In this document: one piece after another, positions 1 to 64,000 of the stretch
Numbering within the stretch: position 1 is the stretch's first letter
How the letters are laid out: every line of letters starts with the position of its first letter
Assembly: GCF_000763575.1 (NCBI RefSeq)
Contig: NZ_CP009170.1
Span: 893,501 to 957,500, forward strand
Length of the DNA stretch: 64,000 nt
Origin: Thermoanaerobacter kivui
GTDB taxonomy: Bacteria; Bacillota; Thermoanaerobacteria; Thermoanaerobacterales; Thermoanaerobacteraceae
Direction: 5' to 3'
Notes under the pieces: model-generated
What the model was told of the DNA's origin: nothing
Databases searched by the model: none
What the model saw: the letters and a program-made list of their open reading frames with translations, nothing else
Made by a program: the position numbers and the translations under genes

Positions 1-2
1 GG

Positions 3-746
3 AGTTTGAGAGATGCTCACGACGTAATTGGAGTAACAATGGCTTATCTTGCTGCATATAACGCCAAAAAGATGGGAGTAAAAGATTATGTAGCGCAGTT
101 TATGTTTAATGTACCTGCGTCTATTTCTCCGAAAATGGATTTGGCAAAGATGCTTGCGAAGATAGAATTGATAGAAGAATTACAAGATGAAAACTTTAGA
201 GTTATAAGGCAAGCAAGGGCAGGACTTGCAAGTTTTCCAACTGACCTTTTAGAGGCCAAGGGTCAGTTGGCTTCCAGTGCTTATCTCTCTATGGCTATAA
301 GACCTCATATATATCACGTAGTGGGATATTGTGAAGCTCATCATGCTGCAACGTCAGAAGATATAATTGAAAGCGTTAAAATAGTAAAAGCCGTGATAAA
401 AAACTCTATGTTTGGAATGCCTGATTTGACTCAGGATAAAGAAGTAATTCAAAGAAAAGAACAGTTAAAGAAAGAGACAAGGATTTTATTGGAAGCGATA
501 AAGAGCTTGGCACCTCACAGTCCTGATCCACTGGTAGATCCAGATGTGTTGGCACTAGCAATAAAAATAGGTCTATTGGATGCACCTCATCTTAAAGGTA
601 ACAAATATGCTAAAGGAGCACTACAAACCAAAGTTATAGATGGGGCATGTTACGCTTATGACTATGAAAAACACAGAATAATACCTGAAGAAGAAAGGGT
701 AGAAAAGATTTTACGTGAATATGAAAGATTAGTTATAACAGTATAA
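3..746 (+). CDS. C-terminal part of an unidentified protein (5' end outside window)
   Basis: The frame is open at the left edge, so only the last ~247 residues are present. I do not recognise the family with confidence. The visible part is soluble, mostly helical in appearance and has no membrane segment or signal peptide. It has conserved-looking stretches near GYCEAHHAAT and SPDPLVDPDVLALA, and a Lys/Glu-rich end. A strong rho-independent terminator follows directly, so this is the last gene of a transcript coming from the left. Composition matches the backbone. Confidence 0.6.
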   Translation, partial: SLRDAHDVIGVTMAYLAAYNAKKMGVKDYVAQFMFNVPASISPKMDLAKMLAKIELIEELQDENFRVIRQARAGLASFPTDLLEAKGQLASSAYLSMAIRPHIYHVVGYCEAHHAATSEDIIESVKIVKAVIKNSMFGMPDLTQDKEVIQRKEQLKKETRILLEAIKSLAPHSPDPLVDPDVLALAIKIGLLDAPHLKGNKYAKGALQTKVIDGACYAYDYEKHRIIPEEERVEKILREYERLVITV

Positions 747-751
747 AATTT

Positions 752-795
752 AGGAACGTAAGATCTATTCTTACGTTCCTTATTCAATTTTCTTT
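752..795 (+). terminator. rho-independent terminator
   Basis: A perfect 11-bp stem (AGGAACGTAAG / CTTACGTTCCT, 752-762 and 770-780) with a 7-nt loop is followed by a T-rich tract. It separates the partial first gene from asnB. Confidence 0.85.
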
Positions 796-827
796 AAATA
801 TATATGAAGGGGAGGAATGATAATCAA

Positions 828-2339
828 ATGTGTGGATTGGCAGGAATTATAGGAACTGGTGATAAGAGCAAAGTACAAAGGATGCTTGATAAAATACGAC
901 ATCGTGGCCCGGATGAGTCAGGTATTTTTGCAGATGAAAATATTACATTAGGCCATAATAGGTTGACGATAATTGACCTTTATCATGGACGCCAACCTAT
1001 AAAAAACGAAGATGGCAGGTATTGGCTTATTTATAATGGAGAAATTTACAATTACCAATTATTGCGTAAAGAGTTAAAAAACCATATTTTTTCCACAGAT
1101 ACTGATAGCGAAGTAATAATTCATTTGTATGAAGAACTAAGTAAAAATTGTGTTAACTATATTGATGGAATGTTTGCTTTAGTTATTTATGACTCTAAAA
1201 AAAAGACCATATTTATTGCTCGCGATCCGTTAGGAATAAAGCCATTGTATTATGGTAAAACAAAAGAAGGTTATTTTGCCTTTGCTTCGGAGATTAAAGC
1301 ACTTCAGGAAGTAACTGATGATATAAATGAATTTCCTAATGGATATATTTATACAACTGAAAATGGATTTGAAAAATATTATTCAATTCCACAAGATCCG
1401 ATGTATTTTGCAGATGTTGATAATATTATTAATGGATTAAGGCTTAGATTAGAGGATTCAGTAAGAAAAAGGTTGATTGCTGATGTGCCTGTTGGAGTAT
1501 TTTTAAGCGGCGGATTGGATAGCAGTCTTATAGCAGCAATAGCAGCAAAATACAAAAAACCCCTTCATTCATTTGCAGTAGGTGTCGAAGGAAGTAATGA
1601 CTTAAAGAATGCAAGAGTTGTTGCTGATTATGTAGGTACGATTCACCATGAATTTATTTATACAGAGGAGGACATAAAAAAAGTTTTACCCGAAGTTATA
1701 TATCATCTTGAATCCTGTGATCCAGCCTTAGTCAGAAGTGCTGTTGCAACATATTTTGTATCAAAACTTGCAAGCAATTACGTAAAGGTTGTTCTTTCGG
1801 GAGAAGGTGCTGATGAATTGTTTGGTGGATATCATTACCTTAAAAATTATTCAAATCCTTGGAAATTACAATCCGAATTAAAATATATAACTCGAAATTT
1901 GCATAATACAAATCTTCAAAGAGTTGACAGAATGACAATGGCACATTCCATTGAGGGACGTGTACCGTTTTTAGATGTAGAAGTATTAAGGTACGCATTT
2001 AAAATAACACCGTCATTTAAAATTAACGGCCGAGAAAAAATCGAAAAGTGGATACTTAGAAAACTTGCAGAAAATTATTTGCCAGAATCAATTGTATGGA
2101 GAAGAAAAGAAAAATTTGCAATAGGAACTGGTACATCTGAAATATTAAATAAAATAGCCGAATCAGAAATTAGTGATGCAGAGTATATAAAAAATAGGTT
2201 TCTTTCTAATGGTTTTGAAATAAAGTCAAAAGAAGAAATGTATTATTTTAAAATTTTAAAAAGATTTTTTAATGTTGATTCTTTTATAAAAGACATGGGA
2301 AGAAGTAGAAGTCTCAATGACAACCAAATATATGCATAA
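828..2339 (+). CDS. asnB: Asparagine synthase (glutamine-hydrolysing), AsnB type
   Basis: Class II glutamine amidotransferase fused to an ATP-dependent asparagine synthase domain: Asp + Gln + ATP give Asn + Glu + AMP + PPi. I place the start at ATG 828, not at the in-frame ATG 804. Only this start puts Cys at position 2, where Met removal exposes the N-terminal nucleophile (MCGLAGIIG), and GGGGAGGA lies about 11 bases upstream. The N-terminal domain carries RHRGPDESG. The synthase domain carries the PP-loop SGGLDSS near residue 227 and SGEGADELFGGY further on. At 503 residues it is shorter than Bacillus AsnB/AsnO and closer to compact thermophile versions. It could also be an AsnB-like amidotransferase for another acceptor. 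A terminator hairpin follows at once. Confidence 0.88.
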   Translation: MCGLAGIIGTGDKSKVQRMLDKIRHRGPDESGIFADENITLGHNRLTIIDLYHGRQPIKNEDGRYWLIYNGEIYNYQLLRKELKNHIFSTDTDSEVIIHLYEELSKNCVNYIDGMFALVIYDSKKKTIFIARDPLGIKPLYYGKTKEGYFAFASEIKALQEVTDDINEFPNGYIYTTENGFEKYYSIPQDPMYFADVDNIINGLRLRLEDSVRKRLIADVPVGVFLSGGLDSSLIAAIAAKYKKPLHSFAVGVEGSNDLKNARVVADYVGTIHHEFIYTEEDIKKVLPEVIYHLESCDPALVRSAVATYFVSKLASNYVKVVLSGEGADELFGGYHYLKNYSNPWKLQSELKYITRNLHNTNLQRVDRMTMAHSIEGRVPFLDVEVLRYAFKITPSFKINGREKIEKWILRKLAENYLPESIVWRRKEKFAIGTGTSEILNKIAESEISDAEYIKNRFLSNGFEIKSKEEMYYFKILKRFFNVDSFIKDMGRSRSLNDNQIYA

Positions 2340-2342
2340 AAA

Positions 2343-2359
2343 GAGGGCATTCTGCCCTC
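2343..2359 (+). terminator. asnB terminator hairpin
   Basis: GAGGGCA-TTC-TGCCCTC hairpin four bases after the asnB stop. A near copy of this hairpin (2625-2641) ends the convergent dacF gene on the other side of the repeat element. Confidence 0.7.
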
Positions 2360-2360
2360 T

Positions 2361-2620
2361 CAGACTGTACACAAACTTTCGGAAATAGGATATTTTGCAT
2401 AAGGAACGACTTGTGACAAAGCGGCAACAAAACTTAGCAAGACCAAGGGTGGAGGCAGGGCCGAAGCCAAGGATGGCGGAGGCGGTCACTAAGACAGGAC
2501 GTCGAATGTGCCCGGAACCCTGCCGGAACCCGAAGGTCGAGTTTAGTTTTGTCGCTTTGGAACATCGGAGTGACGATGCAAAATATCCTATTTAAAAAAT
2601 TTTTTTACTTTGTCAACAAG
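2361..2620. repeat. GC-rich palindromic intergenic element between two terminators
   Basis: This is non-coding and clearly richer in GC than its surroundings. Its core is bounded by a perfect 17-bp inverted repeat (AAATAGGATATTTTGCA at 2383-2399, its complement at 2577-2593). Inside, AAAGCG..ACAAAACT pairs with a complementary arm near 2546-2562, so the whole core folds into one long hairpin. Outside the core lie CAGACTGTACACAAA (2361-2375) and ACTTTGTCAACAAG (2607-2620), ends shared with elements near 35.9, 44.7 and 60.0 kb. It fits a MITE-like element or a structured RNA. No protein is credible here. Confidence 0.65.
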
Positions 2621-2624
2621 CTGA

Positions 2625-2641
2625 GAGGGCTTTTTGCCCTC
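2625..2641 (-). terminator. dacF terminator hairpin
   Basis: GAGGGC-TTTTT-GCCCTC hairpin immediately beyond the dacF stop codon. It is the counterpart of the asnB hairpin at 2343-2359. Confidence 0.65.
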
Positions 2642-2642
2642 T

Positions 2643-3905
2643 TTAATATTTTGAGAAGATATATTTTTTTCTATTTCTAATTTTCCGTCTTCTCCAAAGG
2701 ATAAAAGCTATTCCCAGACTTGTTGTTCCGACAATAAATTTTACAGGTCTTACATACATTATATTTCTTACACCAGAAGGTTGTACATCCCCATAATAAT
2801 TTCCCCAAAAATTTTTGTAAACTGATTCAGCTGCAATGAGAGGATTTGTGCCTATTTCTTTCCCGTCTAAAGTGTATTTAATATATCCTAAAATATCCCC
2901 TTTATTTATTGGTGCTTTTATGTCTTTATTTAGTATTATTTGAGACTCTATGGAATTTTCTTGACCTTTAGGAACTTCATAGTAAAAATCATTTTTTGCT
3001 ATAAGAGGAAGTTTAAATTGAGATTTTCCTAAATTTACATATGTTATTAACTTGCCTTTTTGTACCTTTTTTACTAAGCTAAAGTTTTCAAAACCATAGT
3101 TTAAAAGTTTTATAGTGTCTGTCCAAATGTTTGTTCCCTGGTCACCCATTATGACAGATATAAGTCTATGACCGTCTCTTGTAGCAGAAGCTACTAACAC
3201 TTGACCTGCTGCAACCGTATATCCTGTTTTAACTCCATCAGCTCCTTCGTAATTAAAGCTTGAAGGTTTTATTAAGCGATTGCTTAGCCACAGGTCTCTA
3301 ACTTTATCACATTTATTTGTGGGAGGAATTTGGTAATGTATAGTACTCACTATTTTTCTAAATTCCGCATTTTGCATGGCGTATCTTGCGATCAATGCCA
3401 TATCATAAGGGGTGGAATAGTGATTTTCATCAGGGAGGCCATTTGGATTTACAAAATGACTATCATGAGCCCCAATTTCTTTAGCTTTTTCGTTCATTAT
3501 TTTAGCAAAATTTTGTACACTCCCACCAATATATTCCGCTATAGCAATGGCAGCATCATTAGCTGATTCTAACATAAGAGCATAAAGTAACTGCTTCAAA
3601 GTGAGTTTTTCACCAGGAGAAAGATAGATAGAATTTCCATCTATTTTTGTGACATTATCACTAGCAGTTACAATATCATCTAAGTTTCCTCTTTCAATGG
3701 CAATAATTGCCGTAAGAATCTTGGTTGTACTAGCAGGGTACATTCTTTTGTGCATGTTTTTATCATATAGTACTTGGCCTGTAGTAAAATCCATCAAAAC
3801 TGCGGTGGGTCCGACTATTTCTGGTTTTTGCGTGGTAGCATAGATAGGAGTAATTTGGCCTATTACAATGAGTATTGCGATTAAAAATATCAATATTTTT
3901 TTCAT
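2643..3905 (-). CDS. dacF: D-alanyl-D-alanine carboxypeptidase (DacF-like, penicillin-binding protein 5 family)
   Basis: Serine DD-carboxypeptidase that trims the terminal D-Ala of peptidoglycan stem peptides outside the membrane. It has a clear signal peptide (about 24 residues ending in YATT). The three active-site motifs of the S11 family are in order: SxxK as STTK, SxN as SAN in LESANDAAIA, and KTG in DGVKTGYTV. A PBP5-type C-terminal domain follows, then a hydrophobic segment near residues 395-408 and a basic tail (WRRRKIRNRKK), which anchors the enzyme to the outer face of the membrane. The ATG at 3905 has GGAGG just upstream. The symbol is by similarity; a vegetative DacA role cannot be excluded. 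The gene converges with asnB. Confidence 0.9.
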   Translation of the reverse strand: MKKILIFLIAILIVIGQITPIYATTQKPEIVGPTAVLMDFTTGQVLYDKNMHKRMYPASTTKILTAIIAIERGNLDDIVTASDNVTKIDGNSIYLSPGEKLTLKQLLYALMLESANDAAIAIAEYIGGSVQNFAKIMNEKAKEIGAHDSHFVNPNGLPDENHYSTPYDMALIARYAMQNAEFRKIVSTIHYQIPPTNKCDKVRDLWLSNRLIKPSSFNYEGADGVKTGYTVAAGQVLVASATRDGHRLISVIMGDQGTNIWTDTIKLLNYGFENFSLVKKVQKGKLITYVNLGKSQFKLPLIAKNDFYYEVPKGQENSIESQIILNKDIKAPINKGDILGYIKYTLDGKEIGTNPLIAAESVYKNFWGNYYGDVQPSGVRNIMYVRPVKFIVGTTSLGIAFILWRRRKIRNRKKYIFSKY

Positions 3906-4023
3906 TTTTATGCCTCCAATTTATGCTGATACTTAAAGTATACCAAAAAATCGCGAAAAATAAAAAGGAATTTTTTAATTCATGTAGAAATAAATAAAGG
4001 AAGCTGTAAAAAGAGGTGTTAGT

Positions 4024-4629
4024 ATGCCTTATTTTTCAAAAAAACAGCAATATGCTATAGTTGTTTTATTATGCCTTATACTGGCATTTTCAGGATATGT
4101 AATTTACAAAAATTATAAATTAAAAAATGAATTTGTCGTCAATGCAAGCAATGATAGTATGCCAGTGGAAAGACCTGTAGATAGTGAAGAGAACAAAGAA
4201 AAGTCTTTAGAGATAAAGGTATATGTCACAGGATTGGTAAAAAATCCGGGAGTTTATACTATGGAAGAAGGAGAAAGAGTAATAGACGCTATAAATAAAG
4301 CAGGAGGACCTTTGGAGGAAGCAGACCTCACAAATATAAATCTCGCGCAAAAAGTTAAGGATGAACAAATGATAATAGTTCCAAAAAAGGGTGAAACAAA
4401 TAATATTTCTCCTACTAGTACAATACAAAAAAATGAAAAAATAAATATAAATACTGCGACTAAAGAAGAATTGCAAACTTTGCCAGGAATAGGACCTGTG
4501 ACGGCTGAAAGGATAATCGAATTTAGAGAAAATAAAGGTTCTTTTAAAAAAATTGAAGACATAATGAATGTTCCGAGAATAGGTCCTAAATTGTTTGAGC
4601 AGATAAAGGACAAAATTACTGTAGATTAG
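4024..4629 (+). CDS. comEA: Competence protein ComEA (SLBB + helix-hairpin-helix)
   Basis: Membrane-anchored DNA receptor of the natural transformation machinery, handing double-stranded DNA to the ComEC channel. One N-terminal membrane segment (about residues 10-28) is followed by a polar linker. An SLBB-type ligand fold comes next (VYVTGLVKNPGVYTM, about residues 65-120), then tandem helix-hairpin-helix motifs (ININTATKEELQTLPGIGPV and a second around NVPRIGPKLF). AGAGGTG precedes the ATG. The partner gene comEC lies about 34 kb away rather than next to it. Confidence 0.93.
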   Translation: MPYFSKKQQYAIVVLLCLILAFSGYVIYKNYKLKNEFVVNASNDSMPVERPVDSEENKEKSLEIKVYVTGLVKNPGVYTMEEGERVIDAINKAGGPLEEADLTNINLAQKVKDEQMIIVPKKGETNNISPTSTIQKNEKININTATKEELQTLPGIGPVTAERIIEFRENKGSFKKIEDIMNVPRIGPKLFEQIKDKITVD

Positions 4630-4685
4630 TTAATGTTAAATAGTTCCATGTAGAACAAAAAATGCTATATTAAATGAGGGGTTTT

Positions 4686-5049
4686 ATGAAAAAGTTGATA
4701 GCTATTATAATTGCGAGTATATTTTTATTTAATTTTATACTAGTACCAGCGCAAAGTGATACTTTTTCGGATTTTGATAAGGCGAAAAAGGAGGAACAAA
4801 AACTTGTATTAGAGCTATTAAATCTTGAGGTAGAAAGGCTTAAAACCCAAAAGTCTTTGGAGAATCTAGCGGTAGAAATTGTTAATAAATTCTCTAAATA
4901 TAGGAGATATAAAAATTGGCGGCCAGTTGCTTCAAAAAATTCTTTATGGCTATGACACGACTATAAACATTAAAATTCCTGTTGAAGGATTTAAATTAAA
5001 AAAGGTGGAGGCAGAAAAAGGCTATGTAAAGTTTACTTTAGAAAAATAG
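4686..5049 (+). pseudogene. Broken gene for a small exported protein (frameshift)
   Basis: The start at ATG 4686 follows GAGGGG. The first frame gives a signal peptide (MKKLIAIIIASIF...) and about 70 charged, helical residues, then drifts into an implausible tail ending at 4955. From about 4905 another frame continues sensibly (GGQLLQKILYGYDTTINIKI ... KVEAEKGYVKFTLEK) to the TAG at 5049. A frameshift, perhaps with a deletion, best explains this. The ending recalls small secreted LmeA/DUF2993-like proteins, but that is a guess. No intact product is expected. Confidence 0.6.
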
Positions 5050-5053
5050 TTTT

Positions 5054-5524
5054 TTATAAAACTTCTTTTTTAGAATGGGCAATTCTGGCACAAGCAGCAG
5101 CTACTATAGCAGCCACTAAATCGTCAATAAAAGTATTGCACTTTTTTTCTTTATCTTCATTTAGTTTACCTATTATTCCAGGTTTTACTTTGTCAAGATA
5201 GCCGAAATTAGTAAGCCCAATAGAGCCGTACACGTTTGTTATGCTGAGAGCTAAGATTTCATCAATGCCATATAAAGGTTCATCCCTTTTTAAAATTGAT
5301 AAAAGCGGTTCTTCCAGCGCATCTTTTTCTGCCAATTTATCTAAAGCGATGCCTGTTAGAATTGCGTTTTGAACTTCTCTCTTTTCAAGGACGGCATGTA
5401 AGTTTTCTATGCACTCTTCTAATGTAAGGACATAATATTTTTTTTGAAGCTCCATTACCAATTTTGCCATGTCCTCCAATGTGACTCCACGTTCTTTTAA
5501 AAGATTTATGGCAATGTCTTTCAT
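5054..5524 (-). CDS. YutG/PgpA-like phosphatidylglycerophosphatase A family protein
   Basis: The 156-residue product resembles Bacillus YutG of the PgpA family (dephosphorylation of phosphatidylglycerophosphate). Characteristic stretches are REVQNAILTGIALDKLAE, GIDEILALSITNVYGSIG, GYLDKVKPGIIGKL and the Asp-rich end TFIDDLVAAIVAAACAR. I use the ATG at 5524, with AAGGGG upstream, rather than the in-frame TTG three codons earlier. Family membership is well supported; the enzymatic activity of this cytosolic-type homologue is inferred. It reads divergently from the island. If the island is removed, its neighbour would be gltX. Confidence 0.8.
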   Translation of the reverse strand: MKDIAINLLKERGVTLEDMAKLVMELQKKYYVLTLEECIENLHAVLEKREVQNAILTGIALDKLAEKDALEEPLLSILKRDEPLYGIDEILALSITNVYGSIGLTNFGYLDKVKPGIIGKLNEDKEKKCNTFIDDLVAAIVAAACARIAHSKKEVL

Positions 5525-5578
5525 TGTTAACAACCCCTTTTTAAAAAATTTATAATATGATTATACCACAAATTTCTC

Positions 5579-5588
5579 CTATAATACT
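5579..5588. repeat. 10-bp direct repeat, left copy (candidate target-site duplication)
   Basis: CTATAATACT lies immediately left of the left IS element (GATAGTGT... starts at 5589). The same ten bases occur at 20610-20619, just outside the right element. Confidence 0.5.
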
Positions 5589-6256
5589 GATAGTGTAAAA
5601 TTTCAGTAGGTAACGAAGCAGGAAAATGAGGTATAGATGTAGAAAAAGACCTCACCGGGAAAAAATCAAAAATCAAATCAAAGGAAGGTGAGGTCTGATA
5701 TGTTATTAGATATTCGACACATAGTGGGCATAATCCTGCTTTTTGTTCAAGGTTTAACGAGAATAATAAGAGAGAGTAAAGATTTTTATGAACTGGAGAG
5801 AGGGATACATGAACTTAACAAAAAGTATCGAAACAACTTCTTGAGAGGGCAGCAGAAGAGATGGATAGAAAGTTAATGGAGAACCAAGAGAAAAGAGTGT
5901 GGGAAGTAATAGGATTTAGAGCAAAGCAGGTAATAAGCATTTTTGGGGAATTTACATATAGGAGAATGGTTAAGAGTTTCATTACCGATATTAGAAGGTC
6001 CATTTGCGAGCAAGCCATGGATAAAATACGTTTTAAAGGAAATAACACGAGCAAATGGTTCAGCAGTAGGTATTTGAGGAAGGAGTATAGTTCCATTATT
6101 TTACATTAAGAAAAGCAAAGAAAGAAAAGATATTTGTGTTTTTGTTAAAGTAATAATTTAACATAAATGGAATATATATAAATTACTAATCAAGCTTATA
6201 GTTTATTAGCGGTGAAGTCAGTTACAAAAATTTTTACCTACAAAATCTTGACATAG
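5589..6256 (+). mobile_element. ISLre2-type (UPF0236) element, internally deleted, left copy
   Basis: The left end GATAGTGTAAAATTTCAG.AGGTAA and the right end TTACCTACAAAATCTTGACA form an imperfect terminal inverted repeat. Inside are two remnants of an ISLre2/UPF0236 transposase. One is 5700-5876, starting LLDIRHIVGIILLF. The other is 5861-6109, containing NQEKRVWEVIGFRAKQVISI. The second is joined to a C-terminal scrap, so the central catalytic part is missing and there are frame breaks. Intact family members are about 450-480 residues. A near-identical copy with the same deletion lies at 19938-20609 in the same orientation, so the two are duplicates. Neither can transpose alone. Confidence 0.75.
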
Positions 6257-6276
6257 ACAGATAAATAGTGTAAAAT
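6248..6276 (+). promoter_or_regulatory. Hybrid sigma-A promoter: -35 from IS end, -10 from flanking DNA
   Basis: TTGACA (6248-6253) is part of the IS right terminal repeat. After exactly 17 bases comes TAAAAT (6271-6276). This would drive the biosynthetic operon, whose first credible start is at 6335. Confidence 0.6.
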
Positions 6277-6334
6277 CAAATAATTGATGGAAGTAGTATA
6301 TAATAATGATAATTTTGTTTTTAAAAGGGGGAAT

Positions 6335-7663
6335 GACATGGATTTAGAAACAAAAGTAAATGCATTATCAAAGCAAATCAGCAAAATGATTCAAACTGGT
6401 TTTTGGCCTGGATTTGTAGTTGGAATGTATCCAAGTCAATTTGCTTACAGACCAATAAAAGTTGATTTTAATTGTTGGAGAAAGGTAAGGGAGGTTAATT
6501 TGTACTACCATATTCCATTTTGCAAATGGAAATGTCCTTACTGCACGTTCTTTATGACTGTTCATTATGACGATGAAGTTGCTGCTAGATATATAGATAA
6601 AGTAAATGAGCAGTTCAACTTTATCAATTCTTATTTTGAAGAACCTATGGTTGTAAAATCTATTTGTTTTGGTGGAGGGACTCCAAACAGCATTCCTGTT
6701 GATTTATACGAAAAAATATTCGATACTTTACGAAAGGCAAATGTTATCTTCCATGAAGATTTAGAGCCTTCCATGGAAGTATCCCCTGAGATTCTTGACG
6801 AGCCGTATATTAAACGATTGGCGGAAATCGGAATTAAACGATTAAGTCTTGGGGTTCAAAGTTTAGATAAGGATTTAAGAAAGAGTATCAATCGTAAGGA
6901 AAACCTAAATATCTATGATATCGTGGATATTTTGAGAAAATACAACCTGAATATTAATTTCGATGTCATGTATGGATTGGAAGGACAAACAGCAGAAAGT
7001 TTCATGGATACGTTAAAGGAATTGGTGAAATTGGCACCTGAAACTTTCTCTTTATATCCGCTGGCAGGTTCGAAGACCAGTATGTTTAAAAAGAAGGATT
7101 CTTTAATGACTACGAAAGAAAGATATCAATTATTTGACGTATTTTATGATTATTTGACCAGCAATGGTTACGAGTGTGAATCGCACGTTAAGTTTAAAAA
7201 GAAAAATCAACATTCGACACACCAGCAAAAAATCTATGAATATCAAGGGACTCCAACGTTAGGATTGGGTTGTGCTGCAAGAAGTTACAATGAACACGTG
7301 CATTACACAACAGAATACACCAAGAACAGCCTTACTGCTCGCAAATATATAGACGAATATATCGAAAAAGACTATAAAGACCTTCAATTTTGCGGATTTG
7401 AAATGAATGAAGATGAAAATAAACGAAGAACAGTGATTTATGCTTTCTTCATGGGTAAACTTGACCCAAAAATTTATTTCGACAAATACGGAACAGATGT
7501 ATGGCAAGATTTTCATGTAGAGCTTAATGCTTTGCTTCAAAATGATTTAATTGTGATTAAAGATAATGAAATCTATCTCACAAGGAAAGGTCGAAAATAC
7601 ACTGATTTAGTAGGTTTCATTTTCTGGAGCGAAGGTGTTGCAAGCATGTATGCTCCAATATAA
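6335..7663 (+). CDS. HemW/HemN-like radical SAM protein
   Basis: Radical S-adenosylmethionine enzyme of the coproporphyrinogen-dehydrogenase-like (HemN/HemW) group, 442 residues. The [4Fe-4S] cluster motif is Cys63-x3-Cys67-x2-Cys70 in YYHIPFCKWKCPYC. FGGGTPNSIP follows (the SAM-binding GGGTP signature), and later SLGVQSLDK. The ATG 6335 has AAAGGGGG seven bases upstream; the in-frame TTG at 6284 would lie on the transcription start. A separate canonical hemW sits at 50.3 kb, so this copy is not the housekeeping one. In natural-product clusters such proteins often act as C-methyltransferases or C-C bond-forming enzymes; that role is inferred. It is the first gene of the operon. Confidence 0.85.
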   Translation, partial: DMDLETKVNALSKQISKMIQTGFWPGFVVGMYPSQFAYRPIKVDFNCWRKVREVNLYYHIPFCKWKCPYCTFFMTVHYDDEVAARYIDKVNEQFNFINSYFEEPMVVKSICFGGGTPNSIPVDLYEKIFDTLRKANVIFHEDLEPSMEVSPEILDEPYIKRLAEIGIKRLSLGVQSLDKDLRKSINRKENLNIYDIVDILRKYNLNINFDVMYGLEGQTAESFMDTLKELVKLAPETFSLYPLAGSKTSMFKKKDSLMTTKERYQLFDVFYDYLTSNGYECESHVKFKKKNQHSTHQQKIYEYQGTPTLGLGCAARSYNEHVHYTTEYTKNSLTARKYIDEYIEKDYKDLQFCGFEMNEDENKRRTVIYAFFMGKLDPKIYFDKYGTDVWQDFHVELNALLQNDLIVIKDNEIYLTRKGRKYTDLVGFIFWSEGVASMYAPI

Positions 7664-7698
7664 TAATCAGGTAAACAAATAAAGCGGGAGGAGTTCTC

Positions 7699-8127
7699 AT
7701 GTATCCTAATTATCGAATTTCTGTTGAAATCATTTTACTGCATGAGGGGAAGGTTCTTTTGACTAAACGTGCACCGCATTGCAAGGTCGCTCCGAATGTC
7801 TGGAATGTTCCAGCAGGAAAAATAAAATATGATGAAATTCCCATTCAGGGTATGTATCGAGAAGCAAAAGAGGAAATCAATTTGGATGTGGAATTGTTGG
7901 AAGAGCTATCAGTTAGAAATATAAAAAGTAAAAGTGGAGATGAAGATATATACCGAGTTGTGTTCACGTATCTTGTCAAACCCAAAAACGATGATATTTC
8001 TTCGCTCAAACTGAACGATGAACATTCCGAGTATGCTTGGGTTACCAAAGAAGATCTCAATAATCCAAAATATGAAACACTTCATGAAGATATACGGAAC
8101 ATTCTTTTAACGGAAGTGTTTAAGTGA
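7699..8127 (+). CDS. Nudix hydrolase
   Basis: 142-residue Nudix-fold protein that would cleave a nucleoside diphosphate linked to another group. The Nudix box spans about residues 41-63: Gly, then Glu after five residues, then REAKEE; the usual hydrophobic-Gly end is replaced by Ile-Asn. GGGAGGAG precedes the ATG. Its TGA overlaps the ATG of the downstream phosphopantetheinyl transferase by one base, so the two are translationally coupled. The substrate is unknown. Hydrolysis of an acyl-adenylate or CoA-type by-product of the pathway would fit but is speculative. Confidence 0.85.
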   Translation: MYPNYRISVEIILLHEGKVLLTKRAPHCKVAPNVWNVPAGKIKYDEIPIQGMYREAKEEINLDVELLEELSVRNIKSKSGDEDIYRVVFTYLVKPKNDDISSLKLNDEHSEYAWVTKEDLNNPKYETLHEDIRNILLTEVFK

Positions 8128-8804
8128 TGAATGAGGTATATGCTGTAAAGCTGGAAACTCCTATTGAAGAGGGACGACTTTTGGAATTTGTGTCTCCTGC
8201 GAGGAGAAAGGAAATTAAGCAATTTTCGCTTCGAGCTGAACGAATACGGAAACTTGTTGGACAATTGCTCCTTCAATTTGTTTTACAAAACAAGAAAAAG
8301 ATATTTCTGTGTCCATTACAATTTATTCGAAATGATTGGGGAAAGCCTTCTATTGCTGGTCTTGAGGGTGTTCATTTTAACATTTCTCATTCTTATGATT
8401 GTGTTGTTTGCGGAATCAGCTTACTTCCAATTGGTATAGATGTGGAGAAAGTCAGAGAAATAAATACAAATATTGCCAACCGCTTTTTTTCTACCGAAGA
8501 AATTGAATACGTTAATATGAAAAATGGAAATGAGCGATTGGAACGCTTTTTTCAAATTTGGACAAGAAAAGAAAGCTACGTTAAAGCAGTTGGAAAAGGA
8601 TTAATGATTCCGCTTAATAGTTTTAATATAACGCCTGTGAAGGTTTCTCAACTCTATGACCAGAATGGGTTTATCTATTATATAAAAGATTATCACTTAA
8701 AAGATGGTTACAAGTTAGCCATATGTTCTCAAAGTAATGAGTTTTTTGATGATGTTGAATTCATAACAATAAGAGAAATCCTGGATGGTCTACAGGCCTC
8801 TTAA
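8127..8804 (+). CDS. 4'-phosphopantetheinyl transferase, Sfp type
   Basis: Transfers the phosphopantetheine arm of CoA to the carrier-protein serine. The Mg-binding and catalytic motifs are GIDVEKV (around residue 100) and the FxxxWTRKESYVKAVGKGL segment (around 150). Its 225 residues match the Sfp/Gsp class used by NRPS systems rather than the short AcpS of fatty acid synthesis. The start is ATG 8127, overlapping the Nudix stop (TGATG). It would activate both the free carrier protein at 10.3 kb and the PCP domain of the NRPS, so the operon brings its own activating enzyme. Confidence 0.92.
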   Translation: MNEVYAVKLETPIEEGRLLEFVSPARRKEIKQFSLRAERIRKLVGQLLLQFVLQNKKKIFLCPLQFIRNDWGKPSIAGLEGVHFNISHSYDCVVCGISLLPIGIDVEKVREINTNIANRFFSTEEIEYVNMKNGNERLERFFQIWTRKESYVKAVGKGLMIPLNSFNITPVKVSQLYDQNGFIYYIKDYHLKDGYKLAICSQSNEFFDDVEFITIREILDGLQAS

Positions 8805-8823
8805 CAAAGAAAGGGAGGGGGCT

Positions 8824-10320
8824 TTGTCTATTGTATATTGGCGATATTTAGCAAAGTGGGAAAATAGTCCCAAAATAGCGATCAAACAAAAAAACCGCTC
8901 GATTAGTTATTCAGAGCTATATGAAAAATCAACTCTTGCTGCAAGGCAAATACAAAAAGAGAAAAAACCGAATATCGGTATTTATTTACCCAATTCGATT
9001 GATTATGCTATATCTTATTTTGGAATTACTTTAGCGAAAAAGTGTATTGTGCCGATTCCAATTGAATTTACAATAAAAGAAATTCGAGACACTGTCTTGC
9101 ACTGTGAGCTAAGTGCAATTATTACCAATCTCGCCAACTTAGAAAAACTTAAACCATTAAAGATGGCTTTCCCCCAATCGCTTAGGATTCTAACCATAGA
9201 AGATCTTTTAAGTAACAATAATATTTCAGAACAAGAAAACAATATTCCCTTGGCTTCCGAATCCAGCGAACATGATGTTGCCATTATGTTATGTTCGTCT
9301 GGAACTACAGGTAGCTCTAAACGAGTTATGCTAACCCACCATAATTTAATTACTAATATCAAGTCCAACATTTTATCTTTAAGTTTTAACCAAGATGATA
9401 TTACCCTAATCGTTCTTCCTATGTACTTTGGATATTGTAATACTGCCCAATTCCTCACTCATCTATATGTAGGAGCGACCATTGTAATTAATGAACCTCC
9501 TTTTACACCACAGTCTCTTTTAAGCACTATTCAGAAGGAGAAAATTACAAATTTTACAGCAGTTCCGAGTATATTGGTTATGTTAATGCAGTTCAAAAGA
9601 AAAGATCAATATGACTTGCATTCCCTAAAAATGGTTTGTTTTGGAGGAGGAATTATTGCAGAAGAGATCATTAAAGGTTTAATTGAAGCGTTCCCAACTG
9701 TTGGGTTTGTTCATACGTATGGCCTAACAGAAGCATCACCCCGATTAACCTGTTTGCTTCCCAGTGATGCACTTAGGAAAATAGGCTCAGTAGGGAAACC
9801 AATTCCTTTTGTTCAAGTGAAAGTTGTTGATGAAAATGGGAAAGAAAAGAAAATAGGAGAAGTCGGAGAAATTATCGCATTCGGGGAAAACATCATGAAG
9901 GGTTACTATAAAGACGAAGAAGCGACCCGAAAAGCGATCAGAAATGGTTGGCTTTATACGGGTGACCTTGGATACTTTGATGAAGAGGGATATCTCTATA
10001 TTGTTGGAAGAAAGAAAAACATCATTATAAGTAAGAGTATCAATATATTACCCGAAGAAATAGAAAAAGTGTTATTAAATCATCCATTGGTAAAAGAAGT
10101 GTGCGTAACAAGTGAGCCAGATGAGGTTTTGGGAGAAGCTGTCATTGCAAAAGTAGTTCCTTCCAGTTCAATGCCAAGCACCGAAATAGAAAATATATTG
10201 GAAGATTACTGCAGGGAAAATCTTGCTACTTTTAAGATCCCGAAAAGGATCGACATTGTTCCTTCCTTAGATAAAACTTATACAGGAAAAATCAAGAGAA
10301 ATTATAACGAAAGGAGATAG
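8824..10320 (+). CDS. Acyl-AMP/acyl-CoA ligase (ANL superfamily)
   Basis: 498-residue adenylate-forming enzyme that activates a carboxylic acid as acyl-AMP and loads it onto CoA or a carrier protein. It has the P-loop SSGTTGSSK, the A5-like YGLTEASPR, YTGDLGYFDEEGYLYIVGR and the C-terminal lysine in TYTGKIKR. I choose TTG 8824 (MSIVYWRY) because GAAAGGGAGGGGG lies just upstream; the ATG at 8785 is inside the preceding gene and lacks a ribosome site. It is followed after four bases by a free carrier protein, strongly suggesting the acyl group goes to that protein. The acid cannot be named from sequence. Confidence 0.9.
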   Translation: MSIVYWRYLAKWENSPKIAIKQKNRSISYSELYEKSTLAARQIQKEKKPNIGIYLPNSIDYAISYFGITLAKKCIVPIPIEFTIKEIRDTVLHCELSAIITNLANLEKLKPLKMAFPQSLRILTIEDLLSNNNISEQENNIPLASESSEHDVAIMLCSSGTTGSSKRVMLTHHNLITNIKSNILSLSFNQDDITLIVLPMYFGYCNTAQFLTHLYVGATIVINEPPFTPQSLLSTIQKEKITNFTAVPSILVMLMQFKRKDQYDLHSLKMVCFGGGIIAEEIIKGLIEAFPTVGFVHTYGLTEASPRLTCLLPSDALRKIGSVGKPIPFVQVKVVDENGKEKKIGEVGEIIAFGENIMKGYYKDEEATRKAIRNGWLYTGDLGYFDEEGYLYIVGRKKNIIISKSINILPEEIEKVLLNHPLVKEVCVTSEPDEVLGEAVIAKVVPSSSMPSTEIENILEDYCRENLATFKIPKRIDIVPSLDKTYTGKIKRNYNERR

Positions 10321-10324
10321 ATAA

Positions 10325-10582
10325 ATGTTAGAAAAATTAAAAAAGATTGTTATCAAACATGCAAGAAAAAAGGTAACTGAAAATGAACTAACAGAAAATA
10401 CCGATCTGGTAAAAGATCTCTGTTATGAATCAATTAATGTTGTTCAGTTAATGGCAGATTTTGAAGCAAATTTTGATTTTGTCTTTGAAGATGATGAAAT
10501 TGACTTTGACGTGATTTGTAATTTTGGGAAATTGAGTAAATTTGTTCAGATGAAAGTAGAAGCAAATGCAACTAAACAATAG
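10325..10582 (+). CDS. Free-standing acyl/peptidyl carrier protein
   Basis: 85-residue acidic helical protein of carrier-protein size. The attachment serine is Ser36 in CYESINVVQLM, where the common Asp-Ser-Leu is Glu-Ser-Ile. It has AAAGGAGAT upstream. It should be converted to the holo form by the Sfp-type transferase at 8.1 kb and loaded by the ligase immediately upstream. It is distinct from fatty-acid AcpP, being coupled to this operon and carrying an atypical Ser motif. Confidence 0.85.
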   Translation: MLEKLKKIVIKHARKKVTENELTENTDLVKDLCYESINVVQLMADFEANFDFVFEDDEIDFDVICNFGKLSKFVQMKVEANATKQ

Positions 10583-10643
10583 GAACTCTTAAATAAATTC
10601 TAGTTAAATATTATCCTGAATCATACTATACGAGGTGATGTGC

Positions 10644-12126
10644 TTGAAAAACAGTCAAATAACCTTATTGAATACAAATGCAACTGAAACCAAGCAAAGT
10701 TTGCAATATATTCCATTAGTGATAGTTGGATTGGGACCTCATTCCAAACGAATTTACTTTCATTTCTTAATAAAACATGGAATGGCTCCCCAAATAATCG
10801 TTGAATTATCATCTAAAAAACAAGATGTTGAAAAATTTTTAAAGCAAAAAAGACTAGATGGGACTTTGGTTTATTATGTGGATGATTCTGTCAAATATAA
10901 TGAAGTATTACCCGAAAAGGTTCAATCCGAATTAAAAAAACTTTTGTCCCAAAACCGTATTACCCATGCTATTATTTCTACAGAGCCAAAAGCCCATTTT
11001 TCATATATCCGATTCTTTTTACAATCCGATATTCACATATTAGTGGACAAGCCAATCACTTCGCCTGTAGATGTTGCTAATGATGAAAGAATGGCAAAGA
11101 AAATAATAGATGATTATAGTGCCATTATCGATGTTTACAAAGAAAAGAAAAAGAAAGGTATAAACTGCATAGTTCAATGCCAACGAAGATGGCACGAAGG
11201 ATATATGTTCATACGTAGGTTGTTAAAAGACACAATTTCCAAATATCAAATACCTATCACCTCAATGGAAATATATCATTGTGATGGAATGTGGAATATG
11301 CCCGATGAATTCTTGTTTAGAGAAAACCACCCATATAAATATGGTTATGGAAAGCTATTTCATAGTGGGTATCATTTTTTCGACTTAATGAGTTGGATGA
11401 TTTCCCTGAATAACATTCTTGAACAAAAGAAAATAGACAATGTTGAACTATACACAGCAGTAATAAGGCCAAATGATTTTCTTTGAAATCATTAATAAAG
11501 AGGATTATCACCGTTTGTTTGGAACAACTAAATTTGACAACTTGTTTGAAAATAAAGCGACGCTAAATCTAGACAGTTTTGGCGAAATAGATTGTTGCAG
11601 TTTAATTCAATTCAAAAAAGCCGAAACACCTATTACGATATGTAGTGTAAATCTTCTTCAAAACGGATTTTCCCGCCGTGCTTGGACTGAACTTCCAGAA
11701 GATACCTATAAAGGTAACGGAAGAGTCCGTCATGAGCGAGTGAATATACAAGTGGGACCATTGATGAATATACAGGTTCACAGTTATCAGTCTACTGAGA
11801 TTAAGGACAGAGGTTTAATCAATCATAATGATGTAGGAGCAGTAGAACATTTTGATATTTATGTTTTTCGAAATGTCGGTTTGATTGGCGGAAAGCCTTT
11901 TGAAAAGATTGCTATAAATGATATTGTGAAAGAGGAGCAATCTTCCTCTTTTATTGGCTACAATGAACGGGCAAGGGAGAATTGTTTGATGAATTTCTTA
12001 AACAATGTTCCGACTCATTCAGATATATTGGACCATGAAATGACAATCAAATTACTCTCACATACCTATTTATCTATTGCAAAACGCAAACATAAAGAAA
12101 ATCCTATCGTTCAATTTGCTTTGTAA
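10644..12126 (+). pseudogene. Gfo/Idh/MocA-like oxidoreductase broken by a one-base frameshift
   Basis: Two overlapping frames form one protein of about 493 residues. The first (10644-11486) holds the Rossmann dinucleotide-binding start VIVGLGPHSKRIYF, the LVDKPITS motif (equivalent to EKP of the family) and HSGYHFFDLMSWM. The second (from about 11475 to 12126) continues at IRPNDF/FEIINKEDYH through the C-terminal domain. One extra base in GATTTTCTTTGAAATC around 11477-11483 splits them. TTG 10644 follows CGAGGTG. It would oxidise or reduce a sugar-like or cyclitol-like substrate with NAD(P). If the frameshift is real, the pathway step is lost; a sequencing error is possible. Confidence 0.72.
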
Positions 12127-12140
12127 AAGGGGTTGGAACG

Positions 12141-13424
12141 ATGATAAACGAAATATTTTTTGGTGAAAAAAAAGATAAAATTTATTCAGCTCTGAAAAAC
12201 GTACTGGAAAACGTTCCGTACTATCGTGAAAATTGGGGTTTTAAATTGCCTCCAATAGAAAAATTTGATTATTCCTTTTTCCAACAATTTGTGCCGATTT
12301 TAGAAAAAGATGAGGTTAGAACTCATAATGACCAATTTATTTCTACCAGATACGACAAAAATGAACTAACATTCGATGTAACAAGTGGGACAACAGGAAA
12401 TCCTCTCCTTTGTTACAAGTCAAAAAAGGAAAGGCTAAAAAGAGCAAACGAACTTTGGAAGCAACGAAGAATGTTTGTTCCAGACCTATCAGTGTATGAT
12501 AGATTCGCTCGCTTCTATGCTTATCGCATGAATGAAGAGTATTTAATCACTAACAAAGTTTTGCACCGAGGCAATGAGCTTCATATCCCTCTTTTCGATT
12601 ATAGTGAAGATAGAATAGAAGAGTATTTGAGTGAAATATCTCAATTTCATCCAAGATGGATGCATGGTCCGTCTACTGCTATTTTTAATTTAGCCAAACA
12701 TGCAAAATCGAAAAAGATTGATTTAAAAATTGAATTGATAGAACTTAATGGAGAATTCGTTACGGATATCCAACAGTCCTTAATTAAAGAAGTCTTTCAG
12801 TGTAAAGTGGCAAATCATTATGGAAGCCGAGAATTTTGGGCAATGGCTTATAGCTGCGAAGAAGGTCATTTGCATGTATTGGATGAAAGCCTTTTTATTG
12901 AGTCTATATACAATGAATCTTTGCAAGATTATGAACTGGTCGTCACTTCTCTGAGCAACGATGCATGGCCTTTGATTCGATATAAAATCGGGGACGTAGG
13001 AACCATCGAAAAAATCAGTTGTAATTCTCATTCATCTTCTTATGTGCTTCATCTAAAAAAGGGAAGGATAGCAGATTACTTTACACTTGCAGGGAACAAA
13101 TATATCAATGCAATTACGTTCTCTGGTATTATACGGGGACTGAGCAATATTAAAGGCAGTTTGGTGGTTTATCAATATCAAGTCCTTAAAGTAGCGGAAA
13201 ACGAATTAATCATAAAGTTATGCATGAACAAAGAAAATGCTGAGAATATCAAATCATTTATTGTTCGATTAGGAACAGAAATTCGAAAAATCATTGGGAA
13301 CGAAATCATTCTTCACTTTAAGATAGTCGATTCTATTCAACCAGACCCCAAAACAGGTAAGTGCAGAGATTTTGTAGACCTAACAAAGAAAGGGGTAGAA
13401 TATGAAAGGGCATTATTGGAATAA
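12141..13424 (+). CDS. PaaK/CapK-like adenylate-forming enzyme
   Basis: 427-residue relative of phenylacetate-CoA ligase and CapK, a divergent ANL branch. The ATP-binding loop is DVTSGTTGNPLLCYKS near residue 75. NHYGSREFWAMAYSC and LIRYKIGDVGTIE follow as later family motifs. GGGGTTGGAACG precedes the ATG. It probably activates an aryl or other carboxylic acid. It is the third adenylating enzyme in the operon besides the acyl ligase and the NRPS A domain. Its last 23 bases overlap the NRPS start. Confidence 0.85.
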   Translation: MINEIFFGEKKDKIYSALKNVLENVPYYRENWGFKLPPIEKFDYSFFQQFVPILEKDEVRTHNDQFISTRYDKNELTFDVTSGTTGNPLLCYKSKKERLKRANELWKQRRMFVPDLSVYDRFARFYAYRMNEEYLITNKVLHRGNELHIPLFDYSEDRIEEYLSEISQFHPRWMHGPSTAIFNLAKHAKSKKIDLKIELIELNGEFVTDIQQSLIKEVFQCKVANHYGSREFWAMAYSCEEGHLHVLDESLFIESIYNESLQDYELVVTSLSNDAWPLIRYKIGDVGTIEKISCNSHSSSYVLHLKKGRIADYFTLAGNKYINAITFSGIIRGLSNIKGSLVVYQYQVLKVAENELIIKLCMNKENAENIKSFIVRLGTEIRKIIGNEIILHFKIVDSIQPDPKTGKCRDFVDLTKKGVEYERALLE

Positions 13425-16400
13425 AGTAAGTTTAATTGAACTATTAGAAAATAAATTTCAGCAATATCAAGACCGAACAGCAGTTATATATGAAGGAAAC
13501 AGCCTGACGTATCGAGCCTTAAATAATAGGGCAAATCACTTGGCAAAAAAATTAAGGAATAAAGGAATTGTTCCAAATGACATTGTTGCAATTTGTTCTG
13601 AACGATCTCTCCATTTAATGGTCGGCATCCTTGCGATTATGAAAGCAGGAGGTGTTTACCTGCCAATTGAAGCAACTACTCCTTTAGAAAGAGTAGAGTA
13701 CATGCTGAGAAATAGCAACGCAAAGCTGTTTCTCACGTATAAAAAATATCAAGAAAAAACCTCTTCCTTCATTCCAAGTATTTTTTTAGATGAAGAAATC
13801 AACGAAGAAGAGTGCGAAAATCCCCGTCCCTGCTTAACAACACCCAATGACCCGCTATATGCTATTTACACATCAGGAACAACAGGTCTTCCAAAGGGAA
13901 CGGTATTAAGAAATAATTCGTTTGTAAATCTGATTGAATGGTATACCGAGGAGATCAAATTAGACAAGGATGAAACCACGCTTGTCTATACTCCTGTTAG
14001 TTTTGATGCTACACAAAAAAGCATTTTTTCACCATTATTAACAGGCGGAAGATTATTGTTGGCATCTTCTGACCCTTACGACCCATCGGTTATATTAAAA
14101 TACATTCAGGATTATCAAGTGAACCATATTATTGCCACGCCGAGTTCTTTTTATCCTATTTTATATTTAGCTGAAAAAGAAAGATTTGAAACCTTACGAA
14201 GTCTAAGAATTTTATCTTTAAACGGAGAAACTATCAATATCAAGAACTTAAAAAATTGGTTGCGTTCTTATAACTGCAATGCAACGGTTTACAATCTTTA
14301 TGGTCCATCGGAATGTGCGGATATTTCTATTGCAAGAAAACTTAACCCATATCCGTTGCTCCGAGACGATGAAGGAACTATCATCGGCAGACCGATCCCC
14401 AATGTAAATGCCTATGTGCTAAATGAGAGCGGTCAATTAGCTGATATAGGAGAAATTGGTGAGTTGTATTTAGGCGGAATCTGCGTGGGAAACGGTTATT
14501 TCGACAAGTCCTTGAATAAAGGAAAATTCGTTCCAAATCCTTTCAATGAAAATGAAATCATTTATAAAACGGGAGATTTGGTGCGGATTTTGGAAGATGG
14601 CAACATTCAATATATTGGAAGAGTTGACAATCAGGTAAAAATAAGAGGGCAACGAGTTGAACTGGAGGAAATAGAAAACGTAGCACTTCGCTATCCAGGG
14701 ATTCTTCAATGTACGGTTACTTTTGACTCTGACAAAAATTGCTTGACACTCTATTATTTTTCAAAGGAAATTTTAAATCCAGAAGAGATTCGCTCATTTT
14801 TAAAAAATAAACTTTCTGGTTATAGCGTTCCGTCGTTTTTGTATCAAGTGTCAAAGATACCATTAAACAAAAACGGAAAAGTTGACCGTCCATCTTTACC
14901 CAAATATATTATTAAGACTGAAACGAAAAAGGAAGAAGAATGGAGCGAGTTAGAATTAAAAATTAAGGAAGTATGGAAAGAAGTGATTTATACTGATGTG
15001 AAAAAAGACGATATTTTCTTTCACGTTGGTGGCGATTCTTTAAGTGCGTACGTTATTCTTAATGGTTTATACGATGTGTTTAAAGTAAAAATTACGATGA
15101 AAGAGTTTTATGAAAATCCTACAATATCAGGACTTTCAAAGCTAATCAAAGAAAAACTGTCACAAGGTGCTTCTGAAGAACCCAAGAAAAACCTCGAACA
15201 AATAGGAGCCAATATTGCTCGGACATTATCAGAAGTAGATTTGCAACAAATAAAGCTAAAATATCAGGAGATCAATCAAAATCTATTTGAAACAGTGATT
15301 AACTCCAACATCAGACATGAATATTCATTTCCTTATTTCCGAAAAAGCAAGCACGGTTTTAAGGGGAAAAAATCAGATATTTATCACTTTGTTTATGAAG
15401 TTGTTCTGGATAACACATCGGTACAAGAAATTCAAATGATGTTCAATAAACTTTTAGAAAGTCAAGTTCTCCTTAGAACCACATTAAAGGAACAGGGGAA
15501 AGAATTTATTTGTAATGAGTATTCATATTCCCCTGCGAATATAGACTTCATTGACATTAGTGCTTACGATGAAGAATCTCAAAAGAAAATAGAAAAATTA
15601 CTATTGAATGAGATGAAAGATTCGATTTATCAAAATTGGGAGAACCCTCAATTATATTATCGGATGTGTTTACTAAAGATCAATGTTACAAAGTATAAAC
15701 TGTTATTTGTATTTGAACATCTTATTTCAGATACAGAAACGGGAAGGATTTTGAACGAGTATTTTAAATCTCCAAGCTATAGTTCTTCTATTGTTCAGAC
15801 AGATGATTTCAGGCTTTTCTTAGAAGAAATCTATAGGTTAAACAAAGACGAAAAATTGACAAAATATAAGGACTCATCTCAATATCGTTCGCTTCGGAAC
15901 GAAATTGAACTCTTTTATCAGAAGAATCCATCTTACAAAAAAGGGAATCCGATAATACTGTCAAGTCCCAAAATATTAGAAATTGATATGCGAACTATTG
16001 ATAGGAAAGTTGGAAATATTCCTATGCATTATTTCTTGTATATTTGCACGAATTTATTAAGTATTGCGTTCAAATTAAAGAAGATTCCAATACGAATTTT
16101 TGTAAACAAAAGGAATTATGGAAAGCTCAATTTTTACAACACTATCGGTGATTTTTCGGAAACAATTCCTGTAGTCTTTGATGCGGAACTGCAAAGCGGA
16201 GAACTATATTACCTACAATACAAAGAAAATAATGACTATTTAACGAATAACAAAATAGCGTTGAAAAGTTTCAGAGATGATCCCGAAATCTTCAATGTTA
16301 TCTATTTGAGTTGTCCATTTACGTACAACTTTTTAGGAGAACTAACAGATGAAGAGGATAGGTATTACAAGGAAAATGCCTCTAATTTCCATAGCCTCCC

Positions 16401-16539
16401 ATATCCAATATTAGGTTATTGCAAAGAAAATCAGATGACCATCATTATTAATAATGGATTAAAAATGGAGGAGGTGGAAGAGTTTGAACAATTCCTAAAG
16501 TCACTAAAAATTTCCTATAAACTTACAAACAAGGAGTGA
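13402..16539 (+). CDS. Nonribosomal peptide synthetase, single module: adenylation - PCP - condensation-like
   Basis: 1045 residues. The adenylation domain (about 10-500) has YTSGTTGLPKG near residue 156, FDATQKS in the substrate pocket (the Asp expected for alpha-amino acids), NLYGPSECA, YKTGDLVR and NKNGKVDRP with the catalytic lysine near 493. The PCP domain (about 515-590) carries the attachment Ser546 in HVGGDSLSAY. The rest (about 640-1045) resembles a condensation domain. Its HHxxxDG motif appears as EHLISDTETG around His773-Asp777, so the first His and the Gly are changed while the second His and the Asp remain. There is no thioesterase. The start overlaps the PaaK-like gene and has AAAGGGG. 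Confidence 0.9.
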   Translation: MKGHYWNKVSLIELLENKFQQYQDRTAVIYEGNSLTYRALNNRANHLAKKLRNKGIVPNDIVAICSERSLHLMVGILAIMKAGGVYLPIEATTPLERVEYMLRNSNAKLFLTYKKYQEKTSSFIPSIFLDEEINEEECENPRPCLTTPNDPLYAIYTSGTTGLPKGTVLRNNSFVNLIEWYTEEIKLDKDETTLVYTPVSFDATQKSIFSPLLTGGRLLLASSDPYDPSVILKYIQDYQVNHIIATPSSFYPILYLAEKERFETLRSLRILSLNGETINIKNLKNWLRSYNCNATVYNLYGPSECADISIARKLNPYPLLRDDEGTIIGRPIPNVNAYVLNESGQLADIGEIGELYLGGICVGNGYFDKSLNKGKFVPNPFNENEIIYKTGDLVRILEDGNIQYIGRVDNQVKIRGQRVELEEIENVALRYPGILQCTVTFDSDKNCLTLYYFSKEILNPEEIRSFLKNKLSGYSVPSFLYQVSKIPLNKNGKVDRPSLPKYIIKTETKKEEEWSELELKIKEVWKEVIYTDVKKDDIFFHVGGDSLSAYVILNGLYDVFKVKITMKEFYENPTISGLSKLIKEKLSQGASEEPKKNLEQIGANIARTLSEVDLQQIKLKYQEINQNLFETVINSNIRHEYSFPYFRKSKHGFKGKKSDIYHFVYEVVLDNTSVQEIQMMFNKLLESQVLLRTTLKEQGKEFICNEYSYSPANIDFIDISAYDEESQKKIEKLLLNEMKDSIYQNWENPQLYYRMCLLKINVTKYKLLFVFEHLISDTETGRILNEYFKSPSYSSSIVQTDDFRLFLEEIYRLNKDEKLTKYKDSSQYRSLRNEIELFYQKNPSYKKGNPIILSSPKILEIDMRTIDRKVGNIPMHYFLYICTNLLSIAFKLKKIPIRIFVNKRNYGKLNFYNTIGDFSETIPVVFDAELQSGELYYLQYKENNDYLTNNKIALKSFRDDPEIFNVIYLSCPFTYNFLGELTDEEDRYYKENASNFHSLPYPILGYCKENQMTIIINNGLKMEEVEEFEQFLKSLKISYKLTNKE

Positions 16540-16545
16540 TGTTAA

Positions 16546-17766
16546 GTGAGTAAGCACGTTATGGTTTTTGGCGGATTCTTTCCTCTTCATGAAAGATTAG
16601 TTGAAATGGGGGCAAGTTTAACCATTTTGACAACAACAGACAAGATTAAAGCACATTACCCCAAAATATATAAGAGAGTAGTCACTTTAGAAAAAGGAGC
16701 AAAAAGAGAAGATTGGATTGCAATGGCAAAAGCCATTGATGAAATCGAAAAAGTGGATGCTATAGGAGCTTTTCAAGATTATCTGCAAAAAGAAGCCGCA
16801 TGGGCTGCAGAAGCATTAAACCTTCCGTTTGATAATACAGCAGATGTTGTAAGGTTAGTTGAAAACAAAAATTTAATGAGAGACAGATTGAGAGCAGCTG
16901 GTGTAGATAAAATCAAAAACGCTGTTATCAACAACATTGAAGAAGCTCTTGCTTTTGTATCAGAAGTTTCCTATCCAGTAATCCTCAAGCCGACTGATTC
17001 CATGGGAAGTACAGGAATCTACAAAATTGAGAATGAAAAAGAATTAAGAGAAAAAATTTCCGACTTTAAATCAAAATATCCACATTTGCAGATGTACATG
17101 GAGGAATTTATTGAGGGAGAAGAATTTAGCGTGGAGGCATTCTCTAAAAATGGAACGCATTACGTTTACGGTATCACAAAAAAATACAAGGAATTAGAAC
17201 GGTTCGTTGAGATCGGACATACCGTTCCCGCTGATATACGTTCTGAGAAAGAACAAGAAATCAAGTCTTTTGTAGAAAAAGTTTTAACCTGTTTAGGGGT
17301 AATGAATGGTCCCACGCATACAGAAGTTATGATAAGCAAAGATGGGATCCATGTTGTCGAAACCCACACTCGGTTGGGTGGAGATATGATCCCTGAATTA
17401 TATTCTTACTCAGTAAATAACAAAGTTGACATTTTAGATTTAGTAGCAAGACATACCTTAGGGGAAAATGTAATGGAAGAGTTTAAAAAACATTTTAAAG
17501 GAGAAAAAGAAATATTTGCTTCTATCTTCTATAAAATTCCTGAAAAACTAGGTGTAGTAAAAAGAATTTCGGGATTGTCTGAAGCAAAGGCAAAAGAAGG
17601 GGTACAACAAGTTGAATTATCTGTGAAAGAAGGCGATAAAGTAACAGAATTACTAAATTCCTTTACACGACTTGGATTTGCTATTGCAACTGGAAGAACT
17701 GCAGAAGAATCGCTCCAACGAGCAAAAGAAGCAATTAATTCAATAGAAATGGAGATCGAGGAATGA
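16546..17766 (+). CDS. ATP-grasp ligase
   Basis: 406-residue ATP-grasp enzyme, joining a carboxylate (as acyl phosphate) to an amine. It has an N-terminal preATP-grasp region, VILKPTDSMGSTGIYK (nucleotide-binding glycine loop), MYMEEFIEGEEFSVEAF and the Mg-binding VVETHTRLGGDMIPE. It resembles BacD-type L-amino acid ligases and related natural-product ligases. GTG 16546 has AAGGAG upstream. In context it may form the last amide bond and release or extend the product of the thioesterase-less NRPS; this is inference. Its ATGA end overlaps the exporter gene. Confidence 0.88.
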   Translation: MSKHVMVFGGFFPLHERLVEMGASLTILTTTDKIKAHYPKIYKRVVTLEKGAKREDWIAMAKAIDEIEKVDAIGAFQDYLQKEAAWAAEALNLPFDNTADVVRLVENKNLMRDRLRAAGVDKIKNAVINNIEEALAFVSEVSYPVILKPTDSMGSTGIYKIENEKELREKISDFKSKYPHLQMYMEEFIEGEEFSVEAFSKNGTHYVYGITKKYKELERFVEIGHTVPADIRSEKEQEIKSFVEKVLTCLGVMNGPTHTEVMISKDGIHVVETHTRLGGDMIPELYSYSVNNKVDILDLVARHTLGENVMEEFKKHFKGEKEIFASIFYKIPEKLGVVKRISGLSEAKAKEGVQQVELSVKEGDKVTELLNSFTRLGFAIATGRTAEESLQRAKEAINSIEMEIEE

Positions 17767-19028
17767 TGAAGTACTTATTAAATCTCCTAAAAGATTTCTT
17801 GACTTTATCTCGCAACTCTAAATTTCTTTTGTTATCTGTTTTGATTTCTAACATTGGAAATGGAATTCAATTGTTGACCGTTGGAAAAGTGCTATATGAT
17901 AAAACAAATTCGGTAGGAGCGTTTGGGTTTGTGATTTTGTCCGAACAGCTAATTAAATTCTTTTTGCAATTATTCTCGGGTTCCTACGTAGATAGTAGGA
18001 ACCCGAGAAATGTCGTTGTCGCATCAGATGCAATAAGAGGAATTATGTTATTGTTATTATTGCTCTGTTTTTGGAGTAATGATTGGATAGCAATTGGATT
18101 AATGGTCACAACATTAGCAATAAATGCAGTGAAACCTTTCTACAATGCCAGTATATTTGCTCTATCCAGTAGAATTGAAGAAGGGGATGAATTGTTAAAA
18201 CTAAATATTGTGTTCAATACTTTCTTCCAAGTAGGTCAACTTTTAGGAAGTGGCATTGCCAGTATTATATTAATGTGGTTTAATCCGTTATGGGGTGTTT
18301 TTATTAATGCTGTAACATTTTTAATCTCTGCGTTTTTCCTTAGTTGTATAACCAATGTCGAGGTTGAACATGGGACGGAGAGACAAAAAAAGAAGATTAC
18401 CCTCGCTTTTTTCCTACAAGATTGGAAGGAATTTTTCAAAAAGCTGAGATACAAACTCGCATTAGTTATTCTGGTTTTGCTATCAGTTGGAGATATTTTT
18501 ATGGTAAATGTGATTAACCTCTTAATGATCCCCATTATTAACAACAAATTAAGTGGTCATTACAACTGGTTGTTTTTCTTGGATGGTGGTTTTGCTTTCG
18601 GGGCAGGTGTATTTAGTCTATACGTCTACAAAGTTAAGCAAAAAATAGGGATTTACAAAACTATCCTGCTCTCAGTTCTGATTCAAGCTGCCTCTTTTGC
18701 TTTAATTTCCGTAACTTACTCACTAATTCCTATGACTATACTCTTCATACTAATAGGAGCTACTAATGCTTCTTCTATTTCACTTTCTATAACCCTGACC
18801 CAACAATTTAGCGAAAAAGAAATAAAAGGAAAAATATCTTCATTGAGACAATTAGTCTTATCTATTTTCCTCCTTGTCAGCATACCTCTCATTGATAAAC
18901 TGCACAAAATTAATTTTGATGCAACGCTCCTGTTGAGCAGTGGCATTCTTTTCTTGTTTTTCTTAGGATACTTTGCAAGCAAGTCGGTTATTTTTCAATC
19001 CAAAAAAACAGGAGTGATAGCGGGATGA
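17763..19028 (+). CDS. MFS transporter, probable product exporter
   Basis: 421 residues with about 12 predicted membrane segments. A GSYVDSRNPRNVV loop between segments 2 and 3 matches the MFS A-motif (GxxxDRxxRR-like). It resembles the MFS_3 drug/enterobactin-type exporters. It overlaps the ATP-grasp gene by four bases (ATGA) and the TatD-like gene by four bases. Its place at the end of the biosynthetic genes suggests export of, or self-protection against, the product. Confidence 0.88.
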   Translation: MMKYLLNLLKDFLTLSRNSKFLLLSVLISNIGNGIQLLTVGKVLYDKTNSVGAFGFVILSEQLIKFFLQLFSGSYVDSRNPRNVVVASDAIRGIMLLLLLLCFWSNDWIAIGLMVTTLAINAVKPFYNASIFALSSRIEEGDELLKLNIVFNTFFQVGQLLGSGIASIILMWFNPLWGVFINAVTFLISAFFLSCITNVEVEHGTERQKKKITLAFFLQDWKEFFKKLRYKLALVILVLLSVGDIFMVNVINLLMIPIINNKLSGHYNWLFFLDGGFAFGAGVFSLYVYKVKQKIGIYKTILLSVLIQAASFALISVTYSLIPMTILFILIGATNASSISLSITLTQQFSEKEIKGKISSLRQLVLSIFLLVSIPLIDKLHKINFDATLLLSSGILFLFFLGYFASKSVIFQSKKTGVIAG

Positions 19029-19789
19029 TTGACACCCATGCTCACATGGACAATATATTTTATCTACGTGATCGAGATAAAGTAATAAAAAATGCGATAG
19101 AAAAAGGAATTAAGCACATTATTACAATTGGGATAAATGTAGATTCATCTAAGCAATCTATCCAGTTAGCAGAAAAATATCCTCAAATTTATGCAAGTGT
19201 TGGTATTCATCCTCAATGTGTAAATCAACTTTCAGATGAAAGTGTTTTAAATAAGATTGAACAATTGGCAAAACACCCAAAAGTAGTGGCAATTGGGGAA
19301 GCAGGACTTGACTATAAATACGGTCAAGTAAATGATGAATTTGCTCGTCGTATTTTTATAGGACAAATTCAAATTGCCAAGAAAAGAGAACTTCCTATTA
19401 TCATTCATAGTTGGCTATCTCATAATGAAGTAATAGAAATTTTAACAAAAGAGGGCGTTCCACGCTCAGGTGGAATTATTCATTGTTTCGATGAAGATTG
19501 GGAAACAGCTAAAAAATATTTATCATTAGGAATGTATATATCCCTATCAGGGATTTGCACCTATAAAGAAAATAGCTTTTTATTAGAAGTGATAGAAAAA
19601 ACTCCAATTGAAAAATTGCTGCTTGAAACAGATAGTCCGTATATTTCTCCCGAACCTAACAGGACTAAACGAAACAATCCAAGTAGAGTATTAGATGTTG
19701 CCAAATTCGTTTCAGAAGTTAGAAAGGAACCTTTTGAATATATTAAGGAAAAAGTAACTGAGAATGCAAAAAAAATCTTTAAAATATAA
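19025..19789 (+). CDS. TatD-family metal-dependent hydrolase
   Basis: 254-residue TIM-barrel metallohydrolase. Metal-site motifs: THAHMD at the N terminus, GEAGLDY, the His in IIIHSW, IHCFDED and ETDSPYISP. Canonical TatD proteins are 3'-5' DNases, but here the gene is coupled by a four-base overlap to the exporter, is the last gene of the operon and is inside the IS bracket. A role as hydrolase or amidase on the product or an intermediate is therefore possible. It could also be a passenger housekeeping-type gene. Confidence 0.88.
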   Translation: MIDTHAHMDNIFYLRDRDKVIKNAIEKGIKHIITIGINVDSSKQSIQLAEKYPQIYASVGIHPQCVNQLSDESVLNKIEQLAKHPKVVAIGEAGLDYKYGQVNDEFARRIFIGQIQIAKKRELPIIIHSWLSHNEVIEILTKEGVPRSGGIIHCFDEDWETAKKYLSLGMYISLSGICTYKENSFLLEVIEKTPIEKLLLETDSPYISPEPNRTKRNNPSRVLDVAKFVSEVRKEPFEYIKEKVTENAKKIFKI

Positions 19790-19845
19790 ATATCAGAAAG
19801 GTTTCTTCTTTTGTTTTTAATTTCTTTTTTTAGCATGATAAGCGA

Positions 19846-19896
19846 AAAGGCTCCTGCCTCTATAGGTAGGAGATGAATCGCTATTTTTATAGGGGG
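19846..19896. other. Hairpin resembling an IS200/IS605 tnpB right end
   Basis: GGCTCCTGCCTCTATAGG pairs with TAGGAG beyond it and is followed by ATGAATCGCT. From memory, such a hairpin plus GATGAATC is typical of the 3' ends of TnpB elements. No tnpB remains. It may act as the terminator for the operon. Tentative. Confidence 0.3.
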
Positions 19897-19937
19897 ATTT
19901 TAATTGAGAAAACATTTAGGGAAAGTATCTATTGCTA

Positions 19938-20609
19938 GATAGTGTAAAATTTCAGTAGGTAACGAAGCAGGGAAATGAGGTATAGATGTAGAAAAAAGAC
20001 CTCACCGCGAAAAAATCAAAAATCAAATCAAAGGAAGGTGAGGTCTGATATGTTATTAGATATTCGACACATAGTGGGCATAATCCTGCTTTTTGTTCAA
20101 GGTTTAATGAAAATAATAAGGGAGAGTAAAGATTTTTATGAACTGGAGAGAGGGATACATGAACTTAACAAAAAGTATCAAGACAACTTCTTGAGTGGGC
20201 AGCAGAAGAGATGGATAAAAAGTTGATGGAGAACCAAGACAAAAGAGTGTGGGAAGTAGTGGGATTTAGAGCAAAGCAGGTAATAAGCATCTTTGGGAAA
20301 TTCACATATAGGAGAATGGTTAAGAGTTTCATTACCGATATTAGAAGGTCCATTTGCGAGCAAGCCATGGATAAAATACGTTTTAAAGGAAATAACACGA
20401 GCAAATGGTTCAGCAGTAGGTATTTGAGGAAGGAGTTAGTTCCATTATTTCACATTAAGAAAAGCAAAAAAGAGAAAGGATATTTATACTTTATTAAAGT
20501 AATGATTTAACATAAATAACAATATATACAAATCACTAATTTAAACTTATAAATTCTTAGCGGTGAGGTCGACTACAAAAAATTTTTACCTACAAAATCT
20601 TGACACGGA
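19938..20609 (+). mobile_element. ISLre2-type (UPF0236) element, internally deleted, right copy
   Basis: Same structure and same internal deletion as the copy at 5589-6256, in direct orientation. The left end GATAGTGTAAAATTTC is at 19938. Transposase N-terminal remnant: 20050-20226. Second remnant (NQDKRVWEVVGFRAKQVISI): 20211-20510. Right end CTTGACAC at 20599-20606. The copies differ at scattered bases, so they have begun to diverge. Together they bracket the biosynthetic operon. Confidence 0.75.
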
Positions 20610-20619
20610 CTATAATACT
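20610..20619. repeat. 10-bp direct repeat, right copy (candidate target-site duplication)
   Basis: CTATAATACT, identical to 5579-5588. It lies three bases beyond the CTTGACAC end of the right IS copy. The inner flanks of the two elements show no matching repeat. Confidence 0.5.
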
Positions 20620-20626
20620 TCTTTTG

Positions 20627-20655
20627 TTGAAAAACAAAATAGATTAAAGTATAAT
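20627..20655 (+). promoter_or_regulatory. gltX promoter (sigma-A type)
   Basis: TTGAAA (20627-20632), 17-base spacer and TATAAT (20650-20655), about 34 bases before the gltX start. It lies just outside the island, so the insertion left gltX with its own promoter. Confidence 0.65.
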
Positions 20656-20688
20656 CAAAATAGTTTAAACTTATGAAGAGGTGATAAG

Positions 20689-22128
20689 ATGAGTGAAGTG
20701 AGAGTAAGATTTGCCCCAAGTCCTACAGGGAGTTTACATATAGGCGGTGCCAGAACTGCTCTCTTTAATTGGCTTTTTGCAAGGCACAATGGAGGAAAAT
20801 TTATTTTAAGGGTGGACGATACTGACCTACAAAGGTCTACAGAAGAATCTATGAAAGGAATACTTGAAGGACTTAGATGGTTAGGTATTGATTGGGATGA
20901 AGGACCTATTTACCAATCGCAAAGGATAGAAGAATATAGAAAATTTGCAAATAAATTATTAGAGGAAGGAAAGGCTTACTACTGTTTTTGCACAAAAGAA
21001 GAGTTAGAGGAAATGAGAAAACAGGCAGAAAAAGAAGGTAGGCCTCCAATGTATACGGGAAAATGTAGAAATTTGACCAAAGAGCAAATAGAGGAGCATT
21101 TAAGGCAAGGGAGAAAACCTGTAATAAGGTTAAAAGTGCCTCAACAAGGGAAGACAGTAGTTCACGACGTAATAAGAGGGGATGTAGAGTTTGATAATTC
21201 CACCTTTGATGACTTTATAATTATGAAATCAGACAATATGCCTACTTATAATTTTGCTACTGTGGTAGATGATTACCAAATGGGGATAACTCATGTTATA
21301 CGGGCAGAGGAACATTTGTCAAATACTCCAAAGCAAATACTAATTTATGAGGCTTTAGGATTAGAAATTCCTCAATTTGCCCATGTGTCTATGGTTTTAG
21401 CACCTGATAGAAGTAAACTTAGTAAAAGACATGGAGCGACTTCTGTGCAGGAGTTTAGAGACCAGGGGTATCTTCCTGAAGCAATTGTAAATTATATAAC
21501 TTTGCTGGGATGGATGCCAAAAGATGGGGAAGAAATTTTTGATGTGTCAAAAGGCATAAAAGAATTTACTTTAGAAAGGGTATCAAAAAATCCTGCTATT
21601 TACGATGTACAAAAGCTGACTTGGATAAACGGCCATTACATAAGGAATTATGATCTAGATAAATTAACTGAAGCAGTCATTCCGTTTTTGAAAGCTAAAA
21701 ACTTAATTAGGGAGGATTTCGATTATGATTATATCAAAAAAATAGTAAGTGCAGTAAGAGAAAGGGAAAAAACTCTTGTGGATATAGCTGATGCCATGAG
21801 CTATTATTTTACAGAAGTTAACGAATATGAGGAAAAAGGAGTTAAAAAGTATCTTACTAAAGAAAAAGTTGTGGATATCCTAAAAAAAGCAGTAGTGACT
21901 TTAAAAGAAGTCGAGCCTTTTAATAAATTTACAACTGAGGAAGCTTATCGCAAACTTGTGGAGGAATTGCAAATATCCAGTGGTGAACTTTTCCATCCTA
22001 CGAGATTAGCTATTTCGGGTAGAACTTTTGGACCAGGACTATTTGACATAATGGAACTTTTGGGAAAAGAAAGAACTATAGAGAGAATTGAAAAAGCCAT
22101 AGATTTTATTGAAAAGATGAGGAAATAA
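20689..22128 (+). CDS. gltX: Glutamyl-tRNA synthetase
   Basis: Charges tRNA-Glu with glutamate. Class I synthetase with [20 protein letters not shown] (the HIGH motif as HIGG) near the N terminus and KLSKRHG (KMSKS equivalent) near residue 243. 479 residues, normal for the family. GAGGTGATAAG precedes ATG 20689. In Clostridia lacking GlnRS, this enzyme usually also charges tRNA-Gln with Glu for later amidation by GatCAB; whether that applies here cannot be seen. tRNA-Glu and tRNA-Gln genes lie about 330 bases downstream on the other strand. Confidence 0.97.
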
Positions 22129-22169
22129 CAAAAATATTGCCATAGTGTATAATTTTTACTACTATAGAC

Positions 22170-22207
22170 AATAGTATTACCCTTATAAGGGTGATACTAT
22201 TATTTTA
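22170..22207 (+). terminator. gltX terminator
   Basis: 15-bp stem (AATAGTATTACCCTT with AAGGGTGATACTATT, one wobble pair) and a 2-base gap, followed by a T-rich stretch. Confidence 0.75.
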
Positions 22208-22229
22208 ACCCATGAAAGGGTGGTACCAC

Positions 22230-22419
22230 GTGTATACAGTGATAACAGGCGACATAATTGGTTCAAGAGAACTGTTGGCAAAGGGGATTAAATTCCATCG
22301 CAAGATATAAAGAGTTAGATGATAAAAATTTTGCAGAATACTATTTAATAGGGACAATGTTAAGTATGTTTATACCTCTTTTTGAAAGTTTACTGATAAA
22401 AACTGTATTAAAAACATAA
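22230..22419 (+). pseudogene. SatD-like gene remnant
   Basis: A GTG with AAAGGGTGG upstream opens a frame VYTVITGDIIGSREL that matches the beginning of SatD-family proteins but stops after about 26 codons. In another frame, KELDDKNFAEYYLIGTMLSM runs to a stop at 22419 and looks like the C-terminal end of a membrane protein, perhaps the gene that usually follows satD. The middle is gone. A good terminator (22418-22443) still follows. Confidence 0.5.
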
Positions 22420-22443
22420 AAGGCATCCACAGGATGCCTTTTT
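22418..22443 (+). terminator. rho-independent terminator
   Basis: AAAGGCATCC-ACA-GGATGCCTTTTT hairpin with T-tail after the satD remnant. It also lies just beyond the 3' end of the minus-strand tRNA pair and may serve both directions. Confidence 0.75.
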
Positions 22444-22456
22444 CTCAATTTGATAT

Positions 22457-22532
22457 TGGTAGCCCCAAGGGGACTCGAACCCCTGTCTTCGCCGTGAGAG
22501 GGCGATGTCCTAGGCCGCTAGACGATGGGGCC
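22457..22532 (-). tRNA. tRNA-Glu (CUC anticodon)
   Basis: The minus-strand cloverleaf is complete. The acceptor stem GGCCCCA/TGGGGCT is followed by A73 and an encoded CCA. The D arm is GTCTAGCGGCCTAGGAC. The anticodon stem TCGCC/GGCGA has loop CTCTCAC (anticodon CTC). The T arm contains GGTTCGAGTCC. Reads GAG codons. Confidence 0.92.
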
Positions 22533-22536
22533 AAAA

Positions 22537-22610
22537 TGGCTGCCGAACTAGGACTCGAACCTAGACTAGATGATCCAGAGTCACCTGTGCTACCATTACA
22601 CCATTCGGCA
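22537..22610 (-). tRNA. tRNA-Gln (CUG anticodon)
   Basis: Acceptor stem TGCCGAA/TTCGGCA (U1-A72, as usual for Gln), G73 and encoded CCA. Anticodon stem GGTGA/TCATC with loop CTCTGGA (anticodon CTG). T arm with TTCGAGT. It lies four bases upstream of tRNA-Glu on the same strand, so the two are co-transcribed. Reads CAG codons. Confidence 0.92.
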
Positions 22611-22780
22611 GCGCCTCGACGAGTGTAATTATAGCACAGTTTTTCTTTTTTGACAAGAGACTTTTTTGCTATTTTGAATTGAGAGATATCTAAAAAGTTT
22701 GATTTAATTATTTACATGTTGTTGTAAATGATTTATAATTTTTATGGAAGTACATCCTATTTACAGAGAGGGGGAAAAGA

Positions 22781-22954
22781 ATGGCACATTATATTGTTAC
22801 TGATGAATGTACCGGTTGTGGGTCTTGTGCTGCAGAATGTCCGGCAGAGGCGATTCACGAAGTGGATGGGAAATACGAAGTTGACTCTGATACTTGCATT
22901 GATTGCGGCGCATGCGAAGATGTGTGCCCTACAGGTGCTATAAAAGCTGAATAA
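22781..22954 (+). CDS. 2[4Fe-4S] ferredoxin
   Basis: 57-residue clostridial-type electron carrier. Two cluster motifs: CTGCGSCAAECP and CIDCGACEDVCP, each Cx2Cx2Cx3CP. Low-potential electron transfer in the cytoplasm. AGAGGGGG precedes ATG 22781. It is a single-gene unit closed by its own terminator. Confidence 0.96.
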   Translation: MAHYIVTDECTGCGSCAAECPAEAIHEVDGKYEVDSDTCIDCGACEDVCPTGAIKAE

Positions 22955-22963
22955 ACTTAAAAA

Positions 22964-22990
22964 CAAAAAGCCTCATTTTGAGGCTTTTTG
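22964..22990 (+). terminator. ferredoxin gene terminator
   Basis: CAAAAAGCCTC-ATTTT-GAGGCTTTTTG hairpin with T-tail, ten bases after the stop. Confidence 0.85.
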
Positions 22991-23071
22991 TTTTTAAGTT
23001 GCATTGACTAAATCATTTTAAAGTGATAAAATTTTGCTAAATTAAGTTGAAGTTAAGGAGGAGTCATAATT

Positions 23072-23944
23072 ATGGGGTTAGTTTATGTCAATGGAGAATT
23101 TGTAGACAGTGAAAGGGCGTCAGTTTCGGTTTTTGACCATGGGTATCTTTATGGTGACGGTATATTTGAAGGTATAAGGGCGTACGACGGAGTTATATTC
23201 AAGCTTGATGAACATTTAAAGAGACTTTATAGTATGGCAAAGGCTTTGCTGATTGACATTCCTTTGACAATGGAAGAAATGAAAGAAAAAGTTGTCGAAA
23301 CGGTAAGAATCAATAATTTGAGAGATGCCTATATAAGGCTTGTGGTATCAAGAGGAAAAGGAGATTTAGGTCTTGACCCTTACAAATGTCCTAAACCTAC
23401 GGTTGTAATAATAGCTGATAAAATTACTTTGTATCCTGAATCAATGTATCAAAACGGTTTAAAAATTATTACTTCAACTTACAGGAGAAATTCTATTCAG
23501 GCATTGGACCCCCAGATAAAATCTCTCAATTATTTAAACAACATACTTGCAAAAATTGAAGCAGTTAAGGCAGGCTATCCAGAGGCATTGATTTTAAATC
23601 AGGAAGGATATGTGGCAGAGTGTACCGGAGACAATATCTTTATAGTTTCAAATGGAACTTTATATTCTCCACCTTCAGCAGTAGGAGCATTAGGTGGAAT
23701 TACAAGGGCTACAGTAATTGATATAGCAAAACAAATGGGAATACCTTTTGAAGAGAAGTATTTTTCGCTATTTAATGTGTATACAGCGGATGAATGCTTT
23801 TTGACAGGAACGGCTGCAGAAGCGATACCGGTAGTAGAGGTAGATCACAGAGTAATAGGAGACGGTAAACCAGGTCCAATAACAAAGAAAATAATAGAAG
23901 AATTCAGAAAACTCACTACTGTTTTAGGAACAAAAGTTTATTAA
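23072..23944 (+). CDS. ilvE: Branched-chain amino acid aminotransferase (class IV PLP)
   Basis: 290-residue fold-type IV aminotransferase, interconverting Leu/Ile/Val and their 2-oxo acids with glutamate/2-oxoglutarate. It has FDHGYLYGDGIFEGIR at the N terminus, the PLP lysine in IKSLNYLNNILAK, EGYVAECTGDNIF and FLTGTAAEA. AAGGAGG precedes ATG 23072. D-alanine aminotransferase and aminodeoxychorismate lyase share the fold, but the length and motifs favour IlvE. Monocistronic, with its own terminator. Confidence 0.92.
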   Translation: MGLVYVNGEFVDSERASVSVFDHGYLYGDGIFEGIRAYDGVIFKLDEHLKRLYSMAKALLIDIPLTMEEMKEKVVETVRINNLRDAYIRLVVSRGKGDLGLDPYKCPKPTVVIIADKITLYPESMYQNGLKIITSTYRRNSIQALDPQIKSLNYLNNILAKIEAVKAGYPEALILNQEGYVAECTGDNIFIVSNGTLYSPPSAVGALGGITRATVIDIAKQMGIPFEEKYFSLFNVYTADECFLTGTAAEAIPVVEVDHRVIGDGKPGPITKKIIEEFRKLTTVLGTKVY

Positions 23945-23945
23945 T

Positions 23946-23979
23946 AAAATTGCATGGATTACTTCCATGCAATTTTATT
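23946..23979 (+). terminator. ilvE terminator
   Basis: AAAATTGCATGGA / TCCATGCAATTTT hairpin with a short loop, directly after the stop. Confidence 0.8.
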
Positions 23980-24001
23980 GAAGAAAAGAATGTGGATTTT
24001 T

Positions 24002-24564
24002 ATGTCTGAGAAGCTTTTTTATGAAGACAGCTATATTACTGAGATTGATGCCAATATAATAGACAAAAGAAACTCACAGAATAAATGGGAATTAGTTTTA
24101 GATAAAACTTATTTCTATCCTGAAAAAAGTTCATTGTCAAATTGAGTAGGATAGAAGATTTGACCATAATGTAAAGGAAAGCATATTGCTAAAAGAAGCT
24201 AAAGAGCTGGTAAAGAGCTCTGAATTGTATCGGGGAATACATATAATGTACAAACTGAAAATAGGACACCTGAAGATATAAAGGTGTTAGCTAAATACAT
24301 AGCTTCTAATGACAAATGTATAGCTATACTTGGAAACAAAAGAGGAGAAACAGCAGATTTAGCGATTTCAAGGTCCAGTGGCGTAGACATTGTAGTAAAC
24401 GGTTTTTTTAAAGATGTTTTAAGAGTCTTTGATGGAAAAGGCGGAGGAAATGCTAACATGTCCAAGGTGGAGGCTCCCCAGAGAGATTAGAGCTAGCAAT
24501 GGACAAGGCTTTAAGCATTGTTATAGAGGAAATAAAAAGAAAGGAAAAAATTTTAAAATTGTAG
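24002..24564 (+). pseudogene. Alanyl-tRNA editing protein (AlaX-like) remnant
   Basis: It begins MSEKLFYEDSYITEIDANI, the typical opening of AlaX/AlaRS editing-domain proteins, and breaks after 47 codons just where the FYPEGGGQ motif should be (FYPEKS here). The C-terminal DHHA1 part survives in other frames: VLAKYIASNDKCIAILGNKR, DLAISRSSGVDIVVNGFF, GKGGGNANMS, then LELAMDKALSIVIEEIKRKE up to the TAG at 24564. Most of the middle is deleted and there are at least two frameshifts, so it is clearly dead. Intact relatives clear mischarged Ser/Gly-tRNA-Ala. Confidence 0.75.
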
Positions 24565-24627
24565 GAGGAAATTTATAACATATATAGAATATATTATAAT
24601 AAATACTAAAATGGGGAGAGTAGAAAA

Positions 24628-24849
24628 ATGGGTGCAGAAAAAAACTTGAATGAGGAATTAAAAAAATTGATGGCAAACATTAATGAAAAAATAAAAAGTG
24701 ACGATATACTTAATAGTTTGCTAAACAACGATATATCTTATGTACGTGAGGGAGAAAGTGATTGGAAACTGAAATACGGGCGGGAAATTGTAGAAATTTA
24801 TAAGAAATTGCTCAAGATAGTAGATAAATTAAGTGCTGTTTCGCAATAA
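24628..24849 (+). CDS. Small hypothetical protein (73 aa)
   Basis: Charged helical protein (start MGAEKNLNEELKKLM), no membrane segment, with GGGGAGAG before the ATG. I do not recognise the family. It is followed about 70 bases later by a Spo0E-like gene. Confidence 0.6.
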   Translation: MGAEKNLNEELKKLMANINEKIKSDDILNSLLNNDISYVREGESDWKLKYGREIVEIYKKLLKIVDKLSAVSQ

Positions 24850-24919
24850 AACCTATTGTAATTTTTGTATTATGATGGTAAAATTGTATTTGCAAATTCT
24901 CAAAAAAGGGGAACAGGTG

Positions 24920-25108
24920 ATGAAAAACATAGAGGCATTAGAAGAGCAAATAAGTGTTTTAAGGCGAGAACTTGATAACCTTGTAGATCAGAAAGAAACT
25001 AAGTATGACAAGGTTCTTGATATAAGTAGGCGTCTTGATGATTTGATTGTTTTGTATATAAGCAATAAAAAAGGTAAATACACTACAATAGGTGATAATT
25101 TTTATTGA
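24920..25108 (+). CDS. Spo0E-like aspartyl-phosphate phosphatase
   Basis: 62-residue two-helix protein of the Spo0E family, which removes phosphate from Spo0A~P and so delays sporulation. It shows the family pattern IEALEEQISVLRRELDNLVD followed by SRRLDDLIVLYI, the latter containing the SRRLDDLI signature (SxxLD) with the catalytic Asp. ATG 24920 follows GGGGAACAGGTG. Small size and lack of other domains are normal for this family. Confidence 0.75.
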   Translation: MKNIEALEEQISVLRRELDNLVDQKETKYDKVLDISRRLDDLIVLYISNKKGKYTTIGDNFY

Positions 25109-25203
25109 TTTCGTGTCACAGATATAGTATTATATATAGTATCAAAAATTGACAAACAAATTTAAACATGTTAAAATTTTTAATAAAATATATACTTTCT
25201 TAG

Positions 25204-25435
25204 TTCAGAGGGACGATGAACTTATGCACAAAGGTTGAAAGCTCCTTGGTGGGAATCGCTCACTGCAAGGCTAAATTCTAGTTTTGCATAGTTAGACGCC
25301 AAAACAATGGTGGGCGCAAGGGAGTTAACTAATTAAGTTAAAGAATTAGAAAGTATTCCCCGAAGCATTTGCGGAGGGGATAGAGGGTGTAGGGTTACAC
25401 CCGGTTAGGCTGAACATAGCCTAATAAAGAATAAT
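25204..25435 (+). ncRNA. Candidate structured RNA, unidentified
   Basis: No coding frame. The stretch is GC-richer than the flanks and has a run of hairpins: AGTTCA..TGAACT, GCAA..TTGC around CTAAATTCTAG, GACGCC..GGGCG(C), TTAAC..GTTAA, TCCCC..GGGGA, GGGTGTA..TACACCC and TTAGGCT..AGCCTAA. It does not match tmRNA, RNase P, SRP, glmS or the common riboswitches as I know them. Strand is assumed from the neighbouring genes. It could be a free small RNA or the leader of something lost. Confidence 0.4.
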
Positions 25436-25605
25436 GTTTAATAAAATTTTGAATGGTTTTTAATATTTTAAACACTATTCATAACCTAGGTAATCAGTTT
25501 TATGGTTCTGAAGAGGAATTTTTTTTTAAATACTCAGTGTTACAAATTATCAAAAAGTAATACGTCATTTTACCTGAATAACCTCATCAGCAATTATCGC
25601 ATTGG

Positions 25606-25806
25606 TCAGGCCTATGGTAAGACCATATCTACGAAAGTTCACCGGCGAGCCAGGTCAACACGTTAGGCGAGATATTCATCCGTGAAGAGGAGGTGGGGGG
25701 GAAATCAGGGCCATGCTCTAGGAAAGCGTATCAGGGATAATTTTAGATTGACCTGGCACGACGAGACGGCTAAAACAGGGACGAGTTTCTTAAAAGTCAA
25801 GGTCTC
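25606..25806 (+). ncRNA. Candidate structured leader RNA of the chelatase operon
   Basis: GCCAGGTCAA (25651-25660) and its exact complement TTGACCTGGC (25749-25758) would close a domain of about 110 nt. Upstream is a perfect TATGGT-AAG-ACCATA hairpin; downstream GAGAC can pair with GTCTC near 25803. The composition already matches the GC-rich block. It lacks the conserved GCCACTG of cobalamin riboswitches, and the CGTTAGGCGAG start only faintly recalls the M-box. A metal- or cofactor-sensing leader for the chelatase/CbiMN genes is an inference. Confidence 0.4.
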
Positions 25807-25823
25807 AGAATGGAGGCGAAAGA

Positions 25824-28800
25824 ATGGTCGATTTTCTTATTCTCAGCACCATTGATAATACCCGGGAGCTAAGAGAAGCTATGTTAGAGATCAGGGCGGA
25901 ATATGGAGAAATTCTTTCGGTCAAAAAAATCTATTTCTCCGACTGGGAGCGGGGAAGAATTGACCCAGAAAAGGTAGAAGAAGCGGTAAAAAGCGCCCGG
26001 GTTATTCTCGTGGACATCCGGGGGCAGACAGAATTCACGGACCGACTCCGGGAATTAATAACCGGGAGCACCGCCACGGTGGTGGTTCTGGTCGGTGGTA
26101 GCCGCGATATTCTTTCTCTCACCCGGATGGGTTCTTTTTCCGGAGCCGATCTCCCCCGGCGCGAGGGGCGCTTTGACATCGAGGCTTATCTTAAAGCGAG
26201 GAAGTTTGCCGAGATTGCTAAAAAACTGGGAGCAGTTCTCCCCGTGGGCAAGCTTAAGCACATGCGCAACTGGGTGCTGGCCTGCGAATATTACGCCGAG
26301 GGCGGTAAGGAGAACCTCAAAAACCTGCTCCTTTTCTTACTGCGGGAATACTGCGGGGCAAAGGTAGAGGTCAGGCCGCCCCAAAAAATGCCCGACTGGG
26401 GGATCTGGTGGCCTCCTGATCGCCACTTTACCGACTTGAAGGCTTTTAAGACTTCTGTAGGGTGGGACGAGGGCAAGCCTGCCGTGGGTATTTTCTTTTA
26501 CGGCGGCATGCATTTTGACGACTGCACGCCGGTGGTGGAAGCGCTGGCCAAGGAATTAGGAGACGAGGTCAACCTCATCCCCGTTTTTTCCAAGGCGGAA
26601 CACAACCTCACAGCTCTCCGGGCCTGCTTCTTTGACGAAGGGCGCCCGGCGGTTGACCTCGTGGTTAACCTGCAGTATTTCCGGTTGCACGGCGGGCCTT
26701 ACGGCGGGGCGCCCGAACCCACCTACCAGTTGCTGTCTGAACTTGGCGTTCCGGTGCTGACAGGATTTCGGTCTTACACGACGGAAATAGGGGAATGGCA
26801 AAAAGAGAACCGGCTTAATCCTCTAGAAATTACCCTCGGCGTTATGTTGCCGGAGCTGGACGGCTGCATAGAGCCGGTTTACGTGGGGGGGCTCGTGTCC
26901 CTCGGGGAAGACGGGATCTTGGGTGGGGAAGTAAAGGAAGTCCAGGCCTTGCCGGAAGGAATAGAGAGGCTGGCCGGGCGAATTCGTAAATGGTTTGGGT
27001 TACGGCGCAAGCCTAACGCCGAAAAAAAGGTGCCCATCATTCTTTACGATTATCCTCCGGGAGAAGCTAAGCTGGGCAGCGCCGGCTATCTCGATGCTCT
27101 GGAAAGCCTACGGGTCTTCCTCGAAAAGCTGGCGGCTTGCGGGTACCGGGTAGAAATTCCGACAGGGGATTTGGGGGAGTTTCTATTATCCCGCGGCGTG
27201 GCGAACACACCTAAATGGCAGGTGGCTCCTCCTGGGATAGCAGTGGATGCGGCGGTTTACCGCCGGTGGTACAGTGAGCTGCCGCCAGATTTGCGGGCGC
27301 AAATCGAAAGGCACTGGGGAGAACCGCCGGGAACCGTAATGGTCAGGAATGACGAGATTCTGCTTCCCGGCGTGGTGGTAGGCAATGTTTTCATTGGCGT
27401 GCAGCCGTCGCGCGGTGTTCACGAAAATCCCGAAAAAGCTTATCACGACAAGGAGTTGCCGCCGCACCACCAGTACCTCTGTTTTTACTGGTGGTTGCAA
27501 AAAGAATTTAGGGCGGACTGCATCATCCACTGGGGAATGCACGGCACCCTGGAGTTCACCAAGGGCAAAGAGGCCCCGGTATCGCGCCGCTGCTTCCCGG
27601 ACATTCTGATTGGCGACGTTCCCCACCTCTACTATTACTGGGTGGGGAACCCCTCGGAATCCACCATCGCCAAGCGGAGAAGCTACGCGGTTACGGTTTC
27701 TCACGCCTCGCCGCCGGTGGTTGCTGCCGGCCTTTACGGCGAGTACTTGGAGCTGGAGGAACTGCTGGCTGAGTACCGGAAAGCCGAGGGCCGGGACAAG
27801 GAGACCCTTGCCGGTGCAATTAAAGAAAAAGCGCAGGTGCTCTCTATGCCTGTCGGGGATTTGGCAGAATTGGAAGTCTATCTTTACCGGATGAAGAGGC
27901 GGCTTATCCCCAAAGGTTTGCACGTTCTGGACCGGCAGCTTGAGGGAGAAGATTTGGTCAATTACTTGGCGGCTCTGGTGCGCTTTGACCGGGAAGTGCC
28001 CTCATTTTACCGGATGGTGGCCGAGAGAATGGGCTTTTCCTACGAGAGTCTCGCCCGGGAACCGGAAGCATTTGCTGCTGTTGACCGCGAAGTTCACCAG
28101 GCGATCAGGCGCTGGCTGGCGGGGGATGAGACGGCCCTGCCGCCGGAAATAGGCCAGTATCTTGCCCAAGTGAGGGAAAACATTGCCCGCTCGCAGGAAA
28201 GTGCGGGGCTCCTCTCAGTGCTGGATGGGCGCTACCTTCTTCCCAACCTGGCCGGAGATCCGGTGCGTTCGCCCGAGGTTTACCCTGTTGGCCGGAATAT
28301 GTACGAGTTCGACCCGCGGCTGATTCCCACTTCTTTGGCGCTAAAGCGCGGGGAGGAGGCAGTAAAGGCCATTTTGGAGAGATTTTACCGCACGTACGGG
28401 CGCTACCCCGAAACAGTAGGGATGGTACTGTGGGGCTTCGAGACCCTGAGTACGGGGGGCGAAACCATTGCCCAAATTTTGGCTTATCTCGGCGTGCGCC
28501 TGGTGCGGAAGGAAAGCCCCTGGTTCAAAGAACTGGAGCTTATTCCTTTGGAGGAGTTGGGCAGGCCTCGCGTCGATGTTCTGGTGACCATCTGCGGCAT
28601 TTTCCGCGACATATGTAGTCCTCAGATTGAACTGATCAACCAGGCAGTAGAACTGGCGGCCAATGCTCCGGAACCGGAAGATATGAACTTTGTCCGCAAA
28701 CACAGCTTGGAAATGGAAGCGGAACATGGTAATGTCGGCCGGGCACGAGTATTCGGGCCCCATGCTACGGAGTACGCCACGTCGATGCGGGCACTGGTGG

Positions 28801-29456
28801 AAAGCGGGGTCTGGCGGGAAGAAAAGGATCTGGTGGAAAGTTATGATAGTTCCATGTGTTACTGCTATTATCGGGGCAAGGTCGAGGAAAACCGTGCTCT
28901 CTTCGCCAGGCTTGTCTCTACAGTTGACGTGGTTTCGCAGGTAAGGCACAACACGGAGTATGAATTTACTGACCTCGACCATTACTACGAGTTTTTTGGC
29001 GGGCTTTCCCGGAGCGTGGCGGAAAAGAAGGGAGAGACCCCCGAGCAGTGGGTGGTGGACACTACAGAAGAAATCGTTGAAGTGTCCGATGTGGGCCTGG
29101 CTATTGACCGGGCGGTGAGGACGCGACTTTTCAACCCCAGGTGGATTGATGAGATGCTGAAGCATAAGTACCATGGCGCCCAAAAAATAGCCGAGCGGCT
29201 GGAATATCTAATCGGCCTTAAGGCCACCACTGGCCAGGTGAGCGAGTGGGTTTTCCGGGAGGCGCTCCACCGCTTCCTGCTGGACCAGGACATGCGCCGC
29301 CGGTTGGCGGAGAACAACCGCTTTGCCGCCCTGGAAATAGCCAGGCGTATCGCTGAAGCCATCCGCCGGGGCTACCTCAACTGCAAAGACGAAGAGTTGA
29401 CCGGATTCCAAAACGCGGTACTGGAACTGGAGGGCTGGATTGAAGAGAAGACTTGA
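25824..29456 (+). CDS. CobN/BchH-type chelatase large subunit
   Basis: 1210-residue porphyrin/corrin-binding subunit of an ATP-dependent metal chelatase (cobaltochelatase CobN or Mg-chelatase H family, normal length). Family motifs include HQYLCFYWWLQKEF, IIHWGMHGTLEFTKGKE, GNPSESTIAKRRSYA, HNTEYEFTDLDHYYEFFGGL and an N-terminal BchH-like region. TGGAGGCG precedes ATG 25824. Such enzymes need AAA+ partners (CobS/CobT or ChlI/ChlD); none is in the window. CbiM and CbiN-like genes follow, so cobalt insertion into a corrinoid is the likeliest role, with nickel or magnesium less likely. GC-rich, unlike the neighbours: laterally acquired. Confidence 0.88.
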   Translation: MVDFLILSTIDNTRELREAMLEIRAEYGEILSVKKIYFSDWERGRIDPEKVEEAVKSARVILVDIRGQTEFTDRLRELITGSTATVVVLVGGSRDILSLTRMGSFSGADLPRREGRFDIEAYLKARKFAEIAKKLGAVLPVGKLKHMRNWVLACEYYAEGGKENLKNLLLFLLREYCGAKVEVRPPQKMPDWGIWWPPDRHFTDLKAFKTSVGWDEGKPAVGIFFYGGMHFDDCTPVVEALAKELGDEVNLIPVFSKAEHNLTALRACFFDEGRPAVDLVVNLQYFRLHGGPYGGAPEPTYQLLSELGVPVLTGFRSYTTEIGEWQKENRLNPLEITLGVMLPELDGCIEPVYVGGLVSLGEDGILGGEVKEVQALPEGIERLAGRIRKWFGLRRKPNAEKKVPIILYDYPPGEAKLGSAGYLDALESLRVFLEKLAACGYRVEIPTGDLGEFLLSRGVANTPKWQVAPPGIAVDAAVYRRWYSELPPDLRAQIERHWGEPPGTVMVRNDEILLPGVVVGNVFIGVQPSRGVHENPEKAYHDKELPPHHQYLCFYWWLQKEFRADCIIHWGMHGTLEFTKGKEAPVSRRCFPDILIGDVPHLYYYWVGNPSESTIAKRRSYAVTVSHASPPVVAAGLYGEYLELEELLAEYRKAEGRDKETLAGAIKEKAQVLSMPVGDLAELEVYLYRMKRRLIPKGLHVLDRQLEGEDLVNYLAALVRFDREVPSFYRMVAERMGFSYESLAREPEAFAAVDREVHQAIRRWLAGDETALPPEIGQYLAQVRENIARSQESAGLLSVLDGRYLLPNLAGDPVRSPEVYPVGRNMYEFDPRLIPTSLALKRGEEAVKAILERFYRTYGRYPETVGMVLWGFETLSTGGETIAQILAYLGVRLVRKESPWFKELELIPLEELGRPRVDVLVTICGIFRDICSPQIELINQAVELAANAPEPEDMNFVRKHSLEMEAEHGNVGRARVFGPHATEYATSMRALVESGVWREEKDLVESYDSSMCYCYYRGKVEENRALFARLVSTVDVVSQVRHNTEYEFTDLDHYYEFFGGLSRSVAEKKGETPEQWVVDTTEEIVEVSDVGLAIDRAVRTRLFNPRWIDEMLKHKYHGAQKIAERLEYLIGLKATTGQVSEWVFREALHRFLLDQDMRRRLAENNRFAALEIARRIAEAIRRGYLNCKDEELTGFQNAVLELEGWIEEKT

Positions 29457-29569
29457 GGAGGTCGGACTTATGCGTTACGTGTATCCTTGGAGGTTCCTAC
29501 ATGTACAGGCTGAGGCGTTCATTTTTATTTCCTCGGCCTCACACAAATCCTAAAAAGGGGGCGATTTTA

Positions 29570-30226
29570 GTGCATATTCCCGATGGCTTTTTAGATCCTA
29601 AAGTTTGGATGGGTGCTAGCGCAGTAAGCGCCGGAGCGCTGGCCAGAGCGTTGGTCCAAACCAAAAAGACCCTGGAGGAACGCCAGGTGCCACTGCTGGG
29701 TATCACGGGTGCATTTATATTTGCCGCACAAATGTTCAACTTTCCAGTGGCCGGAGGCACTTCAGGTCATCTCATAGGAGCTGCTTTGGCAGTTGTGCTG
29801 CTGGGGCCATGGAGTGCCACGTTGATACTCACCGCAGTCCTGGTAATCCAGATGCTCTTCTTTTATGACGGCGGCCTAACTGCCCTGGGGGCCAATGTAC
29901 TGAACATGGCCGTTATTGCGCCGTGGGTAGCTTACGGTACCTATCGCTTGTTCGTAGGCCTTTTCAGGGGAAATATCGGCCGTGTAGCGGCTATTTTCGT
30001 GGCTTCCTGGCTTTCGGTGATGGCTGGGGCTATGGCTTGCAGTTTAGAGCTTGCTCTTTCCGGCACGGTGCCCTTGAGAATAGTTTTGCCGGACATGATG
30101 GGATGGCATGCTCTCATTGGTATCGGCGAGGGTCTAATTACTACAGTTGTAGTTAGTTTTGTGCCTTGGGCTCGGGGCTTAGAGTATTTCGGACAGAAAT
30201 GTCTTGTGGAGGGTGAGAGGAGATGA
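29570..30226 (+). CDS. cbiM: CbiM, membrane component of an ECF-type cobalt transporter
   Basis: 218 residues, about six to seven membrane segments. The mature protein must begin Met-His-Ile-Pro-Asp-Gly, because the N-terminal amine and His2 bind the metal. I therefore place the start at GTG 29570, with AAAAAGGGGG upstream, rather than 39 codons earlier. Further conserved stretches are FNFPVAGGTSGHLIG and FFYDGGLTALGANV. Substrate Co2+ or Ni2+. It overlaps the CbiN-like gene by four bases. Confidence 0.92.
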   Translation: MHIPDGFLDPKVWMGASAVSAGALARALVQTKKTLEERQVPLLGITGAFIFAAQMFNFPVAGGTSGHLIGAALAVVLLGPWSATLILTAVLVIQMLFFYDGGLTALGANVLNMAVIAPWVAYGTYRLFVGLFRGNIGRVAAIFVASWLSVMAGAMACSLELALSGTVPLRIVLPDMMGWHALIGIGEGLITTVVVSFVPWARGLEYFGQKCLVEGERR

Positions 30227-30561
30227 AGAAGAATTTATTCTGGGGATTTTTGATTGCCTTGGTCGTGGCGGCATTTCTTTCCCCCTTTGCTTCTCCTTAC
30301 CCTGACGGGTTGGAGCGTGTAGCCAAAGATAAGGGCTTTCTGGATTTGGCCGAGGGCAAAGAACTGATTCACGCCTTTATGCCCGACTACCAATTCCCGG
30401 GGATCCCCCATAAAGGCCTGGCCACATCCATTGCTGGTATAATTGGCACACTTTTGGTTTTCGGGGCTGTGTACTTACTGGGAAGGGTTTTATCAAAAAC
30501 CCGGCGGGGATCCTCCTCCGGCAGTGAAAAGATGAGAGGCGATATTGATTTTGGGGATTGA
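30223..30561 (+). CDS. CbiN-like PDGLE-domain transport subunit
   Basis: 112 residues. It has an N-terminal membrane segment (about 5-25), the signature SPYPDGLERVAKDKGF right after it, and a second membrane segment (about 68-88). PDGLE proteins accompany CbiM as the small CbiN-type subunit of cobalt/nickel ECF transporters. It overlaps cbiM by ATGA. The energising CbiQ and CbiO genes do not follow, so the M-N pair either borrows a host ECF module or transports slowly alone. Confidence 0.85.
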   Translation: MKKNLFWGFLIALVVAAFLSPFASPYPDGLERVAKDKGFLDLAEGKELIHAFMPDYQFPGIPHKGLATSIAGIIGTLLVFGAVYLLGRVLSKTRRGSSSGSEKMRGDIDFGD

Positions 30562-30632
30562 TGTGTGTGTGCTTCCGCCTGGGATGCAGGCCTGAAGCTG
30601 GCTGCAATGAAAGTGCTGCTGCCAACGACCTG

Positions 30633-30660
30633 CCCGGCAAAGCTCTTGCCGGGTTGGCTT
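30633..30660 (+). terminator. Terminator-like hairpin after the CbiN-like gene
   Basis: CCCGGCAA-AGCTC-TTGCCGGG, an 8-bp GC-rich stem followed by GTTGGCTT (weak T tract). It probably ends the chelatase/transport transcript before the HD-GYP gene. Confidence 0.5.
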
Positions 30661-30743
30661 GGCTGCTGGTGTGAAAACCAGCTCTCTAACCTATATAAGA
30701 GGAGTCTTTGTGTCCTTATTTTTTGGGATGGAGGGAAGCTTTA

Positions 30744-31370
30744 ATGATAAATAAGCGGTGGGGGGCTTTGGCGGTCGATGAAAATGTTTTATATCCACGA
30801 GCTTACTCCTTTTTAGAGCGCTTTTTCCCCGAACTTGTTAGTTTCCAAGAATTACTAATGCACAGTGTGCGTACAGCAAAGTATGCCTTTCAATTAAGTT
30901 GCTTTCTTGGGCTCGGCGACCCCCAACTCCTTTTTTGGGCTGGTGCCTTGCATGACGTGGGTAAGCTGATGGTACCCCGTCATATTTTGGAAAACCCCGG
31001 CCCTTTATTAGAAAACCAATGGAAAATAATGATGCAGCATCCTTTGTGGAGTTTTAAACTGGTGGAAACAAGGTGCCGCGGTACCCGGTGCCTGAAGGGT
31101 ATTCTGGTCGCAATCAAAGCGCATCACGAGGCCTGGGATGGCACGGGCTATCCTGCGGGCCTGAAAGGTAGCGACATTCCCCTGGAGGCGAGAATTTTGG
31201 CCCTAGCTGATGTGTTTGATGCTCTAACTTCTCCACGGCCCTACCGTCCTCCTTTGAGTCTAGGAGAAGCTCGTAAGGTGATGACGGAAATGGTGGGTAA
31301 AAAGCTGGATCCCTACTTATTCCAAAAAGCACATATTTCCCTGCTTTCTTTTAAGGAGGAAAAAGGTTGA
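30744..31370 (+). CDS. HD-GYP domain protein, probable c-di-GMP phosphodiesterase
   Basis: 208 residues, essentially a lone HD-GYP domain. Metal-binding HD pair His70-Asp71 in ALHDVGKLMVP, then HHEAWDGTGYPAGLKG (the GYP signature) and LADVFDALTSPRPYR. It would hydrolyse cyclic di-GMP to pGpG/GMP. ATG 30744 has GGAGGG upstream. It overlaps the downstream GGDEF gene by one base, giving a coupled synthesis/degradation pair. No sensory domain of its own. Same GC-rich composition as the chelatase block. Confidence 0.88.
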   Translation: MINKRWGALAVDENVLYPRAYSFLERFFPELVSFQELLMHSVRTAKYAFQLSCFLGLGDPQLLFWAGALHDVGKLMVPRHILENPGPLLENQWKIMMQHPLWSFKLVETRCRGTRCLKGILVAIKAHHEAWDGTGYPAGLKGSDIPLEARILALADVFDALTSPRPYRPPLSLGEARKVMTEMVGKKLDPYLFQKAHISLLSFKEEKG

Positions 31371-32800
31371 TGTGGGGGAACAAGAGAAGGCGTAGTATAA
31401 TCCAACTATTCACCTTATGGTTTTTTGTCCTTGCTCTAGTTCCCACTCTACTGGTTATCTATGCTACCGCCAAGTACCTTACCTTACAAACCGTTGCTTG
31501 GGCAAATAGATACCTGACCCAGATAGCTTTTGACGAGAGCCGGGATATTTCTCTTTCCCTAAAGAACATCCTAGGAGAAGATGAATTTTTCTTCTCTTTC
31601 CAGGGGGACATGATTATAGCTACTAAAGATGGGTTGGCAAAAAGGATAGACTTGGCTCAGCTTGCGCCGTTGCTTCCTGTGGAACCTGAGCCCGAGCAAA
31701 TTTTTGCTCCCAAGTTTCTTTTTGGGTTTGGTTACCAGCCCAAACTGCGGCTTAGGGAAAAGCCCGCCATTTACCTAGAGGATAGTAATGGTTCTACTCT
31801 TCATTTGGCCGGGGAAGAAGAGGAACTCCTGTCCAGGGAGGGGTTGTTACTTAAGGCCTTTGGGTTAAAAGAAAACCTTGAGGTTAGCGTGCCGGTACCA
31901 GGAACCAATCTTAAGGTAAACGTTCGGGCTTCAGTGGGAGGATTTCTGAAAGAACCTTTGCAACAATTATGTGTTCCTCTAGGAGGTACATTTATCCTGG
32001 TGATATTGCTATCGACCCTTCTTTATCCCCTGGCTGCGGCGCAAATAGTATATCCCTTGAAAAACCTGGCTGACCGCTTGTCTTGCTTCGACCCGGCAAA
32101 AAAAGAAAATAGTTTTTCAAGCAAAATTTACCAGACCAGCGAATTGGCCGAGATTGCCTCTTCATTTGATAGAATGGCTTTGCGGGTACGAGAAACTATG
32201 TCTGAATTAGAACAGAAAGTAAAAGAACTAGAGGAGAAGAATAAACTCCTTGACCAGGCTCAGCGGCGGCTGGAATGGCTGGCTAGCTATGATCCCCTTA
32301 CAGGTGTTTTAAACCGCAGGTCTTTTATGGAGCGGTGTTTGTATTTGCTCAAGGAAGAAGAGGGAGAATTTCCTTATGTGGCTACTTTGATGATGGACGT
32401 GGATAATTTCAAAACCATAAATGATACATACGGACATCCAGTGGGTGATATGGTTCTGAAAAAGGTAGGAGAATTGTTGAGGCAGCAGGTTAGGAAGGAT
32501 GATCTTGTAGGACGGTACGGTGGTGATGAATTTGTCCTATTCTTTCTCATTAATCAAGTGGAAGAATTTAATGCTCTTGCCCAGCGTATTTTTGCTTCTC
32601 TTTGCTCTGCGTTAGCTTCTATGTCAGAATTAAAAATGACTGTTTCCGTCAGCATGGGTGGAGCAATTGCCAGACGCTTTTTGATTGAGAAGGGATCTGA
32701 TCTTGAGCAGCTTATTGACCTTTCTGACCAGCTTCTTTTAGAAAGCAAGCGCCAGGGGAAAAAGACGGTTAAAACACAATATGTGGAAAAATTACCCTAA
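31370..32800 (+). CDS. Membrane-bound GGDEF diguanylate cyclase
   Basis: 476 residues. A membrane segment (about 12-35), an extracytoplasmic region, a second membrane segment (about 200-222), a HAMP-like stretch and a coiled coil (about 280-305) precede a C-terminal GGDEF domain. The active-site GGDEF is at about 384-388 in GRYGGDEFVLF. Arg-Lys-Asp-Asp five residues before it matches the RxxD product-inhibition site. It would make c-di-GMP in response to an outside signal. Start ATG 31370 overlaps the HD-GYP stop (TGATG). Confidence 0.9.
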   Translation: MWGNKRRRSIIQLFTLWFFVLALVPTLLVIYATAKYLTLQTVAWANRYLTQIAFDESRDISLSLKNILGEDEFFFSFQGDMIIATKDGLAKRIDLAQLAPLLPVEPEPEQIFAPKFLFGFGYQPKLRLREKPAIYLEDSNGSTLHLAGEEEELLSREGLLLKAFGLKENLEVSVPVPGTNLKVNVRASVGGFLKEPLQQLCVPLGGTFILVILLSTLLYPLAAAQIVYPLKNLADRLSCFDPAKKENSFSSKIYQTSELAEIASSFDRMALRVRETMSELEQKVKELEEKNKLLDQAQRRLEWLASYDPLTGVLNRRSFMERCLYLLKEEEGEFPYVATLMMDVDNFKTINDTYGHPVGDMVLKKVGELLRQQVRKDDLVGRYGGDEFVLFFLINQVEEFNALAQRIFASLCSALASMSELKMTVSVSMGGAIARRFLIEKGSDLEQLIDLSDQLLLESKRQGKKTVKTQYVEKLP

Positions 32801-33051
32801 ATACGTATAGAAGAGCAACTTAATAAACCTCCGTGAGATTTTATCCAAAATCCAAAAAGAGGCCATCACTGTTATTCTAAAAGAGGTGCCGGTTGAATTT
32901 GATAACTTCCAGCAGACTCCGCGGGGGTTTCAGGGGGGTCAAGTCCAAATTTTTGTGTAAAATTCCTTTTGGTTAGAACCGGGCGTTTCAATCACCACCG
33001 GTTGGCTTATTACCTATTAAATCTTGACACGAACTAAGGTGATATTGCTAA
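32801..33051. mobile_element. IS-end remnants at the right border of the GC-rich block
   Basis: There is no gene here. At 32955 GTGTAAAATTCCTTTTGGTTA resembles the ISLre2-type left end of the 5.6 and 19.9 kb copies. At 33009-33030 TTACCTATTAAATCTTGACAC matches their right end except at two or three bases. The 76-bp unit between them is a solo or highly deleted element. GGTCAAGTCCAAATTTTTGTG just before it may be the end of another IS. The stretch 32850-32935 looks like a degraded coding fragment I cannot assign. Confidence 0.45.
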
Positions 33052-33080
33052 TTGACTTTTGGTTTAAATGATAGTATAAT
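33052..33080 (+). promoter_or_regulatory. Promoter of the manganese riboswitch / P-type ATPase
   Basis: TTGACT (33052-33057), 17-base spacer, TATAAT (33075-33080); transcription would start right at the aptamer. Confidence 0.7.
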
Positions 33081-33087
33081 TTCTTCA

Positions 33088-33172
33088 GTAAAGGGGAGTA
33101 ACTCCAAGTCAATCAGTCGTCATGACGGCTTTGCCCGGCTGATTGAGCAAAAAATGCGAGTGAGACCTTTAC
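33088..33172 (+). promoter_or_regulatory. yybP-ykoY (Mn2+) riboswitch aptamer
   Basis: The closing stem GTAAAGG...CCTTTAC holds the hallmark loops GGGGAGTAACTCC and GAGTGAGACC of the yybP-ykoY family. The arm TCAATCAGTCGTCATGACGGCTT lies between them. The family binds Mn2+ and controls metal-export genes, here a P-type ATPase 66 bases further on. Confidence 0.9.
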
Positions 33173-33210
33173 TTTGTGGGATACTACAAAGTAAGGGTCT
33201 ATTTTATTTT
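33163..33210 (+). terminator. Riboswitch expression-platform terminator
   Basis: AGACCTTTACTTTGT pairs with ACAAAGTAAGGGTCT, followed by ATTTTATTTT. The 5' arm reuses the 3' strand of the aptamer closing stem (ACCTTTAC), so metal binding should prevent terminator formation and turn the gene on. Confidence 0.8.
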
Positions 33211-33237
33211 GCAAAAATTTTTAAAGGAGGGCTGCTA

Positions 33238-35850
33238 ATGAAAAGATATTGGAATATGGATGTAGAAGAGATAAAAAAAGAATTAGAAACTGATGATAAA
33301 AATGGATTGACACAAGAGCAAGCTAATGAAAGGTTATTAAAATATGGTAAAAACGCTTTAAAAGAAAAGAAAAAGAAATCAATATTTTCATTATTTCTTG
33401 AACAGTTTAAAGATTATATGGTGTTAATTCTTATTATTGCCTCAATTATATCTTTTTTTCTCGGAGAAACAACGGATGCTGTTATAATATTAGCTATAGT
33501 AATTTTAAATGCATTATTAGGAACGATTCAGGAAAACAAAGCTGAGAAGTCTCTTGAAGCTCTTAAGAAATTGTCTCAACCTCTTGCAAAAGTAATAAGA
33601 GATGGAAAAGTAATGGAAGTTGAAGCATCTTCTCTTGTAATAGGAGACGTAGTATTAATAGAAGCAGGAAATATTATACCTGCAGATGGAAGATTGGTGG
33701 AGGCTAAAAACCTTAAAGTAGATGAATCAGTATTAACTGGTGAATCAGTACCTGTTGAAAAAGTTGATACAGTAATAGAAAAAGAGGATATACCTTTGGG
33801 TGATAGATTTAATTTAGTTTACATGGGAACTACTGTTACTTACGGTAGAGGAAAATTTATTGTAACTGCTACAGGTATGGATACCGAAATGGGGAAAGTA
33901 GCCGGTTTGATAGAAGACGAAAGGGATGTCAAAACGCCACTTCAATTAAAACTTGAGGAATTGAGCAAATATTTAGGAACGGCTGCCATACTCATAAGCG
34001 CAATAATATTTGCAATAGGAGTACTTCAAAAAAGACCAGCATTTGATATGTTTATGACGGCTGTAAGCCTTGCTGTTGCAGCGATTCCTGAGGGACTTCC
34101 TGCTATTATAACTGTTACGCTTGCACTTGGCGTACAAAAGATGATTAAGAAAAATGCGATAATAAGGAAACTTCCGGCTGTAGAAACGCTTGGCAGTACA
34201 AGTGTTATTTGTTCTGACAAAACAGGAACCCTTACACAGAACAAGATGACAGTTGTGAAACTTTATATTAACGATAGAAAAGTGAATGTTAAAGAAGATG
34301 AAGTAAAACAGGAGGACTATTTCCTTTTAAAAAATGCTGCATTATGTACTGATGCTTTTATAGATGAAACAGGAAAAGGAATTGGCGATCCTACGGAAGT
34401 TGCGATTGTTAACCTGCTAAATGATGTGGTAGGCCTAAAAAAAGCCGATATAGAAAAAGAATTTCCAAGAATTGCAGAAATTCCCTTTGATTCGGATAGA
34501 AAAATGATGTCAACAATACATATTATGGATAAAGGGGACTTTAGATTAATTACCAAAGGAGCGCCTGATAATATCATAAAAAGGTGTAAATATATTTTGA
34601 AAGAAAATAAGATTTTACCCTTTGATGAAATAGAAAAGAATAAGTTAAGTTCTATCAACGAAGAAATGGGAAAAGAAGCTTTAAGAGTTATTGCAGTTGC
34701 TTATAAAGATATCAAAGAAATACCTAAAAATTTGAGCAGCGATGAAATGGAAAAAGATTTGATATTTATAGGGCTTATTGGCATGATAGATCCGCCGCGA
34801 ATCGAGGCCAAACATTCAGTTGAAATATGTAAAAAAGCAGGAATAAAACCTGTTATGATAACAGGTGATCACAAGATAACGGCTTCTGCGATAGCACGGG
34901 AGCTTGGAATTCTTGAGGATAATGATGAAGCAGTAACAGGCGAAGACCTTGACAGAATCTCTGATGAAGAATTAAAGGAAAGGATAAAAAGAATATCTGT
35001 TTTTGCAAGGGTATCTCCTGAGCACAAGATGAGAATTGTAAAAGCGTGGCAAAAAAACGGTGCTGTGGTAGCAATGACAGGCGATGGTGTAAATGATGCA
35101 CCTGCCCTCAAACAGGCGGATATTGGAGTTGCAATGGGTATAACTGGTACCGATGTGGCAAAAGAAGCAGCAGATATGGTTTTAACTGATGACAATTTTG
35201 CGACAATAGTTGCAGCAATAGAAGAAGGCAGGACCATATTTACAAACATAAAAAAAGCTATCCATTATTTATTAACCTGTAATTTAGGCGAAATAGTTGT
35301 ACTGTTTATTGCTACAATATTAGGCATGCCGATGCCTTTAAAACCCATACATATACTATGGGTGAACCTTATAACTGATAGCCTGCCAGCTCTTGCTCTT
35401 GGATTTGAACCGCCGGAAAAAGATATAATGGAGAAAAAACCTAGACAAAAAGGAGAAAGTATTTTTGCAGGAGGATTGGCCTATAGAATACCGCTTGAAG
35501 GTATGTTAATTGGATTGGTTACATTAATTGCTTTTATAATAGGACTTAAGCAAAATATAGAGACTGCAAGAACAATGGCTTTTGCAGTGTTGACTTTATC
35601 GCAGCTTGCTCAAGCTTTAAATGTAAGGTCGGACAAATCCCTTTTTAAGATAGGATTATTTACAAACAAATATATGGTTTTTGCTTTGATAGTGGCGATT
35701 TTGTTACAAGTTATTCTAATTGTAACTCCTTTAAACACTATATTTGGACTTAGAAATATTAATATTTATGACTGGGATATAATCGTTGCAATGTCAGTTA
35801 CACCCTTTTTGGCGATGGAGATAGTGAAATTTTTTAAAAATAAAAGGTAG
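33238..35850 (+). CDS. P-type cation-transporting ATPase (type II, Ca2+/Mn2+)
   Basis: 870 residues: N-terminal cation ATPase domain, TGES actuator motif ([10 protein letters not shown]), phosphorylation site Asp327 in [27 protein letters not shown] in membrane segment 4, hinge [20 protein letters not shown] and the C-terminal membrane block. Closest to PMR1/LMCA-type calcium pumps. The Mn2+ riboswitch in front argues that manganese export is at least part of its job. ATG 33238 with AAAGGAGG upstream is the real start; the in-frame TTG at 33052 lies in the promoter and riboswitch. Confidence 0.92.
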
Positions 35851-35873
35851 GATTCCTTTATTTCAGTCCCAAG

Positions 35874-36218
35874 CTTGTTGATAAACCTTTTTATTGGATT
35901 TAAAGCCTCCTGCTTTTATGCTTAAGTGCAGGCTCACGTATCTAAGTGTGCCTAAGGTTCGTTTTGGGCAGCTTCCGAATTCGCTTTCTTTCTTTCATGG
36001 GTCATCCTGAGGAGTGCGCAGCAGAAGCCTGAGAGAAGCGAAGGGTCTGCGGAGCACGACGAAGGATCTCAGACCCTAAAGAATCTCTTAGGTATTTCTT
36101 TCCCGTCTGAGATCCTTTGCCTTCGGCTCAGGATGACAAGCCAAGGCACACTAAGATACTTCCGCGATGCACTTTGCGCATAAAAGCAGAGACTATTAAA
36201 AATGACTTTGCTACAGTC
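35874..36218. repeat. Nested intergenic palindromic element
   Basis: No gene. The outer ends CTTGTTGATAAACC and GACTTTGCTACAGTC match the end motifs of the elements at 2.4 and 44.7 kb. CTCCTGCTTTTATGC near 35908 pairs with GCATAAAAGCAGAG near 36180. CTAAGTGTGCCT (35942) pairs roughly with GGCACACTAAG (36145). A separate 137-bp repeat is nested in the middle (36001-36137). The part 36155-36218 recurs at 44734-44799. Confidence 0.6.
36001..36137. repeat. GTCATCCTGA-type inverted repeat (REP/MITE-like)
   Basis: Perfect ends GTCATCCTGA (36001-36010) and TCAGGATGAC (36128-36137), with GAAGGATCTCAGA pairing with TCTGAGATCCTTTG inside. The motif CATCCTGAG...GAAGGATCT is, from memory, a dispersed repeat found in many Firmicutes and other bacteria. 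GC-rich compared with the flanks. Confidence 0.65.
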
Positions 36219-36250
36219 TAAGACTGTTTTATTGCGGTCTCTTTTTTGTT
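36219..36250 (+). terminator. Terminator hairpin after the repeat element
   Basis: AGACTG-TTTTATTG-CGGTCT followed by CTTTTTTG. It ends transcription from the ATPase side before the ECF gene. Confidence 0.55.
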
Positions 36251-36329
36251 ATTACATTGTTATGATTGAATCATTACAATTGTATAGTATAATATAGCCA
36301 TAATGCATATATTTATTGGAGGTGTGACT

Positions 36330-36830
36330 ATGGAGCAAAACAATGTTAAAAAAATAGTATATGGAGCTTTTATGATGGCATTAATCACTGTTGGTACTAT
36401 GGTCATTCAAATACCCACTCCTGCCACAAAAGGCTATATAAATGTGGGTGATTCTTTTATATTCCTAAGTTCTACTTTATTTGGTCCTGTGATGGGGCTT
36501 ATCACAGGGGGAATTGGTTCGGCTCTTGCGGACTTATTGTCAGGATATGCTTATTGGTCGCCGTGGACTTTTATAATTAAAGGAGTAGAAGGTTTATTTG
36601 TAGGACTCATGTATAAAAAATACAGTAATGAGTATTTAAAAATTGCTTCCCTTGCTATAGGGGCATTATGGATGGTATTTGGTTATTACATTGCGGGAGG
36701 GATTATGTACGGTTTTAAAACTTCATTAGTTGATGTGCCAAGTAATTTAGTGCAAGGTTTTGCAAGTATCATAATAGGTTATATTTTGATACGTCTGATA
36801 TCTCGATTAGAGGTATTTAAAAAAGTGTAG
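36330..36830 (+). CDS. ECF transporter S component (substrate-binding membrane protein)
   Basis: 166 residues with about five to six membrane segments. Its N-terminal region contains GYINVGDSFIFLSSTLFGP, the signature of the ECF-type S-component family once called DUF1393. It captures a vitamin-like substrate and docks on a shared EcfA-A'-T module that is not in this window. The substrate cannot be told. ATG 36330 follows GGAGGTG; the earlier ATG 36303 would include the ribosome site. TATAAT is present at about 36285. Confidence 0.85.
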   Translation: MEQNNVKKIVYGAFMMALITVGTMVIQIPTPATKGYINVGDSFIFLSSTLFGPVMGLITGGIGSALADLLSGYAYWSPWTFIIKGVEGLFVGLMYKKYSNEYLKIASLAIGALWMVFGYYIAGGIMYGFKTSLVDVPSNLVQGFASIIIGYILIRLISRLEVFKKV

Positions 36831-36858
36831 CAGGGTTTTTAAACCTTGCTTTTTTTTG
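36829..36858 (+). terminator. Terminator after the ECF S gene
   Basis: AGCAGGGTTT-TT-AAACCTTGCT hairpin and a run of eight T, overlapping the stop codon. Confidence 0.8.
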
Positions 36859-36906
36859 TATAAAAATATATCATTATATAGAGAAAAGAAATTTGGAGTG
36901 ATGACG

Positions 36907-37611
36907 ATGATAGATACATTTTTGTTTGACCTGGATGGGACACTGCTTCCTGTCGATACGGACAAGATGTTGGATGAATATTTTTTAAGCCTTACAAAAA
37001 AACTTTCTCATCTATTTGACCCCCATTTTCTGTTTAAAAGTATTTATAGTGCCAGTATGGATATGATAAACAATTTGGACCCCAATAAGACAAATGAAGA
37101 GGCGTTTTTTGAGTCTTTTTTGCAAAAAGTCAATTATTCCAAAGAAGAATTGGTGGCTCTTTTTAATGACTTTTATTTAAATGACTACAAAGAGCTGGGA
37201 AAAAGTATTAAAGCCAATGAATATGTCAAGAAGTCATTGGAAATTTTAAAAGAAAAAGGTTATAACATTGTATTGGCGACAAATCCTGTATTTCCAGAAG
37301 TTGCGATTTTGGAAAGGCTTAAATGGGCAGGTCTTGTTGAAAGTTATTTTTCCTTTATAACTACTTATGAAAATATGCATTTTTGTAAACCCCATATACA
37401 ATACTATGAAGAGATATTAAAAATCATAAATAAGAAGCCGGAAAATTGCTATATGGTTGGAAATGATGTGGAAGAGGACCTTATAGCTTTTAAGCTGGGG
37501 CTGAAGACATTTTTGATTGAAGATTATATGATAAACAGAAACTCAAAAGAAATAGTTGCAACCCAAAGTGGGAGTTACAAAGATTTATATGAATTTGTTT
37601 TTAAGTTATGA
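36907..37611 (+). CDS. HAD-superfamily hydrolase
   Basis: 234 residues. Motif I DLDGT in FLFDLDGTLLPVD, motif II in VLATNPVF, the Lys in FCKPHIQYY and motif IV in MVGNDVEEDL make a typical HAD phosphatase with a helical cap. The substrate is unknown. I start at ATG 36907 because GGAGTG lies 5' of it at the right distance. It leads a run of same-strand genes with the MBL hydrolase, comEC and holA. Confidence 0.85.
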   Translation: MIDTFLFDLDGTLLPVDTDKMLDEYFLSLTKKLSHLFDPHFLFKSIYSASMDMINNLDPNKTNEEAFFESFLQKVNYSKEELVALFNDFYLNDYKELGKSIKANEYVKKSLEILKEKGYNIVLATNPVFPEVAILERLKWAGLVESYFSFITTYENMHFCKPHIQYYEEILKIINKKPENCYMVGNDVEEDLIAFKLGLKTFLIEDYMINRNSKEIVATQSGSYKDLYEFVFKL

Positions 37612-37629
37612 TAAAGGAGGTAACAACAG

Positions 37630-38352
37630 TTGAAACTTATAGTATTGGGGTGCCATGGACCTTTTCCTGGATCTTATGGGGCTACTTCTGGCTATTTGGT
37701 TGAAGAAGAAAATACCCACATTTTATTGGATTGTGGGAGTGGAGTGATAAGTAGGTACCAGCGATATTACGGCTTGGACAAGTTAAAGTACATAATCCTT
37801 TCTCACTTACACTCTGACCATGTGGGCGACATGATGGTTTTAAGGTATGCCCTTGATATTATGAGGGCAAGAGGGATGGTAACAGAGGCTGTAAATGTGT
37901 ATTGTCCTCAAACCCCTCAAAATGTTTTTGAAGATTTTAAGTTTAATGAAGTCTTCAATCTGCAGATTATAAATGAGGAGACTACTTTGAATATAGATGG
38001 GATAGAGATTTCTTTTGAAAAGATGACACATCCTGTAGAAACTTATGCGGTTAAAATGAAAAAAGGAGAAAAAGTTTTTGTGTACAGTGGAGATACTACC
38101 TATAATGAAAAATTGATATCTTTTGCAAATAAAGCCGATTTATTTCTGTGTGATGGAAACCTTTTAAAAGAAGCCCAAGGACCCCATTTAACTGCAGCGC
38201 AAGCCGCTGAAATTGCAAAAAAAGCTGAATGTAAAAAATTAGTATTAACTCACTTATCGCCTCTTAATTCTATTAAGGATTATTATGATGAAGCGACTAA
38301 GGTTTTTGGGAATACAGAAATTGTAAGAGATTTTGAAGTTTACGTGATATAA
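37630..38352 (+). CDS. Metallo-beta-lactamase fold hydrolase (RNase Z-like)
   Basis: 240 residues. The metal motif HLHSDHVGD (HxHxDH), further ligands in MTHPVETYA and SGDTTYN, and LTHLSP near the C terminus are arranged as in RNase Z/YhfI-type proteins. It lacks the long flexible arm of true tRNase Z, so it is more likely a phosphodiesterase of unknown substrate. TTG 37630 follows AAAGGAGG, an excellent ribosome site that decides this start. Confidence 0.87.
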   Translation: MKLIVLGCHGPFPGSYGATSGYLVEEENTHILLDCGSGVISRYQRYYGLDKLKYIILSHLHSDHVGDMMVLRYALDIMRARGMVTEAVNVYCPQTPQNVFEDFKFNEVFNLQIINEETTLNIDGIEISFEKMTHPVETYAVKMKKGEKVFVYSGDTTYNEKLISFANKADLFLCDGNLLKEAQGPHLTAAQAAEIAKKAECKKLVLTHLSPLNSIKDYYDEATKVFGNTEIVRDFEVYVI

Positions 38353-38353
38353 A

Positions 38354-40627
38354 ATGGAAGTGCCTTTTTTATACTTCACAATAACCCTCTCTTTAGGAAT
38401 GATAGCAAGTAGATACTTTTTTCATCCCTTTGTATTTTTATTTTTATTAGCAATTTCGGTGGCTATATCTTTAGGGTTATACATAAAAAAGAAAAATGCA
38501 AGTTTACCTCTTTTGATTTCTTTTGTTTTTGTGGGTGTCATTTTGGGAGGCAGTGCGATTAATTTCCCTAATCCCTATTTAAAACTTCAAGATAAGTTTG
38601 TAACTATAAAAGGAACTGTAGAGGATGTAAAAATATATGAAGAATACGCTAAGTATACAGTGAAACCGACAAAGACTCCAAAAATACTGGTGACTCAATA
38701 TGGCGGCAAATATCCTTCTGATGGAGATGTTGTAAGTATAAGGGGGATAGTTTCAATACCTAAAAGGGCTACAAATCCAGGAGGTTTTGATTACAAGCTC
38801 TTTTTAAAGAAAAAAGGAATTTATGCAGTTATGAAGGTGCAGGGGCATGCCGTTGACATTATAGGCAAAGGTAATTTAAATTTTATTGAAAAGGCTGTAC
38901 ACGCTGCAAAGCAGAAAATAGAAAGCAATTACATAAATTCAATGCCCGAAAGAGATGCTAAGTTTGTCATATCGGTTTTGTTAGGAGATAAACTTGTTGA
39001 CGATGAGACTTTGGGACAATTTAGGACAGCAGGTATTTCACATATTATTTGTGTATCAGGAATGCACGTAGCAATTATAACAGGTTTTATACTTTATATC
39101 TTAAGTCTTTTTAACATAAGAAGGTACAAAGTTCCTATCATTATAACTGTATTGACCTTCTATGCAATTTTAACAGGAGCAAATCCGCCAGTTATAAGGG
39201 CAGTTCTTATGGCTTCTATCGCTTTAATTGGTACTACTTATGGCAAAAAACATAATTCTATAAATTCTTTGTCTTTTGCTGCTTTTGTGATATTAATATT
39301 TAACCCTTTGATGCTGTGGGATGTAGGTTTTCAACTTTCATTTGTTGCTACTTTAGCTATTTTGTATTTCTATAAGCCGATACAAGAAAAATTATCAATG
39401 CTAAATCCCAAAATACGAGATTTAGTTGCTTTAACTCTTTCTGCTCAAATTGGCACAATCCCCTTTACCATGTATTATTTTCATTATATATCCATAATTT
39501 CGCTTTTGTCCAACATTGTAATAGTGCCATTGGCGGATATAGCAGTTGTTTTGGGATTTTTATCGGCTGTTACAGGATTGATTTTTCATCACTTGTCGTA
39601 TTTTATAAATTATATAAATATACCTGTTGTAGAAGCTATTTTGTATATAACGAAATTGTTCGACAGTTTGCCTTATGCCAGTATAGACACTATTGTTCCG
39701 CCTTTTTATGTGATTGGTTTGTATTATGGGATTTTAGCAGTCCTATTGAGCAGTTTTGATAAAAAAACTAAAAAGATTTCTATTGCAATTGCCTTGACTT
39801 TTATTATAGCAATTTTCTTTTATAATTATCTATCGCCTAAAGATTTAGAAGTGACTTTTCTGGATGTAGGACAAGGGGACAGCACTTTTGTCAGGACATC
39901 ACACGGCAAAACTTTTTTAATAGATGGTGGAGGCAAACCTTTATTTGCGACTTCTTCTTGTGATGTTGGAGAAGATGTGGTACTTCCATTTTTGTATTAC
40001 AAAGGTGTTATGAAGCTTGATGGAGTTTTTATATCTCATACTGACATCGACCATGTAGGCGGGATACTTACTGTGTTACAGCAAATGAAAGTTGACAAAA
40101 TCTTTATAGGAATACAAAAGGTTACTGACGATAATTTCAAGAAAATAATGGAAACTGCAAAATCAAAAAACATCCCTGTCATTTTGTTAAAAAAGGGTGA
40201 TAAAGTCGAAATAGATGATGTTGAAATATATGTTTTGCACCCTGACCCTGCAAATTTGATAGAGGAAAATCCCATAAATAACAATGCTCTTGTTTTTAAG
40301 ATAAAGTACAAGGAGATGGAGTTTTTATTTACAGGTGACATAGAAAAACCGGCGGAAGAGATTTTAAGGAATTTGGACCTAAAGACTCATATTTTAAAGG
40401 TGGCTCACCACGGGTCAAGTACTTCTTCTACTGAGGAATTCATTGAAAAAGCCAATCCCAAAGTATGTATTATTCAAGTAGGTAAAAACAACTATGGACT
40501 CCCTGATGAGAGAGTGCTAAAATATCTTAAAAGCAAAGCTAAAGTGTATAGGACAGATAAAAATGGAGCAATTATAGTAAAAACAGATGGCAAAAAGGCT
40601 TACATAAGTACTGTTGTCAAGGAGTGA
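38354..40627 (+). CDS. comEC: ComEC/Rec2 DNA uptake channel
   Basis: 757 residues. It has N-terminal membrane segments and an OB-like DUF4131 region, the competence domain (about 190-470) with many membrane helices, and a C-terminal metallo-beta-lactamase domain from about 490 (VTFLDVGQGDSTFV, FISHTDIDHVGG, LKVAHHGSS). It moves single-stranded DNA across the membrane in transformation; the MBL domain may degrade the other strand. ATG 38354 lies one base after the preceding stop without its own ribosome site, so translation is coupled. Normal length. Confidence 0.94.
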   Translation: MEVPFLYFTITLSLGMIASRYFFHPFVFLFLLAISVAISLGLYIKKKNASLPLLISFVFVGVILGGSAINFPNPYLKLQDKFVTIKGTVEDVKIYEEYAKYTVKPTKTPKILVTQYGGKYPSDGDVVSIRGIVSIPKRATNPGGFDYKLFLKKKGIYAVMKVQGHAVDIIGKGNLNFIEKAVHAAKQKIESNYINSMPERDAKFVISVLLGDKLVDDETLGQFRTAGISHIICVSGMHVAIITGFILYILSLFNIRRYKVPIIITVLTFYAILTGANPPVIRAVLMASIALIGTTYGKKHNSINSLSFAAFVILIFNPLMLWDVGFQLSFVATLAILYFYKPIQEKLSMLNPKIRDLVALTLSAQIGTIPFTMYYFHYISIISLLSNIVIVPLADIAVVLGFLSAVTGLIFHHLSYFINYINIPVVEAILYITKLFDSLPYASIDTIVPPFYVIGLYYGILAVLLSSFDKKTKKISIAIALTFIIAIFFYNYLSPKDLEVTFLDVGQGDSTFVRTSHGKTFLIDGGGKPLFATSSCDVGEDVVLPFLYYKGVMKLDGVFISHTDIDHVGGILTVLQQMKVDKIFIGIQKVTDDNFKKIMETAKSKNIPVILLKKGDKVEIDDVEIYVLHPDPANLIEENPINNNALVFKIKYKEMEFLFTGDIEKPAEEILRNLDLKTHILKVAHHGSSTSSTEEFIEKANPKVCIIQVGKNNYGLPDERVLKYLKSKAKVYRTDKNGAIIVKTDGKKAYISTVVKE

Positions 40628-40631
40628 AATA

Positions 40632-41648
40632 ATGAATTATAAAGAATTAATAGACAGCTTAAAAAAAGAAGAAATACATAACGTATATCTTTTTTACGGA
40701 GAAGAGAGATTTTTGTTGTCAGAAGCTATCAAGAGGTTTAAAGAAAGACTATTAAAAGAAGAAACTTATGAGATGAACTATGTAGTCATTGAAAAAAATG
40801 ACCCAGAAGAGTATGTAGATGCTATTATTGAGAGCTGTGAGACTTTGCCTTTTTTTTCTGAGTACAAGTTAGTTGTAGTAAAAAACGAAGAGGACCAACT
40901 TTCTAAATTGACTGATAAGGGTCTAAAAAAACTTACGAATTATATGGAAAAAAGAATTAATACGCTGGAGAATAAAACAGTTTTGATTATTGTAGATGGT
41001 GAAAAGATAGATTTGAGGAAAAAATTTTACAAATTTATAGAAAAGGTAGGTAAAATAGCGTATTTTCAAAGACTTTCTTTTGAGGAAGCAGTAAATTATG
41101 CAGGATATTTGCTAAAAAAAAGCGGTAAAAAAATAAGCAAAGCTAATGTGGAATATCTTGTAAAGAATGTAGGCACTGATTTGTATGCTATTGTAAATGA
41201 AATCCACAAGATTGTATTTTATTGTGACAAAGAAGAAATAAAAGTTGAAGACATGAAGGAAGTGTTAACCACTAATGTGCAACAGAATATTTTTGACCTT
41301 GTAAATGCTATAGGAATGAAAAGAGAAAAGGAAGCTTACAGGGTATTAAATGCTCTTTTGGAAAAAGGTGAGATGCCTCTTATAATATTGACAATGATTG
41401 TAAGGCAACTGAGGCTTATTGCAAAAGCCAAAAAATTTGATGGCAAATGGGTGGATAAAAAGACTTTTGCATCTTATGTGGGGATTCCTTATTTTGCGGT
41501 AGATGAGCTCATGAGGCAAAGCAGTTTATTTAAAAAAGAAGATTTAAAAGAAGCTTATAGAGAGTGCTTAAAATGCGATATAGCCTTGAAATCAGGAATG
41601 GATAGTGATCTTGCGCTAGAAAGCCTTATAAAAAAGCTGTGCAAATGA
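40632..41648 (+). CDS. holA: DNA polymerase III delta subunit
   Basis: 338 residues, clamp-loader subunit that opens the sliding clamp. Characteristic parts are the N-terminal VYLFYGEERFLLSEAIKRF, the middle NVGTDLYAIVNEIHKI and the C-terminal MIVRQLRLIAKAK. It is found next to comEC in most Firmicutes. ATG 40632 with AAGGAGTG upstream is preferred to the GTG-like start inside comEC. Followed by a bidirectional terminator shared with rpsT. Confidence 0.93.
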   Translation: MNYKELIDSLKKEEIHNVYLFYGEERFLLSEAIKRFKERLLKEETYEMNYVVIEKNDPEEYVDAIIESCETLPFFSEYKLVVVKNEEDQLSKLTDKGLKKLTNYMEKRINTLENKTVLIIVDGEKIDLRKKFYKFIEKVGKIAYFQRLSFEEAVNYAGYLLKKSGKKISKANVEYLVKNVGTDLYAIVNEIHKIVFYCDKEEIKVEDMKEVLTTNVQQNIFDLVNAIGMKREKEAYRVLNALLEKGEMPLIILTMIVRQLRLIAKAKKFDGKWVDKKTFASYVGIPYFAVDELMRQSSLFKKEDLKEAYRECLKCDIALKSGMDSDLALESLIKKLCK

Positions 41649-41651
41649 TAA

Positions 41652-41680
41652 AAAGCGTACTTTTGGTACGCTTTATTCAT
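41652..41680. terminator. Bidirectional terminator between holA and rpsT
   Basis: AAAGCGTAC-TTTTG-GTACGCTTT with A-run and T-run on the two sides, serving both convergent genes. Confidence 0.85.
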
Positions 41681-41957
41681 TACTGGCTGTAGATTTGATG
41701 AGGGCATTAAATTTGGCATAAAGTCTGGATTTTTTTCTTGCTACTGTGTTTCTGTGAAGTACTCCTTTTGTTGCGGCCTTGTCCAACTCTTTTACAGCAA
41801 GTCTTAATCTTTCTTTTATCGTATCTATATTTCCCGTTGCTAAGCTTTTTTGAAATTTTGAAATTGCAGTTTTAACTCTGGATTTTATCATTTTATTGCG
41901 TAAAGTCTTTCTTGCAATTACTGAAATTCTCTTTTTAGCAGATTTTATGTTTGCCAA
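41673..41957 (-). CDS. rpsT: 30S ribosomal protein S20
   Basis: 94 residues, basic, binds 16S rRNA. The start is TTG 41957, giving the usual MANIKSAKKRI beginning, with GAGGAGGTG just upstream; the longer reading adds seven residues foreign to S20. Later family parts are RVKTAISKF and GVLHRNTVARKKSRL. In Bacillus, rpsT also sits beside gpr and opposite holA, so the arrangement is ancestral. Confidence 0.96.
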   Translation of the reverse strand: MANIKSAKKRISVIARKTLRNKMIKSRVKTAISKFQKSLATGNIDTIKERLRLAVKELDKAATKGVLHRNTVARKKSRLYAKFNALIKSTASNE

Positions 41958-42094
41958 AAGTTTCACCTCCTCAATCAATCGAATTTAATTTTACCACGAA
42001 AGAAATAGTTTTTCAAGGATTAATACATTTTTTACTTTACCACATAGGTATAAAATTTGTCAATTTGTTCATTATAATTAGAGGAGGTGATTTG

Positions 42095-42421
42095 ATGTTA
42101 CAAACCATTATACGTTTTATTGTATCAGCGATTGTGCTATTGGTGGTCGGATATCTTGTACCTGGCTTTAGTGTTGCAGGCTTTTGGGGAGCTCTCATTT
42201 CTGCGGTGGTAATAGCGTTATTGGGGTATATTGTTGAGTTGATATTAGGAAAGGATATTTCACCAAGAAGCCGAGGCTTTGTAGGGTTTATTGTTGCAGC
42301 GGTAGTGATATATGTTTCGCAATTTATAGTTCCTACCATTCATGCGACAATAGTTGGTTCTCTCATTGCCGCTTTTGTGATAGGGCTGGTAGATGCGTTT
42401 GTACCGACTGAGTTGAGGTGA
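42095..42421 (+). CDS. Small membrane protein, phage holin superfamily IV (YvlD-like)
   Basis: 108 residues with four membrane segments separated by short loops (LVPGFSVAGFWGALISAV is typical of PF04020). Despite the family name, chromosomal members are membrane proteins of unknown function rather than phage lysis proteins. ATG 42095 follows GAGGAGGTGATTTG. Five bases separate it from gpr, so the two are probably co-transcribed. Confidence 0.82.
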   Translation: MLQTIIRFIVSAIVLLVVGYLVPGFSVAGFWGALISAVVIALLGYIVELILGKDISPRSRGFVGFIVAAVVIYVSQFIVPTIHATIVGSLIAAFVIGLVDAFVPTELR

Positions 42422-42426
42422 TTTAA

Positions 42427-43392
42427 GTGTTTAATATAAGGACAGACCTTGCTGTAGAGGCCAGGGAACTTTACAAAGGCGGTGAAATTCCGGGGGTAAG
42501 TGTAGAAGAAAATCGCTTTAATGGAGTAAAAGTGACAAAGGTTAGGATTTTAAATGAAGAGGGAGAAAGAGCAATGGGAAAGCCTGTGGGGGATTATATA
42601 ACAATTGAAGCCCCCGGGCTACTTGAAAGAGACTTGGATTTAGAAGAAGAGGTCGCTAAAGTACTGGCTGATATAATAAAGGAAATAGCTAACTTAGCTC
42701 CTCATACAAAAGTGTTAGTAGTAGGTTTAGGAAATTGGAATGTCACTCCCGATGCATTGGGGCCCCGTGTTGTTTCTAATATTGTAGTGACAAGGCATTT
42801 AAAAGAATACGCACCGCAGCAATTTGGAGAGGAAATTCGTTCTGTTAGTGCGATTTCCCCAGGAGTACTCGGCATAACAGGAATTGAAACAGCAGAAATT
42901 TTAAAAGGAGTAGTTGATAGAATAAAACCTGATTTAATAATTACAATTGATGCTTTGGCTTCAAGAAAGTTGGAGAGGCTGTCTACTACAATACAGATTT
43001 CAAATGCTGGAATAAGTCCGGGTTCAGGAGTAGGTAATAAAAGGCTCTCTATTACTCAACGAAGTTTAGGAGTACCTGTTATAGCAATAGGTGTTCCTAC
43101 GGTAGTGGATGCAGTGACAATAGCTAATGACACTATAGAATATTTGACAGAAGAGTTGCTAAAACAGACAAAAGAAGAGAGTTCTTTTTATGCAGTACTT
43201 AAAAACATGAGTCAACAAGAAAAATACAGTCTCATACAAGAAGTGTTGACCCCCTATGTGCATAACCTTATGGTCACCCCTAAAGAAATAGATTCACTGG
43301 TAAAAAATATATCTTCAGTTATTTCCAGAGGGATAAATCTTGCCCTCCAACCCGGTCTTACAGAAAAAGAAATGAATCAACTGCTGCATTAA
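42427..43392 (+). CDS. gpr: Germination protease GPR
   Basis: 321 residues. It degrades small acid-soluble spore proteins when the spore germinates. The N terminus MFNIRTDLAVEARELY includes the short propeptide that is removed during spore maturation; the RTDLA motif resembles the site at which GPR cuts itself and SASPs. VVGLGNWNVTPDALGPRVV and TIDALASRKLERL are family hallmarks (aspartic-type peptidase A25). GTG start 42427, with the ribosome site inside the upstream gene (GTTGAGGTG). Confidence 0.96.
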   Translation: MFNIRTDLAVEARELYKGGEIPGVSVEENRFNGVKVTKVRILNEEGERAMGKPVGDYITIEAPGLLERDLDLEEEVAKVLADIIKEIANLAPHTKVLVVGLGNWNVTPDALGPRVVSNIVVTRHLKEYAPQQFGEEIRSVSAISPGVLGITGIETAEILKGVVDRIKPDLIITIDALASRKLERLSTTIQISNAGISPGSGVGNKRLSITQRSLGVPVIAIGVPTVVDAVTIANDTIEYLTEELLKQTKEESSFYAVLKNMSQQEKYSLIQEVLTPYVHNLMVTPKEIDSLVKNISSVISRGINLALQPGLTEKEMNQLLH

Positions 43393-43404
43393 ACACTAAG
43401 TATA

Positions 43405-43460
43405 AAGCACCCTTCTTTAGAATATGTATTAATATAGAAAACTAAAGAGGGGTGCTTTTT
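43405..43460 (+). terminator. gpr terminator overlapping the spoIIP ribosome site
   Basis: AAGCACCCTTCTTTAG pairs (one wobble) with CTAAAGAGGGGTGCTT, followed by TTTTTG. The 3' arm contains the GAGGGG ribosome site of spoIIP and the T-tail runs into its TTG start codon. Confidence 0.75.
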
Positions 43461-44640
43461 GTTGTACAGATATTACAGTTATTCTAAAATAAACAAAATA
43501 ATGTTTTTGGTTTTGGTGCTAATAAATCTTTTTACATACAATTGGCTGACAAAAACTTGCATAATAGATTCTAAACAAGTTATTGGAGATTCTTTTTCTG
43601 AAGAATATGATAAGATGGACAGCATTTTTGTAACTGCTATAAATTACGCGATTCCAGCGATAGATATAGCGTTTACATCTCAGGGATATACAGGAAAAGA
43701 TTTGACTTTTTCTTCTTTTTTAAACGCAAAAGTAAAAAATCCGATTAATATATTGAAGTTTCAAATACCTGTTTTAGCACAGATTGAGGTAAAAGAAAAT
43801 AAAAATCTCAATATAGTAATAGAAAATTCTCAAAATAGTGTGTCGGAGGAAGAAAAGGAAGAGAAAGAAAAAGTTACAGAAGAAATTAAGAAGCAACAAG
43901 ACAATGAAGCGCAAACTGTTTTGGAAAACAAAAATTTTGATCAACCTTATCTTTTAATATACCACACCCATACAATGGAATCATATGCGGCAACAGAAAA
44001 AAATAAGTATGAGGCGAAATACGGCTACGACAGAACTAATGACTTAAATTATACAGTAGCCAAAGTGGGAGACTATCTTGCAGAATATCTCATAAGAGAG
44101 GGTATACCAGTATTGCACGACAAAACTATTAATGATTATAATTATGATAAGTCCTACGTCAATTCTTTGGCTACAGTGAGTAAAATTCTTAAAGAACATC
44201 CTTCCATTAAAGTTACTATTGATTTGCATAGGGATGGATATGGTGCTGTCATGATGCCAGGAGTAGATAGCATACCTGTTTTGAGTAAATTGCCAAATCA
44301 AGATTTTAGAAAAAAATATGTAACAGAGATTAACGGAGAAAAAGTAGCAAAGGTCTCTTTTATAATCGGGTCAAGAAGGACGCCGGAAATGAAGGAAGAC
44401 TGGAGAAAAAACTACGAGTTTGCCAAAAAAATAAGCGATAGATTAAATAAACTTTATCCAGGATTATCCTTAGGAGTTCAGGTAAAACCTTATAGTGAAT
44501 ATAATCAACACCTTCTTGAAAAAGCTATACTTATAGAATTGGGCAGCAATTACAATACATTAGAAGAAGCAATTGCTACAACTAAATACCTTGCGAAAGC
44601 AATAAGTGAAGTGATAAATGAAGAAGGCTATTCAAACTAA
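43459..44640 (+). CDS. spoIIP: Stage II sporulation protein P (SpoIIP)
   Basis: 393 residues. Peptidoglycan amidase/endopeptidase of the SpoIID-P-M complex that thins septal wall for engulfment, made in the mother cell. One N-terminal membrane anchor (about 13-35), a Lys/Glu-rich linker (about 130-150), then the catalytic domain: IYHTHTMESYA (metal His), IDLHRDGYG and ILIELGSNYNTLEEA. It starts at TTG 43459 or the adjacent TTG 43462. Terminator and start overlap, so it is probably read from its own sigma-E-type promoter in or near the hairpin loop (inference). Confidence 0.93.
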   Translation: MLYRYYSYSKINKIMFLVLVLINLFTYNWLTKTCIIDSKQVIGDSFSEEYDKMDSIFVTAINYAIPAIDIAFTSQGYTGKDLTFSSFLNAKVKNPINILKFQIPVLAQIEVKENKNLNIVIENSQNSVSEEEKEEKEKVTEEIKKQQDNEAQTVLENKNFDQPYLLIYHTHTMESYAATEKNKYEAKYGYDRTNDLNYTVAKVGDYLAEYLIREGIPVLHDKTINDYNYDKSYVNSLATVSKILKEHPSIKVTIDLHRDGYGAVMMPGVDSIPVLSKLPNQDFRKKYVTEINGEKVAKVSFIIGSRRTPEMKEDWRKNYEFAKKISDRLNKLYPGLSLGVQVKPYSEYNQHLLEKAILIELGSNYNTLEEAIATTKYLAKAISEVINEEGYSN

Positions 44641-44662
44641 AAGCAGTATAATACTGCTTTTA
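44638..44662 (+). terminator. spoIIP terminator hairpin
   Basis: AAAAGCAGTA-TAA-TACTGCTTTTAG, overlapping the spoIIP stop. A near copy (GCAGTA..TGCTGC at 44805-44826, with T-tail) follows the repeat element. Confidence 0.7.
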
Positions 44663-44800
44663 GTTTGTTGACAAACCTTTTTTAAGACTGCTCATGGGAA
44701 GCTGCTTTTCCAAAACTTCGCCAAGCCGTCTCCGATACTTCCGCGATGCACCTTGTGCATAAAAGCAGAGACTTCTTGAAAATGACTTTGTTTACAGTCC
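44663..44800. repeat. Intergenic repeat element between duplicated terminators
   Basis: The ends are GTTTGTTGACAAACC (44663-44677) and GACTTTGTTTACAGTCC (44784-44800). The right part 44734-44799 (GATACTTCCGCGATGCACC...) is nearly identical to 36155-36218. A terminator hairpin of almost the same sequence stands on each side (44638-44662 and 44805-44826). No coding capacity. Confidence 0.65.
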
Positions 44801-44804
44801 GAAT

Positions 44805-44826
44805 GCAGTATGATGCTGCTTTTTTG
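44805..44826 (+). terminator. Second terminator hairpin after the repeat
   Basis: GCAGTATGATGCTGC with a TTTTTTT tail, resembling the spoIIP terminator on the other side of the repeat. Confidence 0.6.
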
Positions 44827-44900
44827 TTAAGATTGTTGATATTAATCATAAAAAAGGGTAAAATAAAATACTGTAATTACGATTTAATAGGAGGTTTTTT

Positions 44901-47075
44901 ATGAAATTTTTAGCAAGGTTACTGGGATTGTTTACAGTATTTTTTATTGTCTTAAGTAGTGTTTCTTATGGACAAGTTAATAGCATGAAAGATAGAAAGA
45001 TAGTAATTTTTATCATAGACAGAGTTAATTTAAAAGATTATGTGAGTTACGACCTTCCAAATATAAAATATCTGATGGAAAATGGTACATACGGCATTAT
45101 GACTGTAAATTCTGACGGCGGAAGAACCCCTGAAAATGTATATATGACAATAGGTTGTGGGACAAGAGCTGTTGGGTCTGAGGCTGCTTCTGCTAATTTT
45201 AATGCATATGAAATTGTAAATGGAGAGCCCGCATCTGTAATTTTTGAAAGAAATTCAGGCATTAAACCCAAAGAAGAAAACATTGTAAATTTGGATATTG
45301 CACAGATTCAGAGAAATAATTTAACAAGCAATCATATTGTAGTCCCTGGGTTGTTGGGTAAACTTCTTAAGGAAAACGGGCGGAGTGTGGCTGTTTTTGG
45401 CAATGAAGATACTGACAAAGACCAAAAGAGATGTGCTCCACTTATAGCAATGGATGAAAGAGGAATTATTGACTTTGGAGATGTAAGTGAGAATATTTTA
45501 AAAAAAGACCTTCTAAGCCCTTTTGGGATTATGACAGATTATGACGTCCTCTATCAAAAGTATATGGAAATGGAGAAAAAACCTGATTTGACCATATTTC
45601 AATTAGGAGATACATCAAGGGCAAACGATTACCAAAGATACGCATCTGATGAAGTCAACCGCAGGAATAAAAAAAGAGCTCTTGAAAATGCTGATGAATT
45701 TATAGGGAGGGTCATAAGGGAAGGAAACCCAGGTACGTTGTACATTGTTTTGACTCCAATGCCTCCTTCAAAAGATATGAGCGAAAAAAATTATCTAACG
45801 CCAATAATACTTTTTGGTCCTGGTTTTACTAGTGGGTACGTTACTTCTGAAACTACTAAAAGAGACGGCATTGTGACAAATATTGATGTAATGCCTACAA
45901 TTTTGAAATATTTTAATATACCAATTCCTGCCTATTTAACAGGACACCCTCTTTACAATTCCGGTCATAAAGGTGATGTGAATAAGCTTCTTGAAGAGAA
46001 TTATAAGTTAGTTTATAACTACACTTATAGGCCTCCTTTTTTGAAAACATATGTAGCTTTGCAAATAATAATATTGATTTTATCCTTGATTACTTTAATA
46101 TTTTTGAAAAAATATTCTGTTTATATGAAGCCATTGCTGTTTTTTGTATCTTCCATTCCACTGACGTTTTTGCTATTACCGCTTTTTAATTACACTAGCA
46201 TTTCAAACAGCATAGTGGGAGTGTTTTTCCTAACAGCGGTTGCAATTATAGCAGTTTATGAGGTTAGTCCTTACAGCTATTACTTTTATGCTATAATAAG
46301 TTTGATTACTACAATTGTTTTATTAGTAGACCTTGCGACAGGGCAGTATTTGTTAAAAAATTCCTTTTTGAGTTATGATGCTATAGGAGGAGCTCGATTT
46401 TACGGCATTGGAAATGAATACATGGGAACATTGATAGGGGCTACGCTGTGCTTTACTACAATGGCTTTTGAGATTTTCAACAATAGAAAGCTACTTTTTG
46501 TTTTGACTGCGATTATATATGCATTGGTATTTTATTTTATAGCAGCTCCCAGCTTGGGCACAAATGTAGGAGGAGGAATTGCAGCTTTTGGAGGGTTTGC
46601 AGTAGCCATACTTCTACTTTCTGGTAAAAAAATAAATGTAAAAAATTTGTTGTACATTGGAATCGGCATAATTTTGATGTTATTAGGATTGTTTTATTTG
46701 GATTCTTTAAGGCCGGTTTCACAGCAAACCCACATAGGACAAACCTTTGCTTTAGTGAAAAGTCACGGCATAAAGCCTTTGTTGCAGATTTTTGAGAGAA
46801 AGCTTTTGATGAATTATAAACTTATAAAATATTCCATCTGGTCAAGAGTATTGCTAACACTTATAATTGTTTTGATGGGGCTTTTCTTTAAACCAGTTGG
46901 GGTGTTGAGTGAAATTTTTAAAAAGCACAAATACATTCAAATATGTTTTGTTTCAACGATTATCGGAAGTATTTTTGCTTTAATATTTAATGATTCAGGC
47001 ATAGTGACTGCTGCCACAATGATGGTGTTTATGGGTCCAATGCTAATACATTTTGTTATTGATGAAGTATGTTAA
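44901..47075 (+). CDS. Membrane protein with alkaline-phosphatase-superfamily ectodomain
   Basis: 724 residues. Signal peptide (about 1-24), then an extracytoplasmic domain of about 350 residues that looks like the alkaline phosphatase/sulfatase fold: IVIFIIDRVNLKDY, RTPENVYMTIGCGTRA (nucleophile region), PIILFGPGF and GIVTNIDVMPTILKYFNIP. About ten membrane helices follow from residue 385. AGGAGG precedes the ATG. Its substrate is unknown; a phospho- or sulfo-group on a cell-surface polymer is plausible. The next gene is a glycosyltransferase 12 bases on, so a shared role in cell-envelope polysaccharide is likely. The family is common in Clostridia but not characterised as far as I know. Confidence 0.75.
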   Translation: MKFLARLLGLFTVFFIVLSSVSYGQVNSMKDRKIVIFIIDRVNLKDYVSYDLPNIKYLMENGTYGIMTVNSDGGRTPENVYMTIGCGTRAVGSEAASANFNAYEIVNGEPASVIFERNSGIKPKEENIVNLDIAQIQRNNLTSNHIVVPGLLGKLLKENGRSVAVFGNEDTDKDQKRCAPLIAMDERGIIDFGDVSENILKKDLLSPFGIMTDYDVLYQKYMEMEKKPDLTIFQLGDTSRANDYQRYASDEVNRRNKKRALENADEFIGRVIREGNPGTLYIVLTPMPPSKDMSEKNYLTPIILFGPGFTSGYVTSETTKRDGIVTNIDVMPTILKYFNIPIPAYLTGHPLYNSGHKGDVNKLLEENYKLVYNYTYRPPFLKTYVALQIIILILSLITLIFLKKYSVYMKPLLFFVSSIPLTFLLLPLFNYTSISNSIVGVFFLTAVAIIAVYEVSPYSYYFYAIISLITTIVLLVDLATGQYLLKNSFLSYDAIGGARFYGIGNEYMGTLIGATLCFTTMAFEIFNNRKLLFVLTAIIYALVFYFIAAPSLGTNVGGGIAAFGGFAVAILLLSGKKINVKNLLYIGIGIILMLLGLFYLDSLRPVSQQTHIGQTFALVKSHGIKPLLQIFERKLLMNYKLIKYSIWSRVLLTLIIVLMGLFFKPVGVLSEIFKKHKYIQICFVSTIIGSIFALIFNDSGIVTAATMMVFMGPMLIHFVIDEVC

Positions 47076-47087
47076 AAAGGTGGTTTT

Positions 47088-48206
47088 ATGAGTAAAACAA
47101 AGGTCTTGCATATTATAAGAAGGTCAGAAGGGGGCATGAAAAAACACCTCTTGTCATTGGTGAGGCTTTTAGATAAAGAAAAATACCAAATAGCCATTTT
47201 CTGTTCCTTTGACCAAGAAACGCAGGAGTACCTAAAAGGATTGGGAATTCAAGTTTTTGAAGTGGATATTGATGATGGGATTAACTTTAAAAAAGATTAT
47301 AAGGCGATTAAATCTATACGCAAAATAGTATCTGAATTTAAGCCAGATATAGTTCACATGCACGGAGCAAAAGCTTCTTTAGTGGGAAGAATTGCCTGCT
47401 ATAATAAACCTGTTAAATCAGTAGTGACAGTGCATAACTTTCTCAATTACAACAATATGAATTTATATAAAAAGAAGCTCATATTGGGGTTATCAAAAAT
47501 TTTAGACAAAAAAACTTCTCAGTTTATTGCTGTTTCTAATGCTTTAAAAAATGATTTGATTTTGAACCAAAATGTAGATAAAAACAAAATAAAAGTGGTG
47601 TATAATTGCATAGATACGACTTTTTATGATGAAACAAGTTTTGATTTAAGAAAAGAGCTTAATTTGCCTGAAAATTCATTTGTTGTAGGAAGCATTGCAA
47701 GGCTTATTCCTGCAAAGGGAGTACAGGATTTAATAAAAGCCGCCTCTATTTTAAAAAATATTAATGCTTATTTTGTAATAGCGGGAGATGGCCCTTTTAA
47801 AGAAGAGCTACAAAAAATGATTGAAGGTTTAAATTTGAAAGACAAGTTCTTTTTATTAGGATATAGGCGTGATATTCCAGCTTTTTTGAGGAATTTGGAT
47901 GTATTTGTACTTCCATCCCATGAAGAAGGATTTGGAATTTCTGTGATTGAAGCTCTTAATGAGGGGATACCCGTTGTAGCTACCAAGGTCGGAGGTATCT
48001 CCGAAATAATAGAAGATGGTATTAACGGAATTTTAGTGGAAAAAGGAAATCATATAGAGTTGGCAAAAGCTATACAGCGGCTTTTAACAGATGAAGAATT
48101 GAGAAAAAGATTGAGCTTGAAAGGGAAAAATTCTGCTGAAAAATATAGTTGTAAAAAAATGGTTGAAGAAATAGAACAAATTTACGATAGTTTGAAAGGG
48201 AGATAA
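47088..48206 (+). CDS. Glycosyltransferase family 4 (GT-B)
   Basis: 372 residues. The N-terminal half has HIIRRSEGGMKKHLLSLV, and the C-terminal donor-binding half has VGSIARLIPAKGVQDLI, GDGPFKEELQ and the E-x7-E signature in PSHEEGFGISVIEALNEG. Retaining GT4 enzymes move a sugar from a nucleotide or lipid donor. Acceptor unknown. AAAAAGGTGG precedes the ATG. It is in an operon with the phosphatase-like membrane protein and a small membrane protein. Confidence 0.9.
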   Translation: MSKTKVLHIIRRSEGGMKKHLLSLVRLLDKEKYQIAIFCSFDQETQEYLKGLGIQVFEVDIDDGINFKKDYKAIKSIRKIVSEFKPDIVHMHGAKASLVGRIACYNKPVKSVVTVHNFLNYNNMNLYKKKLILGLSKILDKKTSQFIAVSNALKNDLILNQNVDKNKIKVVYNCIDTTFYDETSFDLRKELNLPENSFVVGSIARLIPAKGVQDLIKAASILKNINAYFVIAGDGPFKEELQKMIEGLNLKDKFFLLGYRRDIPAFLRNLDVFVLPSHEEGFGISVIEALNEGIPVVATKVGGISEIIEDGINGILVEKGNHIELAKAIQRLLTDEELRKRLSLKGKNSAEKYSCKKMVEEIEQIYDSLKGR

Positions 48207-48209
48207 TTG

Positions 48210-48485
48210 ATGAGGCTTAAAAGGACAAAAGAGAGGAAAAAAGAAATTAGAAAGAGAAGGCTTGTAATATTTGCTTTTTTGTTGTACATTGTTATTATGA
48301 TAGCTGGGCTTATAATGGCAGATTCCTCTTTTAATGAAATTGCAATAGGGGTTAAAAAAGTAAATATATTTGGAATTTATCGACAAGACCAAAATGTTAA
48401 TTTCAAATTTTTTGGGAAAGAGACAGCTATTGATATAGGCAAAATACTGGACCAGTTAAAAGTTTTTTCACAAAATAGGTTTTAA
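48210..48485 (+). CDS. Small single-pass membrane protein (91 aa)
   Basis: Very basic cytoplasmic start (MRLKRTKERKKEIRKRRL), one membrane segment (about 19-40) and a short outer domain. I do not recognise the family. Gene order suggests it occupies the place of Bacillus yqxA between spoIIP and lepA. ATG 48210 follows AAAGGGAG; lepA starts 26 bases after its stop. Confidence 0.65.
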   Translation: MRLKRTKERKKEIRKRRLVIFAFLLYIVIMIAGLIMADSSFNEIAIGVKKVNIFGIYRQDQNVNFKFFGKETAIDIGKILDQLKVFSQNRF

Positions 48486-48511
48486 GTCTTTGTTTTTAGA
48501 GGAGGTAAAAA

Positions 48512-50323
48512 ATGTCGGATAGAATGCAGTATATTAGAAACTTTTGCATAATTGCTCACATAGACCACGGTAAATCTACTCTTGCGGATAGACTCATCGA
48601 AAGGACGGGTTTTTTAACAGAGAGAGAAGCCGACAAACAGATTTTAGATAATCTGGAATTAGAAAGAGAAAGAGGAATTACCATAAAGCTCAAACCAGTA
48701 AGAATGATTTACAAAGCCAAAGACGGCAATGAATACGAACTCAATCTTATTGATACACCGGGGCATGTAGATTTTACCTATGAAGTATCAAGAAGTATTG
48801 CTGCTTGTGAGGGAGCCCTTCTTGTGGTAGACGCTACGCAAGGCATTGAAGCGCAAACCCTTGCCAATGTGTACATGGCATTAGAACATGATTTAGAGAT
48901 AATTCCTGTCATAAATAAAATAGATTTGCCTTCAGCAGACCCTGAACTTGTCAAAAGAGAAATTGAAGATGTAATAGGAATTGAGGCAGAAGATGCTTTG
49001 CTTACTTCTGCTAAAGAAGGCATAGGAATAGACGAGGTTTTAGAAGCGATTGTAAATAGAATTCCTCCTCCAATGGGAGATGAAAACAAGCCCTTGAAAG
49101 CACTTATTTTTGACTCTTTTTATGACAATTACAAAGGGGCAATAAGTTTTGTAAGATTAGTAGATGGACGCGTGAAGCCGGGTATGAGGATAAAGATGTT
49201 TTCAACAGGAAAAGTTTTTGAAGTGACAGAAGTAGGAATGTTTAAGCCCAATCTCTATCCTGTTGATGAACTTAAAGCGGGAGAAGTGGGATACATCGCT
49301 GCCAGCATAAAAAATGTCAAAGATACGCGGGTGGGAGATACTATAACAGATGCAGACAATCCTGCCGATTCTCCATTGCCGGGTTATAAAGAAGTAGTGC
49401 CTATGGTTTTTTGTGGAATATATCCAGCTGACGGACAGGACTATGAAAACCTAAAAGAAGCTTTGGAAAAACTTCAACTAAATGATGCTTCTTTGATATT
49501 TGAGCCAGATACTTCTGCGGCGTTAGGATTTGGGTTTAGATGCGGTTTTTTGGGTCTTTTACACATGGAGATAGTCCAAGAAAGATTGGAAAGAGAATAC
49601 AATTTAAACCTTGTAACAACTGCTCCCAGCGTAATTTACAAAGTTTATAAAACTAATGGAGAAGTCATGGATTTGGACAATCCTACTAAAATGCCTCCTC
49701 CTACTCAAATAGACCATATTGAAGAACCGATAGTGGAGGCTACCATCATGACTCCATCTGAATATGTAGGACCTATTTTGGAGCTTTGCCAAGAGAGGCG
49801 TGGAGTATATTTAGGTATGGAGTACCTGGAAAAAACTCGCGTCCTTTTAAAATATGAAATGCCTCTTAATGAGATAATATATGACTTTTTTGACGCTTTA
49901 AAATCGCGAACAAAAGGTTACGCTTCTTTTGATTATGACCTTAAGGGATACAAAGAATCCAATTTAGTAAAACTTGATATTTTAATAAATGGGGAAATAG
50001 TTGATGCGTTATCTATGATAGTCCACAAAGACAAGGCGTACGAAAAAGCACGTCGAATTGTGGAAAAGTTAAAAGAAAATATTCCAAGGCATTTATTTGA
50101 AATCCCAATACAAGCAGCAATAGGTTCTAAAATCATTGCAAGGGAAACCGTTAAAGCCTTAAGGAAGAATGTCCTTGCTAAATGTTATGGTGGCGATGTG
50201 ACAAGAAAGAAAAAACTTTTGGAGAAACAAAAAGAAGGTAAAAAGCGCATGAGACAGGTTGGAAGTGTGGAAATACCTCAAGAAGCTTTTATGTCAATAT
50301 TGAAGTTAGATGATGAAAAATGA
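48512..50323 (+). CDS. lepA: Elongation factor 4 (LepA)
   Basis: 603-residue translational GTPase that acts on stalled or mispositioned ribosomes. G1 [14 protein letters not shown]2/switch [10 protein letters not shown]3 DTPGHVDF, G4 [10 protein letters not shown]; it also has the LepA-specific C-terminal domain ending [28 protein letters not shown] precedes ATG 48512. Its stop overlaps the hemW start by four bases (ATGA). Confidence 0.97.
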
Positions 50324-51447
50324 AAGCGATAGGGATATATGTGCACATTCCTTTTTGTAAAAGAAAGTGTTATTATTGCGATTTTAATTCATATGCTGGT
50401 TCTGATCACCTTTTTGACAGTTATATAGAGGCACTGTTAAAAGAAATAGCTTTAAATTCTACAAGGGATTACAGTATTGTTTCAGTGTATATCGGAGGGG
50501 GTACACCTAACCTTTTGCCTCCTTCGTACATTGAAAAAATATTAAATGCTGTTTTTCGAAACTTCCGATTAGTTGAAAACTGTGAAATTACTATTGAAAT
50601 GAATCCTGGTCTTATCACAGAGGGAAAATTAAAAATTTACAAAAGTAGTGGAATAAACCGAGTGAGTATAGGGCTTCAAGCTTTTCAAAATCGTCTTTTA
50701 AAGATTATAGGGAGAATCCACACAAAGGAAGAGTTTTTGCAAAACTATGAATTGGCGAAAAAGTACTTTGACAACATAAATATAGATTTAATATATGCTC
50801 TTCCAACACAGACGATGGAAGAATGGAAAAACACTTTGGAAGAGGCAGTAAAATTACAGCCTTCTCATATTTCTACCTACAGTCTTATTTTAGAGCCTAA
50901 CACTCTTTTTTATAAACTTTACACAGAGGGAAAATTGCCAACTGTAGAAGAAGATATTGAGATTGACATGTACCATTGGGCGATTGAATTTTTAGAGAAA
51001 ACAGGTTACATTCATTATGAAATTTCTAATTTTGCATTACCTTCTTTTCAATGCCGCCACAATATGCTTTATTGGAGCTGTGGGCATTATTTAGGATTTG
51101 GGGCGGGAGCTCATTCTTACATGGAGAATATACGGTATAATAATATTGAAAGAATAGAAGACTATATAAAACATATAAACGAAAAAGGCGATGCTACTGC
51201 AAATAAAACAGTATTGACAAAACAAGATGAAATGGCAGAGTTCATGTTTTTAGGTTTAAGGATGATGAAAGGGGTATGTGATAAAGATTTTTACAAAAGG
51301 TTTGGTGTGAGCTTGTTTGATGTATACAAAGAGGTAATACAAAAATATAATAAAGAAGGATTAATTGAAGTTGATAATATGTGTGTAAGACTTACTAAAC
51401 GCGGCATAGATGTCTCTAACATTGTTTTTGAAGAATTTCTACCCTAA
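50320..51447 (+). CDS. hemW: HemW, radical SAM heme chaperone-like protein
   Basis: 375 residues. Cluster motif Cx3Cx2C in [17 protein letters not shown], then [12 protein letters not shown] and [10 protein letters not shown]. Often annotated as coproporphyrinogen III oxidase, but the short form downstream of lepA is HemW, a heme-binding chaperone. It overlaps lepA by ATGA. This is the housekeeping copy, in contrast to the cluster-borne relative at 6.3 kb. Confidence 0.92.
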
Positions 51448-51454
51448 ATGAGTA

Positions 51455-51483
51455 TTGACAAAAAATTATAATAGTGGTATTTT
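51455..51483 (+). promoter_or_regulatory. Heat-shock operon promoter
   Basis: TTGACA (51455-51460), 17-base spacer, TATTTT (51478-51483), immediately upstream of CIRCE and hrcA. Confidence 0.65.
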
Positions 51484-51494
51484 AAAAGCATGAA

Positions 51495-51521
51495 TTAGCA
51501 CTCAACTTCGTTGAGTGCTAA
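51495..51521 (+). promoter_or_regulatory. CIRCE operator (HrcA binding site)
   Basis: TTAGCACTC-N9-GAGTGCTAA, an exact match to the consensus, between promoter and hrcA. HrcA bound here represses the whole hrcA-grpE-dnaK-dnaJ operon until heat shock. Confidence 0.97.
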
Positions 51522-51542
51522 CAAAAATACGGGGTGGTGAAA

Positions 51543-52574
51543 ATGCCGTTAGATAACAGGAAAAGGAAAATACTGTATGCGATTATTACTGATTATATAA
51601 TGACGGCAGAACCAATTGGGTCCAGGACGATAGCCAAAAAGTACAATATGGGTTTGAGCTCAGCTACGATAAGGAATGAAATGGCTGATTTAGAAGAAAT
51701 GGGATATTTAGAGCAACCTCATACTTCAGCTGGAAGGATACCCTCAGATAAAGGGTATAGATTTTATGTTGATAGCATTCTTGAAAATTATGTAGATAGG
51801 ACTCCTGTAAGAACTCCTCCTACTCACGAAGAAGTGATTGTGGAATTTGATGAAATTATAAAGAAGTATGCAAAGATTTTGGCTAACATCACTCGACATA
51901 CAACTGTAGCTAAAATGCCAAAACTTAATCCTGATAAAATAAAGAGAATACAATTGATACCGGTAGCTTCTAACAAAATGATTTTTCTCTTGGTGACAGA
52001 TACGGGAATTGTGAAAAATTATCTCTTAAACTTCTGCCAAAATATAGACAGAAATCTCTTTGAGTTTTTGAATAACTTGCTCAATGATAAAATTGCGGGT
52101 AAGAGCGAAAAAGATATATTTGAGTTTTTGCAAAATGACATAAGACAGATGTTAGGAGAAGTCGCTTTTATTGCTGATGAGCTTATAAAAACTATCCTTT
52201 TAAGCTTAAAACAATTGCAGGAAACAGACATCTATGCAGATGGAACATCACATATTTTAGATTTTCCTGAATATAAGGACTTGGGGAAGGCAAAAAACTT
52301 CTTCAACCTTTTAGATAATAAATCTCTATTAAACAAAGTATTAGAACCTGAAGTAGACTTTATTGACGTCAGAATAGGGAGAGAAAACAAGTTTGAAGAG
52401 ATGAAGGACTTGAGCGTTATAAAGACTACTTACAAAATCAATGGACGGGTAGCTGGAACCATAGGAATTATAGGTCCTACACGGATGGATTATCAGAAAT
52501 TGATTAATGAAATCAATATGATGACAAAAGAGCTTTCAAATATTTTGTCAAATATATACAAAGATGAAATATGA
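51543..52574 (+). CDS. hrcA: Heat-inducible transcription repressor HrcA
   Basis: 343 residues. Winged-helix DNA-binding N terminus (LSSATIRNEMADLEEMGYLE, HTSAGRIPSDKGYR), then the GAF-like and dimerisation parts. First gene of the operon it controls through CIRCE. ATG 51543 follows GGGGTGGTG; the GTG at 51534 is part of the ribosome site. Confidence 0.97.
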   Translation: MPLDNRKRKILYAIITDYIMTAEPIGSRTIAKKYNMGLSSATIRNEMADLEEMGYLEQPHTSAGRIPSDKGYRFYVDSILENYVDRTPVRTPPTHEEVIVEFDEIIKKYAKILANITRHTTVAKMPKLNPDKIKRIQLIPVASNKMIFLLVTDTGIVKNYLLNFCQNIDRNLFEFLNNLLNDKIAGKSEKDIFEFLQNDIRQMLGEVAFIADELIKTILLSLKQLQETDIYADGTSHILDFPEYKDLGKAKNFFNLLDNKSLLNKVLEPEVDFIDVRIGRENKFEEMKDLSVIKTTYKINGRVAGTIGIIGPTRMDYQKLINEINMMTKELSNILSNIYKDEI

Positions 52575-52584
52575 GGTGATACGA

Positions 52585-53205
52585 GTGCAAGGAATTGATA
52601 AAGAAGTTAAAAAGGAGGAGGTCAATAAGGAGGATTATCAAGCTTCTAAGGTTTTAGAAGCAGTAAACGAACAAATGGAGGGACCACCTTCAGAACAAGA
52701 GATTCAGCAAAAGGAACAGCCAAAAGAAGAAATTATAGAACAAAAGGAAGATGTTGAAGAATTAAAGAAAAAGTTACAAGAAAAAGAAAATGAAGCAAAA
52801 GAATATCTTGACATTGCTCAAAGATTAAAGGCAGAATTTGAAAATTACAGAAAAAGGACAGAAAAAGAAAAATCCGAAATGATAGAATATGGGCAGGAAA
52901 CTGTAATTGTGGAACTTTTGCCTGTCATAGATAATTTTGAAAGAGCTTTGTCCAGTGAAGGAGATTATAATTCTTTAAAAGAAGGGATAGAATTAATTTA
53001 CAGACAGTTTAAAAAAATATTAGATAAATTTGGAGTAAAAGAAATAGAAGCAGAGGGTCAGATTTTTGACCCTTATAAGCATCATGCTGTGATGCAAGAA
53101 GAAGTGGAAGGTAAGCAACCTAATGAAATTGTAGAGGTATTTCAAAAAGGCTATTTTCTAAAAGATAAAGTAATAAGACCAAGTTTAGTTAAAGTAGCAA
53201 AATGA
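52585..53205 (+). CDS. grpE: GrpE nucleotide-exchange factor
   Basis: 206 residues. Acidic, disordered start, long coiled coil (about 60-110, with [17 protein letters not shown]), C-terminal beta domain (KYHAVMQEE-like [12 protein letters not shown]). Releases ADP from DnaK. I prefer GTG 52585, with GAGGTGAT upstream, over the ATG 52564 that lies within hrcA before that ribosome site. Confidence 0.93.
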
Positions 53206-53222
53206 AAAGGAGGATGGAGAAT

Positions 53223-55049
53223 ATGGGAAAAGTTATAGGAATTGACCTTGGAACTACTTTCTCATGTGTTGCTGTTATGGAAGGAGGACAACCAGTAGTT
53301 ATACCTAATGCAGAAGGAGCACGTACTACTCCTTCAGTTGTTGCTTTTACAAAGGAAGGCGAAAGGTTAGTAGGACAGGTTGCAAAAAGGCAAGCAATTG
53401 TAAATCCTGAAAGGACTGTAATGTCTATAAAAAGGCATATGGGAACTGACTACAAAGTAAAAATTGACAACAAAGAGTATACACCTCAAGAGATTTCTGC
53501 TATGATTTTGCAGAAATTAAAAGCGGATGCAGAAGCATACCTTGGTGAAAAAGTGACACAGGCTGTTATCACTGTCCCTGCTTATTTCAATGACAGTCAA
53601 AGGCAGGCTACAAAGGATGCAGGTAGAATCGCAGGTCTTGAAGTTTTAAGGATAATAAATGAACCTACAGCAGCGGCTTTAGCATATGGACTTGACAAAG
53701 AAGGCAACCAAAAAATAATGGTGTATGATTTAGGTGGTGGAACATTTGACGTTTCCATCTTGGAAATAGGAGATGGAGTATTTGAAGTTTTGGCTACAAG
53801 TGGCAATAACCATTTGGGTGGGGATGACTTCGACCAAAGGATAATAGATTGGCTTGCTGACAACTTCAAAAAAGAATATGGAATTGACTTAAGAAATGAC
53901 AGGATGGCATTGCAGAGACTAAAAGATGCAGCTGAAAAGGCTAAGATAGAATTGTCTTCTGCTACAGTAACTAACATAAACTTGCCTTTCATCACTGCAG
54001 ATGCCACAGGTCCAAAACATATAGATGTTAATCTCACAAGGGCAAAATTTGAAGAGTTAATTTCTGACCTTGTGGAGTCAACTGTTGGACCTGTCAATCA
54101 AGCTTTGAGCGATGCAGGACTAAAACCTTCTGATATAGATAAAGTAATCCTCATTGGAGGTTCTACAAGAGTACCTTTGGTTCAAGAGACAGTAAAGAGG
54201 ATAATGGGGAAAGAGCCTCATAAAGGTATTAATCCAGATGAGGCAGTGGCTATAGGTGCAGCTATACAGGCAGCAGTTTTGTCTGGAGAAGTAAAAGATA
54301 TTTTGCTGCTGGATGTAACACCTTTGTCACTGGGAATAGAGACGTTAGGTGGTGTGTTCACTAAAATCATCGAAAGAAATACTACTATACCTACAAGAAA
54401 GAGCCAGATATTTACGACTGCTGCAGATGGTCAGACTTCTGTGGAGATACATGTACTGCAGGGAGAAAGACCTATGGCAAAAGACAACAAAACCCTTGGA
54501 AGATTCATATTGTCAGGGATTCCACCGGCTCCAAGAGGAGTGCCACAAATTGAAGTTACTTTTGACATAGATGCTAATGGAATAGTACATGTTTCTGCAA
54601 AAGACTTGGGTACTGGCAAATCTCAGGATATAACTATTACTTCTACAACTAATTTGTCAGAAGAAGAGATACAAAGAATGGTTAATGAGGCTAAACAATA
54701 CGAAGAACAAGATAGAAAGAAGAGAGAAGAAATCGAAATAAGAAACAAAGCTGACTCTCTCATCTATCAGGCTGAAAAGACGATGAAAGACCTTGGGGAT
54801 AAGATGACGCAAGCTGAGAAAGATGAGATTAATAAAGAAATAGAAAATGTCAGAAAAGCTCTTGAAGGAAATAACATTGAGGAAATCAAAAATGCTTCAG
54901 AAAAACTTTCTCAAGCCTTCTATAAAGTATCTTCAAGAATATATCAGCAGGCAGGAGGAACGTACAGCGGTTCTTCTAATGCAGGTCAAGGTACAACACA
55001 AGGCAATGTGTACGAAGCTGATTACAAAGTGGAGGATGATAACAAGTAA
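53223..55049 (+). CDS. dnaK: Chaperone DnaK (Hsp70)
   Basis: 608 residues. ATPase domain with [63 protein letters not shown]; substrate domain with [16 protein letters not shown]; lid domain and a Gly/Gln-rich tail. ATG 53223 follows AAAGGAGGATGG. Binds exposed hydrophobic peptides with DnaJ and GrpE. Normal length. Confidence 0.99.
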
Positions 55050-55053
55050 TAAA

Positions 55054-55080
55054 GAACCAGGTTTTTCCTGGTTCTCATTT
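55054..55080 (+). terminator. Hairpin between dnaK and dnaJ (attenuator or mRNA stabiliser)
   Basis: GAACCAGG-TTTTT-CCTGGTTC followed by TCATTT, a short T tract. Probably partial termination or a 3' end protecting the dnaK message, since dnaJ follows 55 bases after the dnaK stop. Confidence 0.6.
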
Positions 55081-55104
55081 ACGTAATGAAAGGCAGGTGA
55101 AAAT

Positions 55105-56265
55105 GTGGTCAAAAAAGACCTGTACGAAATATTAGGGGTGGACAGAAATGCAACAGAAGAGGAAATCAAAAGAGCTTACAGAAGACTTGCTAAGAAATAC
55201 CACCCTGATTTAAACCCAGGAGATAAAGAAGCAGAACAAAAGTTCAAAGAAATAAACGAAGCATACGAAATTCTTTCTGACCCTCAAAAAAGAGCACAGT
55301 ACGACCAATTTGGCAGTGCAGCTTTTGAACAAGGCGGTTTTGGCCAAGGTGGATTCGGCCAAGGAGGTTTTGGAGAAGGCGGTTTTGACTTTGGAGGCTT
55401 TGGCGGTTTTGGTGATATCTTTGGAGATATATTTAGCGATTTCTTTGGTACCGGAAGAAGAAAGACAGAGACTGGGCCTCAAAAAGGAAGCGACATAAGG
55501 TACGACCTTACATTGACATTTGAGGAAGCAGCTTTTGGCGTGGAAAAAGAGATAGAAGTAGAGCGATTTGAAGAGTGTGACATGTGTAAAGGAACAGGAG
55601 CAAAGCCTGGGACAAAACCAGAAACTTGTCCTGTTTGCCATGGGACGGGAGAAGTGAGAACTGCACAAAATACGCCTTTTGGTAGAATTGTAAATATTAG
55701 GACTTGCCATAGGTGCCATGGAGAAGGAAAAGTTATTACTGACCCTTGTCCTAAATGCGTCGGTTCAGGCAGGATTAGAAAGAGAAGAAAAATTAAGGTT
55801 AACATACCAGCTGGTATTGACGATGGACAGATGCTTACTTTAAGAGGAGAGGGAGAACCAGGATTAAGAGGTGGACCAAGAGGAGACTTATATATTGTAA
55901 TACACGTTAAACCTCATCACTTATTTACAAGAGATGGATATAACGTGCTTTTAAAAATGCCTATAAGTTTTGCTGATGCTGCTTTGGGAGCGGAAATAAA
56001 AGTTCCTACCTTAGATGGTACGGTTAGTTACAAAATTCCTGAGGGCACACAGACTGGTACCAAGTTTAGATTAAGAGGTAAAGGAATACCTCATATAAAC
56101 GGAAGAGGACGCGGTGACCAGATCGTGGAAGTTTATATAGAAGTTCCAAAAAAATTGACAGAAAGACAGAAAGAGTTGCTAAGAGAATTTAAAAAGCTGG
56201 AAGGTGAAGATACCTCAGAGTCAAAATCATTTTTTCAAAGGATGAAGGATGCTTTTGGAGGATAA
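55105..56265 (+). CDS. dnaJ: Chaperone DnaJ (Hsp40)
   Basis: 386 residues, type I. J domain with the HPD motif ([10 protein letters not shown]), long Gly/Phe region made of repeated GGFGQ units (about 70-105), four CxxCxGxG zinc modules ([36 protein letters not shown]) and the C-terminal client domain. GTG 55105 with AAAGGCAGGTG upstream. Stimulates DnaK ATP hydrolysis. Confidence 0.98.
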
Positions 56266-56286
56266 TAAATTAAAGGATGTGAAATG

Positions 56287-57213
56287 ATGAAATGGATTGA
56301 GGTCCAGGTTATGACTACACAAGAAGCTGAAGAAGCTGTAACAAACATCATGCACGAGTTGGGTGCGGGTGGTGTAGTTATAAAAAATCCTAATGATGTT
56401 AAATTATTAGCTCAAAATGACAGCTGGGATTACCTTGACCCTTCTCTTTTTGAAGAGAATGAAGCTGTTAAAGTGTTTGCCTATTTTCCGATGGCTTCAG
56501 ACACTACGGATAAAATCAACCTCTTAAAGGAAAGGGTTGTAGAATTAAAATCTTTTGGAATTGACATTGGCAATTTTGAATTTAAAGTGTCAGAAGTAAA
56601 TGAAGCAGACTGGGAAAATAACTGGAAACAGTATTATAAACCTTTAAAGGTAGGAGAAAAGATTGTGATCAAGCCTTCTTGGGAAGAATATAACCCCGAA
56701 GAAGGAGAATTGATTGTTGAGTTAGACCCCGGAATGGCTTTTGGTACAGGTACTCATGAGACAACTAAAATGTGTTTAGAGTTTTTGGAAAAAATTATAA
56801 AACAAGGTGATGTGGTTTTTGACATAGGGTGTGGGTCAGGTATACTTAGCATTGCAAGTGGGAAGTTAGGGGCTAAAGAGGTTTATGCTGCAGACATAGA
56901 TGATGTTTCTGTAGAGATAGCACGTCAAAATGTGGAATTAAATAATTTGCAAAATGTAAAAGTATTTAAAAGCAATTTGTTAAAAGAATTTGTTGGAAAG
57001 GCTGATGTCATAGTAGCGAATATCATTGCTGATGTTATAATTAAACTGTCAGGAGAGGTACCTCATTATCTGCAGGACAAAGGGTTATTTTTAGCCAGTG
57101 GCATAATAAAAAGCAGGAAAGAAGAGGTTGTAGAAAAAATACAGAATTTTTTTGAAATATTAAAAATAAAAGAAGAAGGAGAATGGTGTGCAATATTAGC
57201 GAGGAAAAAGTGA
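56287..57213 (+). CDS. prmA: Ribosomal protein L11 methyltransferase
   Basis: 308 residues. Trimethylates L11 using SAM. FGTGTHETTKMCLEFLE and VFDIGCGSGILSIASGKLGA form the SAM site; NIIADVII is the NPP-like catalytic region. Two ATGs stand in tandem; I use the second (56287), with AAGGATGTG upstream. In operon with dnaJ and rsmE as in Bacillus (yqeT). Confidence 0.94.
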   Translation: MKWIEVQVMTTQEAEEAVTNIMHELGAGGVVIKNPNDVKLLAQNDSWDYLDPSLFEENEAVKVFAYFPMASDTTDKINLLKERVVELKSFGIDIGNFEFKVSEVNEADWENNWKQYYKPLKVGEKIVIKPSWEEYNPEEGELIVELDPGMAFGTGTHETTKMCLEFLEKIIKQGDVVFDIGCGSGILSIASGKLGAKEVYAADIDDVSVEIARQNVELNNLQNVKVFKSNLLKEFVGKADVIVANIIADVIIKLSGEVPHYLQDKGLFLASGIIKSRKEEVVEKIQNFFEILKIKEEGEWCAILARKK

Positions 57214-57219
57214 GTTATC

Positions 57220-57957
57220 ATGAGGAAATTTTTTGTTGATAAAGAAAAAATAAAAGAAAATTTTGCCTATATAGAGGGAAAAGATACTCATCACATAATA
57301 AATGTCCTTCGATTGAAAAAAGGAGATAAAATTGTAATATCTGATGGTTCTACTGAATATCTAACATCTATTTATGACGTAGAAAAAAACAGAGTAATTT
57401 TATTTTTAGAAAGCAAATTACAATCGAATACTGAAAGTTCAATTGAAATTGCATTGTTTCAGGGCTTGCCCAAGTCAGATAAAATGGAATTAATAATTCA
57501 AAAATGTACAGAGATAGGAGTTAAAAAATTTATTCCCATTATAACTCGCTATTCGGTTGTAAATATAAAAAACAGCAATTTAAACAAAAAAATTGAAAGA
57601 TGGAATAAGATATCTCAGGAAGCCTGTAAACAATCAGGCAGAACATCATTGCCCGAAATTTGTATGCCTATTTCTTTTGAGGAGGCATTAAAACAAATTG
57701 ACGAATTTGATTTATGTATAATTCCCTACGAAAAAGAAAAAACTTTAAAATTAAAAGAAGTATTAGATGGAGTAAAAAATATTAAAAAAGTCGCTATTTT
57801 TATAGGTCCTGAAGGAGGATTTTCAGAAAAGGAAATTGATTTAGCTTTAAGATATAGCGCTAAACTTGTGAGTTTGGGACCGAGGATTTTAAGAACAGAG
57901 ACAGCAGCTATTAGTGTGTGTTCCATAGTGATGTATGAGTTGGGAGATATGGGTTAA
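57220..57957 (+). CDS. rsmE: 16S rRNA (uracil1498-N3)-methyltransferase
   Basis: 245 residues, SPOUT fold. N-terminal PUA-like part (HHIINVLRLKKGDKIVISDG) and the knotted SAM-binding end (FIGPEGGFSEKEIDLA, LGPRILRTETAA). Six bases after prmA, so co-transcribed. Equivalent to Bacillus yqeU. Confidence 0.95.
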   Translation: MRKFFVDKEKIKENFAYIEGKDTHHIINVLRLKKGDKIVISDGSTEYLTSIYDVEKNRVILFLESKLQSNTESSIEIALFQGLPKSDKMELIIQKCTEIGVKKFIPIITRYSVVNIKNSNLNKKIERWNKISQEACKQSGRTSLPEICMPISFEEALKQIDEFDLCIIPYEKEKTLKLKEVLDGVKNIKKVAIFIGPEGGFSEKEIDLALRYSAKLVSLGPRILRTETAAISVCSIVMYELGDMG

Positions 57958-58084
57958 CAGTAGGAACACAAAAGTTATATTACATAAAATTACGAAAATA
58001 CAATTAAAAAATATATATTGATTGCAAATATATTCGCACTATAGTATACTATACTATACAGAAATAAGGCAAGGAGTGGTTTTG

Positions 58085-58363
58085 GTGGACGCACAAAAAG
58101 CGATTATATCCATAATTGGAGTAGACAAAGTCGGTATTATTTACTCTGTTTCAAAATTGTTAGCTGAAGCAAATATAAATATTCTCGACATCAGCCAGAC
58201 AATTTTAAGGGATATATTTACTATGATTATGATTGTTGATATATCAAATAGTACAGTGGAATTTAATATTTTAAAGGAAAACTTAAATTCTCTTGGAGAG
58301 AAAATGGGACTTAAGATTGATATTCAAAAAGAAGACATATTCAGAGCAATGCATAGACTGTGA
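58085..58363 (+). CDS. ACT-domain protein (UPF0237)
   Basis: 92 residues, one ACT domain (IISIIGVDKVGIIYSVSKLLAEANINILDISQ). GTG 58085 is chosen because AAGGAG lies eight bases upstream; the longer reading extends into the promoter-like region (TAGTATACTATACTATAC). ACT domains bind small metabolites, often amino acids. It is paired with the DUF711 gene nine bases downstream; this pair is conserved in Firmicutes, function unknown. Confidence 0.87.
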   Translation: MDAQKAIISIIGVDKVGIIYSVSKLLAEANINILDISQTILRDIFTMIMIVDISNSTVEFNILKENLNSLGEKMGLKIDIQKEDIFRAMHRL

Positions 58364-58372
58364 GGGATTAAT

Positions 58373-59740
58373 ATGAGATTTGCGTTTGATGAAATAGAAG
58401 AAACCATACGTATGGTACAAGCTGAAAAACTTGACATAAGAACTATAACAATGGGTATAAGTTTAAGAGATTGCGTAAGCGATAATGTAGAAACTTTATC
58501 AAATAAAGTATACGATAAAATTACAAAAAAGGCTAAAAACCTCGTAAAAGTAGCAAATGACCTTGAATCGGAATTTGGCATACCTATTGTCAACAAACGT
58601 ATTTCTGTAACACCAATAGCTGTAATTTCTGAAAGTGCAAAAAGCGCGGAAGATTTTATAAAAATAGCAAAGACTCTGGATGCTGCAGCAAAAGAAGTCG
58701 GGGTTAATTTCATCGGAGGGTACTCGGCACTTGTACACAAAGGTTTTACTGATGGCGATTTAAGATTAATAAATTCAATACCTGAAGCATTATCTTCTAC
58801 TGAACGAGTTTGTTCTTCAATCAATGTAGCTACAACAAAAGCAGGTATAAATATGGATGCTGTAGCTTTAATGGGGAAAATAATTAAAAAAACCGCCGAA
58901 CTTACAAAAGATAAAGACGGAATAGGTGCAGCTAAACTTGTAGTTTTCTGCAATGCGCCAGAAGACAATCCATTTATGGCGGGCGCTTTTCACGGTGTAG
59001 GTGAAGGCGAATGTGTCATAAATATTGGCGTAAGTGGACCAGGCGTAGTCTTAGCAGCACTTTCAAAACTTGATAGCAAAGCTGATTTCGGTCAAGTTTC
59101 CGAAATTATTAAAAAAACTTCCTTTAAAATTGCACGTGCAGGTGAACTTATAGGAAGGATTGCAGCAGAAAGATTAAACTCATCTTTCGGCATACTTGAC
59201 CTGTCGCTTGCACCAACTCCCGAAATTGGTGATAGTATCGCAAACATACTTGAAGCAATGGGACTTTCAAAATGCGGTGCACATGGTACAACAGCAGCAC
59301 TGGCGCTCTTAAATGACGCCGTCAAAAAAGGCGGTGTAATGGCATCATCCTATGTTGGAGGTTTAAGCGGTGCTTTTATACCTGTAAGTGAAGACGCAGG
59401 AATGATAAGCGCTGTTGAGGCAGGTGCACTATCAATAGAAAAGCTTGAAGCAATGACATGCGTGTGTTCTGTCGGTCTTGACATGATTGCAATACCTGGG
59501 GATACGCCAGCCGAAACTATATCAGCAATAATTGCAGATGAAATGGCAATTGGCATGATAAACAAAAAGACAACAGCTGTAAGGATCATCCCTGTACCCG
59601 GCAAAAAAGAAGGAGACCATGTTGAATTTGGTGGACTTTTGGGACACGCACCTGTTATGAAAGTAAACAATTTTTCCGCCGATACATTTATAAAAAGGGG
59701 TGGCAGGATTCCTGCCCCGCTTCATAGCTTGAATAATTAA
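58373..59740 (+). CDS. DUF711 / UPF0210 family protein
   Basis: 455 residues, normal for the family. Recognised from [52 protein letters not shown] and [11 protein letters not shown] near the end. The fold is related to glycyl-radical enzymes, but there is no glycyl-radical loop and the function is not known. It may be regulated by the adjacent ACT-domain protein. Slightly richer in GC than its neighbours. Confidence 0.87.
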
Positions 59741-59791
59741 TTCTATAAACAAATAAAAAATAGCCTTATTCATCTAGGATTTTCAACAAGG

Positions 59792-59828
59792 CTTCGTCGG
59801 AAGTACGAAGCTCGCCAATTTATTGGCG
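59792..59828 (+). other. Two tandem hairpins upstream of the orphan riboswitch
   Basis: CTTCGT..ACGAAG (59792-59810) and CGCCAATTTATTGGCG (59813-59828), without a T-tail. They may be the end of the DUF711 transcript. Confidence 0.4.
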
Positions 59829-59854
59829 ATGTAGTTTACAAGTTGGCTAACTAC

Positions 59855-59940
59855 GTAAAGGGGAGTAACTCTAAATCAATCAGTTGTCATGATGGCTTTG
59901 CTCGGCTGATTGTGCAAAAAAATGAGAGTGAGACCTTTAC
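59855..59940 (+). promoter_or_regulatory. Orphan yybP-ykoY (Mn2+) riboswitch aptamer
   Basis: About 90% identical to the aptamer at 33088-33172, including the closing stem GTAAAGG/CCTTTAC, the GGGGAGTAACTC loop and GAGTGAGACC. No gene follows in the same orientation for about 450 bases except a hicB remnant. The terminator arm after the aptamer is lost: only TTTGTGGGTGGGG remains. Confidence 0.85.
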
Positions 59941-59978
59941 TTTGTGGGTGGGGTTAACATTAACGATTGATATATTCT

Positions 59979-60060
59979 GAAATGGCTACATTATTATAGC
60001 CATTTCAGACTGTAGACAAAGCCCAAGGAATCCCGTATAATAAAAGGGATTCCTTGATTT
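59979..60060 (+). terminator. Two terminator hairpins around a solo repeat-end motif
   Basis: GAAATGGCT..AGCCATTTC (59979-60006), then CAGACTGTAGACAAAG (the shared repeat-end motif), then AAGGAATCCC..GGGATTCCTT (60025-60055) with a T-rich tail. They close off the orphan riboswitch region. Confidence 0.6.
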
Positions 60061-60063
60061 AAT

Positions 60064-60299
60064 GAAACAATTCCAACGCCAACGGCTCCGGAAAAAATAA
60101 AAGTTCCTGAAGGTGCTTTTATAACTCTTATTGAAGCTTATATGCCACCTGTTAGAGATGAAATGGCAAATAAAAGTGTAAAAAAGACAGTCACTATTCC
60201 AAGATGGCTAATGAAGCAGCGAAAAGGGCTAATATAAATTTTTCACAAGTGCTTCAATATGCATTAAAAGAACAGTTAAGAATAACGAATAAGATATAA
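60064..60299 (+). pseudogene. HicB-type antitoxin remnant (frameshifted, 5' truncated)
   Basis: The reading ETIPTPTAPEKIKVPEGAFI ... SVKKTVTIPRW then, after one missing base near 60208, NEAAKRANINFSQVLQYALK and a stop at 60299. This is the C-terminal half of a HicB antitoxin including its DNA-binding ribbon-helix-helix (KKTVTIPRWLNE-AKRANINFSQ). The N-terminal part and the HicA toxin are absent. Confidence 0.75.
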
Positions 60300-60385
60300 A
60301 GTATTTTGAATTATTGTTATAATAATGGCATGTTATAATATGTGATATAATATAAAAAGATTTTAACAGAAGGAGCATTTTTAAA

Positions 60386-61732
60386 GTGGCAAAAGTAGAT
60401 TTATCTTTTAGTTATGGTCATAAAAAAGCTGTGGCTTTTTACACTTTAGGCTGTAAGGTAAATCAATATGAGACAGAAGTCATGGCTGAGCTTTTTAAAA
60501 AAGCTGGTTATGAAGTAGTTGATTTTGATGAAAAAGCGGATGTTTATGTAATAAACACTTGTACTGTAACAAGTAGAAGTGATATGAAGTCAAGGCAGGA
60601 GATACGAAAAGCTAGAAAGAAAAATTCTGATGCGGTGGTAGTAGCTGTTGGCTGCTATGTGCAAGTAAGTCCAGATGAAGTTTTTTCTCTTCCGGAAGTG
60701 GATATAGCGATTGGCACAAAGAACAAAGATAAGATAGTAGAATTGGTAGAAGAGTTTATAGAGAAAAAGGAAAAAATAAACATAGTGAATGATATAATGA
60801 AACAAAGAAAGTATGAGGAATTTGAGGCTTCTGCCTATACTGAAAGGACGCGCGCTTTTATAAAGATACAAGATGGATGCAACCAGTATTGCACCTATTG
60901 TATAATACCTTATGCCAGAGGACCTGTGAGAAGCAGAAAGCCCGAGAGCATAATTGAAGAAGCAAAGAGATTTGCAGATTTAGGCTATAAAGAGATTGTT
61001 CTTACAGGAATTCATATTGCATCGTATGGGAAAGACCTTAAGAATGTGGGATTGTTGGATGTCATAAAAATGATCCATGAAATTGAGGGAATAAAGCGAA
61101 TAAGATTAAGTTCAATTGAACCTACTTTTTTGACAGAGGAGTTTATAAGTGAAATATCTAAATTAGAAAAAATGTGCAGGCATTATCATGTCTCACTGCA
61201 AAGTGGTTGTGATGAAACTTTAAAGAGAATGGGAAGAAAGTATACCACAGAGGAATATAAAAAAGTAATTGAAAGGTTGCGCCAGTATATTGAGGATGTG
61301 GCAATAACAACAGATGTGATGGTAGGCTTTCCGGGGGAAACAGAAGAAGAATTTGACAAGACTTATAATTTTTTAAAGGATATATGTTTTAGCAAATTGC
61401 ACGTTTTTAAATATTCCAGGAGAAAAGGCACAAAAGCCTATAACTTTCCAAACCAAGTTCCGAATTCTGTAAAAGAAGAGAGGAGTAAAAAACTGATAGA
61501 GTTGTCTAATGAGTGTGAGCATCAGTTTATGAGTAAATTTATAGGAAAAACTTTAGATGTGCTTTTTGAACAAGCTGTAAAAGACAAAGAAGATTACGTG
61601 GAAGGCTTAACAGATAACTACCTTAGGGTAGCAGTAAATGGGGATGTAAATTTATTAAGAAATGAAATTTTACCTGTAAAAATAAAAGAGATAAAAAATG
61701 ATTTATTGTTAGGAGAAATTGAAGGATTTTAA
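60386..61732 (+). CDS. mtaB: tRNA t6A37 methylthiotransferase MtaB
   Basis: 448 residues. Converts t6A37 to ms2t6A in tRNA-Lys(UUU). N-terminal UPF0004 domain (AFYTLGCKVNQYETE, with VINTCTVTSRSD and VGCYVQ cysteines for the auxiliary cluster), radical SAM motif Cx3Cx2C in GCNQYCTYCIIPYARGP, then a TRAM domain. GTG 60386 with AAGGAGC upstream. Equivalent to Bacillus yqeV in the same gene order. Confidence 0.95.
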   Translation: MAKVDLSFSYGHKKAVAFYTLGCKVNQYETEVMAELFKKAGYEVVDFDEKADVYVINTCTVTSRSDMKSRQEIRKARKKNSDAVVVAVGCYVQVSPDEVFSLPEVDIAIGTKNKDKIVELVEEFIEKKEKINIVNDIMKQRKYEEFEASAYTERTRAFIKIQDGCNQYCTYCIIPYARGPVRSRKPESIIEEAKRFADLGYKEIVLTGIHIASYGKDLKNVGLLDVIKMIHEIEGIKRIRLSSIEPTFLTEEFISEISKLEKMCRHYHVSLQSGCDETLKRMGRKYTTEEYKKVIERLRQYIEDVAITTDVMVGFPGETEEEFDKTYNFLKDICFSKLHVFKYSRRKGTKAYNFPNQVPNSVKEERSKKLIELSNECEHQFMSKFIGKTLDVLFEQAVKDKEDYVEGLTDNYLRVAVNGDVNLLRNEILPVKIKEIKNDLLLGEIEGF

Positions 61733-61768
61733 AAAAGTTTGTAGAATAAAAAATGAGGAGGTGAAAAT

Positions 61769-62113
61769 ATGAGTGATTGTATTTTTTGTAAAATTATAAA
61801 TAAAGAAATAAGTTCTAATATTGTGTATGAAGATGATATGGTAGTAGCATTTCGCGATATAAATCCTCAAGCTCCTGTACATATACTTATTGTGCCAAAG
61901 GAACATATACCTACTTTATTGGACTTAAATGATGAAAATAAACAAGTAGTAGCCCATGCTTATATGGTGGCGAAGGAGCTGGCTAAAAGAGAAGGGATAG
62001 ACCAAAAAGGGTACAGGATTGTGTCAAATTGTGGAAAAGATGGTGGACAAACAGTGTATCACATACATTTCCATCTTTTAGGTGGAAGATTTATGACTTG
62101 GCCGCCAGGTTAA
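61769..62113 (+). CDS. HIT family protein (HinT-like nucleotide hydrolase)
   Basis: 114 residues. CIFCKIINKEI start with a zinc-type Cys pair, PVHILIVPKEHI, and the histidine triad HIHFHLLGG near the C terminus. Cleaves nucleoside phosphoramidates or adenylates. GAGGAGGTG precedes the ATG. Probably co-transcribed with mtaB and rpsU. Confidence 0.94.
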   Translation: MSDCIFCKIINKEISSNIVYEDDMVVAFRDINPQAPVHILIVPKEHIPTLLDLNDENKQVVAHAYMVAKELAKREGIDQKGYRIVSNCGKDGGQTVYHIHFHLLGGRFMTWPPG

Positions 62114-62224
62114 TCATTGACACATATTGGTTTTAGGAGTATAATAGAATAAGAATTCCCAGCAAGACGACGCAGCACTATACGGAGCTTAGACCAAGCA
62201 GTTTATCTGGAGGGAGGGAGAGTA

Positions 62225-62410
62225 GTGTCTGAAGTAAGAGTTGGCGAAAACGAATCGTTGGACAATGCCTTAAGAAGATTTAGGCGCCAGTGTTCCAAAG
62301 CCGGAGTATTGTCAGAACTTCGGAAAAGAGAACATTACGAAAGTCCCAGCGTAAAGCGCAAAAAGAAATCAGAAGCAGCAAGAAAAAGAAAATATAAATA
62401 TGATAGATAA
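62225..62410 (+). CDS. rpsU: 30S ribosomal protein S21
   Basis: 61 residues, very basic C terminus. [20 protein letters not shown] is the family signature. GTG 62225 with GGAGGGAGGG upstream. A 111-base leader separates it from the HIT gene. Followed 14 bases later by yqeY, as in Bacillus. Confidence 0.95.
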
Positions 62411-62424
62411 AGGAAGTGCTTGCT

Positions 62425-62868
62425 ATGACCCTAAAAGAGCGCATATACAAAGATATGGTAGAAGCCATGAAAAACAAAGACAGCTTTAAAAAGAATATAT
62501 TGAGCATGGTAAGGTCTGCTATACTTCAAGTAGAAAAGGACACGCAAAAGGAGTTAGATGATGCAGGGGTCATCAATGTAATTTCTAAAGAGATTAAGCA
62601 ACGCAAAGAAGTCTTGCCAGATTATGAAAGAAATGGAAGACAAGATTTGGTGGAAAAAGCTAAAAAAGAGATTGAAATCATGCTTACCTATTTACCTGAG
62701 CAGCTAACGGAAGAAGAGATAGAACAAATAGTCAAGAAAGTGATAGAAGAGACAGGGGCAGCGAATAAAAGCGATATAGGCAAAGTTATGGCAAAAGTGA
62801 TGCCAATGGTAAAAGGAAGAGCAGATGGCAATTTGGTAAAAACTATAGTAAGTCGGTATTTACAGTAA
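62425..62868 (+). CDS. yqeY: GatB/YqeY domain protein
   Basis: 147 residues. Matches YqeY: LKERIYKDMVEAMKNKD, MVRSAILQVEKD, LPEQLTEEEIEQIVKKVI and GKVMAKVMPMVKGRADG. Related to the tRNA-binding tail domain of GatB; probably an RNA-binding or tRNA-editing helper, function not firmly known. ATG 62425 has AAGGAAG at proper distance; the TTG at 62416 is too close to it. Confidence 0.92.
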   Translation: MTLKERIYKDMVEAMKNKDSFKKNILSMVRSAILQVEKDTQKELDDAGVINVISKEIKQRKEVLPDYERNGRQDLVEKAKKEIEIMLTYLPEQLTEEEIEQIVKKVIEETGAANKSDIGKVMAKVMPMVKGRADGNLVKTIVSRYLQ

Positions 62869-62902
62869 AAAGGAAGAGGGAGATTAACCCTCTCCTTTTT
62901 AG
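62867..62902 (+). terminator. yqeY terminator
   Basis: AAAAGGAAGAGGG / CCCTCTCCTTTTT hairpin with T-tail over the yqeY stop. It also borders the end of the minus-strand asparaginase remnant. Confidence 0.8.
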
Positions 62903-63190
62903 CTTTCGAATAATTTTTTTATTTTGTTATAGTCTTGTGTGTATTCTAATGCTGCCATAAGTTTTATTCGGGCTTTTTGACCTAAGAGGTACCCTCCTAA
63001 AATTACTCCCATCGATTGCAAGTGTCTACCTCCACCTTCGTAACCATAGGAAGCATATTGATAGCCTTTTCAGAAGAAGCAGTAACTATGGATTCAATTA
63101 AATTGCTGGGACCATCGTATCCTGTTTCAGAAGAGTTTTTCATTGCTCCTGTGAGCACAATTGGCTTTTGAAAATTCAATGTCAAGTCTA
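62901..63190 (-). pseudogene. L-asparaginase remnant
   Basis: On the minus strand, NFQKPIVLTGAMKNSSETGY followed by DGPSNLIESIVTASSEKA is the middle of a type I/II asparaginase (KP.V.TGAM, DG..NL motifs). In another frame, LGGYLLGQKARIKLMAALEY to a stop at 62901 is its C terminus. The catalytic N terminus and about a third of the middle are deleted, with a frameshift between the remaining pieces. Not functional. Confidence 0.75.
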
Positions 63191-63395
63191 AAAAATATGC
63201 TTAAGAACATGCAAAAATTGAGATTATTCAATTTGGAAACTACCCAAGCCCTCACATGACAGCCGATTCTAATATTTCATTTCCAGACAAAGCTGGTATT
63301 GCAGCATTTAACTTTGGGTCAAGTTTCATAGATAGTCAAAAGGTGTCACGTTTTAAAAGGAATAGAATTTTTTTTATGTCTATCTCATAAAATTT
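63191..63395. other. Decayed coding debris before yqfC
   Basis: A plus-strand stretch reading IEIIQFGNYPSPHMTADSNI and continuing to about 63350 looks once-coding but has no start, no ribosome site and no recognisable family. A GGGAGG ribosome site for yqfC lies at its right edge. Confidence 0.3.
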
Positions 63396-63415
63396 TAAAG
63401 AAGGGAGGTTGCAGT

Positions 63416-63688
63416 ATGAAATCCGATGTAATAAAAGGCGGAGTTATAAATATCATAGACTTTCCTAAAGACGTACTGCTAAATCTCCCTAAAATTACTT
63501 TGATAGGGAAAACTCAGCTTACTATAGAAAATCACAGAGGAATTATTGAGTACATTCCAGAGAGAGTGAGAATAAACACTACAATCGGGGTTGTGAGAAT
63601 AACTGGCAAGAACATGGTTATAAACTCGATAATGACAGAAATCATCACAATTAGCGGCGAAATAACAAATATAAAAATAATAGTATAG
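63416..63688 (+). CDS. yqfC: Sporulation protein YqfC
   Basis: 90 residues of the YabP/YqfC family, made in the sporulating mother cell. NLPKITLIGKTQLTIENHRG and the beta-rich remainder are typical. ATG 63416 follows AAGGGAGG. In operon with yqfD. Confidence 0.93.
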   Translation: MKSDVIKGGVINIIDFPKDVLLNLPKITLIGKTQLTIENHRGIIEYIPERVRINTTIGVVRITGKNMVINSIMTEIITISGEITNIKIIV

Positions 63689-63699
63689 GGGGAGTATTT

Positions 63700-64000
63700 T
63701 TGCTTGCGATAAAATTATGGAATTTTTTTAGAGGATATGCTATTATTAAAGTGGAAGGGCTCGCAATTGAAAAATTTTTAAACCTCATAATGGCTAATGA
63801 TATTTACATTTGGGATGTTGAAAGAAAAAGCTATACAACTATCGTTGCAAAGGTAAGCCTTAGAGGATTTAAAGAGATACTCCCTTATGCTAGAAAAACC
63901 AATTGCCGAGTTTTTGTACTTTCCAAAAAGGGATTTCCTTTTTTGGCTTTGCATCTAAAAAGGCGAAAAATGCTGGTTTTTGGAGCATTGTTGTGTTTTG
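63700..64000 (+). CDS. yqfD: Sporulation protein YqfD, N-terminal part (3' end outside window)
   Basis: 100 residues to the window edge, frame still open. It begins MLAIKLWNFFRGYAIIKVEG, then the N-terminal soluble part and the start of a membrane segment (KMLVFGALLCF), as in YqfD. TTG 63700 is used because GGGGGAG precedes it. Lies 11 bases after yqfC. Confidence 0.9.
   Translation, partial: MLAIKLWNFFRGYAIIKVEGLAIEKFLNLIMANDIYIWDVERKSYTTIVAKVSLRGFKEILPYARKTNCRVFVLSKKGFPFLALHLKRRKMLVFGALLCF

Follow-up and report, generated by a model that had tools for sequence, protein, structure and literature searches.

A candidate nonribosomal-peptide-type operon, probably mobile cargo, between two ISLre2-derived elements in Thermoanaerobacter kivui

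Within the window analyzed here (64,000 nucleotides of the T. kivui contig NZ_CP009170.1), we consider it likely that a complete small nonribosomal-peptide-type biosynthetic cluster is present, acquired horizontally as the cargo of a 15-kb unit with two transposase-deleted ISLre2 copies. This explanation is based on the gene content, synteny with Ectobacillus antri, selection on every gene, a target-site duplication, and an empty site. The operon (6335–19789, + strand) comprises 12 tightly packed ORFs representing 11 genes, separated by gaps of 4–52 nt or overlapping by 4–23 nt: radical SAM, NUDIX, Sfp-type PPTase, acyl-AMP ligase, free ACP, Gfo/Idh oxidoreductase, PaaK-like ligase, NRPS, ATP-grasp ligase, MFS exporter, and TatD (Table 1). 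The original prediction had described this interval as a compact hybrid NRPS/acyl-ligase operon, and ORF calls, Pfam, and NCBIfam upheld both its coordinates and its gene content, including the three adenylating enzymes (acyl ligase, PaaK-like ligase, and NRPS A domain), the two carrier sites (free ACP and NRPS PCP), the dedicated Sfp-type activator, the ATP-grasp ligase, the exporter, and the NUDIX and TatD hydrolases.

Table 1. Features of the operon and its flanks (positions in the window)
Feature	Position	Strand	Evidence or remark
9-bp target-site duplication, left copy, TATAATACT	5580..5588	.	9-bp rule same as full ISLre2
Left ISLre2-derived copy, internally deleted, ends GATAGTGT...TTGACATAGAC	5589..6258	+	PF06782 E 4e-6
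Predicted hybrid promoter TTGACA-N17-TAAAAT	6248..6276	+	11/12 consensus bases; consensus match only
Radical SAM protein, HemN/HemW superfamily, nearest STM4012	6335..7663	+	CxxxCxxC present; Pfam Radical_SAM 79 bits
NUDIX hydrolase	7699..8127	+	NUDIX box GKIKYDE...REAKEEI; Pfam NUDIX 70 bits
Sfp-type 4'-phosphopantetheinyl transferase (PPTase)	8124..8804	+	Pfam ACPS 72 bits, AASDHPPT_N; NCBIfam nearest AusB, under cut-off
Acyl-AMP ligase, FadD/MenE type	8785..10320	+	Pfam AMP-binding 247 bits; NCBIfam
Free-standing acyl carrier protein (ACP)	10325..10582	+	DLCYESIN serine
Gfo/Idh/MocA-type oxidoreductase, N-terminal part	10635..11486	+	Stops at CTT TGA; PF01408 36 bits
Gfo/Idh/MocA-type oxidoreductase, C-terminal part	11473..12126	+	+1 frame relative to N-terminal ORF
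PaaK-like adenylate-forming ligase	12141..13424	+	PaaK/F390-synthetase NCBIfam models
NRPS	13402..16539	+	Adenylation ~residues 10-500, PCP 520-582 (GGDSLS), divergent condensation-superfamily domain 600-1045 (HLISD, IGDFSETIPV)
ATP-grasp ligase with L-amino-acid-ligase C-terminal domain	16546..17766	+	ATP-grasp_4 97 bits, LAL_C2 71; NCBIfam PRK02186, DdaF, BacD-related
MFS exporter	17763..19028	+	Pfam MFS_1 100 bits
TatD-family hydrolase, dedicated second copy	19025..19789	+	Pfam TatD 259 bits
Terminator-like hairpin, then TATTTTTAT	19841..19882	+	-21.6 kcal/mol, z -2.4
Right ISLre2-derived copy, direct orientation	19938..20610	+	PF06782 E 3e-6
9-bp target-site duplication, right copy, TATAATACT	20611..20619	.	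Matches left copy

The operon is more than a chance grouping, since Ectobacillus antri SYSU K30001 (NZ_RIAV01000022.1) has all 11 genes in identical order (73–93% amino-acid identity, 86% DNA identity over 13.6 kb) and every gene is under purifying selection (dN/dS between the two, 0.07–0.31, with 0.13 and 0.15 for the two halves of the split Gfo/Idh gene). Homology begins at 6304 and stops at 19888. The two operons have leader and terminator in common, the E. antri counterpart of the terminator-like hairpin scoring z −3.8. In E. antri, which is likewise uncharacterized for this operon, the upstream sequence is unrelated, no ISLre2-type ends were seen, and two other insertion sequences lie between the ACP and Gfo/Idh genes. 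This was the single full-operon relative among 84,980 species genomes searched. None of the NCBIfam equivalog cut-offs for named pathways was reached, the aureusimine, dapdiamide, bacilysin, and bagremycin/ferroverdin models all falling far under, and nothing relevant emerged from literature searches for this set of genes, for STM4012, and for NRPS in T. kivui. Within the scope of the NCBIfam models and these genomes, the earlier description as possibly undescribed stands.

The operon lies inside a 15,022-bp unit (5589–20610) with an ISLre2-derived copy at either end, 93% identical to each other. The 9-bp target-site duplication has a parallel at the full ISLre2 of locus L143, where it reads TTTGTACAA, and the empty site is seen in 6 congeners, in which bases 5588 and 20614 are directly adjacent. 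In the explanation we consider likely, the unit is a composite transposon or its equivalent. Alternatively, the flanks may have arisen via homologous recombination between a pre-existing single ISLre2-derived element and incoming DNA bearing a second copy, a route that would leave an identical-looking arrangement (IS-operon-IS with an outer target duplication). In its favour, neither flanking copy has an intact transposase (~53 UPF0236 residues are left in each), and members of the order are often naturally competent, T. kivui itself taking up foreign DNA (PMC9834392). However, the only two full-length copies of the flanking element in the genome both sit beside the operon, and transposase could be supplied in trans by five identical intact ISLre2 located elsewhere in the genome. 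We regard recombination as possible, if somewhat doubtful; the present data do not separate it from composite transposition. The predicted promoter has its −35 box within the IS end and its −10 box just outside, and by this consensus match transcription of the operon is probably driven outward from the IS end.

The oxidoreductase had been recognized as such by the original prediction, but it is not a single intact ORF. Gapless alignment of the junction to intact relatives indicates that the two ORFs are one gene of ~496 codons broken by a 1-nt frameshift, with one extra base in a T-rich run compared to the intact E. antri gene. Its membership in the Gfo/Idh/MocA family is supported by a Rossmann N-domain, by the EKP-type lysine (K138-P139) and catalytic H246, both invariant among 55 relatives, and by the fold, as the intact E. 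antri protein was modeled at pLDDT 92 and matched sugar dehydrogenases in Foldseek at E 1e-14. If the break is real and is not bypassed, the split may abolish the activity of the cluster in this strain. It could be argued that the cluster is decaying cargo, which worked in an earlier host and was inactivated here by this single extra base, and the first ORF alone misses the C-terminal half of the fold. Against this, (i) no other gene of the operon is broken, and purifying selection acts on all of them; (ii) the second ORF carries an ATG of its own, closely preceded by AAGG; (iii) the break sits at CTT TGA, the +1 slippery sequence of prfB; and (iv) a sequencing error is also a possible source of the break. 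We find decay unlikely. Programmed frameshifting of the prfB kind was itself rejected, as no prfB-type Shine-Dalgarno stimulator is present near the break; a pattern search of the genome found no canonical prfB site. Neither the frameshift nor the flanking ISLre2 copies and the empty site had been noticed in the original prediction.

The NRPS is supported by an A domain (Pfam AMP-binding, 251 bits; AA-adenyl-dom TIGR01733, 367 bits against a cut-off of 317) and a PCP (PF00550, 44 bits), both of which had been recognized. A C-terminal condensation-type domain had been missed. This third domain has no Pfam match; in a profile comparison its best sequence match is to a C domain of tyrocidine synthetase (E 2e-4). 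All top Foldseek matches are C/E/Cy domains, which we treat as supporting only because the AlphaFold model is poor (pLDDT 52). In the HHxxxDG region the first His is replaced by Glu, while the second His and the Asp are kept. Judged by motifs, profile, and fold, the domain is probably a very divergent condensation-superfamily member. If it were instead an epimerase, the module would give a D-aminoacyl thioester only and the ATP-grasp ligase would make the amide bond; the motifs IGDFSETIPVVF and FTYNFLGE resemble those of epimerization domains, and the best fold matches include the E domains of GrsA and TycB. Yet the E-domain EGHGR motif is absent, with NKRNYGK in its place, and the closest sequence is that of a C domain, making an epimerase improbable. 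The A-domain code (D-A-K-A-S-N-L-D-I-K, read by hand alignment to GrsA) is not known to fit any specificity and was left unused. An earlier remark that NRPS are unusual in thermophilic anaerobes holds within the genus, as a similar A-PCP module was found in 0 of 9 Thermoanaerobacter congeners.

Among the remaining genes, the radical SAM protein had been called HemW-like; the superfamily was confirmed, whereas the nearest family is STM4012, its best NCBIfam model, at 293.4 bits and under the cut-off of 380. The STM4011/4013/4014 partner genes, found in Paenibacillus pHD02, are absent at this locus, and identity with the STM4011-4015 operon was rejected. In Pfam the free ACP gives a weak match (E 0.013), but NCBIfam ACP models recognize it at 6e-8 and it carries the DLxYxSI serine motif. 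The PaaK-like protein stays under the Pfam cut-off and is recognized by the PaaK/F390-synthetase models of NCBIfam at 1e-12 to 1e-22.

We infer the biosynthetic mechanism, with its order of steps, from protein families only. The PPTase would activate the free ACP and the PCP, and loading of the ACP presumably falls to the acyl-AMP ligase. The ACP-bound unit would be turned into a common building block by four enzymes: the radical SAM protein, the Gfo/Idh oxidoreductase, the PaaK-like ligase, and the NUDIX hydrolase. The NRPS would load an amino acid onto its PCP. The downstream condensation domain would join this amino acid, as donor, either to the building block or to a free amine; such a step would account for the missing thioesterase (Pfam detected neither a thioesterase nor a reductase release domain in the 12 ORFs). 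The ATP-grasp ligase may add a further amino acid, the MFS protein would export the product, and the TatD protein is perhaps a resistance or maturation hydrolase. The acyl- or aryl-capped amino acid first proposed is still guesswork. Taken with the ATP-grasp ligase and a conserved core of five genes, the A-T-C order suggests an amide or dipeptide-type product of somewhat greater complexity.

This core (radical SAM, ACP, Gfo/Idh, PaaK-like, and acyl ligase) also occurs together in Paenibacillus humicus and Anaerosacchariphilus polymeriproducens, at 28–55% identity and without the A-T-C NRPS. In P. humicus the core is joined by the NUDIX gene, a pair of ABC exporters, and an Ldh_2 dehydrogenase; its partners in A. 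polymeriproducens are a HAD phosphatase, a BtrH_N protein, and an A-PCP protein. Both Enterococcus and Lactovum have a GFO-NUDIX fusion beside an MFS exporter and an A-PCP-C protein, Enterococcus with an ATP-grasp ligase as well. Since the core recurs with different partner machinery, one carrier-bound building block is suggested. Tentatively, the core might be an undescribed cassette that makes a new carrier-bound unit and is plugged by its hosts into different amide-forming machines, the A-T-C module here and apparently a BtrH-type acyltransferase in Anaerosacchariphilus, leading to a new compound class in thermophilic and mesophilic Firmicutes.

Thermoanaerobacter and its kin are rarely thought of as natural-product makers. 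The orphan pathway of T. kivui described here is nearly intact, selected, and mobile, and its enzymes as a set matched none of the named pathways searched (NCBIfam). Genome editing (PMC12044746) and natural competence (PMC9834392) make deletion and metabolomics practical in this species. The recurrent core also offers a handle on STM4012-like radical SAM proteins and on the long Gfo/Idh subfamily that is frequently found together with NUDIX, enzymes that range from Patescibacteria to Streptomyces.

A defence or housekeeping operon is very improbable: PADLOC matched TatD to QatD and NUDIX to a candidate defence model, and many Gfo/Idh-NUDIX pairs were found without any NRPS, but QatA, QatB, and QatC are absent beside TatD, a housekeeping TatD is encoded elsewhere in the genome (45% identity; E. 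antri likewise has a separate one), and a dedicated PPTase, two carriers, three adenylating enzymes, and an exporter signify assembly-line biosynthesis. The defence-system reading, a resemblance of TatD and NUDIX only, was rejected. Also rejected were a butirosin-like or Paenibacillus-like saccharide cluster (the best PaaK-like match, 33%), which shares only the PaaK-like and acyl ligases and a different Gfo/Idh, and actinomycete clusters with a Gfo/Idh relative, that single gene being in common. DdaF (dapdiamide) and BacD (bacilysin) are ATP-grasp enzymes with LAL_C2 like the operon ligase, but the latter is far under their equivalog cut-offs (75 vs 840 and 54 vs 850, respectively) and their surrounding pathways are unlike the T. 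kivui operon. The Pseudomonas NRPS AmbB has the same A-T-C domain order, and the fold matches include its T-C structure; sequence identity is very low and its surrounding genes are unrelated. Finally, an NRPS-type cluster is also reported as a composite transposon in Bacillus, Tnces (PMC4057527), which carries a different and characterized pathway, that of cereulide. The mobile carrier described here is of a known kind; the NRPS-type cluster that it carries is rare and apparently new.

The packed NRPS/acyl-ligase operon of the original prediction was confirmed by its coordinates and family matches: window positions 6335-19789 hold 12 ORFs, all on the forward strand, separated by 4-52 nt or overlapping by 4-23 nt. 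The window covers positions 893501-957500 of its source genome, a single contig of 2,397,824 bp; for Thermoanaerobacter kivui, a genome of 2.397 Mbp and 35% G+C has been published (PMC4320612). The radical SAM protein, initially called HemW-like, does belong to the HemN/HemW superfamily, but its nearest model is another one and is matched below cut-off. Since a separate housekeeping TatD exists elsewhere in the source genome (45% identity), and likewise in Ectobacillus antri (41%), the cluster copy is a dedicated one.

Features of the mobile unit (window positions)
Feature	Position	Strand or orientation	Remarks
ISLre2-derived flanking copy	5589-6258	direct	about 670 bp; 93% identical to the other copy
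ISLre2-derived flanking copy	19938-20610	direct	about 670 bp; 93% identical to the other copy
Radical SAM protein, HemN/HemW superfamily	operon	+	nearest model STM4012, 293 bits vs cut-off 380
NUDIX hydrolase	operon	+	
Sfp-type PPTase	operon	+	
Acyl-AMP ligase	operon	+	
Free ACP	operon	+	
Gfo/Idh oxidoreductase	operon	+	two ORFs
PaaK-like ligase	operon	+	
NRPS	operon	+	
ATP-grasp ligase with LAL_C2	operon	+	
MFS exporter	operon	+	
TatD hydrolase	operon	+	

When the Gfo/Idh family was scanned across 84,980 species genomes, the only full relative returned was in E. antri, where every operon gene occurs in unchanged order at 73-93% amino-acid identity. At the DNA level, homology spans 6304-19888 (about 86%), interrupted only on the E. 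antri side by two unrelated insertion sequences, named by reading their ORFs. Every operon gene has a dN/dS of 0.07-0.31, with dS of 0.40-0.56: the operon was kept together and passed between hosts that are only distantly related. No A-PCP module of this kind was found in the other Thermoanaerobacter species searched, and the radical SAM protein, used as a second rare marker, had no close relative in 398 genomes of the phylum besides the window's own (the single other match with E below 1e-45 was 30% identical).

The flanking copies, both containing UPF0236/ISLre2 transposase remnants, are the only full-length ones genome-wide. The source genome also has five intact ISLre2 elements that score equally and have similar ends, and the one inspected (locus L143) has a 9-bp duplication; by the same 9-bp rule, the 15,022-bp unit (5589-20610) carries TATAATACT at either boundary. 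In six congeners, base 5588 is directly joined to 20614. The flanks are consistent with (i) a composite transposon mobilised by a transposase acting in trans or (ii) incoming DNA recombining with a resident element, between which structure alone does not distinguish. ISLre2 is active in T. kivui under laboratory conditions (PMC12056078). Upstream of gltX in two more congeners (L134 in genome G008 and L140 in G004), unmatched sequence takes the place of a plain empty site and may represent other insertions at this position. Shorter ISLre2 derivatives, MITE-like in being about 310 bp long and retaining both ends, lie at G000:C1 1067912-1068225 and 1078892-1079210. The window also contains a region (25824-32800) with a G+C content of 48-57%, against 34% for the genome; it is apparently another foreign insertion, encoding a CobN-like 1210-aa protein, a CbiM-like permease, an HD-domain protein and a GGDEF protein, named by reading their sequences.

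By consensus match (11/12 bases), TTGACA-N17-TAAAAT at 6248-6276 is a candidate promoter, upstream of the start of E. antri homology; the IS end supplies its -35 box, and the -10 box lies beyond that end. The operon finishes with a hairpin and T-rich tail (19841-19882), to which a hairpin in E. antri corresponds.

The second Gfo/Idh ORF matches the C-terminal half of actinomycete proteins that are single chains of ~500 aa, and joining both ORFs via a +1 shift at CTT TGA gives a gapless alignment across the junction. Relative to the intact E. antri gene, whose AlphaFold model (pLDDT 92) adopts the Gfo/Idh fold, with sugar dehydrogenases as its nearest matches, the window gene has one additional base in a T-rich run; on that model, the break lies within the C-terminal domain. 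As both halves are still under purifying selection (dN/dS 0.13 and 0.15), the break is recent, bypassed or a sequencing error.

In Paenibacillus humicus and Anaerosacchariphilus, the radical SAM, ACP, Gfo/Idh, PaaK-like and acyl ligase genes adjoin different machinery, and this recurrence with unlike condensation machinery suggests that the five-gene core makes one building block. In Enterococcus sp. BWB1-3 and Lactovum miscens, a GFO-NUDIX fusion adjoins a 974-aa A-PCP-C protein and an MFS exporter, with an ATP-grasp ligase also present at the Enterococcus locus. The remaining Gfo/Idh relatives are mostly alone or beside a NUDIX gene (adjacent in 21/76 loci, near in 9/76, fused in a few; by motif or BLAST). 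A long Gfo/Idh subfamily (~480 aa), paired or fused with NUDIX, occurs in Patescibacteria, Chlamydiae and gut Bacilli (loci L046-L125, e.g. L048, L053, L095, L120), in some cases with nucleotide-kinase-like, lactate-dehydrogenase-like or HAD genes close by; two uncultured Firmicutes (L049 6138-9086, L100 1593-4606) share the order Gfo/Idh relative, lactate/malate-dehydrogenase-like, HAD-like, NUDIX. A distant Gfo/Idh relative sits in a conserved plasmid-borne actinomycete cluster (L029, L030, L041, L043, L044) with CoA ester lyase, MaoC, GNAT, phosphotransferases, Ldh, LLM oxidoreductase and PIG-L deacetylase.

The NRPS A domain scores 367 bits, above the amino-acid-adenylation cut-off of 317, and the PCP carries GGDSLS. 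Residues 600-1045 had no meaningful Pfam match with E allowed up to 5; in an alignment to their counterparts from E. antri, Enterococcus and Lactovum, HxxxD, NxR, IGD, TxP and NxxGE are conserved, and a profile of the four C-termini matches the tyrocidine synthetase 2 C domain (E 2e-4). The leading Foldseek matches were all C, E or Cy domains aligned near full length, from a poor AlphaFold model (pLDDT 52). We therefore read this region as a putative, divergent member of the condensation superfamily and, since it lacks the EGHGR motif of E domains, as C-type and not E-type. In an A-T-C order, the PCP in cis would be the donor, so the acceptor would have to arrive in trans, with the free ACP and a soluble amine as the candidates; this could account for the missing thioesterase.

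With each chemical step assigned from protein families, the reading with the best support is an assembly line coupled to export: the acyl ligase and ACP would hold a unit that the radical SAM, Gfo/Idh, PaaK-like and NUDIX proteins may modify, the NRPS would add an amino acid, a further one may be attached by the ATP-grasp ligase, and the MFS protein would export the product. The original reading of a possibly undescribed hybrid system is supported in part. The cluster is of the already known NRPS type and its carrier is a known kind of mobile unit, Tnces being a precedent in which a composite transposon carries an NRPS cluster (PMC4057527); its enzyme set, its host and the clean signs of transfer are unusual.
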